This document shows positions 1-64,000 of a DNA stretch of 64,000 nt, piece after piece. Location of the stretch: assembly GCA_021292105.1 (NCBI GenBank), contig CM037870.1, positions 11,953,353 through 12,017,352 of the forward strand, in the 5' to 3' direction. Within the stretch, counting starts at the first letter, position 1. Every line of letters starts with the position of its first letter. This DNA is from Anadara kagoshimensis (lineage: Eukaryota > Mollusca > Bivalvia > Arcoida > Arcidae). The notes below the pieces were generated by a model. The model saw only the letters and a list, made by a program, of their open reading frames with translations, did not search any database and was not told the origin of the DNA. A program made the position numbers and the translations under genes.

Positions 1-305
1 GTGCTCATTCGGTATTTGGGAGGTGGGGGTTTGAACACCTACCAGTTTCTGACTTAGACTTGAAAAAAGGTGGTGACTTTTCTTTTGCCAAGCACTGCAT
101 TTAGAAATGAAAGGTACAGGTTCTTTTGGAAGAGATCATAAAAACTGATGCTCCATTTCATGGTGAGAATAGCATTAAATGTGTTTAAAAAACAGAATGT
201 TGATATATCAAAGATGTGCACCTTTTTATATGGAATTATTTCAGGATTTTTTCATATTTTTCCAGACTTTGAAATTTATTTGGGTTTTCTTGATATGTCT
301 TTCAG
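1..305 (+). repeat. Intron of PRMT2-like gene with diverged SINE-A fragment
   Basis: Bases about 20-170 match the middle of the tRNA-headed SINE-A family seen in better copies at 56.9 and 59.7 kb (ACTTGAAA..., GCCAAGCACTG..., GAAATGAAAG...), strongly decayed. The stretch ends with a pyrimidine-rich acceptor, CAG at 303-305. No coding sequence seen. Confidence 0.5.
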
Positions 306-3038
306 TTTGAGATGATGATTGAGTCTGTGATAAAAGCTAGAGATCAGTATCTCAAGGAGGATGGTACTGTATGGCCGTCGTCTGCTAGTCTTTACTTAGT
401 GCCTTGTGCTGCCGCCAGTGTGTACAGTAGTAAAGTGGAATTCTGGAAGGATCAATATGGATTTGACTTTACCCCTCTAAAGTATGTGCATTTATGTTGT
501 TTTCAGGGTATCAATCCTGTCTGGATCTGACCAATTTTCAGGGTATGAATCCTGGCTGGATCTGACCAAGACTATGTAGCCACTGCTTTTTTATTAAGCA
601 CTATGCATTTAGAATTAAAAGTCACAGAGTTCTTTGAAAGAGACTTTAAAAACTGATGTCCCATGTCAAAATGGGTGTTGAAAGCTAAAGAACCCTCTCT
701 GCAAATTTCCACGAGAGCACTGGAGAGATTAAAGTTTCTGTAACTTCATCTATAGCTGATGACATCTCAATATGACTGAAATATACTTAAATGGGACGTA
801 AAAATCCTATTCAATCAGTCAATCTTAAATCATCCATTCTTGTTGTAATTATCAATGCAATGCATTAGTGAATGCTAAAATAATTCCATTAAGGAAACAA
901 GCCATTGGAACTTAAATCAAGACTTAACCTCTTGGGCCACAGCATGCTACCATGATTAGAGGAATATGGCAAAACCTGAACTCGTCACAGCTGTTTGTTT
1001 AGTCAGATTTTTGCACTATGAAAGGGTTTCACTATAAACATTTTGGATTTGGACATGGACTTATATATGTTTGTTTTTATTTTGATTTTATATATTTCAG
1101 ACATGTTGCCAAAAAAGAACTAACAGGACGACCAGTACATAACCATGTACTAGATATAAAGGATTGTTATAGTGATGAACAGCGTTTATTTAATCTGGAT
1201 ATGAAATCTGTGACTTTGTCAGACCTAGAAGACATTTGTGTCAATTTTAAATTTGTTATTCATAAAACAGGAATAATTCATGGTTTTACATCCTGGTTTG
1301 AAGTCGGATTTAAGAACTTGGATCCTGATTGTGATATTGATGAGGTTTTACTTAATACTGGCCCAAAGTATGAGTAAGTACGGATAAGGAATGTGTAACC
1401 ATGGTAACGCGAAGCTATCTTAAAAGTTACACTTATCACCTATACAATATACAGGTATTTACAAATGTATAGTATTCCAAACCTCCAAAATGTATGGTAG
1501 CTTAATACATGTATTAATTTACATGTATTTATGAAATTAAATATTAAAAAAAAAAAAAACAGAAATCTGTTAAAATGCGGTAAAACCTCGATTTCTAATT
1601 GCCACGGTTTGTTCAGTCAGATTTTGGTGTTATAAAAGGGTTAGGTGATAAATCAAGGCATATTTGTGAAAAGGAAAATGTAAAGGAAATCGACTTTAAA
1701 ATACAGGTTATTGAGCTCGAGCAAAGTGTCGAAGTTATCTAGGAGTGGTGCAGAATAATAACAGTGATTTAGTGACCTAATACGGAAGTATATATAGAGT
1801 AATTAAACTTTATATCGGGCGGCGCGATAGTAACAAATCTCTCCCACAGAGGATCTGGATCTTCAAGATTTCAAAACATTAGTACATCTGCAAAAACAAC
1901 AAAACACTTTGACGACGCCATTGTTTATACAAGTTACATGGAACGTAATTGCTACTGACCTGATATTTTTGGGGGACAAGGGAGATAATCACTAGTGACC
2001 TAGTATAACTCCATATTAGTTTACTACCTGACCAATGGGAATAAAGGATTTTTATCTGATGTGGGATAATGGGGTTTTATGCCCCGGGTCTTTTCACTAA
2101 TATTTACATATAGGTGGTCATTTCAGGGATGGTAGGGAATCCAGAGTGCACATCATTCATTTATTTTCAGTATTTATTAGCTTTTTCTATGATACATGTA
2201 TTTGATATGTTTATTTTCTGTTTTAATTGATTCTTTTATTTTCTGCCGTGATCATTTTAGGTTAACACACTGGAAACAGAACCTGTTTATACTAGATGAA
2301 GCTGTTCAAGTAGAATGTGGTGACATCATAAAGGGTAGTTTTAACTTATACAGAAATAGGGAGTGGAGACGGCATCTGTTTGTTACAATTAATTTTGATC
2401 ATCAAAGAAAAGATGAAATACTGGTAAGTTCCTAAGCTGAAATGAAGCATTTTGTGTACCCACCACAACCGACATAATTTGCAGTGTTGTGTAAGTTAGA
2501 GGCCTCAAAAAGAATGAAGGTATATCAAGTAAAACCCCTATTTAGTGCCACCATTTGTTCAAACGGATTTTGACACAATTAAGGTGCATGGAAGTAAATT
2601 TAGGGAGAATTAAAAGGGAAAAAACAAGATTCTATCACTTACATCTTTGCTGTCAGTTCTAAGATGGTGGAGGAAACTGGATTGTCTTCAGAGGACTACT
2701 GACCTTTTTCAAAGAATTGACACACTCGTTTTCTTACATTAGGATCCTTCTGATGAGAAGTTTTATGATTTGTAGGCACTTTGTAAAGTACAAATCGAAT
2801 GCAGAACCCCCACACCCTACATTCCCAACACGCATTTGTTGGAGATGCATCATGAATGCATGCAGCATACAATATATGTGTTAGTAAACAACAAGTCATC
2901 TCCAAACCTTGGAAAACTAGACACAATCAGTCTTATATTGCAAGACAATCAAATACTTAGAACAAAATGTTGTTTCTTTTTTAGAATACAGTGGAAAAGA
3001 AATATTCAATATGGAGACCAGAGGAAGAGAAAAGTTGA
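306..3038 (+). CDS. PRMT2: PRMT2-like protein arginine methyltransferase, last four coding exons (5' part outside window)
   Basis: C-terminal 221 residues of a type I protein arginine N-methyltransferase, which transfers methyl groups from S-adenosylmethionine to arginines of nuclear and RNA-binding proteins. Exons placed at GT/AG borders: 306-481, 1101-1373, 2261-2423, 2985-3038, with stop TGA at 3036. Splice phases agree and the joined frame stays open. The first exon opens with FEMMIESVIKARD, the second half of the double-E loop. Exon 3 carries the family THW loop (LTHWKQNLF) and an RNREWRRH stretch typical of PRMT2. The protein ends ...SIWRPEEEKS, matching the PIWR end I recall for vertebrate PRMT2, with a few extra residues. 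The SAM-binding half (and any SH3 domain) must lie upstream of base 1. A possible AATAAA signal is at 3056-3061. It converges on the METTL21A-like gene. PRMT2 is favoured over PRMT1/8 because of the exon order and the ending. Confidence 0.88.
575..815 (+). repeat. Diverged SINE-A copy in PRMT2-like intron
   Basis: Body and tail of SINE-A are recognisable in order: the AAGCACTATGCATTTAGAA block, GTCACAGAGTTCTTT, AAAGAACCCTCT, CTATAGCTGATGACATCTC and a degraded GACTGAAATATACTTAAATGGGACG end. No tRNA head remains. The rest of the intron (816-1100) shows only a weak piece of the CAGTAAAACCTCG inverted-repeat element around 960-1030. Confidence 0.5.
1565..1760 (+). repeat. Decayed CAGTAAAACCTCG-type MITE in PRMT2-like intron
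   Basis: Starts GCGGTAAAACCTCGATTTC, then GATTTTGGTGTTATAAAAGGG. This is collinear with the intact 187-bp TA-flanked element at 50823-51009. The right terminus is not preserved. A second, weaker start (GTAAAACCCCTATTTAG) lies at about 2530 in the next intron. Confidence 0.45.
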
Positions 3039-4862
3039 CAGGCCTAAAGACATAAAATAAAAGATGATTACTATTTATTATGCATTTAATCATTATATAA
3101 TACTCCTGCCATTCTAGTCACCCATCTTTGAAACATTTTTTACTGAATAAGGTTTGATCAGTAGTCAGTATTAACAAGCAATTCAGTGGTGTTGACAGCA
3201 TGCTATGCGATACCCCGTTGAATTATGCAGAACAATTGAATATGGAATTACATAAGTAAAAACAGTGTTATTCCAAATATTTGTGACACATATATATATT
3301 TTTTAGTCTCATACTGGGATTTCAATTTAAATGAACTTGCAGAAATTTGATAATCAAACTGCCTCATAGTAGATGAGCATGTTGGTCTCCAATGTTTCAG
3401 TATTGTTTGGTAATATTATCAATCTATCAAGTTGTCCGACATAATCAGGATTTGCTTATTCATGTTATTTATTTCCAATACACTCTGGATATATTTTACT
3501 TATTTATTAGTTAAACATTGATTTAACAAGATTATTTATTACTAAGTTTGTTTGCGCCAAAGTTATATGAGCAATTTCTAGAATGGTGATAAATTATAAT
3601 TATTTTTTTGTGATGTTATTTTCATGGACATGAATTAGTTCATCATTAAGCATGAGATTACGTATTACGGAGTTTGTATGCACCAAAGTAATTTAGATTG
3701 AATACTGTGAAATTATTAATTTTCGTGGAGTCCTAATTTTTGCTTTTTCATAGACATCTTATCATGACCTATGAATTTTACATGTCAACAAAATAGTATT
3801 TATTACTGATTTATGGTACCTAAAACAGTAACCACAAAACACAAGTTTATAGTCCCACAAAATGGTGTTTTTGTAAGAACCATGAAAATTAGATGCCACA
3901 AAAATTAGACACCACAAAATAAATTAATTTCCAGGATTTTGATTTTACATTTATACCAATTTAACTAATCAGGGTTCTGTTGTATTAATTTTAATTCACT
4001 TTATGAATTAGTGTTTGCTTTTGCAAGATAAAATAAACAGTTATTGAAATTTATGTGCACTTAAATTTTATTTTTTAAAGTATAAAAGGCCATGTATATA
4101 TGTAGCAAATAAGGTTATATATATATATATAATCTTGCCAGGCACATTATTTAATATGGGCAAGATGAGTTTTATATATCATGAAATGTTACAATTCATG
4201 AACCCTGTGTACTTCCAAAAGATCAATATTAAATTTAGCTCCAAGAATATATGACACAAGTGTATACATCCAATTTAATAGTGTTTGATTAAGAATTTTT
4301 GACATCATTTGTGATCTCTTCCCCAACACAATTATACCCATTACATGATCAGTTTGTTTTTAAACCAGAAGAAGCATCAAAAGCACACTAAAACATCTTC
4401 TTGCTCAGTCTTTTTCAATTGCTTCTAGTAGTAAGCATCCCCTGCTCTCAAAAGAAATCTTCAGCATACACCGAGACAGAACCCACAACCCTTGACTTCA
4501 AGGGACCTTGGTGGCCAAGCGCACAGTAGCTTTTCCTGGCTAGGTTAGAATCCCACTCTGGACAAATCCTAGTGTAAATAAGTTTGTCAGTTCGATTGCC
4601 AAATGTTGGTGGTTTTCTCTAGGTACTTCGGTTTCCTCCACAATCCCAGAACTGGTTCCCTTGATATAAGTAAAAACAATCTTGGCAGGGGCTTGAAATT
4701 CCATTACCCCACTCCTCACACCTTGATTTTAAAAGCCAGTAACAGTGCCACTTGGCTATGTATGTACGCCCATTTAGAATGTAAAATGTAAAACATTCAA
4801 AGTATATACACAGGTTTATTGATTTTTTAAAAATAAATACAAATAGTTATGATGATTAATAA
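3039..4862. other. Intergenic stretch between convergent PRMT2-like and METTL21A-like genes
   Basis: No open frame of note. It holds a foldback-like repeat at about 3700-3965 (ACTGTGAAATTATTAATTTTCGTGG at the left; the inverted partner near CACAAAATAAATTAATTTCC at the right), a short (AT)n run at 4118-4132, and a diverged SINE-like piece at about 4495-4745 with GGTGGTTTTCTCTAGGTAC and TTTCCTCCACAATCC blocks that recur, in either orientation, at 5.9, 8.8, 10.6 and 56.3 kb. Confidence 0.5.
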
Positions 4863-7119
<2,257 letters not shown>

Positions 7120-7624
7120 TTTAGAATCTGGGTCAGTGCTACACTGCTCAAGATCCCCGTTACACAAGGCAAAAACCGTGACAAATATACATGTCTGTAT
7201 AAAATAAGAAAATATCTGAAATCGGCGAAATTTAAAGTCCGTATTCATTCGTAACATGTTAGCTTCATCCTTATCCGAGATATTTTTCAACACGTGTTGT
7301 GTTTTGATTGGCACCGGAAGTGTCTACTTTCATTTTCGCCAATGACGTCATAGACCGAGTCCACAATTTAAATATTTCAAAGACCTTTACTGGTTATTTT
7401 TTTTTATAAAACGTGTCATTTTTATTTCCAAAATATATTGCGTTCAAAGTACATTTAAAAATTATGAACTGTTGACAAGAAAGAATTAAAATTAATCTAC
7501 GAAACTAAACCCATGCGTACCGGAAGTGAGTTTCTGCATTGTTTATGGTATCCATAGTTGCGTGTACACACATGAACAAATATCCATTGTATTTATTTAG
7601 TTTGTTGTTTTTGCTGTATCAAAT
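7120..7624. promoter_or_regulatory. Bidirectional promoter between METTL21A-like (-) and C7orf57-like (+)
   Basis: The two start codons are 505 bp apart and diverge. Within this gap I see ETS-type sites ACCGGAAGT at 7313-7321 and 7519-7527, an inverted CCAAT box at 7307-7311, and a CCAAT box at 7339-7343 that overlaps by one base a perfect palindromic CRE TGACGTCA at 7343-7350. No TATA box sits in an obvious place. ETS, CCAAT and CRE sites without TATA are typical of divergent housekeeping promoters in animals. Part of 7120-7314 is probably METTL21A 5' UTR. Confidence 0.55.
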
Positions 7625-10600
7625 ATGTCGTCCGATAGGCGAGTACAAGAAGCAGGTATGTAGTTAGGATTGTCCTTTAGCTAAAAGAATTATATCTTCC
7701 TTAAAATAAAATGGAAAATGTTTACAATCATTTTGTGTGGATTATCTCCAGCCCGTCATGGAAAGGATTCTTTTGATTGCAATTTTACACAGTTAAAACA
7801 ATGTTAACATATAGTTCGGATAGACGGTCGAACTGAACCAAGAGTCCCCATCAATTCAATTGACATCACTGCATATGTACTCATATGGAGTCAAAAGAAT
7901 GGACTTGTGCATGCAAGTTGTTGAACAGCAACCTCTGCAACTGTTTTGATGAGCTAGCATCTAAATGTCATTCTGAGAGCACACTTGTACTGAGCTAATG
8001 ACATAACATGCATGCACTTGTCACTAGTTACACATAATCAGGATATTATTTTGTGATTTGTTGGACATTAACCCTCTTGCTGCCACACGGACATACCGGT
8101 ATGTGTCCTTTACCGTCAACCTGCTATATGGACACATATGTCCTTTTAACGTAATTGACAACTCTTAGATAAAAGAGGAAGATATACTTTTAATCTTTTT
8201 GTCATATTATAAAAATGCAAAATGTTGACTATTGAGATTATAATCTACAATTAGCTAATGATGTCATATGACTACAAACGCATCTGACGTTATATTCTTT
8301 TGTTGACATCATATCATTTCGCATTGTGAACTTCAATTTGGCACTGCTAACGTTGCGCTGAAAATTAATTTGGCAACAAGAGGGTTAATGGAGTTTGCTG
8401 TTGTACTACATGATACCCTCTAACGTTTGTGCGGACCACTTATTTCCAATGGATATGGAGTCCCCTAAGATTATGTTTCTGTGTAAAAATGATATTATTC
8501 TAGGAATTTGCTCAGTTAAGTTTTTCAGAAACGTTCCGCATAAACGTTAAGGAGTATTAATCATGTGGTACAACAGCGAACCGCATTAGAACTACTGTTG
8601 TTACTATTGTGAGATACCTCCACTCAACCACTTCTATAACACCCATTAAATATGTACATGATAATACATGCACATGTAGAGAACCCAAAATAAGTTGAGT
8701 GGAATGTGTTTTATGACCAAGTCAAGATATATCATTCATGTTGAACCAGTCAGTCCTGAGAAGGTGGAGGAAACTGGTGTGCCCAGTGAAAAACTACCAA
8801 CCGTTTAAGCCAATGACTGGTGGACATGGCCAAGGCAAGTGGTACAGTTACTTGTTTTCTAAGTAAGGGTTGTGGGTTCGAACCTCATTCATGACTTGGA
8901 AATTTTCTGATATGATTTCCATCTCCTGTTCATACTAGAGCTGTGGTGATACAAGATTCTGTATCACGTGTGTTCGATAAAACTTGCATATCATCAAATA
9001 CAGACATAAAAACTAGTCTAATGTTAGATAAATGTATATATATATTTTGTGTTATATATCTAAAGAAGTTTTTTCCACTTTAGGATGGTTTTATCATGCA
9101 CCTGCTAAAAGAGTAGGACCAAAAGAACCACCTTTGTTGCCACTGACTTCACAAATACCTGGATTAAATAACCTGCCACCACAACCTGAAGATGAACCGA
9201 GGGTGTTATACAGAGACACAGACTCTAAGTATATCAGACTGGCAAAGAAAGGCGGTAGAGAGGGTAAGTTGAGTTGAGTGTTGATGTTTAACGTTCCAGT
9301 CAAGAATATTTCACTTATATCAAGACATCATCAGCTATAGGCGAAGGTGCAGAAATTTTGCCTGTGTGTTGCACAGCTGATGGCATTAAACAGCAGGGTT
9401 CTTTATTGAACCAAGCCCACCGTGACACTGGACCTCGTTTATTTTATGTTCCCATCCGAAAGAATCGTGACTTTCATTTTGTAATGCTGAGTGCTTGGCG
9501 AAAGAACAGTCACTACCCCCTTTCAAGTCTTGGGTCAGACACAGTTGGGGTTCAAACCCACCACTTCCCACTTACAGAGCGAGCACTATACCAACTGAGC
9601 TACTGCAGTGGTCATAGAGGGTAAGTGCTGTATTAGCTAATTTGGTAAAGCATTATGCTACAGCTCCAAGGGTTGAAATTAAAAGTTAAAATTCTGACAG
9701 GAGCATGTTTAGACCAAATTATTTCAGTTGTCATTGGCCCTTTTCATTGTTGTCCCTCTGCCCCATATCATGAATAAAAAGGGCCAATGACAACAGAAAT
9801 AATTCAGTCTAGGGCATGTTGTGACTTTAAAAGCAAGTTACTTCATTTCACATTGATGCTGGGGTCAAGATAATGTACTGGTGGGGCAGCAATCTCTGCA
9901 ACTACTTGGTGAGCTATCCTCTAAAACTCACTCTTAATGCCCACTAAGTACAAACATAATATACACTGCCAGTTATAATCGACAGATCGCCGGCCATGCC
10001 CTCAATGTTCTGACAAATGCCCAGCATGCTTGGATTACACACAAAAAGAATGAAAACTCTGCCTGGATTGTGCCATTTAATGACGTCACTGACACTAGTA
10101 CGTCATTAGTTGCTGTGATGCTGCTTTAGTACTGTGATGGCGGCCAGTGTCTCAGCATTAAAGGCATGACTGGCTATACATCAATTGGAATAGCCACCAA
10201 ATTTTCTTTACTTGAATGGAACAAAATTAAAACAATAGTTTGTAAATAATAAGAATATAGACAGACAAAAGAAAGTTATAATTACAGAAGAAAATATGAG
10301 TTTGAATTTTTATTTTTCAGATCTTTTGAGGTTTAAGGAGAATGCAAATTTAAGAGAAAGAGCACCAGTATCATATCCCAGAAATGAATGGTTCTATCTG
10401 GCTGATAATGCTTTAGAAGATGCAGAAATAGAGGAGAAAAAGTAAGTTAAATCTCGTTATCTCAAACTCGTATATCTCTAATTTCTGGATAAGTTGAACT
10501 TTTTTAAAAGTTCGGAATGAGTCTCCTCTTTATTTGACCAAAATGACTCCGGTTATCTCAAACTAGGATACCCCCTTATATTGAGAAAGTAGGTTATAGA

Positions 10601-13600
10601 ATAGTGGAGGAAACCAGAGTGCCTGGGGAAAAACACTGACCTTCACCAATTGCAAACAAATTGACTAATTTTCTGATATGTAAGGCATGAGCACAACTTT
10701 AACATGACCATTGGTGCTTCTTTAAATAAAAAGAAAGAAAAGGTCAAACTTGTATTTTCATGTTATTACACCCTTATATGCATGAAGTGTTTTTCTTGCA
10801 GAAAACAGTTTTATTGCATGTGGTATTATTGGGATGTTCCTTTAAAAATGGAAGAAAAATAGTAATAAAAACAGTATGATTTTATGAGCAAAATAAGAGG
10901 AAAAAACGTAATAAAGACACTACTAGATCTAATAAAAATTGTATGAACAAAGATGGAAAAAAATAATAATAATAAAAATTCATCAGATTTAATGATTTTT
11001 TATCATTCCATCTAAATTTGAGGTGCCCATATGCATTTTAATAATATTATTAAATCTGTGTATGACCAAAGATAAAAACAAGCACAATAAAAACTTTTTT
11101 CATCAAATTTTAGTAAATGCAATTTCATGGTATTTTTTTATTTCTTCTGAATTTTAGGCCATATGCATTTTTGCTGCCAGAATACATGGTTCATGAATCA
11201 CACAAGCCAGATGGCGATTTTGCTAACTATGAAAAGCCAAGACGAGCCCCATTTGCATATGACAACAAATCAGCTTACGAGCGTGAAGGCAACACAATTA
11301 CAGACAAAACTGTAAAACTACCAGAAGTAGTCCGGTCAGGTTATGGAGTCAGGACGGGAAAACCTCCGAAAACAAAACAACAGCCAATGCCTGAACAACA
11401 AAAACAGAGCATATCAGCTAAAACCTCACAGTTAGAACAAGAAAAACCAAGACTCAGATATCTTCCATTGTAAGTATAAATAATCATTGTTTAATATTTA
11501 CAGTCGTACTGAATTCCCTTCAGTAAACCTTTTGAGAGCGACGGAAGATATTTACCAATTGACGGATTGCCGGCCACACCCACAATGTTCCGACACTGGG
11601 CGCCATCATGGTACCAAAGCAGCATCATGGCAACTAATGACATACTAGTATTAGTGACATCATTAAATGACACAATTCAGGCCAAGTTTTTGTTCTTTTT
11701 GTGTGTAATTCAAGCATGCCAGGCCTTTGTCTGAACACTGTGGGCGCGGCGGTGATCCGTTAATAACTTTGGTTAGTCACTTGTGACCTTTGACCCTTGA
11801 CATCACTTGTTTGTTACCTTTGGTGCTGAAAATTGGCATAAATCATAAATGATGGATTGACTAGGGTTTCATCCCAGTCCAAAATATTTTACATAATTAT
11901 ATATTGAGATGTCACCAGCTATATGTAAAGTGATACACTGGTCTACATAAAATTTTTGTATACCAGTACATGTATTTTATTTTCTCACACCTGTGACATG
12001 GAAATACCTTGTTTTTACCTATGTGGAATTTCCTTGTCTCACCCTAGGGTTGAAACAGGCTACACATTGAATTTCCCGCATAGTTATACCTGCTCTTGAT
12101 TTATCATTGAGAGGACTCAATAAGTTAAAAAAAGTTCCGAAGTCAACCAACAATTTCTCAATGCCACAATCACTTACACACACTTAATTGATGATGTCAT
12201 AATCATTTAACGTGACAACGTCAACAAAAATTGACTACGTCATTTTCAGTAGGCACGGCCATGAAAACTGAACGTTTGATGCAATTTTTTGTTTACAAAT
12301 CATGTTTTATGATGCAAATGTGTGAGAAAAAGAATCCTACACCAGTAACACTGGTGTAAGATTCTATTAATCCCCCACCTTTTGGAGAAGGATATATTGA
12401 ACTTCTACCCTCCTGTTCATCCAGAGACTTAATTTTACACTATTGGTACAGAGCATCAATATTGATAGGAGATGCTCACATCATTAACCTAATTTGGTTT
12501 GCTCAGTTTTCTTGGAGTTATAGCCTTTGAATATAAATATTAGTGCAAATCACGAAAAAGTAGTCAAACCTGCCTTATAGGTCACCTCTATATAAGGTCC
12601 ACCTGCTTTTAAAGGCCAGTAGAATTGTATTCCAAATGTTCTTTATTCGCATTATTTGAACCTGTATATAAAGGCCACCTGCCCATAGAGGCTACTTTTA
12701 CTGGTTCCCTTGGGTAGCCTTTATAGACAGGTTTTACTGTAGTTAATTGTTGGAAATCCTAATTCACTGAATTTTCTTGTTTATGTATAGACCATCAGAA
12801 GAAAAAAAGGCACCAAAGATGAGTAAGTTAATATCCAATGAGTATGACAGAGAATGGCACGAAGATGTAACAAAATGGCAGATGAAACAGGACATGTTAC
12901 GAGATAAGTTCAAAGCCATGGCAACCGACCCAAACAAACAAGAACCTATATCCTCAGAATACCGATCAACGTATGGCAAGAAAACACAAAAACCATATAA
13001 AAATGAGTAAGTCAAAATATATACATTTATCTAACATTAGACTAGTTTTTCCATCTGATTTGGCGAAATACAAGTTTTATCGAACACCTATGATACAGGA
13101 TCTTGTATCACCACAGTGTGGTGATACAACATTTGGGGTAAAGAACACGTGCACTTCTCATTGTGACGTCATTGGGAAATCATTACTACAGAACATGTCA
13201 TAACATAGTTTAGTGGTTTTCTGTGGTAGCGCAAGCGCGACTCGTAGTGATACGACTACGAAAAAAGGACTCGACCTGATACTGAGGGTTGTACATACAC
13301 GCTGTGTATATAATATGTATGTATTTCAAATTTGTATATACTGAAGAGTCATCAATATGCATGGGTGAATTTTTAACGGTTTTGTACTTTAAAAAAAATT
13401 TGGGTAAAAATTTCTTATAAATTAAGAAATATAATTATATTTCTTAAATTAAATGAAATATTTTCACCCAAAGAAATATTTAATGTTATGTTTAATGTAA
13501 TGTGAATATTTGATGTAATGTTGTTTTATGAAAAAATATTTTTAGGTTACCTGATGATTGGAAATTTTTGTGTTGTCTTAAAAATATACTTTTCCCACAT

Positions 13601-16600
13601 TTTTATATTTTTCTAAAAAAAAATTGTAAAGATTTCGATGAAAATTTGTTTTTCAAGATAAACAACTTTGTTGCATACATTTAGATCATTAAGTTGTTGT
13701 TATTTACTTTTACTTTCAACCAAATTTATTTAATTCAAATGAACTGTCCATATCGATAGAATTGCTGTTCGAAGTTCAACATTTTATTTACAAACGAAGT
13801 TTGAAAACTTCGAGATATCATTGTGAATTTAACAGCAGTTTTCTATTGTAATTAAAATCGTCAAAATAAAAACTTGCCATGTTTGAATTGCTAAATTAAA
13901 TACGCCATAATTTACAACAGACTTTTTTGGTCAAAAACGCCAAAATTTAGCCACGCCAAAATAACCCGCTACACGGTACTTCAAAAACAGTGTATGATAT
14001 TTGACTTGATGCATATAATATAAACCTATAATCAATGTAATTTTACTAGTAGTATTGATTTATGGATGCCAATGTAAAGTGAAACCAGCTCAAACATTGT
14101 CCTTTTATATAACTCTCTTGCTGCCAAATTAATTTTCAATGCAACATTGGCAGTGCCAAATTAAATGTTCACAATGCGAAATGATATGACGTCAACAATT
14201 AATTATGACGTCAGACGTGCTTGTAGTTGTATGACATCCTTATAGTAGATTATAATCTCAATAGTCACCATTTTGCATTTTTGCTTACTTTTCAAAAGAT
14301 AATGAGTATCTCTTGGTCTTTTAACCAAGAGTTGTCAATTCCATTGAAAGGACATATGTGTCTGTATGGCAGCATGTCGGTAGAGTACACATATGTCCGT
14401 TTGGGAGCAAGAGGGTTAAGTCAGTTTATGTCTAATTAACTTGTAAAGTAATTAGAATAGAAACATTAAAAATCCATTTTCCATTTACAGGAAAGAAAGA
14501 AAAGTTTGGGAGGCAAGACCTAAAAAAGATACATATGTAGACACAAGTCAGATGGCTGTCCAGGGAAATAATGATTTATTTAAAATGTCAAAGTAAGTTC
14601 TCAATCTAATAACTAATGTTACTATCTAGAGGGACTTGGTGGCCACGTTTTCTAACATGTCTAAAACACGTGCTTATGAATCATGGCAATTCTCACCACT
14701 GGGAATCAAATTTTACTCGAGACAGATCCTTAAGGTAGTTCCATACCATGGTGACGTCGTCGTTTTGTGCGTACGGTCAAAATGTCTGATTTGACGTCTT
14801 TTTTATCTATGACGTTACGAATGTGTGGTCTTCGGCGCCTACAGAATTATGGCGGGAACGCTGTTATGCTATTATTCAGTAGAATAATTTCTGCATTCAC
14901 AAAAGACTAGAATTCACAATATCAATTCTGTGCACTATTTTTAAGAAGAAAATGTATATTGTACATAACGGAAATTAGGTAGATCTACACTGTTGAGAGT
15001 ACTATTTTAAATAATTGAAAGGTTTGAGTACATTGTTTAAATTTTGAAGACGGGTTTTTAAATGTCGCTTTATGTTTGTTTCTTCCGGTGATTTTAAATA
15101 CAAATAATAAGACACAAACTGACGATTCATCAATAAACATATTGTATGACATTTTTTCTCGGTGTCAAATTTTAGCAGTTTGACTATGCTCTTGTATTTG
15201 CGTTTCATTCAGCAGCCTAGAATCAAGAACGCTTCATCAATGTATACATACGAATCCCTTTTCCATTTTTACTGATCTGTATTGGGTAACGGTTGCTATG
15301 GGTTTCTATGGGCGACAGACCATATGATATTTAAATTAGTTTTGTTTTGCACAACCAAATAGCTCACAATCAGTGATTTTGTTTATTTGTTAATACCAAA
15401 TGAAAAACATTGAGTTTATAATAGTATCCTAGGACATTATTGGTAACTTCTTACGTAAGGAATTAGGCTTTTTCTTGTTTCAGGATTTTGATGCAATTTT
15501 ATGAAAAAAGTAGCTTGACGACCCCCTATTTTTTGTTTCCGAAAATCAAACTTATATATTCATGTGCAATATATCTGAAAATCAGGGGTAGTATTCGACT
15601 TAGTTTTTTAAAAATCTACGAATTAACGCAAGTGTGTTACTTTTAGTTTTCCGAAAATTTAATGTTCTCTCTTGATAGGTGGCGCTCTAGTAAAATACCA
15701 CGTGACCGGAAGTAAAATTCCATTGGCCCAAATAATCTTCATGACATAATGGTTAATTTAAATGCAAGATACTTTTGGTTTCTAAGCATGACAAAAAATT
15801 ATTAAAGCTTATTTGTTGATAACAGTAGTTTTACTTTGATCATTTATGTCGTGAAAATAGCCACCAGGTGGCGCTTCAGAACGTCTTAAGCAAGTCGAAT
15901 ACCTGCCCTGAAATTTTGGCATGTTTAATGGTTTATGCCCATGTACAACATATCAAAATTTCAATATGTGTTTTCAGGCGATTTGTAAAGTATGGAACTA
16001 CCTTAAGTGTCAACAAGTTTGTAAAATCACTTGTCAAAGATCAGTCTTCTCTAGGCACACCAGTTTCTTCTAACATCCATGAAATGACCGCCTGACCATA
16101 AGTGAAAGAATTTTGACTTGGGCTCTTTTCCTCCACTCCACTAGTACAATATAAGGGAAAACTTATGTTATACCCGTTTTATGTGTATCAGCACTAATGT
16201 TCATTAATGTCCAAAAGCATACCTGGAATATCAAAGATTTTTTTGATGGACTTCATACAAAGACGAGTCATACTTAGTCCTTTATTCTTTGTTATATGAA
16301 ACCTATGTTGCAATATGGTACCCAAAATTATGGCTTTTAAATTTACTATAATTCAGTGTAATTTATTATCATTAAAACTGTAGTAAATCTCATGTTTTAA
16401 CTGGAATCTCTTTATTTTACGATCAATAAAATGAATTCCCAGTTAAACTTTTTTTTCATTTTTGTTTCAAACCCTTTTATTTAACTTGAAATGCTGTGTT
16501 AATTGTTCACAGGTCAGAAACATTTTCTGTTAAGTTACTCATATTTCTAAATGCCATTTTGTCTTTGTTTTGTTTTGTGAAAAAAACTTGCTACAATTAA

Positions 16601-16931
16601 TATGTATTTATGTATTTGCTGAAAACTGTTTTTAAAAATGATAGTTTACGTAGGAGTTGTCTCCCTTAGGATAAGCACCTTCTAAAGTAAACCACTACCA
16701 ATATCTATTTAAACTCAGTGTTTCCTTTAACACTATGGTATTTATAGTCCCACATAAATCAAGGGGGTATATAGGAATCACCCTGTTGGTACGTTCATCC
16801 ATCCATCACTATATAAGAGAAGTTAATTCTAATTACTAAATGTCACTGTTTTTTGTATTTTCAGGTTCAAGAATGTTTCATCAAGGGTAGATTCACACAT
16901 GCCTAAAGAAGTATTAGCAGCAGCTCAGTGA
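7625..16931 (+). CDS. C7orf57: C7orf57-like protein of unknown function, complete, seven exons, 342 aa
   Basis: Exons: 7625-7655, 9084-9263, 10321-10441, 11158-11469, 12791-13006, 14491-14592, 16865-16931 (stop TGA 16929-16931). Every border is GT/AG and phases match, giving 342 residues. It starts MSSDRRVQEAG. Recognisable family blocks are SQIPGLNNL (residues 33-41), DTDSKYIRLAKKGGRE followed by LL (about 56-72), PEYMVHE (about 118-124) and SKLISNEYDREWHED in exon 5, the same blocks in the same order as human C7orf57 (about 295 residues). The protein is charged, proline-rich, and lacks a signal peptide or membrane segment. No biochemical role is established; I recall testis/cilia-biased expression in vertebrates but would not lean on it. 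A likely poly(A) signal AATAAA is at 17255-17260. Exons 2-6 are separated by introns full of short mobile elements. Confidence 0.85.
8072..8384 (+). mobile_element. TTAA-flanked MITE (piggyBac-like ends) in C7orf57 intron 1
   Basis: A TTAA direct repeat (8068-8071 and 8385-8388) brackets a 313-bp element whose ends are inverted: CCCTCTTGCTGCCA at the left and GGCAACAAGAGGG at the right. Internal sequence includes GGACATATGTCC-like inverted pieces. No coding capacity. TTAA target plus CCC ends resemble piggyBac non-autonomous elements. A second copy in the opposite orientation is at 14113-14415. Confidence 0.65.
8745..9055 (+). repeat. SINE-like fragment plus short repeat before exon 2 of C7orf57
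   Basis: 8745-8900 carries the GGTGGAGGAAACTGGTGTGC block and then a tRNA-like head ending in GGTTGTGGGTTCGAACCTC (B-box). 8935-9055 holds a sequence (TGTGGTGATACAAGATTCTG ... CTAGTCTAATGTTAGATAAA) that recurs inverted at 13014-13140 in intron 5. Confidence 0.5.
9283..9612 (-). repeat. SINE-A, near full length, in C7orf57 intron 2
   Basis: Minus-strand copy. The tRNA-like head at the right end reads ACCACTGCAGTAGCTCAGTT with a B-box GGTTTGAACCC-like stretch; the body follows, with the tail AATATTCTTGACTGGAACG at the left. About 330 bp, the same layout as 29245-29562 and 59638-59952. Open frames here are SINE artefacts. Confidence 0.75.
9708..9815. repeat. Perfect-looking foldback (hairpin) element
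   Basis: AGACCAAATTATTTCAGTTG...TTGGCCCTTTT at the left is repeated inverted at the right (AAAAGGGCCAATGACAACAG...AATTCAGTCT). The arms are about 34 bp with a loop of about 40 bp. It lies inside C7orf57 intron 2 and no gene is seen. Confidence 0.65.
9979..10180 (+). mobile_element. MITE, about 200 bp, GATCGCCGGCCATGCCC type
   Basis: Left end GACAGATCGCCGGCCATGCC; right end carries the degraded inverse (GGCATGACTGGC). Contains a TGACGTCACTGACACTAGTA block that recurs, inverted, in the related copy at 11556-11756. Confidence 0.45.
11556..11756 (-). mobile_element. MITE, about 200 bp, second copy of the GCCGGCCACACCC type
   Basis: Inverted ends GACGGATTGCCGGCCACACC and the complement of GTGGGCGCGGCGGTGATCCG bracket sequence shared with 9979-10180 in opposite orientation (GCATCATGGCAACTAATGAC; GCATGCCAGGC). 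Lies in C7orf57 intron 4. The remainder of that intron up to 12545 shows nothing recognisable. Confidence 0.55.
12549..12742 (+). mobile_element. MITE with (TCA/ACAGTA)AAACCTG...CAGGTTTTACTGTA ends
   Basis: TCAAACCTGCCTTATAGGTC at the left is matched by the inverse of TAGCCTTTATAGACAGG plus TTTTACTGTA at the right. About 190 bp. Two internal GGCCACCTGC-like repeats. A related copy, split by a SINE, lies at the window's right edge (63640-64000). Confidence 0.5.
13014..13140 (-). repeat. Short repeat, inverted copy of 8935-9055
   Basis: ATACATTTATCTAACATTAG...ACTAGTTTTT and ATACAGGATCTTGTATCACC match the reverse complement of the sequence just before exon 2. This copy starts a few bases after the donor of exon 5. 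13205-14100 otherwise holds only AT-rich intron sequence. Confidence 0.5.
14113..14415 (-). mobile_element. TTAA-type MITE, inverted copy in C7orf57 intron 5
   Basis: Reverse orientation relative to 8072-8384. The right flank TTAA (14416-14419) is intact and the left is mutated to ATAA (14109-14112). Ends CTCTTGCTGCCAAATT and GGGAGCAAGAGGG. Internal CATATGTCC and GATTATAATCTCAATAGTC blocks are shared with the other copy. Confidence 0.6.
14734..16002 (+). mobile_element. 1.27 kb TTAA-flanked non-autonomous DNA element in C7orf57 intron 6
   Basis: TTAA at 14730-14733 and 16003-16006 brackets ends GGTAGTTCCATACC and its inverse GTATGGAACTACC. The interior has no transposase-like frame; the longest frames are about 70 residues with no recognisable motif. 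TTAA duplication suggests piggyBac-type mobilisation, but the ends differ from those of the CCCTCTTGC pair. Confidence 0.6.
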
Positions 16932-18240
16932 TTTATTATTATTATTTTTTTTTTTTTAAAAACTCTCTTGAAATAATGTTATTTATAAATTATTGCTCAT
17001 TGAAATTTCTATGGCAGTTGCAGAATAATTTGATGGTATTTTCAGAAATTCTTAAGTAAGATGTATTGTATGAATATACTGTTATATTTGTACAAGAATG
17101 TTACAAGAATGTCTTAAGGTTTCGACATTCATTGTAACTTAAATTCCAATTGCTATCTGTCTAGAAAACGAAAAAAAGCATAATATAGAACGAAGATTAC
17201 ACTTAATATTGTCCAGGTCTAAGTTGTTTGCTCTGTTAGTTCAACCAAATGATTAATAAAAATTCAAAATATTATTAAAATTAAAAATATTTGATAGATA
17301 AACATTTTTGACTTTAACTGATTCTATTTGACAATAACAATTGTGAGTATTTAATTTTGAATAGAAAGTTCAAAAAAAATTTCTAAAACTCAAAATACAA
17401 ATTTTGGCTAAGCAACTGGCTAAGCTAACAGAGCCCTTTATTTAGCTTATGTCATCACAAATCATTTTATATATATTTCATAATGTAAATGATGCTTGTG
17501 TCACCTGCTGTATGTTGTCTGTCATGTGACATTAATATATATTGTCTATGTTAGACTTTTCTTAGAAAATCAGGTCCAGATTACTAAGAAATATCGAAGT
17601 ATTTAAGATTTTGGTCAAACATTTTATAATTGTCCAATGAAAAAAGTATTAAAATTTTAAAATATGTATTAATAATACATTTCTTTTAAAAGATTGACAG
17701 GTCAGTATTGATGTGTAAATTTCTGCTGATAAAAAAAAATGGTTGTGAAATTAACTTTTTATTTTTTAGAAAATTCCTTTATATTTTTATATACAGAAGT
17801 ACTGAAACTAATAATGCAGTGAAAATTTAATACAGTATTATACTGTATGTGTAGTTATGAAATCATCAAAATGTGAATCCATTATTGCAAAAATGTGAAT
17901 CCATTAAATTAAGTTCATTTACAGTATGTCACTGACACTGTATTTGTATAAAATGCTACTGTATTAAATTCCGCTGCTCCATGCAAACATTTATACACTA
18001 ATTATTTTCACATTTAAAGATTGTGCTACCTACATCCCCAGTATTACCCCACCCACATTGTATTAATTTTTTTGCATTTTTATTTATATATAAATGTGTG
18101 TGTAGAAACACATACATGAAAAATGTCAAATGTGATATTTCATATTGTTTTTATTATTATTTTGATGCTTTTTCATATTTTAACAAAATTTAAATATATT
18201 GTTGTTACTATTCATTTGTCATATGATAAATAAATATTAT
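16932..18240 (+). other. C7orf57 3' UTR and AT-rich intergenic DNA
   Basis: Very AT-rich; AATAAA at 17255 and several later. Two adjacent TGTGAATCCATTA copies near 17875-17905. No gene or defined mobile element seen. Confidence 0.5.
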
Positions 18241-20480
18241 TAACATATTGTCAAATTGTCTTTTGTCATATGTTGCTTGCTGTTACTCTTCCAGAGCCTC
18301 AGTCTAACATATTGTCAAATTGTCTTTTGTCATATGTTGCTTGCTGTTACTCTTTCAGAGCCCCAGTCTCACTTCCCTGATGGCAGTTCACGTGTAAAAC
18401 TTAATTGCCAGTTTTCAAATTTTAATTGTGTTTTTGGGACTGTGATTAAGACATGGATTGGTATGTTCACAAGTGTTAAAAGTGATTAAATGTTGAACTC
18501 CACTCAAAGTAGGCTTTAGTCACCTTGTTGATTTTGTGATGTCAACAACTTTGAATAACATTTTGTGATGTCAAGAAAAATGTAAAACTATCAAGTGAAA
18601 CAATAAATTTGTCTAAAAATACACATATTCCTTAGACACAACAATTTATTGAAGAAAATTATTTTAAATGTACATATTTCTCCCTAAAATTAGTAACTGC
18701 TTACCCTTCCAGAGGATCCATCCTCACTTCCCAGGTGGAAGTTTATGTGTTAAACTTAATTTGTCAGTTTTTAGAGATTTTACTTTGTGATTTGGACATG
18801 GACCTGTGTGGTTGCGTTTGATTACCACCGATATGAAAAGGCTGAACTCCTGTTAATGTATTATTACGCCACCTTATGTTTTTGTGACGTCATCACTCTT
18901 AAAGAACTTTTTGATGTCAACGAAAAAGAAAAAGATATAAGGTGAAGCAATCAATTTATCAAAAATTATAAATCCATAACTTATTGAAGGGTATTTATTT
19001 AAAATGTAAATATTTCTTATTAACTGGATTTAAAATCACGGGGTGCTTACCCTTTTTAAGCACCGGGCCTCACTTTCCCGGTGGAAGTTCTTTTGTTTAA
19101 CCCAATTTGCCAGTTTTTCGAAGATTTTACTTTGCTTTTTGGATTTTGAACATGGACTGATATGTTTATGTTTAAGTACTACTTTACTATTTATAACTAA
19201 AATGCTGTATTCTGGCCACAGTGTTCTTATGACTTTGTACTCTTTGTGGAATGAACAACTCAACTTCGAACTTTTTGGGATGCCATAGAACAGAAACAAA
19301 TCTCAAGTCAAGAAAACAATTTAATGGAAAATATACCTTTTCCTTGGATTAATAACTTATACCAAGCATCACATCGTTGTTGGAAGATCACCTGTTGCAC
19401 TTAATTTGCCAACTTTTTTTTACATTTTACAACAATATTCTATTGCACGCAATTCAATGCTAAAATAATAGTTTCTAAAGTATTAAAAGTCTCAGATTAG
19501 TCATACAACATAAGTGCAACATCTGCACGTCAGATCAATAAAATGCACTGTGCATGACCAAAACTACAGTTTCCTCAAACATCCAAAAACTGTCTGCCTT
19601 GATGTAAGTGAAAGACTTGGGCATAAAACTCTATTACGCCACGAGTTATGTGACACAATAAAATCATGTAAAAGATAACAGTCAAGTAAAGAAATATAAT
19701 TAAAAAGTTCCTAAAACAGGACCTTGTTGAATTTTTAGATAGGAATGTCTTCAAATTATCCAACATGACATATTTAGCTAGACAGAAGTTGCTTTTACAC
19801 CAGACGCATCGGACTCACTTCCTTGATGTGAGGTCACGTGTTTGTCGGTTTGTTTCAAAAATTTTACTTTAATTCTAGGGTTGTGGGTCTGGCATGGATT
19901 GGTACGTAAGTGTATGATTGAAACTCCTTTTGATGTGGCAATTTACTCCAATCAGAGTTGTATAAAAGTAAACACAGCTGCAGTTTTGCCAATCATTCCA
20001 TAGACCTACTTAACAAAACACTTGAATATCCATCCCGACATATTGCATGTCTACCATTGCAATAATTTATTGCAAATCAAAATGATGAAACTTAATAAGC
20101 AAACACAAACCTATCGAGTTCAAATCACAATTTCATAATATGTTATTTCAAAAGCAAAGTAAAAACTTTAAAAATTGGCTTCCTAGGAGAATTCGGATGC
20201 TCCGGAATTATCTTTCAACAGAAAGCAGAATAATTTTCTTCGCATACGCGTATGTTAAATAAATGATAATGGGACAAACGAATAGTCGATTCCTATATGC
20301 TCCCATAAATTTCGATCGGGGTTTATTATTTTTACACGCGGTGTGTGTAGCTAGCTAGAAAGGTGGTGCTTACCCCTCCGAAACACCTGAACTCATATGC
20401 CTGGTGTGAATTTACGTGTTTAACTTAATATCAAGTTTTGAATTTGCTTTTGTGATTTTGATTTGATCATACACCGTCAT
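18241..20480 (+). repeat. Tandem array of retroelement 3'-tail units (about 340 bp period)
   Basis: At least five plus-strand copies of a shared tail begin near 18348, 18700, 19047, 19795 and 20368, with a weaker one near 19380. The tail has CTTACCCTTCCAGAGCACC-like, CTCACTTCCCTGGTGGAAG-like and CAGTTTTCAAAGTTTTACTT blocks and ends GACATGGATTGGTATGTT. Spacer DNA (GTGATGTCAACAA..., ACAATTTATTGAAG...) is also shared between the first three units, so the whole unit was duplicated in tandem, not inserted separately. The first unit contains a local direct duplication of about 64 bp (18241-18304 and 18305-18369). In the fuller copy at 21779-22160 this tail follows reverse transcriptase coding sequence. 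Confidence 0.65.
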
Positions 20481-20668
20481 GTCTATATTTGATTTCTAAA
20501 GCATTAATGTTCCTATTAGTCATACTGCAAAAATACAAGAGCAGCAGTAAAATGCATCTGTGCATTAAGTCAATAAAATGTGCCAACAATGCAAAATATT
20601 AAAAGAAGAAAACAATAAGGAAGTACACTAAAATAGCAATAAGGAAATAACGCACACTCTTTCACGTA

Positions 20669-21107
20669 TAGGTAAACACCTTTGACCTGTCCGCTTGAAC
20701 TTTCATTTAAATATTTATCACGAACTAAGTATAGGCAAACAACATTGACCTGTCCGTTTCACCTTTCATCAGGAATATTCATCATACTCATCCAATACAT
20801 AGATAGCGTAAGGATTCGCAGTTAATACATACTTTATACACGTTGCCCATGATTAGTGTTCACATCAGGTAGACAATATATATACGCATGGTCCCTATGA
20901 CTTAAATTTACTCGTCCGTAATCAATATTTAAATCAAAGGTCAAGCGGACAGGTCAATGTTGTTTACCTATACTTACCTCATGGAATAGACCTGTGCACT
21001 GTGTATGTGTTAATTTGACTCATAACACTACCCATGTATTGGATGGACCATCCTATATGAATATTCCTAATAAAAAGTCAAACGGACAGGTCGATGTTGT
21101 TTGCCTA
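20669..21107 (-). mobile_element. TAGGCAAAC-type MITE interrupted by a second copy of itself
   Basis: Outer element: TA duplication, left end TAGGTAAACACCTTTGACC, right end GGTCGATGTTGTTTGCCTA. It is split by a complete 239-bp inner copy (20732-20970) with its own TA flanks (20730-20731, 20971-20972). Without the insert the outer copy is about 198 bp. Terminal inverted repeats are about 35 bp. TA target duplication suggests a Tc1/mariner-type mobiliser. Confidence 0.75.
20732..20970 (-). mobile_element. Inner nested TAGGCAAAC MITE (239 bp)
   Basis: Ends TAGGCAAACAACATTGACC and GGTCAATGTTGTTTACCTA, flanked by TA on both sides. The interior AATATTCATCATACTCATCC ... CATGATTAGTGTTCACATC is the reverse complement of the copy at 50466-50703. 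Lies inside the outer copy. Confidence 0.75.
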
Positions 21108-21324
21108 TAATGACTAATTGCTGTTTGTGTGCCAATAGTAAATAAATAAAATCTACCAAGCCTGCTTTGTACTCTTTACCCTTTTATGGATATCTTTTAC
21201 TTAAATTCGCTTTCCATAAAATTGGAATAATTTCCATGTATTCTAATAAATCCCATAGTTCAACGTTCCTGTTACTCTTAATTTTGCTTTCACACGTGGT
21301 TGATGTAGCTAGATTAACATGATG

Positions 21325-21445
21325 TACTTGTACTTCCGAAGCACCCTGCCTCACTTTCCAGTTTGAAGTTCACATGTTTTATTTAATTTGCCAGTTGTCA
21401 AATTTAGCTTTTACTTTTACGTTGCTTTTGGATTTGGTTTTGTTT
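21325..21445 (+). repeat. Retroelement 3' tail, plus orientation
   Basis: GTACTTCCGAAGCACCCTGC, CTCACTTTCCAGTTTGAAG and GCCAGTTGTC... blocks in the family order, preceded at 21240-21320 by decayed coding-end sequence (CCCATAGTTCAACGTTCC, CACACGTGGTTGATGTAGC). Confidence 0.6.
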
Positions 21446-21778
21446 GATTTTATGCATAAATATAAACTGTTAAATCTATATATTTTGTCTTTTGGTTTCT
21501 CATGATCTACATGTATATGCATATTGTGTCATTTACTTGTATTGTGACATGTTGGAACACAGTATGGTTCACAACCATTTTCGAATCCAGTTTGTCTTCT
21601 TTCGGTCATTGTTGTTACCAGTACGTTTTCATTAGTTAAAAACGGTTGCAATGAAAGCAATAAATTTCGGTCCTGTGTAATCCTTCGTGTTTTTTTATGG
21701 TTCAGATTATTTTTTTACACTTGACACCTGTCTGTAATCAATACTTATAAATTTACTTCTATTTATATTGCTACTTTA

Positions 21779-22160
21779 TTGTACGTTTTACGTTTTTATG
21801 GGGAGTTTGTACAACGAAGCAGGCTGCTTGCAAATAAATTGTTGATTCGGGGATATTGCGGGCCTGGGGTTATCGTGGCCCTCGTGGGTTTTATAGTCAT
21901 CATCACAGTATTGTTGCTAAGTTTGATGTCTCTGTGTCAAGGATTGCCATGGGTATGTTTGACGCCCCATAGTTCCTTTAACACAATTTTTATTACACAC
22001 GTTGTGAGTGTGGCTGGCTAAACGGGAGGGACTTACCCTTCCAGAGCACCAGGCCTCACTTCCCTGGTGAAAGTTCACGTGTCTAACCTAACTTCTCAGT
22101 TCCAAAGTTATACTTTGCCTCTGAATTGTGATACGGACATGGATTAGTATGTTCTATTTT
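21779..22160 (+). pseudogene. 5'-truncated retroelement: RT C-terminus plus 3' tail
   Basis: Begins with FVQRSRLLANKLLIRGY, the same segment as FVQRSRLLANKFLTQGY in the longer RT relic at 25.3-25.9 kb. It then continues with frame breaks through the end of the coding region (CCCCATAGTTCCTTTAACAC) into the tail CTTACCCTTCCAGAGCACC ... GGACATGGATTAGTATGTT. It shows that the repeated tail in this window is the 3' end of this retroelement. Truncated, out of frame, non-functional. Confidence 0.7.
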
Positions 22161-22299
22161 AGATTATATATCTTTTATATATTTGATGTTACAATCGTTT
22201 TCCATGTGTTATGTTACAAAATCAATTACATAATCTGGTAGTATATCTCAATACTGTTAAATTACATAAGGTCGCACGTGGAACTAATGTAACAAAAAA

Positions 22300-22556
22300 C
22301 AAACATACTAATCCATGTCCGAATCACAACCCAGATCCAAAATAAAAATTTTGGAACCAACACGTCAGGTTAAACACAATAACATCCACCAGGGAAGTGA
22401 GATCGGGTGCTTCGGAAGGGTAAGCTCCTCCTGTTAGCTAGCTACAAACACCACGTGTGTAATCAAAAATGTGTGAAACGAACATGGAACTTTTGGACGT
22501 TAAATATATCCTGGACACAAAGACATAAAACGTATCAACAATACTGTGGTGAAGAA
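22300..22556 (-). repeat. Retroelement 3' end, minus orientation
   Basis: Reverse complement of the same tail (ACTAATCCATGTCCGAATCA...GGGAAGTGAGATCGGGTGC...GTTAGCTAGCTACAAACACC), including the decayed C-terminal coding end. Faces the plus-strand copy ending at 22160 tail to tail. 22557-22625 is a separate plus-strand scrap (GCCAGTTTTCAAAGTTTTGA). Confidence 0.65.
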
Positions 22557-23053
22557 TTTTTTTGCCAGTTTTCAAAGTTTTGACTTTGCTTTTAGAATTG
22601 AAATTTGTACATTGACAGGTATATTTGTGCTTCACAACCAGGATTTTAAACAGCATTTCAAATATGAATCGTGGTCAATTCTGTTCCTTTTCTATAAGTA
22701 TTAAAAACGGTTGCAAGGCAAGCAATAAATGTTCGGTCCTTTGTAATTCTTCGTGTTCCTTTATGACAAAGGTTATTTTTTATACCTGTCACTTGTCTGT
22801 CATCAGCAATCAATAATTATAGATTAAATAATATTTATATTGACGGTTTTATATATCTTTTTCTATGTGATGTAACAATCTTTTCCATGTGTCATGTTAC
22901 ATAATCAATTGTATAATCTTGCAATACATCAGAGCGCTATGAATATAGCAATATAAAGGTTACCCAAGAAGATATTTAAATCAATTGATATAACACACGA
23001 AGATGGTATCCAGTAAAACAATTTATAATAATGAGTATACTAAGGTTACAAGT

Positions 23054-23340
23054 GGAAGCGCGTGGCCTAGTGGTTAAGGCGTTGGACTCATGATTCGAAG
23101 GTCGTGGGTTCGATCCCTGGACCGGGCGATGTGTTGTATCCTTGAGCAAGGCACTTAATTTCACGTTGTTCCAGTTCACTCAGCTGAAAAATAAAAATGA
23201 GTACCAGCAAAATGCTGGGGGTTAACCCTGCGATGGACCGGCGTCCCATTCAGGGAAGAGTCTTGTACTCTCAGTCGCTTAACGCCACCGAAACCGGGAT
23301 AAGCTCCGGCCTGATGGGCCTAATGGCTCGGGACAGACTT
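23054..23340 (+). repeat. SINE-C, full-length tRNA-headed element
   Basis: tRNA-like head GCGCGTGGCCTAGTGGTTAA (A-box) ... GGTCGTGGGTTCGATCCCTG (B-box). The body is TCCTTGAGCAAGGCACTTAA, AACCCTGCGATGGACCGGCG, TACTCTCAGTCGCTTAACGC and CCGGGATAAGCTCCGGCCTG. It ends in a short ACTTTAACTTTAACTTTTT tail. Much better preserved than its surroundings, so a younger insertion. I recognise the body as a SINE type widespread in molluscs but do not assign a family name. Confidence 0.8.
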
Positions 23341-24512
23341 TAACTTTAACTTTTTAAGGTTACAATTATTGCCGTGTCTTTGTGATAATTAGCTTGATGG
23401 AGTAATGATGTGTCTGTTTGATAACAAAGTTACAAAGGAACATTGATCTCTCAGACATCAAAGATGCTTGATTTTTCAACCTTTTTACGATTTCTAGAAA
23501 AGAAGATTACATGAGCATGAAATATTGTTACATTCAACTTTTTTATTTTTTCCTGACAGTTTTATAACCTTTAAACGACTTCTATTAATAGAAGTCTTAA
23601 TTCACATTTGTCATACAGCTTCAAATGTTGACATTTGTTGGCGTCATAATGGAGGTTATATCTAAATATGAAGAAAAAATTAGAAGTATCAGTCATACCT
23701 TTAATATAAACCTTACTAGCATAGTTAGTATTCACATAATCTCTTAATTCTCATTTTTTTTCCATACGGCATAATAATCTTTTTCTATGAGTTATGTTAC
23801 AGATTCAATGATATAATCCTGAAATACATTACAGTTTTGCTGAAACAGCAACAAAAAGATACCCGAGAATATTAAATCAATTTATAGAAGACACGTAGAT
23901 GATAATCGGTAAATCAACTCATAACAAACCGTATAGAAAGGTTACATTTATTGCCGTGTTTTTGTAATCATAAGACTTATACAATAGTTTAATTTCTGTC
24001 TGTGTAATAACAAAACACAAAGGAACATTAATCACTCAGATATCAAAAATGCTTGATTTTTCAACCTTTATACGACTTCCAGAGAAGGAAATTACATGAG
24101 GATGAATTAGTGTTTCGTTCAACTTTTTTCATTATTTCCTGACACTGGTGTTCAACCTTTTTGCGACTTCCAAAAATGAAATTTTCACGTTTGTCATACA
24201 GCTTCAAATGTAGATTTTCTTAAGCGTCATGATGCAAGTCAAATGGAGCAGTAGTACCTTTTATTTCAAGCTGACTAGGATAGATGGTATTCACATAATC
24301 TCGAGTTTTTTGCAATGCGACTTTTTTCTCGGCTCATGTTTCCGATTGAATTATATAATCCTACAATACATAACAGTACTGCTAAAATATCAATAAAAAG
24401 GTAACCTAAGAAGATAAAATCGATTGGCATAACACACGAAATCAATTTATAATAAGGTGTATACTAAAGTTACATTCATTGGAGTGTTTTTGTGATAATA
24501 AGTCCGAGGATA

Positions 24513-24780
24513 TCACAAACTCAGTAGGCAATAATTTCGTATTATTGTCAGAAATATACTATAATTGTCTAAATTTCCTGCAAGTTAAAATTTGAAATTT
24601 CTCAAAAACTAAGGCTTACTCCCTCATGCAAAGTATTTCGTTAGCTTAATTTGGTAAAATATATTTCGGTCCTTTGGGAAGCTTTTCAACATAATTTTGG
24701 TCCAAGCCCTACTGATGAGGAATTGCATTTCGAAACGGCCGTCTAGTGCTGTAAAATGAACACTGGTATAATATGTAACT
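24513..24780 (+). mobile_element. About 265-bp ribozyme-bearing element inserted in RT array
   Basis: Begins about GAGGATATCACAAACTCAGT, passes TTTCCTGCAAGTTAAAATTT and CTCCCTCATGCAAAGTATTT, contains a hammerhead ribozyme at 24707-24748 and ends near GGTATAATATGTAA. It splits an RT-array unit between GATAATAAGTC and CTTATAGAAGAC, so it arrived after that unit formed. Matching copies: 32310-32607 (-) and 32655-32925 (+). Confidence 0.6.
24707..24748 (+). ncRNA. Hammerhead ribozyme, type I, core intact
   Basis: CUGAUGA core at 24712-24718, stem II GGAAT/ATTTC closed by TGC (one G-U pair), then the GAAA core, minimal stem III (C-GGCC-G) and the GTC cleavage triplet at 24741-24743. Stem I is CCCTA (24707-24711) against TAGTG (24744-24748), with one mismatch. 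Cleavage is expected after C24743. Confidence 0.8.
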
Positions 24781-25139
24781 TATAGAAGACTAAAATGATG
24801 ATTCGGTGTGATATCACAACGCACAGCAACATAAATCGCTCAAATAATTTTTAATCTTTATACGAAGATAGCGTTAGAATAGATTATCGACTCAATCAAC
24901 TTTTTTATTATTTCAAGATACATTTTCTCAATCTTTAAACGACTTCCAAAACATTTTAGTCTTCACGTTTGTCATACAGCTACAAATGTAGACATTCATT
25001 AGCGTCATGATGGAAGTCCAAATATGAAGCAGAGTTAGAACAATCAGTTGTTTACTTACTACGATAGATGGGTTTTACATAATCTCCTAATTTCTAAGTC
25101 ATTTTTCCATACGACATTACTCTTTATTCATATATTATC

Positions 25140-25335
25140 AAAAACAAACATACTAATCCATATCCCAATCACAATCCATAAGCAAAGTAAAAACTTTGGA
25201 ACTAAGAAGTTAGTATAGACACGTGAACTTCCACCAAAAAACTGAGGCCGGGTGCTCCGGAAGAGTAAGCACTTCCTGTTTAGCTAGCTACATCCACCAC
25301 GTGTGTAATCAAAAATGTATAAAAGGAACATTGAA
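25140..25335 (-). repeat. 3' tail of the RT relic
   Basis: Directly downstream (minus strand) of the RT frame: CACACGTGGTGGATGTAGC, AGTGCTTACTCTTCCGGAGC, GGTGGAAGTTCACGTGTC, TTACTTTGCTTATGGATTG, ATATGGATTAGTATGTTTG. This copy links the abundant short tail repeat to the RT. Confidence 0.7.
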
Positions 25336-26141
25336 CTATGGGACGTCAAATATATCCAAGACAATCCTGAACACAGAGACATCAAACTTATCAACAATAC
25401 TGTTATGGCGGCCATAAAACTTTTTGAGGGCCTTGATAAGCATAGGATTGAAATATCCTTGTGTCAAAAATTTATTTGCAAGCAGCCTGCTCCGTTGTAC
25501 AAAGTAATCGTAGTGGGAATAAGCTCTACCATAGCGTATTAATTGTAAAACAAATACACCATAAGCAGGAGAGGCAGGTATATTTCTGCATGGAAAAAAA
25601 GTTGAATAATTGAAGTCATAACGTTTGTCATAAAGTTTCAAATATAGCCTTTCGTGGGCGTCATAATTCAGGTATATGTTTAAATATAAAGCAGAACTTG
25701 AGGAATCAGTCGTATCTTTTATTTCAATCTCACTAGGATAGACGATATTCACATAATTTCCAAATTTAGTATTGTTAAGATACAGAACGTCATTTATATA
25801 TCTGTATGTGGAGTTGACTGATTTGGCGACAGTCTTCTCTCCAGATTTAACAAGGTTCTGCATAAATTCTGCTTCATAAGAATAATCAAACAAATCAGCA
25901 AGCAATGGTGCAAAGTTTGTACCCATTTGTATACCGATTGTTTGCTGGAAAATTTTAAAATTTTATTATCAAACACAACAAATATGTTACCTATCAAAAC
26001 CTTTTTGTTGATGGTATATTCAGTATAGTTTTGTTTAAAATCCGTATGGTGCTTGACAAAATAACAAAGATCCATGTAGCTTGGCTTAAAGTTTTTTGTA
26101 AAAGAATGAAAATGAATAATCTCTTTAAGACCTTCTTTCAA
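25336..26141 (-). pseudogene. Reverse transcriptase relic (Penelope-like type), frameshifted
   Basis: The longest RT fragment: a 196-residue frame 25926-25336 beginning MGTNFAPLLADLF, joined upstream by frameshift to about 115 residues (VLIGNIFVVFDNKI...) at 26141-25794. RT landmarks in order: MGTNFAPLLADLF (motif B'-like), RYINDVLYLNN where YIDD would be expected (catalytic Asp to Asn), YPSEIEIKDTT, LYDKRYDFN, NIPASPAYGVF and LIRYGRA. No endonuclease domain is visible. Followed on its 3' side by the family tail at 25335-25140. Non-functional because of the frameshift and the lost catalytic aspartate. The Penelope-like assignment is by resemblance only. Confidence 0.7.
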
Positions 26142-27994
26142 TTTAGAATGGGGGATAGTGGTGTATAGTGTAGAAATATAAAATGCTTTTATCCTTTTTC
26201 AAAAGATAAAGTATTAGAAGCAAGATGTTATGTTACAGATTTAATTATATAATCCTGCACTACATCACAGTTCTGCTAAAATAGCAATAAAAGGATATAC
26301 AAGAAGATTAAATCGATTGATATAAGACATGAAGTTGATTATCAGTGAAAACAACTTATAACAAACCATATAGAAAGGTTATATTTATTTTCGTGTCTTT
26401 GTGATAATAAGCCTTAAAGAAGGTTTTAATGATGTGTCTGTGTGATAATAAAACGAAAAGATATCAAAGATGCTTGGTTTTTCACAAATTTCTAAAAAAT
26501 GAAGTGTTCACCTTTGTCCTACAGCTACAAATGTAGACATCCATTAGCGTCATGACGGAAGTGTAAATACTAGTATGATGCAGAATTAGAAGAATCAGTG
26601 GTAGATCTTTTATTTCAAGCTTACTAGGATAGATGTGTTTTACATAATCTCCAAATTTCAAAGTCTTTTTACCATGCGACATAACAACCTTTATTTATGT
26701 GTTATGTTACAGATTTAATTATATAATCCTGCACTACATCACAGTACTGCTTAAAAAGCAATAAAAAGATACCCATGAATATTGGATAAATTGATCGTAG
26801 ATGATTAACAGTAAATCAACTTATAATAAGCCGTATAGAAAGTTTATATTTATTTTCGTACATTTGTGATAATAAGCCTTATAGAAGGTTGTAATGATGT
26901 GTCTGTGTGATAACAAAACATAGAAGAACATTTATCTCTAAGATATAAAACAAGCTTGATTTTTCAACCTTTATACAACTTCCAGAGGAGAAGATTACAT
27001 GTAGATGAATGATTGTTTCATTCAACTTTTTCATTATTTCCTGACACAGATTTTCAACCTTTATGCGACTTCCAAAAAAAGAAACCTTCACGTTTGTCAT
27101 ACAGTTTCAATTGTAGCTTTTTGTTGGCGCCATGATAAAAGTCCCACTATGAAGCTGAAGTAAACAAAAACCATGCCTTTCATTTCAAGCTCACTATTAT
27201 AGAGGTTGTTCACATTATCTCTGAATTTACGCTTCAAATGTAGACATTCGTTGACGTCATTATTCAGGTAAAGTCCATTTATGAAGCAGAATTAGAAGAC
27301 GCAGTCATACCTTTTATTTCAAGTTTACTAAGATAGACTATATTCACATAATCTCCAAATTTCCATGCGACATATAATTTTTTTTCTATGGTTTATGTTA
27401 GAGATTCAATTATATAATCCTGCACTACATCACAGTACTGTTAAAATAGCAATGAAAATACCCAAGAATATTGAATAAATTGATCAAAGACACGTAGATG
27501 TTATTATAATAAATCAGCTTATAGTGAGGCGTATAGAAAAGTTATAATTATTACAGTGTCTTTGTGATTATAAGGCTTATAGAAATGTTTAATGATGTGT
27601 CTATGTGATGAAAAAACATAAAGGAACATGAATCTCTCAGATATCAAACAAGCTTGATTTTTTTATCCTTTATCCGACTTCCAGAGAAGAAGATTACGCT
27701 AGAATAGATTATTGATTCGATCGACTTTGCCATTAGTTTCCGAGAAGTTCCATGCATTGCAATTATTGTCTTTTAATATGGCAAAAGAGTAATGATATAA
27801 CCTGTTAGTATTTTATTGTTGACATAGTGATATTGCAAGCCTAGGTTTATGATGGCCCTCAAAATATTTATGGAATAATCACAATATTGTTGATTAGTAT
27901 GATGTCTCTCTTTCCAAGATTGGTCTGAATATATTTAAAGTTCTATAGTGTCGTGTTACTTTCATTTTAAATTTGATTTCACACTTGACAGTTG

Positions 27995-28250
27995 GCCTTT
28001 ACTGGTTTACCCGGTGTCGGTATAATGTAACGGGGGGGGGTTAATGTACGCTTGTATGCGGCGTACTGACTCGGTGAGCTAGCACTAAGTGTGCGCTGGT
28101 ACAAGGCAGACCATAAAACACGCTCACACTTCACATGCATACATGAACTTGTTTATAGATTAATCCATAGAAATCTATAAAGTAGTTCTTGTCGCCAACA
28201 GCTGAAAAACTGCTGATGCGCGTTAAGCAGCATTCAACCAACCAACCTTA
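27995..28250 (+). repeat. SINE-B, 3' two-thirds
   Basis: TTGGCCTTTACTGGTTTACC ... ACATGCATACATGAACTTG ... AACATTCAACC-like end. It lacks the tRNA head. A G9-10 run at 28032. It abuts a minus-strand SINE-A scrap at 28252-28345 (CCTTGTTTATTTTAAGTTTC...GGCGAAAGAACAGTCACTAC). Confidence 0.65.
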
Positions 28251-28384
28251 CATGACAAGGAACCTTGTTTATTTTAAGTTTCCATCCGAAAGAACCGCGA
28301 CCTTTATTTCGTAATACCGATTGTTTGGCGAAAGAACAGTCACTACATACGTTTAAGCAACTTGAAAGTTGTAGCTACGTAGAC

Positions 28385-28520
28385 AGGAGGGTCTTATAAT
28401 AATCATTTTTTAGCACCCGACCTTATTTTTCTGGTGGTAGTTCACGTTAAGCAGTTTTCAAAGTTTTAACTTTTTTTTTGGATTGTAATTTGAACACGAA
28501 CTTGTATATTTGTTTTAGAT
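28385..28520 (+). repeat. Retroelement 3' tail, plus orientation
   Basis: TAGCACCCGACCTTATTTTT, CTGGTGGTAGTTCACG, CAGTTTTCAAAGTTTTAACT and GAACACGAACTTGTATATTTG in family order; diverged. Confidence 0.55.
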
Positions 28521-28799
28521 TTTGTCAAAAGAGTGTTTTAAAAAGGAACAAGCTTAAACAGCTGTATAACCCATCTCTCCGCCTACCAAATAAATATTAA
28601 TCTAATTGTCATAAAATCATGCCATTTTCTGTATCAAGTATATTCTCTGAATGACGCACTATGTAAGAGCATTGGCCTTGATCTGTAGATACTCATTTAA
28701 CCTTTTCCAATTAGTTGAATAAATCAACCACAAAAATATCGATGTATTTTTAAATGCCATTCTCAAAACCAATTAGACTCTGTAAACTAGCAAATTAAG

Positions 28800-29160
28800 A
28801 AATCAAAAACAAACATATTAATTCATAGCCAAATCATCATCTCGAAGCAAAGTACAAGAATAAGATTCTGATAGATATGTGATGAAGCAAAACAAAAACT
28901 TAAATGGAGTTATAATACATGCATTTTAAATCTAAAACGGTCTTCTACTATTCAAAGCACAACTCTAAAAGCATATTAAAAACTAAGAAAATGAGATATA
29001 AAGATTCTGATGTTTGATGAAGCTAAACCATAATTAAAATGGAATTATAAAACATGTAATTCATATTTTTGGAGTACTAATTTGTTTCGGGCATACTGAT
29101 GAGCAAATTCATTCCGAAACGGCCGTCTAGTCTTGCAAAAGTAAAAAAGTTTAGTACTAA
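28800..29160 (+). repeat. Tandem ribozyme-bearing units, about 182-bp period
   Basis: AAAACGGTCTTCTACTATTC (28934-28953) is the 3' half of the same hammerhead found complete, though decayed, at 29091-29133, exactly 182 bp later. Flanking blocks repeat too (AAGATTCTGATAGATATGTG / AAGATTCTGATGTTTGATGA; AAATGGAGTTATAA / AAATGGAATTATAA). It reads as two tandem units of a small ribozyme repeat. 28530-28800 shows an unrelated repeat (TCTGAATGACGCACTATG...) that recurs near 30125 and 30310. Confidence 0.5.
29091..29133 (+). ncRNA. Hammerhead ribozyme motif, decayed
   Basis: CUGAUGA core (29096-29102), CGAAAC, GGCC and GTC are present, but stem II has a mismatch (GCAAAT/ATTCC) and stem I (GCATA against TAGTC) pairs poorly. 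Confidence 0.55.
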
Positions 29161-29244
29161 TTACAACCACTGAGCTAGTATCTCTGCTGATGGACTTAGC
29201 AACTTACATTGTCGTTAAACCAGGTGTTGAGTTGAGTTGGATAG

Positions 29245-29562
29245 TGGAGTCCCAGTCAAGAATATTTCACTTATATCGAGACGTCGTATAGTGATAGGCG
29301 AAAGTGCAGAAATTTTGCCTGTGCGTCGCCTAATGGCATTATACAGGAGGGTTCTTTAGCGTGCCAAGCCCACCGTGACACGGGATCTCGTTTATTTTAA
29401 GTTCCGATCCGAAAGAACTGTGACTTTTACTTCGTAACTCCGGGTTCTTGGCGAAAGAAAAGTCACTACCGACTTTCAAGTCTTGGGTCAGACCAGCCCA
29501 AGGTTATAATCCACAACCTCCCACCAGAGTGAGCACTCTACCAACTGAGCTACCACAGTGGT
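29245..29562 (-). repeat. SINE-A, near full length
   Basis: Head at the right (ACCACTGTGGTAGCTCAGTT read on minus), body, and tail AATATTCTTGACTGGGACTC at the left. Same layout as 9283-9612 and 59638-59952. Confidence 0.75.
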
Positions 29563-29780
29563 TAAACCAGAAGGCAATACATAATTAAAGTATTGTCAAA
29601 TAAAAAATGTTCACAAAAATACCAGCTTTTTACTTTAAAAATTTCTCAAAAACTAGGCTAGCTTCATCGTTCAAAGTATTGTCTTTGGCGGTTTTGGTAA
29701 AATACATCTTGCTCCTTCTATTTGCTCATTTCAACATTTTAAAAATAGATTGTATTTAGATTTTCAGAATGTCGGTCCGA

Positions 29781-29825
29781 TCACTAATGATGAGGAATTT
29801 TATTCCGAAAGGGTCGTCTAGTGAT
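29781..29825 (+). ncRNA. Hammerhead ribozyme, core mutated
   Basis: Stem I is perfect (TCACTA/TAGTGA) and stem II GGAAT/ATTCC is perfect, but the core reads AUGAUGA in place of CUGAUGA, and GAAAG replaces GAAAC. Likely inactive. Confidence 0.65.
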
Positions 29826-29896
29826 GCAAAATAAAAACAGGTGTAGTAATACTAGTTATTACCTGTTCGTGTAAAAGAAATTACATAGTTTTACAG

Positions 29897-29938
29897 CAAA
29901 AGACGGCCGTTTCGAAATACAATTCCTCATCAGTTGTG
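29897..29938 (-). ncRNA. Hammerhead ribozyme, type I, core intact
   Basis: On the minus strand: stem I CACAA (29938-29934) with TTTTG (29901-29897), one mismatch. CUGAUGA, stem II GGAAT/ATTTC with TGT loop, GAAAC, GGCC and GTC are all present. Confidence 0.75.
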
Positions 29939-30569
29939 CTTGGGCCAAAATTATAAAACCAAAATTGTTTTCGAGATAACCATAGGACCAAAATATATTT
30001 AACCAAATTTAGTTAAGAAAATACTTTGCATGAGGGAGAATACCTTAATTTTTTAGAAATTTTAAAGTTTAGCTAGCAGCTAATTTAGACAGTAGTAATG
30101 GAATATTTTTGCATCAAATATATGTTCTGAATGACGAGTATATAAGAGCAGTAACCTGAATAAATATGTAAATACAATGGTTTAACCTTTCTTTGATAAT
30201 AAGTAGAATATTTCAACCACAAAAATATCGATCCATGTTCAAAAATAAATTAGATATGGTACTATTCATAATGATATATTTTCTGTAACATAGATATTTT
30301 CTGAATGAGGCAGTACATAAGAGCATTGACTTTTTTAAACATGTTGATATGTAGATACACTTATTTCACCTTTCTATTACTAATTAGTTCTAGAAATGAA
30401 CAACAGACATACAGATCCAAGTTCATCTCACAATTCAAAATCAATTAAAATCTTTTTAAACTGGCAAAATAAGAAAACGATACAGATATAAGAAAACAAG
30501 GCTTAGATAGATGTTCGATGAAGCAGAACCTTAACTAAAATGTAATTGTAATAAATGTATCTTAAAAAT

Positions 30570-30615
30570 TGTAACTGATGAGGAATTGTTTTTCAAAACG
30601 GCCGTCTACTATTAG
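30570..30615 (+). ncRNA. Hammerhead ribozyme motif, decayed
   Basis: CUGAUGA and the GGCCGTC end are kept, but the GAAA core is AAAA and stem I is lost. Preceded by the same GATGAAGCAGAACC... block as the units at 28.8-29.1 kb. Confidence 0.5.
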
Positions 30616-30679
30616 AATCACAATCGAAACAGCAATTTAAACTTTAAAACTAGCAAAATTTTGAAAGATATAAAAATTT

Positions 30680-30745
30680 GATAGCTTGTCAGTTCCACAG
30701 TTTTTGCTTTGCTTCTGGATTGTAATTCGGACATGTGTTAGTATT
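30680..30745 (+). repeat. Scrap of retroelement 3' tail
   Basis: TAGCTTGTCAGTTCCACAGT, TTTGCTTCTGGATTGTAATT and CGGACATGTGTTAGTATTTT. Short, plus orientation. Confidence 0.5.
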
Positions 30746-30856
30746 TTTTTTTGTATAATAAGGCTCTGGTTTACGTTTGATTAATCAGAGCCATAACGAA
30801 AATGAAATTGTAATACAATTTAGTATTATTACAGGAATGTGATTTTGTTTAGTCTG

Positions 30857-31078
30857 TAAAGACAAACAACTTTGACCTGTCCGCTTGACCTGAAATTTAA
30901 AAAAATTATGCACTAGATGGAACACGGGTGATTATTTCATCTACATCATTGGAAAGCATGCATTGTTTATGTATTGACGACGAATCCTATTACTACCCAT
31001 GTATTGACATTGGGTGGATCGTCGTTCATAAATATTCAGAATAAAAGGTCAACCGGACAGGTCAATGTTATTTGCCTA
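30857..31078 (+). mobile_element. TAGGCAAAC-type MITE
   Basis: Left end TAAAGACAAACAACTTTGAC; right end GGTCAATGTTATTTGCCTA followed by TA. Interior CCTATTACTACCCATGTATT and TGGGTGGATCGTC shared with the other copies. Confidence 0.65.
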
Positions 31079-31084
31079 TATATG

Positions 31085-31255
31085 TAGCTTACTAAACAGG
31101 AGAGGATTACTCTCCTGCAACACACGGACCAGTCGGCCTCAACTCCCTGGTGGAGATTTACGTGTTTAACTAAAACAAATTAATGTTTTACTTTGTTCCT
31201 TTTTATCTTATTATTTCATTTCTTGGTTGTATGATTTGAAGATAGATTGGTATAT
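31085..31255 (+). repeat. Retroelement 3' tail, plus orientation
   Basis: GCTTACTAAACAGGAGAGGA, CGGCCTCAACTCCCTGGTGG, AGATTTACGTGTTTAACT and AAGATAGATTGGTATATGG in family order. Confidence 0.6.
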
Positions 31256-31384
31256 GGTTTTTTTTATTAACAATTATGTTGCGCATTTGCAAAGCCTTTT
31301 AAACCGCATTAAGGTTTTTTCGATCAAGTTCATGCTTGGTTTATAATCAATTCCTTTTTCTGGGTAATAACAAATTAAACGTTT

Positions 31385-31535
31385 TAATCAAAAACGAACA
31401 TACTAATCCATGTCTGAATAACATTACAGAAGGAAAGTAAACACTTTGGAACTGACAAGTCAGGTAAGACACGTGAACTTTCCACCAGGGAAGTGAGGCC
31501 GGATGCTCCGGAAGGGTGAGCACCTACTGTTTAGC
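31385..31535 (-). repeat. Retroelement 3' tail, minus orientation
   Basis: ACGAACATACTAATCCATGT, AAGTAAACACTTTGGAACTG, CACGTGAACTTTCCACCAGG, GATGCTCCGGAAGGGTGAGC, GTTTAGCTAGCT. One of the cleanest copies. Confidence 0.65.
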
Positions 31536-31959
31536 TAGCTTAACTTTTAAGTAATTATAACACGTTGTATTTGTAACAAATTCTAACAAAGATGGTATAA
31601 AAGCAAAACTTGTAACGTAGTCAATTACTCTAAGCCACAACATTTTATCTACCACACACTAGAATTAGCCGTGACATTGATATGTTACTTTGTCAATTGC
31701 GCATCAATAGGGTTTTAAATTAGGTTATTATTTTTGCAGCAATTTTTATGGCACATTGTTTTCTTTCCATCTTCCTAAAAAGTGTCTATAAATGATGTCA
31801 ATTTGTTTAGGTACCTAAACAATGGAATGAACAACGGTACTGAACAACAAACGTTTACAAACACCTAATCATTTATGATGTGTGAATCCAAAATGACCTT
31901 GGATATATTTGACGTCCCTTACGTTCATGCTTTTTTCCATTCTCAATTCTCTGACGCTG

Positions 31960-32215
31960 TAAGCATAGTTAGCTAAACGCTTATACTTCAGAAGCAACTA
32001 GTCTCACTTCCTTGATAGAAGTTCACATGCTTTACTTTCTTTGTCGGTTTCAACCTTTTGACTTTGCTTTGGGATTGCGAGTTTACATGGATTGTTTTGT
32101 TTAATTTTTATTGTCATCATCAGTGTTTGGTGCTTTCAGGAGTACCAGACTTGCCTACCCTGGAATTCAGCTTTTGGAATTGCGATTTTTATATGGACTA
32201 ATATATTTGGCTTTC
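31960..32215 (+). repeat. Retroelement 3' tails, two diverged pieces
   Basis: 31960-32110: TTAGCTAAACGCTTATACTT, TCTCACTTCCTTGATAGAAG, TTACATGGATTGTTTTG. 32120-32215: CAGGAGTACCAGACTTGCC, CTTTTGGAATTGCG, TATATGGACTAATATATTTG. 31535-31960 also holds decayed coding-end sequence (TTGGATATATTTGACGTCCC). Confidence 0.5.
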
Positions 32216-32309
32216 ATTTAAATATGACTTTTACTTTGAAAGACGGAAACAACAGTATTTATGCATAATTAATAGTATTGTCTTGCAATATCTGTATATC
32301 TCAATTACA

Positions 32310-32607
32310 GATTATACTAGTGTTAATTTTACAGTTCTAGACGACCATTTTGGAATACAATTCTTCATCAGTAGTGTTTGGACTAAACTTGTGAAACCAA
32401 ATTTCGTTCAAGATGTTAAGGAAATGCCCAAAGGACCAAATATATTTAACCAAATTTAGCTAAGGGAATACTTTGCATGAGGAGGTATACCTTAGCTTTT
32501 GAGAAATAGGAATTTCATATTTTAATAAGCAGCAAATTTAGACAATAGTATATATCTACACAATTATACACAATTATTACCTACTGAGTTTTTGATATCC
32601 TCAGGGA
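32310..32607 (-). mobile_element. Ribozyme-bearing element, minus orientation
   Basis: Minus-strand reading starts CCTGAGGATATCAAAAACTC, passes CTCATGCAAAGTATTCCC and ends near CACTAGTATAAT. Faces the plus copy at 32655-32925 head to head. Contains the decayed ribozyme 32335-32376. Confidence 0.6.
32335..32376 (-). ncRNA. Hammerhead ribozyme, core mutated
   Basis: Minus strand: CACTA, CUGAUGA, stem II GAAT/ATTC, then AAAAT in place of GAAAC, GTC kept, stem I partner TAGAA. Likely inactive. Confidence 0.6.
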
Positions 32608-32654
32608 AACATTCATTGTACCTTTTCTCCTGTATTTCCCATGTTGATGGTGTT

Positions 32655-32925
32655 TCATAAAAGAAATGTTTTTATAATTGTCTTAATTTCCTGCAAGTTA
32701 AAATTTGAAATTTCTAAAAACTAAGGTATACTCCCTCATGCAAAGTATTTCCTAGCTTAATTTGGTAAAATATATTTTGGTCCTTTTGGTAGCTTTTCAA
32801 AATCTTCAAAATATTTTTGGTTTCATAATTTTAGTCCAATCACTACTGATGAGGAATTGTATTCCGAAACGGCCGTCTAGTGCTGTAAAATTAAAACTGG
32901 TATAATATGTATTTTATGATAAAAT
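32655..32925 (+). mobile_element. Ribozyme-bearing element, plus orientation
   Basis: TAATTTCCTGCAAGTTAAAA, CTCCCTCATGCAAAGTATTT, TGGTAAAATATATTTTGGTC, the ribozyme, then GCTGTAAAATTAAAACTGGT and ATAATATGTA. Near-identical to 24540-24780 over the shared part. Confidence 0.65.
32841..32882 (+). ncRNA. Hammerhead ribozyme, type I, fully intact
   Basis: Stem I CACTA (32841-32845) pairs perfectly with TAGTG (32878-32882). CUGAUGA at 32846-32852; stem II GGAAT/ATTCC with TGT loop at 32853-32865; GAAA at 32866-32869; minimal stem III C-GGCC-G; GUC at 32875-32877, cleavage expected after C32877. All core positions of the hammerhead consensus are present. Minimal stem III hammerheads are known from Penelope-like retroelements and animal retrozymes. 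Confidence 0.88.
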
Positions 32926-34040
32926 CCACGCTTATAACTTTTATCAATTGTGTTCTTTGATTTCAAAGAAGTGAAATTATTAAACTTGTTGAACTCATTC
33001 ATTGAATTTTTCGTTTGATTATGCGTTGTAGAACTATAAATAAATTTAAAAAATAAGGTTTTAATAAAAATGTGAAAAACTTATAATATTTAATTCCATT
33101 TGGTATGTATCTATTAACAGATGTATGAAACGTATTTATCTGTATACACGGTCGCTATACACTTTCCAATGTTTTGTTGTTATAAATTATAAAGTCTTGA
33201 TTTTATTATTGTATATTGTATGCTTGTATTAAAGAACATTCGTAACGTCTTCTACAGAAATATTATTCAGTTATTATTGTGATCATATCCAGGCTTTTAC
33301 TGAGTCTAAAAAAAATTTCCATTAAATAGTATTGTCATAAAGACATTCATGATAAATCTCTCGCTGAAATATCCTCTTATGCGACACGCTTCTAGAACAT
33401 GTAATTGAAAAATGTAGGCAAACCAGGGGAAATCATGATTTCTCTCTATATTGAATAAGTTTTATTAAAAGACATTGTTCAAATTTCATGTATTCGTGAA
33501 AAGTACCAAGATGTTGAATCTCTTCTGATTCTAATTTCGTCCAATTTCACATTAGAGTAAATGCCTGATCATGTCACGCAAAATACCATGCAGCAAAGCA
33601 CGAGTAATACAAGGGATTTTATCAATGATATGAATTACTGGCGGTATGCTATTCAAAGCTGTTTTTGTCAAGTAAACTTTGCAAATGTTGCCACACAGTT
33701 GTACATATCAGAGCTCACTAGTTCTTTGTTGGTGAAATGCCTCTTTGAAATATATTAAAGGTATACAAAAAAGGGTCCAAAATACTAGTACATGTAGTTA
33801 GTTATGGGTCCCCGGTAGTTATCAAACTAAAGCGCTATCTTACGGATTGCAGTTACCTTCAACCGCGTAGGTTCAAATCCCAATCGGGTAGCCCCTTAAG
33901 GTCTGAGCAAGTATTACAGCTTTCTTGAGAAAAAAAGATGGATTTTCTCCACCATTCTAAAAACTAATATCGATACAGAATCTTGACCAATTGACTTAAC
34001 TGCATATCTCAAAATATGTTGCATATTATTTTACGATATG
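32926..34040. other. Gene-poor AT-rich stretch with tRNA-like scrap
   Basis: A 65-codon frame at 33561-33758 has no recognisable motif. 33820-33990 holds a tRNA-like sequence with a B-box (GTAGGTTCAAATCCCAATCG) followed by the CTCCACCATTCTAAAAACT block common to other SINE scraps here; probably a diverged SINE, not a tRNA gene. Confidence 0.4.
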
Positions 34041-34044
34041 TAAG

Positions 34045-34175
34045 AATCAAAATCAAACATACTTATTCATGTCCGAATCACAATCCAGAAGCAAAGTAAA
34101 AACTTTGGAACTGACAAGTTAGGTAAGACACGTGAACTTCCATCAGGGAAGTTAAGCCGGCTGCTCACTGAGAAG
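34045..34175 (-). repeat. Retroelement 3' tail, minus orientation (left of propeller gene)
   Basis: AAACATACTTATTCATGTCC, AGAAGCAAAGTAAAAACTTT, CACGTGAACTTCCATCAGGG. Truncated at GGCTGCTCACTGAGAAG. Confidence 0.65.
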
Positions 34176-34379
34176 TGATTAACAAAATAACAATCAGCAA
34201 TGTTATATATAGATTTTATCAAATGAAATAAATAATATCACTTAACAAAAAAATCGAATTGCACCAACAAAGCCCTTATTCTTTGTCGCTGTCAGTCCAA
34301 CAATGCCCTACACGATCTACAATCGAAAACAATGGCTGCGTATATTTTTGTCAGGAAAGGATAAAAACATATCTTAATA

Positions 34380-35186
34380 TCATGTGGTGATTTTGAAAAC
34401 CTTGATTTTGTCTTCCTTAAAACAGGATAAAAATAATTTTCCAGTCCCTTGTTGAAGATCCATGTACTCCGGTTTCCTCAAAGTAGTGTTTTCAATTTCA
34501 ATCTCCCCACAAACATCCCCTGTAGTACTTATCAATTTCAAAGCATGCTGGGTTAACACGGACACTATTAACCTGTTGTCTCGGAGATAGAGCCCAATCG
34601 GTCCTCCTTTCAAAGACACTTCCCACATGTGCTTACCATCGTGATACGAGACACAGACGACCCTGTCTGTTTTCATATCCGTAACGTACACGTGCTTCTT
34701 GTTTCTATTGATTTCAATGTCCCGAACATCTTTCAATTTTGAACCAAATATATCCCCAGAGACGGTATGTTGCAAGTGACCTTTTGCATCGAGAATTTGA
34801 ATTTCTTTTGAATCGTTCAAAACATCACATACAACTACTGCGAAAAGCTCTCCGTCAAATTTTATCACGGAACCTGTTCCTGTTAAGTCTATCTCTCTAT
34901 TTTGAAGTTCTGCTTTCCCATTATCAATTTTGTAGAATACTATTTCTTCGGCTCGTGTGACAGCAATTTCTGTAACATCCGTTGCCGTGATGCCGCCACA
35001 TAAATATGGCTCCATTTCCACTGACGAGATAAAGACTCCATTTGCGTTGAAGATCTTAAGTTTCTTTTGAAAATTATCAAGTATGATTATCCATTGGTCT
35101 GATAAACATAAAATGGCAGCAATCCAGCAAGCATTTATCTCGGAATGAACACGTGCATCGAATTCTTCTAGATATGTCCCGCGCAT
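34380..35186 (-). CDS. NHL/TRIM-like six-bladed beta-propeller protein, 268 aa, single exon
   Basis: Continuous 268-codon frame starting MRGTYLEEFDARVHSEI. It is preceded by an in-frame TAA 12 bases upstream of the ATG and a pyrimidine-tract acceptor near 35221, so the 5' UTR may be spliced. The sequence reads as repeated beta-propeller blades: IILDNFQKKLKIFNANGVF, IQILDAKGHLQHTVSG, HVYVTDMKTDRVVCVSYHDG, ALKLISTTGDVCGEI and KLFLSCFKEDKIKVFKI, each with the aspartate/asparagine-aromatic-x-Lys-hydrophobic pattern of NHL/TolB-like repeats. It resembles the C-terminal propeller of TRIM2/3-type proteins, which are expanded in bivalves, but no RING, B-box or coiled coil is present, so it is either a propeller-only paralogue or a 5'-truncated copy. 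Substrate unknown. Flanked by outward-facing retroelement tails. Confidence 0.7.
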   Translation of the reverse strand: MRGTYLEEFDARVHSEINACWIAAILCLSDQWIIILDNFQKKLKIFNANGVFISSVEMEPYLCGGITATDVTEIAVTRAEEIVFYKIDNGKAELQNREIDLTGTGSVIKFDGELFAVVVCDVLNDSKEIQILDAKGHLQHTVSGDIFGSKLKDVRDIEINRNKKHVYVTDMKTDRVVCVSYHDGKHMWEVSLKGGPIGLYLRDNRLIVSVLTQHALKLISTTGDVCGEIEIENTTLRKPEYMDLQQGTGKLFLSCFKEDKIKVFKITT

Positions 35187-35344
35187 TTTTTTTTACATCA
35201 TGTATTTCCTCTGCTCTGCACTGAAATAAAAAATATCAATCAAAATGTCATCAAGAAATAATATTTTATGATAATATTTTATGACTGTCGTCACAATTTT
35301 GTTGAGTATAATGGTTCTATATCCAAACTTATCTGGATATATTT

Positions 35345-35550
35345 TGCGACCCACAGTTCCATGTTCCTTCATTCCCAATCTCGATTTCATACGTAGTGAA
35401 TGCATCTAGTTAAACATTAGGTGCTTGTCCTTCCGGAGCACCCGGCCTCACTTTCATTATGAAGGTTCACGTTTAACTTAATTGTCCGTTTTAATGTTTT
35501 AACTTTGCTTTGAGATTGTGATCTGGAAATGGATAAGTATGTTTGTTTTT
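35345..35550 (+). repeat. Retroelement 3' end, plus orientation (right of propeller gene)
   Basis: Decayed coding end (GGATATATTTTGCGACCCAC, AGTTCCATGTTCCTTC), then GTGCTTGTCCTTCCGGAGCA, CCGGCCTCACTTTCATTATG, TTTTAACTTTGCTTTGAGAT. Points away from the propeller gene. Confidence 0.6.
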
Positions 35551-35584
35551 AATTCATATAGGTATCCGGGTCATTTAAAACCTT

Positions 35585-35715
35585 ATAATCAAAAACAAAA
35601 ATTCTATTTTAATCCATGTCCGAATCACAATCCAGAAGCAAATTAAAAACTTTGAAACTGACAAGTAAAGATTAAATCACGTGGACATCCACAAAGAAGG
35701 TGAGGTCTGGTGCTC
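35585..35715 (-). repeat. Retroelement 3' tail, minus orientation
   Basis: TTAATCCATGTCCGAATCAC, AGAAGCAAATTAAAAACTTT, GTGGACATCCACAAAGAAGG, GGTGCTCCGGAAAGATA. Tail to tail with the preceding plus copy. 35720-36310 shows nothing recognisable. Confidence 0.6.
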
Positions 35716-36310
35716 CGGAAAGATATAATCATCTTATGTTTATCTACCTACGCCCGCCACACGTGTAACCAGAATTAAGTGAAAGGAACTTTAGGTATCT
35801 TTGGTTTGCGAGAAACACAAGATATATTTCATTTTTATTGTATTGTCCATATAATTATGGAATCGGTGATATAGTCGTCACTAGAAACGGAATACAACAA
35901 CAATATATTAACTCATTAAATGGTTGCATTGTCGTTTTAAAAGACTGCGGAATGTAGTCTAAAAATATTTAAACTACATCCGTTACATCTAAAGGCAATT
36001 AATGACCATTGAAGTCAGAAGTTCAAACTTCATGAATACTTTACATGGGACCTCCTCTGCGTTTTTGTCGTTAATTACACGTATCAAAATTCATAATATA
36101 ATTTAGTTATCTTTTGTTTGCAAGAAACAGATGATCAATGTATTTCATTGTTTTGTGTTTTACGTTTAAATAGGTAACAAAAACCAATATTCTAATTTTG
36201 TTTCACGCAAATGCACAAACGGATGACCATAAGATGATTACTTGTTATCTGCATCCCTGGATGATCGGTTGTGTGTTTTAGTTGTTGTAGGTGCAGTAAT
36301 GGTAGTTATT

Positions 36311-36311
<1 letters not shown>

Positions 36312-36364
<53 letters not shown>
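36312..36364. repeat. (GT)n microsatellite
   Basis: About 26 uninterrupted GT units. It generates a spurious poly-Val/Cys frame. Confidence 0.95.
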
Positions 36365-36365
<1 letters not shown>

Positions 36366-36541
36366 TACATAGAACACCTTCGTGCTGTCATTTAACTTTA
36401 CCATTTTCCCATTATATTCTCAGGTATCATGATCATTTGAACGCAAAATCGATAATCCGATATTTTTGTGACATGGATATAGCAACAAAACATTACAGTG
36501 AGAAATTAATCTTGTTTTGAACATCACAGCATGTGTTACAT

Positions 36542-36544
<3 letters not shown>

Positions 36545-36583
<39 letters not shown>

Positions 36584-36716
36584 TAAAACATTACAGACAA
36601 AACGTTATTTTGTTATCATTTTGTTATCAGAGAGAGAGAGAGATCTTATAGCATTATAAAGACAATACGTTATTTTGTTATGAGAGAGAGAGAGAGAGAG
36701 AGAGGCCTGAGAGAGA
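36545..36716. repeat. Compound (GA)n minisatellite
   Basis: Three (GA)n runs (36545-36580, 36629-36644, 36681-36704) alternate with a repeated spacer (TCTTAAAACATTACAGACAA / TCTTATAGCATTATAAAGAC, then ACGTTATTTTGTTAT), so the whole unit of about 70 bp is tandem. Confidence 0.85.
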
Positions 36717-36927
36717 TCTACCTTACCTCATTGCCTGGTCATATCCAACTGTTGGAATTAACCGCCTGAACGTCCAGTCCCTTAAAGTGATTAATAAAAT
36801 ATTTTGTTATTTATTTATAGCCACACAGGTTTTAACACGACAAGAGTAGGGGTTTAAATTAAAGGTAGAAAAACAATCAACACATTTAATCGCTGTTGTT
36901 CAATTCTATCAATATTAATTAAAGGTG

Positions 36928-37152
36928 TAGGCAAACAACATTGACCTGTCCGCTTGACCTTTACTTTAAATAGTTATTATGGACCATCCCATTTATATTT
37001 AGGGGACATTTGTGCTTTCATCTACAACACAGGAAAACGTCCATTGTTTATGCATTAACTGCGAATCCTAACACTACCCATGTATTGGGTGGACCACCAT
37101 ATATGAATATTTCAACGAAAGGTCAAGCGGACAGGTCAATGCTGTTTGCCTA
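36928..37152 (+). mobile_element. TAGGCAAAC-type MITE
   Basis: Left TAGGCAAACAACATTGACCT; right AGGTCAATGCTGTTTGCCTA; 225 bp. Interior CCTAACACTACCCATGTATT and GGGTGGACCACC as in the other copies. Confidence 0.75.
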
Positions 37153-38645
37153 TTACTGGTTCTTTAAAAGGAGGTTCTTTTATGGTAATTGGACCGATCG
37201 ATTCTTAATAAAATTCAATTACATTGTTACATTTTACGACAAAATTAGTTTGAATTGAGTTAAAGTGTTTTATTGACGAAATTAGAATAAATTTTGTAAC
37301 ATAATAATTATGTTTTAAATAAACACCGTTACTAACCTTTTAAATGCGTTAAATTGTCCTCTTCGTCTTTACGTTTCGGATTTATATTTCGGACTGACAG
37401 ATAACGGGTTTATTTTTTCTCTTTTGATTTTAGATTACCCACTGACAGCTTTTGAAAATGATAGACAATAACTGCCGGGAGATACGAAGCATGTATTGTT
37501 ATTTTATGTGTATTGTTTCAATACATGCTTTATCGTGGACATTGTTAGCGCTTAGTGACGGAGGCATTCATGTTAGTACAATACTATATTAGTATATTAT
37601 AATATTTATTTACCTTTCAATAGAGAAGTTGTAGGTCGAAGTTAGATCGATGCAAATTCGATCAAACAAAAAAAATTGTTTGCCGTGGGAATGTTTGGAT
37701 AAAACAAAAATTTTAAGACATAAGTAGTCTTATTTTTTAAAATTTAAATTTAAATTTTAAAATTTTAACATTTATTTTATTTAATTTTAATTTTATTTTA
37801 TTCAATTTTATTTTATTTATTTTACTTTATTGTGTTTTGTTTATTTTTATTTCATTGTATTTATTTATTTATTAAGCGGGGCGGGGTCGGAATAAAGTAT
37901 AAACAATTTATGCAAAATCAAATTTTGATAAACTTTAACCTGTTAAAGTTGTTTTTAGAAGACACATTTTGGAGAAAAACAACGTTTAGAAATACAAATA
38001 ATGTATTTTGTTATATCAAGGTTGGGTGAGGATAAATAATATAATAATTATTCAAAATAAATTTTCAGTAAACTTGAACCTGTTCAATTTTGTTTACCGT
38101 AGACAATTTTTGAGAAAAACAATTTGAAATTTAAATAATTTAAGTTAGAAGTCAGCGTAATTTTAGAAAAATATTAATGAAAAATAAACAAATTTTAATA
38201 TGAATGAAACAGGATTTTCAGTTACAAATGGCATTATAATCGAGGTTGGGTCAGGAAAAATAGCTTATGCAAAAATAAACTTTCAATAAACCTCTTCAAT
38301 TTGTTTACAATGGAGAATTTTTGAAGAATTTATGCAAAAAAAATGCAATCAAACTTGACCCTGTTAGTTGAATTTTGTTTACCGTGGACAATTTTGTAGA
38401 GAAAAACATCTTGAAAATTATTATGTGAAGTTAGATCTTAGTGTAATTTTAGAAAAATATGAATGAAAAATAAATAAGGTTTAATACCGTTTTAAGTGTA
38501 GGTTAAACACCTTAATCCGAGCAATCTCCACCCGCTATTGATTAGGATTGGTCAAGTTACTCGTGTGTGAGGTAACCGGATTACAGGGTTTGTCAGGTAC
38601 ATTACGATCAATGCATCGTGACATATTTCACAAGTAAATTATTCT
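37153..38645. repeat. AT-rich gene-free stretch with diverged tandem repeats
   Basis: 37735-37870 is an ATTTTATTTA-rich low-complexity block. 37920-38490 holds about four diverged copies of AAACTTGAACCTGTTCAATTT, TTTACCGTGGACAATTTT, GAGAAAAACA and ATTTTAGAAAAATATGAATG in order (irregular spacing of about 70-150 bp). No gene seen. Confidence 0.5.
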
Positions 38646-38848
38646 TGTAGATGTGGTCATATTGAATCTTCTGAACATTTCTTCTTACAATGCCCACTTT
38701 ATCGACGTTTGCGTCAATAACCCAAACTACCTTAAAATATAACTACATGTATATATTTTGTTATTTATATGGTGATGTTGGAAACCTCAGTGTTGGTGTA
38801 AATACCAATGTTTTTGAAATCGTTCAAAATTACATATTGTCATCTTAA
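38646..38848 (+). pseudogene. Non-LTR retrotransposon (LINE) C-terminal fragment
   Basis: CRCGHIESSEHFFLQCPLYR reads from 38646: the Cys-Cys-His-Cys motif found after the RT domain of many LINE ORF2 proteins. After a frame break, YLYGDVGNLSVGVNTNVFEI reads from 38762 and ends at TAA 38846-38848, matching the usual extreme C-terminus of such ORFs. This is unrelated to the Penelope-type relics in the window. The RT and endonuclease parts are absent. Confidence 0.7.
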
Positions 38849-38899
38849 AGATTTTGTCACTTGCTCTCTTTGTATCATTGTATTTTTCGTTTAAAGTAA

Positions 38900-39110
38900 G
38901 TGATGTAGAACTGGTACCGAAACGGTAGATGACTTCGATCCCTTGTTCGTTATATCTCATCAACTGCTCTCTATCCTCTAGACAGCTTTTCGGACACTAG
39001 CAACCCATATCGCGGTCACTCGGTAGCCAAACTTCGACTCGATTCTGTTAGCTCAGTTAGAAGTTAAACTTTTTGACAGGCTTGTTGTTTTTCAACATGT
39101 ATAATTATGC
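38900..39110 (+). mobile_element. Fragment of the GACAGGTCTGTACTG-type element
   Basis: The right-hand half resembles the right ends at 59340-59394 and 42000-42060 (TCTGTTAGCTCAGTTAGAAG, TTAAACTTTTTGACAGGCTTG). The left end is missing. A 64-codon frame at 39141-39335 beyond it is not recognised. Confidence 0.4.
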
Positions 39111-39394
39111 CAAATTCTGTAATGTGTTAACAAACGTCAGATGACCGAATATGAGAGCATTTGGAAAAAACGAAAATTAGCACATGGTAAAAACTGTTAC
39201 ATTACAAGTGCTAAAGGGCATAGGGTGCGAATAGCCCTTGCAATATTAACACAACCGCAATGTATCATCGGATGTGCAATCTTTAAAAGCAAAATATATC
39301 TCACTAATATAGAACTATTCGTGAGTCAAGTATGATGAGCGTTCCAAATAAATACTGGTCTAAGTTTGCCCGCAATAACCAAACACAAAGACAC

Positions 39395-39680
39395 CGGTCT
39401 TTGTCCAAATCACAATCCCAAAAGGCAAAATAGAAAAAAAACCTTGAAAACTAGCAAATTTAGTAAAACACGCGGACTTCCAACAAAGGATTTTACGAAG
39501 AATTTTGCAATCAAACCGGTACATGGTCACTGACAAATAAAACACAAACATACTTTCCATGCACAAATTACAATCCAAAAAGCAAAGTGAAAACTTTGAA
39601 AACTGTCAAATTAAGTAAAACACGTGAACTTCCAAAAGGAAAAATGAGACCAGGTGTTCCGGAAGGACAAGCATCTAGCA
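39395..39680 (-). repeat. Two minus-strand retroelement 3' tails in tandem
   Basis: 39395-39485 (GTCCAAATCACAATCCCAAA, AACCTTGAAAACTAGCAAAT, ACACGCGGACTTCCAACAAA) and 39545-39680 (ACATACTTTCCATGCACAAA, AAGTGAAAACTTTGAAAACT, CACGTGAACTTCCAAAAGGA, GGTGTTCCGGAAGGACAAGC). 39690-40050 holds nothing recognisable. Confidence 0.6.
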
Positions 39681-40052
39681 TGTAGCTATAACTACTGTTT
39701 ACATCCTTCTCGTCTGAAATCAAAATCAAGAATGAAAAGAACCTGGAACTAAGGTACGTTAAATATAGTGTGTAAATAATTACATGTACACTGTCTCTGA
39801 AGAAAGCTTTAATGTTTTTATCTATAATATACTCCAAAATACTGTCTGCAAATTTTAAGAACTAACAACGTTGTTTTTTTATAACGATCAAATTAGATAT
39901 AGTTATATGCTTGATCATTTGTTTCCAGACTAAAATCAAGTACACTGTTTCAAGGAAATGAACATTCATGTTAAGGGCATTTGCACTTAATATTATGCAC
40001 TATTGTGGAAGCGTACATGGGTATTGACTAACTGTTCAAGGTCATTACATAC

Positions 40053-40432
40053 AGAGACCGCGCTGGCCTTGTGGATAAGACGTTAGTCTACAAATCCAGG
40101 GTCTCTTACCGCTGTGAGTTCGAGCCCCGCTCAGACCACATATGGGAAAGTGATTTGTCCTTGCCGTTGGCCTTTACTGGTTCACCTGGTATCAGTATAA
40201 TGGACTGGGGAAGTGGTACGCTTGTCTGCCGCGTACTGACTCTGTGAGCTAACATGTTTAAGTCGCCCTGGGTGCGCACTAGTACAATGGCAGACCATAC
40301 AACACATTCGCACTTCACATGCATACACGAACTTTTTCATAGATTTATCCATAGAGATTAATAAAATAGTTCTCGTTGCGAATAGCTGAAGAATTGTTGA
40401 TGCGACGTTAGGCAACATTCAACCAACCAACC
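40053..40432 (+). repeat. SINE-B, full length
   Basis: tRNA-like head GACCGCGCTGGCCTTGTGGA (A-box) and CCGCTGTGAGTTCGAGCCCC (B-box). The body is CCTTGCCGTTGGCCTTTACT, GGGGAAGTGGTACGCTTGTC, ACTTCACATGCATACACGAA. The tail is GGCAACATTCAACCAACCAA. Confidence 0.8.
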
Positions 40433-41465
40433 ATATGCATTACATACACTTTTATAGCGCAATTTTTGCGTTTAGTTTATGACATATGCTTAACATCTCA
40501 AGATCATTGCACAAACACATTACAATGTGCGTTTTATGTAAAGCTTATGGACATTTGGCTTAATGGCTTATTACTATAAAAAGAATCCAACAGGAATTAG
40601 GTTAAATGAAACTTATGTCTCTCATGCTATTTGTTTTTGCTACTCCTGAGTATCTTTATATACCACCACGAAAAACAGTTATTTTAAAAACAAAATTTCA
40701 TTCCTCATATATCTGAACGTCATGTAATTTTTTTTTTATATCAGCGATCCAAACAACCGAGTAGTTTTATTATAACACAATGTAAACTATTCATAACAGT
40801 GATAAACAAATGTTATTGTTAGAACCCCACATAATAAAGGCAAAAATCTGAGTTCAAGTAGAGGACAAGGACAGTAATTGACACAGGAGAACACATATTT
40901 CCTGGAAGCGTTAGCATATTTTTTTTATAGAAACAGCTACACATGTGGGTGAACAAACAAAATTATGATATCTGAGAATATGAACTATTCGTACCAGCAA
41001 TTGAAACAGATGTTATTAGGTCACCCTGCTAGCGTTTAAAATATTATATATTTTTATAATATACTATTTTATACCGACTACAACAACCGCTTTTATTAGA
41101 AAGAACACAATACCGGTAAACTTGAATGTAGACTTCCAGGACAGGGCAAGACAGGTTACTAAGGAAACAGAAGAACAACTACTCATGTGAACGAACATGA
41201 TGATTTTATGAAAATTTGTGAACATTTCATACCAGTAATTGAAACCTACACATGACTGTATTAGAACACCACGTGACTTGTTCATATCATCGACTGAAAC
41301 ATACAATTATGGCTGTATATACTGATATATATTGGAAAATTTGCATGGTAATCACTTGTTACATAAGTAGTTTTATGTGAATGTTCCTGCTAGATAAGAA
41401 GTCGATCGAAACCAGTAATTTGTATTCCAGAAGAAAAGCTTATTTACATTCTATAAATATGATAT
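40433..41465. other. Gene-poor stretch
   Basis: AT-rich, without a convincing frame or clear repeat. A pair of similar segments (GGACAAGGACAGTAATTGACACAGGAGAACA near 40863; GACAGGGCAAGACAGGTTACTAAGG near 41139, both followed by ACATGTG.GAACAAAC...ATGA) suggests an old duplication of about 280 bp. Confidence 0.35.
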
Positions 41466-41469
41466 TGCA

Positions 41470-42055
41470 GTACAGGTCTGTCCGAAAGTTTTTAACACTA
41501 ACGATTCGAGCTCGCATATCGAATGTGAGGCCGCGGTGGCCTAATGTATAAGACGTCAGTCTACAAATCCACGGTCTCTCACCGCTGCGAGTTCAAGCCC
41601 CGCATAGACCACATGTGGAAAAGTGAATTTTCCTTGCCGTTGGCATTTACTAGTTCACCTTGTATCGGTATAATACGACTGGGGAAGTGGTAAGCTTGTT
41701 TTCGGCGTACTAAATCTGTGAGCTAGCACGTTAAAGTCGCCCTGAGTGCGCGCTAGTACAAAGGCAGACCATAAAAACACACCGTACTTCACATGCATAC
41801 ACAAACTTGTTCATAGAGATTAAAACAATTGTTCTTGTCGCGAATAGCTGAAAAATTGCTGATGCGAAGTTAAGGAACATTCAACTGACCATCGGATACC
41901 GAGTGGTCGAGATTTGGATAGCTAGTGGTCTAAAAACTGTTGAGAGTGAGAAATCCGAAAGCTGCCACTGAGATATGGATAATAAGGGACAGATATGAGT
42001 TACCGATTTGGCATCTATTCGTTAGTCTGGCGTTAAACTTTTGACACTTTACGTG
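41470..42055 (+). mobile_element. CAGTACAGGTCTGTC-type element split by SINE-B
   Basis: Left end GCAGTACAGGTCTGTCCGAA with AGTTTTTAACACTAACG; right part ATTCGTTAGTCTGGCGTTAA then ACTTTTGACAC. Related elements are at 42200-42560 and 59186-59394, where the inverted ends are clear. SINE-B occupies 41527-41887. Confidence 0.5.
41527..41887 (+). repeat. SINE-B, full length, nested
   Basis: Head GAGGCCGCGGTGGCCTAATG, B-box GCTGCGAGTTCAAGCCCCGC, body as in 40053-40432, end AAGGAACATTCAACTG. Younger than the element it splits. Confidence 0.8.
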
Positions 42056-42199
42056 GTGTAGGACGGAATCTTCCATTATTGATTACAAGACAATAAGTTT
42101 TCTTCATAGAAATGCAGACTTTTAACTCTGGATTTAAGAATGGATATGAATATGACAAATTAGTAATGCATTTATGCAATGTGAAGAACTGGCCATGGC

Positions 42200-42560
42200 A
42201 GTACAGACCTGTTGAAAGCTTAAAACTGGGCTTACGGAAAGGGGTCGAAGCGCTGCTGCCGGAGTGACCGAGATATAGATAGCCGCTGTCGAGAAATAAC
42301 CAGCGAGGGGCTGAAATCAGCTGTCAATACTGGTCACTAGGTCACTAGGTCACTAGGTCACTAGGTCACTAATTGGTTACGTTAGTGTTTAGCGGAGCTG
42401 ATAACAGAAAAATCGTGCAAATAATGATACAGGCATCAAATTTGGCACAATTGATCTTTAAGGGGTACTGATCAAATCTACCCGATTGGCCATCTGAAAA
42501 TCCAAGATGGCGGCCATTTTTTAAGATTAAACTTTCGACAGGTTTGCAATGTACATTATG
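42200..42560 (+). mobile_element. CAGTACAGACCTGT-type element carrying a (GGTCACTA)5 repeat
   Basis: Left GGCAGTACAGACCTGTTGAA; right TTAAACTTTCGACAGGTTTG. Inside, GGTCACTA is repeated five times at 42332-42371. Confidence 0.55.
42332..42371. repeat. (GGTCACTA)5 microsatellite
   Basis: Five exact 8-bp units in tandem within the surrounding element. Confidence 0.95.
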
Positions 42561-42629
42561 CCTGGTAGAATCTTTCATAAATGATTACAACCTTTTAGAC
42601 AATGAGTTTCTTAAAAGACATACAATGGG

Positions 42630-42855
42630 CCAGTTTTACAATCATTCCTTAACTAAGATTTTTCTTTACTTAAATCAGACAAATTTGAAATATTGTATTA
42701 ATTTTCCAGACATTCATTAATTTATGGTGTCATTTTGAAGTTCACCCTAAATCTATTACATTTTATTGAACGTTTTATTTGCAGTTCCATTAAAATTTGT
42801 ACGATTAAACTTACATAAAATCTTAAATCTTAGTTAAGGAATGATTATGAAACAG
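42630..42855 (+). mobile_element. MITE with TCATTCCTTAACTAAGATTT ends
   Basis: Left CAATCATTCCTTAACTAAGA; right TCTTAGTTAAGGAATGATTA. Inverted repeats of at least 22 bp, total about 225 bp, AT-rich interior without coding capacity. GATATGAATATGACAAATTA...GCATTTATGCAATG before it (42130) recurs after it (42865). Confidence 0.65.
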
Positions 42856-43301
42856 GAGATAGGCTTTTAAGGATGAATATGGATATGGCAAATTAGTAAT
42901 GTATTTATGCAATGCGAAGTACTTAGAGGATTTTAAGCTAATGACTTGTCTGTAACTATTGTTATGCTGAATGCATTATCTCGCGTATTAGTCGCGCGTT
43001 CAATAATTTCCCATTTCCTGTAGATTAAATATTACATAAATGGATGAATCATACTGCGAGGCAGCTACATGTATGTTAGAACAGTGGTGGTATTGATTTA
43101 TGAATTCATTTATTGATTGATTGATTGGTTGTTTGCCCTTGAAGTAAATATCTCATTAACTCTGAAACACTAAATAAACAGCAAAAAGTTGGGTTGTTAA
43201 AAAAAAGGGATGAGAGTAGTCTATAGAACAACAGATTAATGATACTTTATTTCTAGGGATTTATTATTATTTTATTTATTTTTATCATTATGTTATGTTC
43301 T

Positions 43302-43336
<35 letters not shown>

Positions 43337-43400
43337 TCAATTATTTTTTGCATCTCTGAAATTGTCCTCCGAATATCTGAAGCCAATACCCTTGATCCCG
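42856..43400. repeat. Gene-free stretch with (TTTA)n
   Basis: 43300-43337 is about ten TTTA units; 43100-43130 has a short TTGATTGATTGATTGG run. Otherwise nothing seen. Confidence 0.7.
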
Positions 43401-44460
43401 AACACGTCAAAAAAGCCAAAAAGTGCTTGATCAAATGATATTTCTAAAGTCAGTTGCCCTCCTTATCTCTGAATATAGTATTCTAAAGACAATGACCTTG
43501 TCAAACTACTTATATAACAAATGCTCGTGATCAAAGCACATTTCTTAAACTAAAAGCACTTGATCAATAAACATGTGTAAGGGCAATTGTCCTTATTATC
43601 ACTGGATATGTCTAAAATCAATTGTCATTGACCATACGACTTAGGATTTACATATCCCTTGATATCCAAACCCAAAACCCTTGACCACAACATATGTTTT
43701 AGGCTATTGTCCTTGATCATACCACTTTTATAACCTAAACGTACTTGATATGGGACATATCCGATCCAATTTTTTTTATCAACTAACCTAAAGCCAAATG
43801 TTCTTGATTATTGGACATGCTTAAAGTCAAATGTCCTCACTGATAAAATGACATGTCCAATTGACTTCTGGATTGCAGGGTGTATCTGATGCCAAATGTC
43901 CTTGATCATGGGACATGTCCAACGTTAATTGTCCTCCTGATTACAGAACATGTTTACAGTTATTCGCCCTTGATCATTGGTCATGTCTAAAGTAAAATGT
44001 CATTACTGATAAAATGGCATGTCCAATTGTCCTCCGGATCGAAGAGTGTATCTAATGACAAATCTCCATGATCATGAAACATGTCTTACGTTAATTGTCC
44101 TCTTCATTACTGGACATGCCTAAAGCCAATCGTTCTTGTCCATATCACATGTCTAAATGCCCTTGGTGACAGAACATTTCTTAATCTAAATGACCTGAAC
44201 GATAAGACAAACTCAACTTAAATGTCCTTTTTTATCTGTAAGCAAATGTTCTTGCTCAGAAGGATTATATAACCCCACTGCCCTTGTAAAATGGCATGTC
44301 TAAAGCCAAATGCTTTGTAAAGCCAAATAAACTCATTAAAAATACATGTCTAAAGCCAAATGAACTGCCTAAAGCCAAATGATCTCGATAACAATACATA
44401 ACTAGAGCCAAATGAACTGCCTAAAGCCAAATGAATCCGTTTACAATACATACTTAAAGA
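43400..44460. repeat. Diffuse minisatellite, short irregular units
   Basis: A phrase like GACATGTCTAAAGCCAAATG followed by TCCTTGATCAT recurs more than 15 times with drift, alternating AATGTCCTTGATCA-like and AATTGTCCTCCTGAT-like variants. Unit spacing is roughly 30-75 bp. At the right end the unit simplifies to CTAAAGCCAAATGAACTGC (44350-44440). No coding frame. Confidence 0.65.
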
Positions 44461-44714
44461 TCACCTGTGTTATTGTAAGCTCTACTTCAGCTCGTTGTCA
44501 TACACTTAATCAAGAGCTTATTCTTCTATTAGGCTTTGCTTTATCATTAAAATAATTTGTTTTATTGATTTTATTCTTGCTTCTTGAAGAATGAGTGTTC
44601 ATTCAGTAGCAGTGTATCAATACATGACTTTAAGATTGATCAGTTTTGCCATGCTTCTAACCGACTTATCCATTAGGGATGCTACGTTGAAAACGTTATG
44701 ACTATACATGCATA

Positions 44715-44944
44715 TAAAGACAAACAATAATGACCTGCCCTTATGATCTTTGATTTCAATATTAATTATGGACGAGTTCATTTATGTAAAGGTGAAACAT
44801 ATGTTTATACCGTCTGCATTATCGAAACCTGTATTGATTATGTATAAATTGTGAATCCTAACACTACCCATGTATTGCATTGGTCAACGTGTGTCAATAT
44901 TCCTAATGAAAAGGTCAAGCGGACAGGTCAATGTTGTTTGACTA
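44715..44944 (+). mobile_element. TAGGCAAAC-type MITE
   Basis: Diverged left end (TAAAGACAAACAATAATGAC), good right end (AAGGTCAAGCGGACAGGTCA then ATGTTGTTTGACTAA). Interior CCTAACACTACCCATGTATT. Confidence 0.65.
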
Positions 44945-45289
44945 AATCTACACTAAAACTGCAATAATAACATAAGGTTAAGCTCAGTATAAAGCGTGTT
45001 TCAAAATATAAAGATGTTTTATTGGATGTTGATTAACAATAACTTACCTGTGGAATCAAGTTACCTGAACTCTGATATTTCGATTTTTGCTAATTTTACC
45101 ACAATTAAGTTAAAAATATCGAAGAATCAAATTCGTGTTTAATGTGTGTATCATATTTTACTGTTACATTTGATACAAAAAATAGTAAATACTGTTACTA
45201 CGTCAGCTAAAACGGATAGTAAATAGTGTTTGCGTATATGGATACTATTTTGATTCTTGAAAGGTGAAAAACTAACTGATTATGTATTG

Positions 45290-46150
45290 TTGTTATGGCA
45301 TAGTTCAGGTGGGGTACGGATTTGTATGGAATAAAATAGATTTGGCAAGTTGTTGATTTGATATAATAAAACATAACAATTAAAACAGCGGGTACTACAT
45401 CCTTAAAAGGATTGATTTTCTGGAAAGGAATTGGTTTGCTAGACTGGTTATTGTTTTGACATAGTATAACTTTTAAGAGACACGGAATAGCTTACTCAAT
45501 AGGATTTAACTGTCAAGTACGGAATTGGTTTGATAGGCTGATTATTGTTTTGACATAGTATAACTTATAAGTAAAAACGAACAGCTTAATCAACAGGATT
45601 CAACTCTCTAAAAATAGAATTGGTTTGGTGAGATAATTATTGTTTTTGGGAAATACATTGCTACGTCAGAAAAGCGATTACGTATACCGACACTATTCGA
45701 ATTCTGAAAAGGTAAAAACTATATGAAATACATTGTATAGTTTTGACATAAAGCGTACGAATGAGAGGACGCACAGCTTGCTTAATAAAAAAACAAACAC
45801 ACCAATCCATGTCCGGATTCAATTGTCTGGAATGAAATCTGTTAGAAGGCTGATTGTTGTTGCGGGGAACTTTGTTACTGTGTCATAAAGAAGGATTTAA
45901 AAAAAAACGTGATTGTGTATACCGAAACTGTTCTTATTCTGGAGGGTAAAACTAAAGGAATTCGATTTGTATAAATGACACAACACATGAGAAAACAAAT
46001 ACATTTTATGGAATGGGGTTGTATTTTCTGTAATGGAAATGGTTTGGTAAGCGAATTGTTGTTTTGACATAACATTACAGTAAAGAGAACAGGTACATAA
46101 TATGAAAAAAATGGTTCAATTGTTCGGGATAGAAATGGTTAAGTAACAAC
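45290..46150. repeat. Diverged tandem repeat, about 118-bp units
   Basis: GGAATTGGTTTGCTAGACTG, GTTATTGTTTTGACATAGTA, TAACTTTTAAGAGA and CAGCTTACTCAATAGGATT recur near 45430, 45523, 45619, 45840 and 46030 in the same order. No gene seen. Confidence 0.55.
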
Positions 46151-46659
46151 TTGATCTTGATAAGTGACAAATTGAATTTACAAAGCTGGAGACGTGATTT
46201 ATTTCACAAAGTCCAGAAAATATCAAATCATCGTTTGAATGATTGATAAATTTTTTTGAAACATTGACGCAGTTTATATTGAATTTACTTCAAAAGAGTT
46301 CACAGCTTATTAAAGAATCGTGTGTTTTAAGGTATGTCAGATACAATTATTTAAAATTATTTGCCAAACCAACTGGCATGGGAATGTAAATCTGTGCTGA
46401 AATATATCTACATATGTTTGTAAAGAATACTCATTAATGGATGGATGTCGAATGGAAGAATATTCAAGTGCGATACCTTTAATTAGCTGTTTTAAAATTT
46501 CTATTTCCACAGCGAACAGGAGTATTCATATATTAGATTCATTCAATACGGACTGTGTTGGTGGGTTATTGTTACTATTATAACCAGAGATAAATAAAAT
46601 CAGGCGATGATGGGGGCGTTATTCATTCCACGACGTCGCAGGTAATTGTTAAAAAAACT

Positions 46660-48260
46660 TGAAATGCTATTATCTTGATCAAAGAAACATTCGATTCCTA
46701 AAGGCTTCCATTGGCATGTCTAGTATTTTAAGAAATACATTGAACTTGCAGAACTGAAAAACGATATTGAAATTTATGTACATGGATGTAATTGATAATT
46801 TGTGTCAAATGTAAGAATGGAAAATTTCCTCAAACCTTTCCATTCACATTATTAATAAATGTTTAGATGTTGCAGATTTAAGTAAGCTGGTCAAGGTTTT
46901 ACAAAGGAAACATTAGATGTGCAAAGGCTGTTAAGTAACATGCCTTGTATTTAAAGAAATGTGTTATACTTTTAGAACTAAAATAAGTTTGTATTGAATT
47001 CTAGTGTGTACATGGATGTAAGTTATACTTAATTTGCGTCAAATGAAAAGGAAAATAACTTCCTCAATCAGTTCAACCAGTCCACCAAAGTTCTATAAAG
47101 GAAACATTAGATTCCCAAAGGTTGTCAATTAACACGCCTCGTATTTCAAGGAATTAGCTGAAGAACTAAATCTGTATTGAACATGTAAATGACTGAATTG
47201 TCGTCAAATGAAAGAACGCAAAACTTCCTCAAGCAGTCTATATAAATAAGTGTCAACGTTTTTTATTTCAAGGAACATTCGATTCCCAAAGGATGACCAT
47301 TGACATGCTTAAAGAAATGCATTGAACTTTCAGAACTACGTGTATTTATATGCACATGATGTAAATGATACTTTTATTTGATTACACTTCCTCAGTCAGT
47401 TCTATTTATTTGGATAGAATGAATTTTAATATGCTGGTCAAATTTTTATCAAAGAAACAAAATCTTACCAAAGGTTGCCCACGGAATGCATTGAACTTAC
47501 AGTATTATTGTTTACCTTACTGAATTATATGTGAATGGTTATAAACGACACTTCATTGGCGTCAAATGAAAGAACGCATATTTACACACCTTAGTGGAAT
47601 GAATTTTTAGCAGGCTGACCAAGTTTTCTGCAAGGAAACATGCCAATCTCAAAGGTTGTTTATTAACATAAGGAAAGCATTGTACGTTGGTATGAACCTG
47701 AATGAATCTGTATTGAAATATATGTATGTAAAATACTTTTTGCCGTCAAAGGAGAGAATACATACAACGTCCTCAAAGAGTTTCATTCATATTGATAAGT
47801 GTTTAGACAGTATGCATTTTAATAGGCTCGTCGAAGTTTTATAAAGGAAACATTAGATTCCTTAAGAATGTCCATTGTCATGTCTTGTATTTAAAGGAAT
47901 AAATTGAACTTGCAGACCCTAAGATAAACCAAGTATTGAAAAAATATACGTGTTTGAAAATGAGACTACTCAAATTTTGTCAAATGAAATAACGCGTTTA
48001 TCCAAGCAGTTATATTCATATTAATAAGTGTTAAGATGGAATGAATTTTAGTGGGTTGGGTAACGTTTGGTTTCAGGAAAACATAACATTCCCAAAGATT
48101 GCTCATTAAAATGGCTTGTGTTTAAAGGAATACATTGAACTTGCAGACCTAATATAAACATGTTTTGAAATATATGTATGTAAATGATACCTAATTGAAA
48201 CCAAATGACTTCCACAGCCATTTCCATTGAAATTAATTAGTGTTTAGATAGAATGGATTT
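46660..48260. repeat. Tandem repeat, about eight units of 173-232 bp
   Basis: Anchor AAAGGAAACATTAGATTCCC with drift at about 46681, 46905, 47097, 47270, 47451, 47633, 47843 and 48075. Each is followed by AAAGGTTGTCCATTAACATG, AAAGGAATACATTGAACTTG, CAAATGAAAGAACGCA and AGTGTTTAGATAGAATGAAT blocks. Strongly diverged, so old. Open frames inside (for example 47656-47844) are not conserved between units. Confidence 0.7.
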
Positions 48261-48603
48261 AAGTGACCTGACTAAACCAAGTGATACATTCAATCTATAT
48301 AACCTTTGGGTGTTTTCCCCGTGTGCATAAAATCAACATTTCAATAATTAATCTTACTGGTCATATATATGATAAGACATTGAATTTCAGAGTGTTATAT
48401 TAATCATTATTATTCTGATATTCCTTGCAATACACTCAGGACATACACTTGGACATAAGTACCGCTGTATGACACAAAACTTGTGGATGTTTTTCAGTGT
48501 GTGTTCTGAATTGCAGTATCAAGTCAACGTTTCAATAATAATCTGTCAAAGTTGGCATTGGACATTAATGATCTGCTTTTCTTTAAAAAATCGGACTAAG
48601 CAC

Positions 48604-48995
48604 CGGAGTAATCTGGCATACAGTAATGCATTAGTGTCGTGTTGAGACACATTATAGTGAAACGTGACATCAATTGCTTCTGAACTACATGTATATTGCT
48701 TTTTTTTACCAGTAAAGACAATTATCGGAGTATTCTGGCATACTGCGATGCAATAGTGTTGTGGTGGTACGTTATATAATAGTGAAACGTGACATCAATT
48801 GCTTCGGAAGTATTTTGCTATTTTTCACCAGTAAAGAAGACAAATATCGGAGTATTCTGGCATACAGTGATGCAATAGTGTTGTGGTGGTACGTTACATA
48901 ATAGTGAAACGTGACATCAATTGCTTCGGAAGTATTTTGCTATTTTTCACAAGTAAAGAAGACAAACACCGGAGTATTCTGACAAACAGTGATGT
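48604..48995. repeat. 122-bp tandem repeat upstream of the GPCR gene
   Basis: Three full units and a partial fourth start at CGGAG 48604, 48726, 48848 and 48970, spaced exactly 122 bp. Units 2 and 3 differ at only a few bases. Each contains GTGAAACGTGACATCAATTG and CACCAGTAAAG. Ends about 230 bp before the GPCR start codon. Confidence 0.85.
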
Positions 48996-49227
48996 ATTAG
49001 TGCCTTGGTCCTAAAAGCTTAATTGATGGAAGTATAATTGTATTTTGTGAAGGTTTATAGCAAGTCAAAATGTCACAAACACGCTTACATAGCTATACAT
49101 GTATATTGTAACCATGCGGGATGTCTATTCTTTTAAATAACAACGCTGGATACATCAGTTAGTGAATGGAATATAAAGATGGATCTAGGATAAAACCTTA
49201 CTCGACTTGACATAAAAGTGCCTTTCA

Positions 49228-50367
49228 ATGGAAGTTTTAGATTTAGTTTTTGCTTCCATTCTGATAATGTTTTCTATGCTGTCCCTGGTGTTCAATTCAG
49301 CATTAATATTCATCATACTTAAAACCAAAGTTTTACACACGTGTACCAACTCGTTTGTTTTATCTCTAGCATTTAGCGAAATGATGATTGCCTTTGTAAT
49401 ATTACCAGTTCATTCAGCCTCGAGAATCGCCCAAGGGTGGGTTTTCAATGACGGTATATGTAAGTGCGTTGCATTTTTAAACACTGTTGGTAGGTGTTCG
49501 TCAATGATGTCTCTGATGTTCCTTTCTATTGATAGATGTATTGCTGTTTGGAAACCTCTGAAATACTCGTCAATTGTAACTTCACAGACCTCTGCTATAA
49601 TGATAGGATATTTATGGTGCCAAAGTTTAATTTTTGGTATACTACCTTTAGTAAATATAGGCTTTTATCAATTCAATAATGAACAGTATTTATGTATATA
49701 CGACGTACTATCTGATAGCACATTTGCAATAGTAAGATTTATTATAGCCTTATTTGTTCCGTATCTTATCATAATTACGTGCCTTGTGAAGATCCTTCTA
49801 GAAGCCAGATCTAGACATAGCATTTTCGCTCTAGCTACTATTCCTTTGAGATTAAATGGACTTGGTCCAATTAATTTTAATACCAGGACCCTTAAAGCAA
49901 TGAAGTCCTTATTTTGTATAGTTTTAGCATATACATTTCTATGTTTACCGGACTCTATTATGAACATTGTTAAGTTGTTGAACAAGCAGTACTTGATACA
50001 GGTGCACAAGGTTGTGTACATATTGGTAACTCTGTTATCGTCATCATGTTGTTTTGTCACGCCAGTAATAATAACTCTATTCAACAAAAAGTACAAGCAA
50101 AAATTAAAAGAATTCAAAACTTGCTGTAGTTGTAAAAACAAAGTGGTTCCATCTAGATCACATCTGGAGGACTTTTCAGTTACTTCCGGGTTACATACTT
50201 TATTAGGAACAACGTTGATTTTTAATATTCAAATGGAAAAGAGGAATGCCAGTGTTTCATTGTCCACATCAAGCACTTATGATCCACCTGCTGTCAGGAA
50301 CTCAGTTGATCTCAGAACTCGTTTTAGTGGGATGTCAAGTGTTGCCATACAAGAGGAACAGATTTAA
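49228..50367 (+). CDS. Rhodopsin-like (class A) orphan G protein-coupled receptor, 379 aa, intronless
   Basis: Seven hydrophobic segments at roughly residues 5-31, 42-64, 78-105, 121-145, 165-190, 225-248 and 262-285, then a tail of about 90 residues. Class A landmarks: N23 (1.50), a cysteine pair (C78 or C80 with C156) for the extracellular disulfide, IDRC at 101-104 in place of DRY, W130 (4.50), P140, P178 (5.50), P241 (6.50) and P279 (7.50). Departures: E51 where D2.50 is usual, C239 in the toggle-switch 6.48 position (normally W), and TPVII in place of NPxxY. CCSC at 299-302 is a likely palmitoylation site after helix 8. The short N-terminus lacks a signal peptide. Ligand unknown; the segment NSFVLSLAFSE...GWVFNDGICK vaguely recalls GPR161-like orphans. 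No clear poly(A) signal before the MITE at 50466. Confidence 0.85.
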   Translation: MEVLDLVFASILIMFSMLSLVFNSALIFIILKTKVLHTCTNSFVLSLAFSEMMIAFVILPVHSASRIAQGWVFNDGICKCVAFLNTVGRCSSMMSLMFLSIDRCIAVWKPLKYSSIVTSQTSAIMIGYLWCQSLIFGILPLVNIGFYQFNNEQYLCIYDVLSDSTFAIVRFIIALFVPYLIIITCLVKILLEARSRHSIFALATIPLRLNGLGPINFNTRTLKAMKSLFCIVLAYTFLCLPDSIMNIVKLLNKQYLIQVHKVVYILVTLLSSSCCFVTPVIITLFNKKYKQKLKEFKTCCSCKNKVVPSRSHLEDFSVTSGLHTLLGTTLIFNIQMEKRNASVSLSTSSTYDPPAVRNSVDLRTRFSGMSSVAIQEEQI

Positions 50368-50465
50368 TTATTGTAAACTATGGTGAGAATTGTCGGAGTT
50401 TAAAGTATACATGTAGCTGTGGCATGTCTGTCAATCTGCATATAGACATGTCGCAAACATTTGTA

Positions 50466-50703
50466 TAGGTAAACAACATTGACCTGTCCGCTTGACCTTT
50501 GATTTAAATATTCATTATGGACGAATAAATTTAAGAAATAGGGATCACGCGTGTATATTTCGTCTTCTGATGTGAACACTAATCATGGGCAATGTGTATA
50601 TGTATTAACTGCGAATCCTAACGCTACCTATGCATCGGGTGGACCCTCCTATATGAATATTCCTAATGAAAGGTCAAACGGACAGGTCAATGTTGTTTAC
50701 CTA
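50466..50703 (+). mobile_element. TAGGCAAAC-type MITE, complete
   Basis: TA flanks (50464-50465, 50704-50705), left TAGGTAAACAACATTGACCT, right AGGTCAATGTTGTTTACCTA; 238 bp. Best plus-strand copy; starts about 100 bp after the GPCR stop codon. Confidence 0.8.
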
Positions 50704-50714
50704 TAACACTGCAT

Positions 50715-51136
50715 TAGCAGGCAAACAACATTGACCCGTCTACTTGACCTTTGATTTAAATAATTTATTATGGACCAGTATATTTATAAATATGAAACAC
50801 ATGTGTTTACTTCGTCTATGTACAGTAAAACCTCGATCCATCGTCAACATTTGTTCTGTCAAATTTTGGTGTTATAAAGGGGTTTGGCGATAAATTGGCT
50901 GAGGCGGATAAAGAAAAACCTAAACAAAATGGATATTGAGATTTCAAAATAGTGTTGCGAAAAGCGAGGTGGCAAAGTTATCGAGGGGCATTATAACGAG
51001 GTTTTACTGTAATCGGAAATGTGCAATTTTATGTATTAACTGCAAATCCCCACACTGTCCATGTATTGGGTGGGTATTCTTATATATGAAAAGTCATAAT
51101 GAAAGGTCAAGCGGACAGGTCAATATTGTTTGCCTA
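50715..51136 (+). mobile_element. TAGGCAAAC-type MITE split by another MITE
   Basis: Left TAGCAGGCAAACAACATTGA; right AGGTCAATATTGTTTGCCTA. Split at 50823-51009 by the CAGTAAAACCTCG element. Only 11 bp separates it from the preceding copy. Confidence 0.75.
50823..51009 (+). mobile_element. CAGTAAAACCTCG MITE, 187 bp, TA-flanked
   Basis: Ends CAGTAAAACCTCG and CGAGGTTTTACTG, perfect over 13 bp, with TA at 50821-50822 and 51010-51011. Pogo/mariner-like termini. Decayed relatives at about 1565 and 2530. Confidence 0.8.
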
Positions 51137-51151
51137 TACCTTAGCTGTTAT

Positions 51152-53010
51152 GTCCCTTATAATTGCATACAAATAATTCAATTCACCTTTGTGTCAGGCA
51201 TTTTGATTGGTCAGATAGTTAGTGTCATTTTTGTATGAAAGGATTGAGTCTATTACGTCACGTTGTTATTATAGACGATGCACAGACATTTGCACACACA
51301 TTTGCATTCCTACGCTATAGCGATGCTATGTTTTACTTGCTAGTTCTGTATTGATCTTTAAATTGTATCTTTTAATTTCAAAATTTTATAACTCGAATCA
51401 TAAGAAATGAAAATAATTTTTTTTACATTTTTTCGCTTACCGAGTTGTGATTTTTGATCAAAATGTCAAATTCATTCATTTTTCCGTGACAAGGCTTTAT
51501 AAATTTGATCTCTATAATAACAGATTTTAAAACCAATTAATGTTTAAGGCTAATATTGTTATTTTCTGATAATGTTACTAATGCGATTATTAGCGACATT
51601 AATGGTAGACGTATCTTCTGATACTGTTACTAATGCATTTAGCGACCCCAATGCCATGGAATAATGCATCCGAATGGGCTGTTATCCATAACAAGTTTCA
51701 CTCAAGTCCAAGCTTAAATTAATGCAGGAGACAAAACAAGCATAACAATAATCAGGTACAATACCAACAACTAAACCATATCCATTATTACTAAATCCTC
51801 GTTTGTAGGCATACTTTACCAAATATTCCAATTTTTCTGCTGGTGACATCATTTTATTAAGAACCGCCGTGATGCACTATGTCTGTCGTTTTAGGCACAG
51901 GTCAACATGCTCAAGGTTCACAAGTCAGATCCAATTATTTTTCAGGGATTCAGTGGTATAGATAGGTCAAGCCGGCAGGTCAATGTTGTTTGCCTATACC
52001 TGTTATATATACTGTATAATGCTTTTATTTCGCTGTGGTTTTATATATTCGCGGTTCAATGTATTCCCGCGAAAATAAGGCAGCCGCAAAAAATACATGG
52101 GTATTACCAGCCAATTAATCTTGATAAAGACGTTTTACTGTAATCAGATAAGACCGCGAAAATATGACACCATGAATACAATAGTCATCGTTAAACCGCG
52201 AAAATTTGACACCGTGAATATAAAGCAATATACAGTACCTTATAATTACATAAAATGATTTAGTTCTCCTTTGTTCCAAGCATTTTGATTGGCCAGGTCT
52301 TTTTTTTTTGTTATTTTTGCATGAAAGGATTGGCTTTGTGACGTCATGTTACTAGTATTATAGAAAATGCATGGCTAGAGATATTTGAAAACCGACACCA
52401 TAGCTATGCTTTTGTTATTGCTGTGGCTGCATTTGTTTCATTTATAACATTTTATTACTTGAATTCAAAAAATATTTTTGGACTTGTGGAAGATGACAAA
52501 GCAAAAAAATCCAGTTCTATAAACTTAAGTAATCCAGTTCAAAACTAATTCATGCTTTCGCTTAATCTTGTTATCTTGCGATAATATTACCAATGCGATT
52601 ATCATCAACAACATTATGTATTAATTTTAGACTTATTTACTGATACTAAATGTATTGCTAATGCGTTTAGCAACCACAATATCGTATATTAATGCATTCA
52701 AATGGGATTGCCATCCAAGCAGAGGTGTTTTAAAGCTCGCCGGAACAGATTACGTTTCATTCTAATCCATACTTAAATTTATGCAGTAGACAAAACAAGC
52801 ATCATCAATGATCAGGTACAATACCAACAACTGAATCATATATACACATGTATTATAACTAAATCCTCGTTTTTTCAGATATTATTGCCACATTTTACAA
52901 AAATTTTATTTTTTTCTGGTGGCATTATTTTATTAGGAACTAACCTAATTAATACACAAAGTCAGGTTCTGTGGTTTTAGGCTCCATTTAACATGCTCAT
53001 AATTGACGAG
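51152..53010. repeat. Imperfect 1.08-kb tandem duplication
   Basis: Unit 1 (51152-about 51950) and unit 2 (about 52237-53010) share, in order, GCATTTTGATTGG, ATGAAAGGATTG...GACGTCA, AATGCGATTAT, CAAAACAAGCAT, ATCAGGTACAATACCAACAA, ACTAAATCCTCGTTT and CATTTTATTA. They are separated by a MITE remnant (51961-51996, CAAGCCGGCAGGTCAATG...) and a second inverted-repeat element (52009-52237). No gene recognised. Confidence 0.65.
52009..52237 (+). mobile_element. MITE with TACTGTATAATGCTTTTAT ends
   Basis: Left TATACTGTATAATGCTTTTA; right ATAAAGCAATATACAGTA. Interior repeats of CCGCGAAAAT and TTTACTGTAAT. About 229 bp. Confidence 0.6.
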
Positions 53011-53299
53011 TGTTCAGTACCACTTTTTATCATTATAATTCGGCCAAGCAATTTGTGATTTAGCCGATATTACCCGTTTAAAAAGGTGGCAATGTTGGAC
53101 ATAGATTTTTTCAGTTTGAAGTGAAATTGAAAATTTTACGGAGTGGGCAGACTTTATGAAATAAGACTTTGAGACTGACATGGTACATTACGTCACATCC
53201 TAATAATGAGTGATAAAAAACTGGAAAAAGTGTAAATGTTTGTAAAATTGGGCTACAAGCTTTTAAAAATAGGGTTTTAGTTATAATGAATATAGTTTA

Positions 53300-55640
53300 G
53301 TTTCGATGCCGAGCAAACATGTATGTATCTCACTAAACAGGCCATACCTTTGTTTTAGAACGAACTACAAATGTATTATTTGTGTGAGTGTGTGAATCTT
53401 TCCCTGTAAAAGTAAATTGTTTAATATGTACATGTGTTTGGGACATGTTTGTTAACCAAAGCAAGCCAATCTAGAACCTAGTAAGTCCTTTAGAACTGCA
53501 GTTGTGGTATGTTTGACAAAAAGCTTTAAAACAACTACAGTTGTGATATTTGTGTTTGTGTGTAAATTGTGTGGCATATCATCCCTTTGAAATACTGATA
53601 TATCATTGTGATATTTGAATTACGTGTTTGTTAACTAAAGCAATACTTAACCCAAGTTGTGTTGTACGTATCTGTGTGAATTATGCGTTTGACAACCAAG
53701 ATAGGACAAACATTACCTAATTAGTCCTTTAGAACAACATTTGTAGCATATATGTATGTGTTTGAATCGTATGTTTTTCAGGTCATACCTTTCCTCAGAA
53801 CGAAGTACAGTTGTATTATTGTTTTTGTGTGTGAATCTTTCGTCACACCTTTCCTCTGAAATACAATTGCGCAATGTATATGTGTTTGAAACATGTTCTT
53901 CAACCCAAGCAAGACATACTCTTTCTAAGACCTATGGTTGTGTTGTAAGAGTATTTGTGTAAATCATGTTTTACAACCAATACATAACAAATTGTAAGTA
54001 ATTAGTCCCTTAAAACAACAATTGTGTTATATGTGTATGTTTTTAATCATGTTTGTCAAAAAACATGTCACTCCATTCTTAGAACTGTGTACTGTGTACT
54101 ATTTGTGTCCGAGTGTGAATATTATGCATTTCTCTGGAAATACAATTGAATAAGCAAACAACATTGACCTTTCCGCTTGACCTTTGATTTAAATATTCAT
54201 AATGAACGAGTAAATGTTAGTAATAGGGATCACACGTGTATGTTTCGTCTATATGATGTGGACACTAATCATGGACAATGTGTATATGTATTAACAGCGA
54301 ATCATAACTCCTAACACTACCTATGTATTGGGTGGACCCTCCTATATGAATATTCTTTATGAACGGTCAAACGAACAGGTCAATGATGTTTTGCCAATAG
54401 TATACACGTTTGTGTTTGAAATATGTTTGTCAATCTAAGAAAAACAAACGCTTTCTAAGATATAAGGTTGTGCTGTCCATGCACATGTATTTGTGTGAAT
54501 CATATGTTTGACAAACGGGTCAAACTTTCCCTAATTAGTCCCTTAAAACAACATTTGTGGTATGTGTACTCGTGTATGTTTTAATCGTGTTTGTCACAAA
54601 TAGCAGGTCATACCTTTCATTAGAACGAAGTACGGTTGCAATCGTTTATGTTTGTGGGTGAATCTTTTGTCACATCTCCCCTTTGAAATACAGTTGTACT
54701 TTATATATATGTTTGAAACATGTTCAACCCAAGCAAGAGATACTGTTTCTAAGAGCTACGGTTGTGCTGTACATGTATTTGTGTGAATCATATGTTTGAC
54801 AACAAAGACAGGTCAAACCTTGCCTTAGAACATATGTATGCGTTTCAAGCGTATGTTTGTCAAAAACGAAGGTCATACCTTTCCTTAGAACGTAGTACGG
54901 TGGTGTTATTTGTGTTTGCCACGCCTTTCCTTTGAAATGCAGTTGTACTCTCTATACATGTGTTTGAAGCATATTATTCCAATAAAGCAAGGCATAATTG
55001 TTCTAACATTTACGATTGTGCTGTACTTGTATTTGTGTGAATCATATGTTTGACAACCAAGACGGATCAATTCAGCTTAGTTCCTTAAAACAGCATTTGT
55101 ACACGTGGTATGTATGGTTTTGAATTGTATACTTGTCAAAAATAGCAGGCCATATCTTTCCTTAGAACGAAGTACAGTTGTGTTTGTGAGGTAATCATGT
55201 GTCACATCTTTCATCTAAAATGCAGTTTTGGACTGTGGTTTATATGTGTGTTTGAAACATATTTGGCAACCAAAGAAGGACATGTCCTTTCTAAGAATTA
55301 AAGTTGTGTTCTGTATGTGCATGTATTTGACTACCAAACAGGTCCAAGTTTTGCTATCATTCCTGAAACTAAGATTTTCCTCAACAAAAAAATATGGCAA
55401 CTTTTGAAAATATTTCATAGCAATAAAAAGTTCAACAAACTTTAGAATATATAAGTTTAATAGGCTTAGAATGACCTTCCAAATGACACCTTGAATTTAT
55501 GAATATCAGGAAAACCAAAGTTATCTAGCTTTCAAATTTGCCAGGTTTCGTTTAAGGAAAAAGAAAAATCTTTGTTAAGAAATGATTGTTTAACTGGGTC
55601 CAGGTCATATCTCTCCTTGGAAATATAGTTACGGTATTTA
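53300..55640. repeat. Diverged tandem repeat, about 280-bp units, split by a MITE
   Basis: Anchor CAGGTCATACCTTTCCTTAG, then AACGAAGTACAGTTGT, at about 53339, 53779, 54064, 54605, 54870, 55147 and 55601 (the last weak). Other shared blocks: TTTGAAATACAGTTGTACT, AAACATGTTCTTCAACCC, GTATTTGTGTGAATCATATG, TTAGTCCCTTAAAACAACAT. Subtracting the MITE at 54151-54399, most spacings are 265-285 bp; the two larger ones (about 440-450) imply lost anchors. No gene seen. Confidence 0.65.
54151..54399 (+). mobile_element. TAGGCAAAC-type MITE inserted in tandem repeat
   Basis: TAAGCAAACAACATTGACCT at the left, AACAGGTCAATGATGTTTTG then CCAATA at the right. Interior close to 50466-50703. Interrupts one unit of the 280-bp repeat. 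Confidence 0.7.
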
Positions 55641-56215
55641 TTATGAATGCGTTTAAAACATGTTATTCAACCAAAACAGGACATGGTCCTTTCTAAGAAC
55701 TAAAGTTTTGCTTAACTAGTATGTGTATGTACATGTATGTGAATCATCTGCCTACCAAAGAATATTTACTGTCATTTTATATACATGTATCGTTTATAAA
55801 ATGTAAAATACTTACACAGAATTTGTTGGTTTTTGTGTTTTATTGTGTTTTTTGTTGGTACTATTTTAATTTTTACACACTTTTAGACACGAATATCTGT
55901 ACTAAAATCTAAAAAAAAGTTAAAATCATATATTTGCGTAATATCTGTCTTAATATGTGTATTCAAAACTTAGCACTAGTATACATTTGCCATTTTAATA
56001 TGAAAATTTATGCCACATTGATTTATATAATTTCAAATTTATGCTTTGTTGGAAAAACAAAACCAATCTTTTTAATAACCTTTACAAGTTCTTAATGTCA
56101 AATTTGACCGTGACATATGTGTACAGGGTGGAGTTTTAGATTTTCATTATTACCTGGACAAAATAAGCGAATTCAGCTGGGTTCATGACCTTTAACCCTA
56201 CACGTGTTTATTTGC
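55641..56215. other. AT-rich gene-free stretch
   Basis: Only short, unconvincing frames. No repeat structure noticed beyond decayed 280-bp repeat words up to about 55740. Confidence 0.4.
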
Positions 56216-56943
56216 TACTCTTCCCGTTTCTACATGTCCGATCCAATTAATTTTCAGGGCCCCAATGACCAAGAACGTACGTGTACAGCTCACAGCGTCC
56301 CCACCCACCTGGATTCGAATCCAGCTTCTGTCTGTCAGTTTGTTTGACGAAGGTCCATGGTGGTTTTCTTTGGGTATTCCGGTTTTCCACCATCATTTAA
56401 GAACTAGGTTTGCGGAATCCTGACCGTGTTAACTGGGTGTGAAACGCCATTGCTCAAATCGCTCTAATGAGTAACCTTACTGAAATCAGTATTTGAAAGT
56501 CTTCTTGTAATTGTTAAGTTAAATTATACTTTATTATAGGGTATATGCAAACAAGATTGACTTGTCCGCTTGACTTTTAATTTAAATCTTTATATCAACT
56601 AGTACAATTAAGTTTCAGGACAGTTTTTGCTCTAGAACGTACGGATACAGATTACAGCCCCCTCCCTCCTGGATTCGAATCACACTTCTGCCTGTCAGTT
56701 TGTTTGACGAAGGTTCATGGTGGTTTTCTTTGGGTATTCCGGTTTTCCCACCATTTAAGAACTAGGTTTGCGGAATCCTGACCGTATTGACTGTGTGTAA
56801 AACGCCATTACTCAAATCGCTCTAGTGAGTTTTCTAAAATATAACACCATACTGAAAGCAGTATTTAAAAGTTTTCTTGCAATTGTTAAGTTTGCAAATT
56901 ATACTATATTAGAGGGTGTATGCAGACAAGATTGACTTGTCCG
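56216..56943. repeat. Tandem duplication, about 360-bp units, of a SINE-like scrap plus half a MITE
   Basis: GAACGTACGTGTACAG (56273) and GAACGTACGGATACAG (56636) start matching runs: CTGGATTCGAATC (B-box-like), CTGTCAGTTTGTTTGACGAA, GGTGGTTTTCTTTGGGTATT, GAACTAGGTTTGCGGAATCC and TATGCAAACAAGATTGACTT. The MITE left half is thus duplicated with its neighbour; only the second copy continues into the nest at 56917-57816. Confidence 0.7.
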
Positions 56944-57258
56944 TGTTCGCTCCGTAAGTGAAAGGTCGTGGGTTCGAACCCCGGCCGGGTCCGACCCAAG
57001 ACTTGAAAGTGGGTAGTGACTGTTTTTCCGCCAAGCACTCGGCATTACGAAATGAAAGTCACGGTTCTTTCGGATGGGAACTTAAAATAAACGGGGCCCC
57101 GTGTCACGTGGGCTTGGCACGCTAAAGAACAATGCTGTATAATGCCATAAGCGCAACGCACAGGCAAAATTTCTGCACCTTCGCCTATAGCTGACGACGT
57201 CGCGATATAAGTGAAATATTTTTGACTGGGACGTTAAACACTATTACTCACTCACAGT
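56944..57258 (+). repeat. SINE-A nested in MITE
   Basis: Partial tRNA head (TGTTCGCTCCGTAAGTGAAA, GGTCGTGGGTTCGAACCCC), then the complete body (ACTTGAAAGTGGGTAGTGAC, GCCAAGCACTCGGCATTACG, CACGGTTCTTTCGGATGGGA) and tail (GAAATATTTTTGACTGGGAC). Among the best preserved copies. Confidence 0.8.
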
Positions 57259-57342
57259 CCTTAATTTAAATCTTTATATGGGCCAGTACATATGTACATG
57301 GATGGTGTTTATTTCTATATCGTGCCAAACATGTAATGTTTA

Positions 57343-57732
57343 TTAATCAAAATCAAACATACTAATCCGTGTCCAAATCAGAATCCCAAAGCAAAGTAAA
57401 AACTTTGAAACTGACAATTTAAACTACAGGCGCTTGGGGTCAGGTATTTTTTCAATTTATTATTTTATCGACCAACCAATGATATATTGGGCTATTTTAT
57501 CATATCTGTCAACGTTCTAAACTTGTTCTTTTTTATATAGAGAAAATCAAGAAAATTTTAAAGTGCAATAAAATCAGTTTATTTCTGGTGCATTTAGTTC
57601 AGAACATTGTCAGATATGATAAAATAGCAAAATATATCATTGCTTGGTCGATAAAATAATAAATTGAAAAAAACCTGACCCCAAGCGCCTGTGATTTAAA
57701 CACGCGAGCTTTCACCAGGGAAGTGAGGCCTA
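57343..57732 (-). repeat. Retroelement 3' tail nested in MITE
   Basis: ATCAAAATCAAACATACTAA, CCCAAAGCAAAGTAAAAACT, then after the inner element GAGCTTTCACCAGGGAAGTG. Joining the two sides across the inner element restores the family tail. Confidence 0.7.
57425..57693. mobile_element. hAT-like MITE with 8-bp target duplication, 269 bp
   Basis: ATTTAAAC is duplicated exactly at 57417-57424 and 57694-57701. Ends TACAGGCGCTTGGGGTCAGG and the inverse of CCTGACCCCAAGCGCCTGTG; inverted repeats extend about 95 bp with few mismatches, so the element can fold almost completely into a hairpin. Confidence 0.8.
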
Positions 57733-57984
57733 ACACTTTCCATGTATTGGTTGGATCATCGAATGTATTAATATTATCAAGAAAGGTCAAACGGACAGGT
57801 CAATGTTGTTTGCCTATACAACAGGGTGTGTCAACTGCTTCCTATTTTTTTATGGGAAATGCTGTAGGAATCTAATTAATTGGTCTTATATTTGATTGCT
57901 CAAAATAGATTTCATAAATATATCCGTCTTTGTCTAATTTGCTATTAAAGATATTTTAATAACTATGATATATGTAAATGAAAA

Positions 57985-58563
57985 TACGCGTGCCTTTAAT
58001 GAGAGCATGTTACTCGGAATTATCATTATTTTATTTTCCTGTTCAAATGAAATCAACATCTGTGACGAACATCCGGTAGTTTCCTAAAGTACATTTACTA
58101 ATTATTGTTGTTTTGTTTCAGTTTGTTTTCATGGATAATGATAGCCTTGTGTTGTTTACAACACGCTGTACAAAACATGTTTGTTTTGTTATTTTTTAAG
58201 AAATCCAAGAATTTAAGGTGTCATTTTGAACTAAGTTATTTTTTATGGTTTTTTTTAAATTGCGTATGGAAATTTTCGACTTAAATAACTAAATGCAACT
58301 GTTATCAGCTTCAAGCAAACGATTTTCAAATGAGCAGTAGGCTCAAATTAAAAAACAAACACGAAATTTAGAAAAACTAGAGTTTTATAATCATGGAGAT
58401 ATTTATGTTCTTGATATAAACAAGGAGAGAGAGAGAGAGAGAGAGAGAGGGAGGCTTTCTAGGGAGCTATCGGATGTTCGTCACATATGTTGATTTCATT
58501 CGAACATGAAAATAAAATACTGATAATGCCGAATAACATGCTCTCATTAAAGCCACACTAGTA
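57985..58563. mobile_element. Inverted-repeat element, about 100-bp arms, 0.58 kb
   Basis: GTGCCTTTAATGAGAGCATG ... GTGACGAACATCCGGTAG (57985-58085) is mirrored by CTATCGGATGTTCGTCACAT ... GCTCTCATTAAAGCCACAC (58460-58563). The interior is AT-rich plus a (GA)n run at 58425-58454. No transposase frame. Confidence 0.7.
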
Positions 58564-58845
58564 TACAAGATACAGTGCCAATTGATCCTATTATAAACGT
58601 CCATTGAACGCAGTACTTAGTCCCGATATTGGCTACGGCCAGAAAATTTAAGAACATAATACAATGTTTAAAGCAACATAAGAAACATGACACAAGATAA
58701 ACTAGACGTCTGCTATAAATTTCCCGACTTTGGAAGGGCATCGGTACATACAAAATGCTATATATAGTGGTGTGGTAAAAAATGTTATTCTCGTCCCTTC
58801 TTTGTTGGTGATAAAGCTAAAATTGTCCCCAGATCAACGGCTGGA

Positions 58846-58848
<3 letters not shown>

Positions 58849-58876
<28 letters not shown>

Positions 58877-58944
58877 CGCTCTCTCTCTCTCTCGTTATTT
58901 ACTCGTCTTTCGAGTGTAAAGGTCAACAGATCAACGACTTGAAC

Positions 58945-58998
<54 letters not shown>
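58849..58998. repeat. Two (CT)n runs in a duplicated unit
   Basis: 58849-58893 and 58950-58998 are CT runs. Each follows a CAGATCAACG(G/A)CTTGAACAT-like phrase and precedes TTTACTCGTCTTTC, so a unit of about 105 bp was duplicated. Confidence 0.85.
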
Positions 58999-58999
<1 letters not shown>

Positions 59000-59185
59000 G
59001 ATTTACTCGTCTTTCATGTCTAGGTGGATTAGTGTATCATGAGGTAAATCTTTAGTTTAATCCATATCAACATGGAGACATCCCTTGATTAAGATGTTAA
59101 CATTTTGCATGAAATGAGGAATCAATACGTCGTATTATCACAACAGACTGATGATTCTAACTTCTAATGTCGGAATGAAGTCATA

Positions 59186-59394
59186 CAGTACAGACCTGTC
59201 GAAAGTTTAACACTGAGCTAACGAAATGGACGGCTGTCGATTAGCTGAAATGGGGATAACTCAGGCTGACCAATTCGACGGATTTGTACCATAAAAACGA
59301 AAAAATATAGCTAACGAGGGGGGTGAGAAGAGATGTCGATTTGGCTCAAATTCATTAGCTTGGCGTTAAATTTTAGACAGGTCTGTACTGTAGC
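59186..59394 (+). mobile_element. CAGTACAGACCTGTCGAAAG element, inverted ends visible
   Basis: Left GTACAGACCTGTCGAAAGTT then TAACACTGAGCTAACG; right ATTAGCTTGGCGTTAAATTT then TAGACAGGTCTGTAC. Roughly 210 bp. A further right-hand end (GATAAATTTTCGACAGGTCT) at 60005-60025 follows the SINE-A, suggesting a second, split copy at about 59560-60025. Confidence 0.55.
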
Positions 59395-59637
59395 ATTAAT
59401 GAGACATTTGAAAAGTACAACAGAGAAAGAAAGAAATGATATGGGCTGGCCAAGTTGGAGAACGGCAGAGAGCGATGCTTTAAATGGGACGAAGAGGAGA
59501 GATCTGGGCCTCGCCTTATGCTCCACTAGGAGCGAAGAGGATTGGTAGATAGTGGCCGAAACAGTTGTGGACATATGTACTACTCCGAGGCAGCACCTGC
59601 TGAAAAGCTGCCAAAATATAGGTAACGAGAGTCTTGT

Positions 59638-59952
59638 GTGAGTGAGAGTATTTTACTTATATCGAGACGTCGCCAGCTATAGGCGAAAGTGCAGAAATTT
59701 TGCCTGTGCGTTGCGCTTATGGCATTATACAGCAGGGTTCTTTAGCGTGCCAAGCCCACCGCGACACGGGACTTCGTATATTTTAAGTTCCCATCCGAAA
59801 GAACCGTGACTTTCATTTCGTAATGCCGAGTGCTTGGCGAAAGAACAGTCACTACTCACTTTCAAGTCTTGGGTCAGACCCGGCCGGGGTTCGAACCCAC
59901 GACCTTCCACTTACGGAGCGAACACTCTACCAACTGAGCTACCGCAGTGGTT
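59638..59952 (-). repeat. SINE-A, full length
   Basis: Head at the right (ACCACTGCGGTAGCTCAGTT on minus, B-box GTGGGTTCGAACCCC), body intact, tail at the left. Best-preserved minus copy. Open frames here (for example 59725-59910) are SINE artefacts. Confidence 0.8.
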
Positions 59953-60025
59953 CGAGAGGCTTGAAATGAGCTGTCTATTTGGCACAAATTTATTAGCTCT
60001 GTGATAAATTTTCGACAGGTCTATA

Positions 60026-60500
60026 CTGTAGCTTAAAGGTCTAAGAATCAATAGTTAATTAAATCAATTTTACGTCGTAAAGTCGTCTAAGGTTATTTCT
60101 ATTTAAAGGTATAGACACAAAATAACCGACAAATTTTATTAAATTAAATTTCCGACATAAAATCTCCAGCAACAGAAATAATTTTCTGTTGTTAATTTTA
60201 ATTTCCCGACATATAAAACTCTCTGCAAAATCGCCGACAGAAATCATTTTCCGTAAACCCATCAATACAAATTAAATTTCCTCACATCATATTGAATTTT
60301 AAATGAAGTTAATTATAACCCAGGTTATATTTGAATTTGCTTTTGAAGAATCGATTCAAAAATAGAAGTTATTAATAATTTTGGATGCCATTTAGAGTAT
60401 ATAATAAATACATTTCAACGTGAATTATCAAGCAAACATTTCATTCCAGGATGTGCCACTTGGTTTACGTCTGCAAGTGTTAATGTGTACATTGTTGTCA
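60026..60500. other. AT-rich stretch without gene
   Basis: No repeat or coding signal recognised apart from a pair of TTTTATTAAATTAAATTTCC / TTTTAATTTCCCGACATA-like words. Confidence 0.4.
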
Positions 60501-60507
60501 TTACACT

Positions 60508-61160
60508 AAGTGCTCGTCCAAAGTCGTGGAGTTTTGCACTAGTGTTTCTGAGCCTCCGGCACTGGACTATTGTAGATTGCTCAAACGTAAACTTGACCGA
60601 AATTTCAGAGCTTAATCGTTTGCGTTCAAAGTCGGGTTTATCAAAGAGCATTTCTCTAGTGCTCGTCCGAAGTCAGTGATTTTTGCATTTATTTGTCTGA
60701 GCCTCCAATACAGTGGATTATTGTAGAATTAATCAAGCATCAATTTGGCCGAAGTTTACTCGTTCATTTACTTCAGAGTCAAAGTCTGTTTTATCCACGA
60801 ACCTGAACATAGTGCTCGTTCAAAGTCAGTGAGTTTTGTAGTACTGTTTCTGAGCCTCCACTATGTACATTGGATTATTGTAGAATTGCTCAACGGTCGA
60901 CTTGGCCGAGGTTTGTTTGTTCAAAGTCGGGTTTCAATCACAGAGCCTTTATATTTTTACCTGATGCCGGTCCAAAGTCAAGGAATTTGCACTAGGGGTT
61001 CTGAGCCTCTACTACAATTGATCATTATAGACTCAATTGTCACCTTGACCGAGGTTTGCTCGTTCATTCGGCACGTTCAAAGCAGTCGGGTTTATCACAG
61101 AGTCTTTACCTAGTGCCGGTCCAAAGTCGGTGGGTTTTTGTCTCAGAGTTCCAAGGTCTC
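60508..61160. repeat. Tandem satellite, about 152-bp unit, four to five copies
   Basis: AGTGCTCGTCCAAAGTCGTG-like starts at about 60509, 60658, 60810, 60964 and 61112 (spacings 149-154 bp). Shared blocks: TTTCTGAGCCTCC, GGATTATTGTAGAATT, GACCGAGGTTTGCTCGTTC, GTCGGGTTTATCACAGAG. Frames through it (60485-60679, 60745-61113) reflect the repeat and are not conserved between units. Confidence 0.8.
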
Positions 61161-61213
61161 CATTAATTATATAATCCACCGTGACTGGTCGTTTTGTCTA
61201 ATTATGGCTCAAG

Positions 61214-61386
61214 CTAGGTTTCCATCAATTTAAAATAATTACGGTAGCCAAATTTCCAAAATTTGTGAAAATATAGTCCTTTTTGAAGTATTTTTTCACA
61301 AATTTGCTAAAATAGGTTACTTTTTGAAAGAATTCCTCCGAAATTAGTAGCCAATGGCGATTTTGGCTACCAAGAATGGAAACATA
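61214..61386. mobile_element. MITE with CTAGGTTTCCATC...GAATGGAAACATAG ends, 173 bp
   Basis: Direct repeat GCTCAAG at 61207-61213 and 61387-61393 brackets the element (the adjacent base differs, so an old 8-bp duplication is possible). Internal GCCAAATTTCCAAAATTTG and its partners. Confidence 0.65.
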
Positions 61387-61738
61387 GCTCAAGGTTCTCC
61401 AATTTTCTCGACCATGTTCAAAGTCAGGCTTTGGCTCTTGGATCTCACGGAAATAACAGTTTACCGGAGTTTGTTTTTAAACAAGTATTTTGAGCTGATA
61501 TGTCGGGTATGTTGCTCTGCCATCATTAGATACAGGTCAATTTCGATTTCTGTTCCGTTCTACTGATTTTTTCATTTAATTTTCTTTCCATTTTTACGAA
61601 ATTCAAAATTTGCTGTCTTGCAGTATGGTAGGAAGGAATGTTCAAGAAAATTAAATTCTTAGTACGTATTCTTATATTAAATAAAAAAAAAAAAATAAAA
61701 CAGCAGTATTTAATGTGAATTTTCAAATTTTGGCTCAT

Positions 61739-61875
61739 ACAAAGGTCTATTTGAGTTATGACGCACACAAAAGGCTAAATTTGAATTTTTACGACAAACG
61801 TGATGACTTCAATCAAGTTTTCTATTGTCAACTTTCCTTTTATGCAGCAATATACCTGCTTCTCCTGCTTATTAG
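61739..61875 (+). pseudogene. Reverse transcriptase scrap (same family as 25.3-26.1 kb)
   Basis: LSYDAHKRLNLNFYDKRDDFN reads in one frame and FSIVNFPFMQ in the next, the peptide order of the RT relic (LNYDAHERLYLKLYDKRYDFN). Broken by a frameshift and not followed by the usual tail. 61876-63240 shows nothing else recognisable. Confidence 0.65.
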
Positions 61876-63239
61876 TAGGCCATCCTATCCATTGCCTTGT
61901 GACAAAACTCTTGCAAACTTGGATCAATGCCCGTGGTGTTCCATTTGCCCAGGCAATACATTTGGCATTTTGTCATTTTGCCATAGATCTCTATACCATT
62001 TTTTTTTTACTATGGAATATAATGTTTAATTTTCATTAAAAACCTTTTCATTATATTTATATAAATACAATATGAATACATAATTTAATCCAAATTTCTG
62101 TTTTGATTTTTGAGATACATTCAAAATGATAAAATATAAATTCAATTGATTTTTATTACATTGAAACAAATAAAATGACTAATAAACTAAAAATGTGATC
62201 TTTAGATCACCAGCAGTTGCCTCCCTTAGATGCTACCTGAACAGATTGTACATTTAGAAATGGATGACGTGTCGATCAGAATTTTGAATTCCGGGAAACA
62301 ATTTCGATTAGTGTCGTATTTTTATTCGCCACAATTAAAATCATGATTTAATTATTTTACATAAATTTATATTTTTGAGTAAAACTGACATAGCTATGGT
62401 GCAAAACAGTGATATTATAATTCAGAATTTTTAGTCATAGTCGTATCCGGTTTTCAAGTCCGCGTTTAGAGTACAATTTTCAGTTTTATTTACCTGCCCA
62501 GGTATGCAGAATGTAATTACTAGAAAGTCGTAACAAAAACAGATTATATGAACCTGTATAGTATTGTTTTCTGCATTCTAGGGCTTCCAGCCTTTAGTAA
62601 GTATATGTTTTAACAAAATTTCAGGTGATAAAATGAAAATAAAGGAAGTTTACCTGTGATTTTTATGGCGACATAATTTTCAAATTACCAAAATGGCGGA
62701 CAAGTAGTTTTTGCTAAGTTTAGTCATTGTTATTTAATACATGTATTTTTGGTAAACTAGTGTAAACAGTGAGTGATGATTAAACATAACAAGTAAAATA
62801 TCTTTGCGGATCCCAAAATTTATACAAATTGGTTGATTTGGCGACGCACACCTTTTAAACAGGTATATCTGTTGACTTCATTTCCGGGTTTTCTTGTTTG
62901 AAAATTGGATGTATACTGATTAGAAAATAATGAAGTGAATATTTATATAAAAAGGGAGTTTATTGTATCTAGTATATACAGGTGTAAGATATTAAAATCT
63001 ATTGGTTAGATTTGTGTATCTCACACCAAATTTTTGGTAAAATGTAAAAAAAAAAAATCACGGGATTATGTTCAATCTTGATTAATTTATTCAGTCATTT
63101 ATAAACTACAGAATAACAAAATGGTTATTACCCCATATGTGACAATAACAAATGTGTTATTACTATGTATTTTATTATAATGTGCCACTCAGTGTCATAA
63201 ATGATTAAATCATCATACATTTAAATTATATTTCAAAAT

Positions 63240-63560
63240 AATCAGGATACTCTGTGCAGGTTTTGAATCCTGGCCATGTCCGACAAAATTGTCAAAATAG
63301 TAGTGATCATATGACTATTCTTTTACCAAGCACACAGCAAATTATTAGAAATGAAAATCTTAGGTCCTTCATATTCTGAGACATCTTAAAAACAAACTGA
63401 TTCCCTGCACCACTGTGGAGCATGCTCAAGAAACCTCCCTGTGTATTGCCCTTAGGGCACTGCAAAGGTAAAAATTTCTACCACCTGTAACTGTCCAGTT
63501 ACATCTCAATATGCATGAAATACTGGCATTAACTTGGGGTTCAACTCCCATTCAACTGTA
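63240..63560 (+). repeat. Diverged SINE-A copy
   Basis: GGTTTTGAATCCTGGCCATG, ACCAAGCACACAGCAAATTA, AAGAAACCTCCCTGTGTATT, AGTTACATCTCAATATGCAT and GAAATACTGGCATTAACTTG follow the SINE-A order with heavy decay. Confidence 0.5.
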
Positions 63561-63609
63561 CATCTCCAGCAAGAGTGCAAACAACAGTCAAACATGTCAT
63601 TAAAAGACA

Positions 63610-64000
63610 GTAATATTTTATTCCAGTTGCCATTTATTCATGTTATATGGACCTGTATATAATGTCAAACTGTCAAATAAAGACCAACCACTGTGGTAGC
63701 TCAGTTGGTAAAGTGCTTGCTCTGAAATTTGGAGGTCGTGGGTTCGAGCCCTGACACGGAACGGGTCTGACCCTAGACTTGAAAGTGGGTAGTGACTGTT
63801 CTTAAAACGAACGTCACAGTTCTTTTGAATGGGAACTTAAAATAAACAAAGTCCCGTGTCACGGTAGACGTGGCACAATAAAATTGATGCACCTGGTCTA
63901 TAGATGGTGATGCCTTGATATAAGTGAAATATTCTTGACTGGGAAGTTAAACACCATTGAAGACCACATTTACTGGTTCCCTTAGGTGGTCTATAGACAG
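63610..64000 (+). mobile_element. MITE (12549-type) split by SINE-A, runs off window
   Basis: TTTATTCATGTTATATGGAC, CTGTATATAATGTC and ACCAACC at the left match the 12.6-kb copy; ACTGGTTCCCTTAGGTGGTC then TATAGACAG at 63972-64000 is its right part, cut by the window end. SINE-A (63686-63960) sits between. Confidence 0.6.
63686..63960 (+). repeat. SINE-A with good tRNA-like head
   Basis: AACCACTGTGGTAGCTCAGT with GGTAAAGTGC (A-box region) and GGTCGTGGGTTCGAGCCCTG (B-box). The body has a small deletion around AAACGAACGTCACAG, and the tail GAAATATTCTTGACTGGGAA. Confidence 0.75.

Follow-up and report, generated by a model that had tools for sequence, protein, structure and literature searches.

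The window analysed here, a 64,000-nucleotide stretch of the Anadara kagoshimensis genome, carries a complete type I hammerhead core on its plus strand (Table 1). The preliminary description of this DNA had called the motif a complete type I ribozyme, and all the elements that it named were found again in place. The sequence exhibits the CUGANGA...GAAA...UH core and three stems, with stem I open, which assigns it to type I. When both strands were scanned with up to one core mismatch allowed, this was the only match in the window without a core mismatch; the single further match (7001-7053) has one. Searching 300 dinucleotide shuffles of the window for CTGANGA and GAAA with stems I and II of at least 4 bp each gave 3 matches, and none was obtained with stems of 5 bp each. 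Similarly, a search for the 32-mer tolerating up to 3 mismatches recovered 4 places in the window, one of them the 32-mer itself, and 100 shuffles yielded none. The putative outer part of stem I comprises 8 bp. It was dropped as added support, since 513 of 5000 shuffled flanks pair equally well.

Table 1. Hammerhead elements, repeat copies and reverse-transcriptase (RT)-like pieces in the window
Feature	Position	Strand	Remarks
Type I hammerhead core	32841-32882	+	stems I (5 bp), II (5 bp) and III (2 bp); predicted cleavage 3' of C32877
Stem I	32841-32845 / 32878-32882	+	CACUA / UAGUG; 5 bp, read from the sequence
CUGAUGA core box	32846-32852	+	read from the sequence
Stem II	32853-32857 / 32861-32865	+	GGAAU / AUUCC; loop UGU
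GAAA core box	32866-32869	+	read from the sequence
Stem III, monomer	A32869-U32876, C32870-G32875	+	loop GGCC (32871-32874)
GUC cleavage triplet	32875-32877	+	ends at C32877
ACGGCCGU, self-complementary	32869-32876	+	2-bp stem III in the monomer; 8-bp helix III in the dimer (prediction)
Putative outer stem I	32826-32893	+	UAAUUUUA (32826-32833) / UAAAAUUA (32886-32893); internal loop GUCCAAU / CUG
Copy A	32673-32917	+	extent from alignment with copy B; intact core
Copy B	24506-24783	+	one mismatch in stem I, one G-U pair in stem II
Copy C	32303-32602	-	decayed core; extent from alignment with copy B
Copy D	29886-30097	-	broken stem I
Copy E	29639-29848	+	changed core
Copy F	29064-29146	+	similar only over the ribozyme region and near flank
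Copy G	30574-30608	+	similar only in the ribozyme core
RT-like piece	25336-26198	-	two frames
Smaller RT-like pieces	21797-21969, 23607-23741, 24178-24309, 26557-26658, 27285-27362, 61736-61872		

The hammerhead belongs to a repeat of which seven copies (A to G) are identifiable in the window. Six of the seven, all but copy A, show changes in the core or the stems. Copies C and A are arranged head-to-head with their ribozymes at the outer ends, and copies E and D tail-to-tail; Tandem Repeats Finder identified no head-to-tail array of the repeat unit in the window. No stop-to-stop frame of at least 100 aa overlaps copies A to G. In an alignment of the seven copies, 82.0% of the pair cells are paired (a value reached by 9 of 500 shuffles) compared with 31-47% in slid controls. 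The covariation score (reached by 13 of 500 shuffles) and the 6 cells changed on both sides (16 of 500) point the same way, while the 4 pairs with a both-side change (82 of 500) and the 10 further pair types (115 of 500) are ordinary; the rows being related and the structure being taken from one of them, the support from this alignment is weak.

Outside the window the core is abundant. The genome (1,115,223,567 bases in 36 contigs) was searched for exact matches to a 32-place core pattern covering stems II and III, the stem II loop being left open. This identified 3339 matches, 1735 forward and 1604 reverse, and the reversed pattern gave none on either strand genome-wide. That stems II and III are intact in so many copies suggests a recent spread of the intact core. 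The first 100 matches listed all come from contig 1 and are a non-random sample. For 15 of them a neighbour on the same strand lies within 750 bp, a count from which neighbours with a changed core escape. These 15 places form 10 neighbour pairs, where about 0.11 would be expected by chance, with spacings of 339, 339, 339, 338, 357, 325, 675, 344, 343 and 341 bp, the value of 675 bp corresponding to about two units. Among them are one array of 5 exact cores, spaced by 338-339 bp, and one of 4, spaced by 341-344 bp. The other 85 first-listed places are without an exact same-strand neighbour within this distance, so that many copies look dispersed. Two further pairs in this sample are inverted (600 and 1483 bp apart) and in 6 of the 100 matches the stem II loop differs from UGU. 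The sample thus includes hammerheads in short tandem repeats within the size range of retrozyme repeats (150-450 bp), with copy A of the window lying outside any head-to-tail array.

The Rfam covariance models give a different result. No hammerhead family reaches its gathering score over the whole window, and none figures among the 9 matches obtained at E ≤ 10 over 27000-38000 (11 kb). With 161 bases searched alone, Hammerhead_1 (RF00163) reaches 22.3 bits (gathering score 34) and RAGATH-1-hammerhead 17 bits (gathering score 56.3). The preliminary description had named the lack of a type I covariance match above threshold as grounds for giving up its claim, and formally this is what was found. 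However, the RF00163 gathering score is a threshold set by curators rather than a mechanistic feature, and we give the shortfall less weight because of the genomic core copies, some of them in arrays with a period of ~340 bp. The low Rfam score is also what speaks for a mere chance likeness to a hammerhead. Against this stand the absence of matches in the shuffles at equal stem lengths and the high copy number of the exact core genome-wide, which in practice refute it; the probability left to chance is negligible.

The hammerhead fold of the monomer is predicted to be poor. For the 42-mer, the hammerhead fold is predicted at -2.8 kcal/mol against -7.3 kcal/mol for the best fold and, with the outer stem included, at -5.0 against -10.0 kcal/mol for the minimum-energy fold. 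The monomer thus has a minimum-energy fold other than the hammerhead, with an unexceptional energy (z -0.58). The self-complementarity of ACGGCCGU allows helix III, of 8 bp, to form between two ribozymes. For two strands of the 42-mer, a dimeric hammerhead is predicted as the minimum-energy fold (-24.5 kcal/mol), although this energy is unremarkable, being reached by 89 of 300 letter-shuffled 42-mers. The dimeric fold is predicted for copy A and for none of the other 6 window copies. The suggestion in the preliminary description that the short stem III goes with dimeric action is supported by these predictions, and its interpretation as a whole is supported in part. It is noteworthy that, in newts and axolotl, hammerheads whose stem III is weak are reported to be inefficient at cleavage as monomers and to improve as dimers (PMC7229834; PMC6155905).

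We consider, with a probability of roughly 75%, that the motif is the ribozyme of a ~340-bp non-autonomous retroelement that belongs with the non-LTR retrozymes of metazoans. Such elements are of a known kind, retrozymes having already been described in mussels and other animals. The arrays would be transcribed into multimers in which neighbouring ribozymes would pair through ACGGCCGU into dimeric hammerheads cutting 3' of C32877. The resulting ~340-nt monomers would be ligated into circles by a host ligase, and a reverse transcriptase provided in trans, for which a Penelope-like element may be the source, would return them to the genome. Copy A is a solitary piece of ~245 bp, whose own RNA would need either to work as a weak monomer or to join with the RNA of another copy. 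Against a retrozyme, the partial units A and B show ordinary structure (z 0.53 and 0.25 respectively), strong self-pairing being described for published retrozyme circles. The low Rfam score, the unfavourable monomer fold, the unremarkable energy of the dimer, the ordinary values of two covariation measures, the changes in six of the seven window copies, the lack of a head-to-tail array in the window and the early end of the alignment of copy D also count against it. A search of viral contigs gave no match to the core pattern, and none of the papers listed in searches for hammerheads in bivalves and molluscs dealt with this repeat.

Among described systems, the closest seen is the non-LTR retrozyme of Mytilus galloprovincialis, the two being likened by description. 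According to the account in PMC7229834, the mussel genome contains ~5000 type I hammerheads, usually in repeats of ~350-390 bp, and the element is transcribed, self-cleaves in vitro at ~0.1 per min and is found as circRNA. Common to both are the type I hammerhead, the thousands of copies, the tandem copies and the low GC content (0.31 over 32001-34000 of the window), while the unit is slightly shorter here. The same source presents Penelope-like elements as a strong candidate mobiliser, both these and retrozymes being reported in the metazoans analysed, where their role as mobilisers is only proposed. The axolotl and newt hammerhead satellites (HHR_Amex1 and 2, PMC7229834) also form tandem repeats of 330-350 bp for which dimeric action is plausible, in other hosts. 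Another repeat-borne case is provided by the satellite-like W elements of Schistosoma mansoni, whose hammerheads are described as tested (PMC8490949).

The preliminary description had named two possible homes for the ribozyme, a retrozyme and a Penelope-like element; the spacing of ~340 bp makes the first the better fit. It is unlikely that the repeat is the pseudo-LTR (pLTR) of an autonomous Penelope-like element and the arrays leftover tandem pLTRs, even if several RT-like pieces occur at 21.8-27.4 kb of the window and copy B sits between two of them (24178-24309 and 25336-26198). Copy B lies on the strand opposite to both, and the arrays of 5 and 4 cores leave no space for a coding body. 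The RT-like fragments, putatively Penelope-like from their motifs, find nothing credible among Pfam, NCBIfam and PDB sequences (the best weak rows are at E 0.1 for NCBIfam and E 0.017 for prolyl-hydroxylase chains). Work by Cervera and de la Pena in 2014 reportedly concerns the hammerheads of Penelope-like elements. Minimal type I hammerheads are indeed reported in their pLTRs (PMC7761336; PMC11167929) and, as in these, the core is of a short type I with RT-like fragments nearby, but the present repeat is short and its ribozyme has a stem III of 2 bp. For the Penelope-like element of Anolis carolinensis, PMC11167929 reports that in vitro the hammerhead mutants left insertion unaffected and that the ribozyme cut only with protein added.

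The repeat could also be a satellite DNA whose hammerhead survives as a relic and no longer gives rise to self-cutting RNA, as the weak monomer fold and the mostly decayed window copies might suggest. This is quite improbable given the 3339 exact cores in a genome of 1.1 Gb, which point to recent spread, and the many first-listed places standing apart from any exact neighbour, a count that would overlook neighbours with a changed core. If the retrozyme family proves active, a further high-copy genome becomes available for reconstructing the spread of ribozyme-bearing non-autonomous retroelements, which could be read from copy ends, arrays and helper elements.

The ends of the window copies are of interest in this respect. 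When the copies are aligned to A, B terminates at 32917, C at 32914 and E at 32907 (coordinates of A), about 30-40 nt beyond the cleavage site; the alignment of copy D stops at 32893, short of this common end. The 5' extents vary: B and C share sequence beyond the 5' end of A, and E is shorter. In these local alignments of five old copies, the ends resemble a fixed 3' end with 5' truncation, a pattern that target-primed reverse transcription could give. The stops of B, C and E fall within 10 bases of one another and lie downstream of the cleavage site, not at it. If this pattern holds genome-wide, reverse transcription would begin at a defined internal position of uncut or circular RNA, a proposal that we regard as speculative and rather doubtful. 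If true, the genomic copies themselves could serve to test the circular-RNA model of retrozyme spread.

The region 21797-27741 is made of diverged, partly tandem repeats with broken RT-like pieces, most of them on the minus strand. The AlphaFold model of the RT-like protein is unusable (mean pLDDT 35.5), and viral contigs gave no confirmed relative of this protein. A repeat of ~100-150 bp is present in both orientations (25137-25289, 31386-31540, 35406-35720 and others). One of its copies lies directly behind the RT-like piece at 25336 and is perhaps the 3' end of that element.

Other repeats are scattered over the window. A repeat of ~230-250 bp occurs at 20725-20973, 30855-31080, 36925-37156, 44718-44944, 50457-50705 and 54142-54399. 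In two of these copies its ends are inverted repeats (36928-36977 / 37103-37152 and 30857-30913 / 31024-31080), and in sequence it looks like a miniature inverted-repeat transposon. Weak Rfam tRNA matches, absent from the ARAGORN output, were obtained at 23061-23124 (+) and 59881-59944 (-) with 30.3 and 30.9 bits respectively. The latter lies in a repeat, perhaps a tRNA-derived SINE, with copies near 9.3-9.6, 29.2-29.5 and 57 kb. Finally, compatible with an animal source but no proof of it, an open frame of 383 aa at 49216-50367 (+) matches the 7tm_1 profile of rhodopsin-family receptors (E 1.9e-34).
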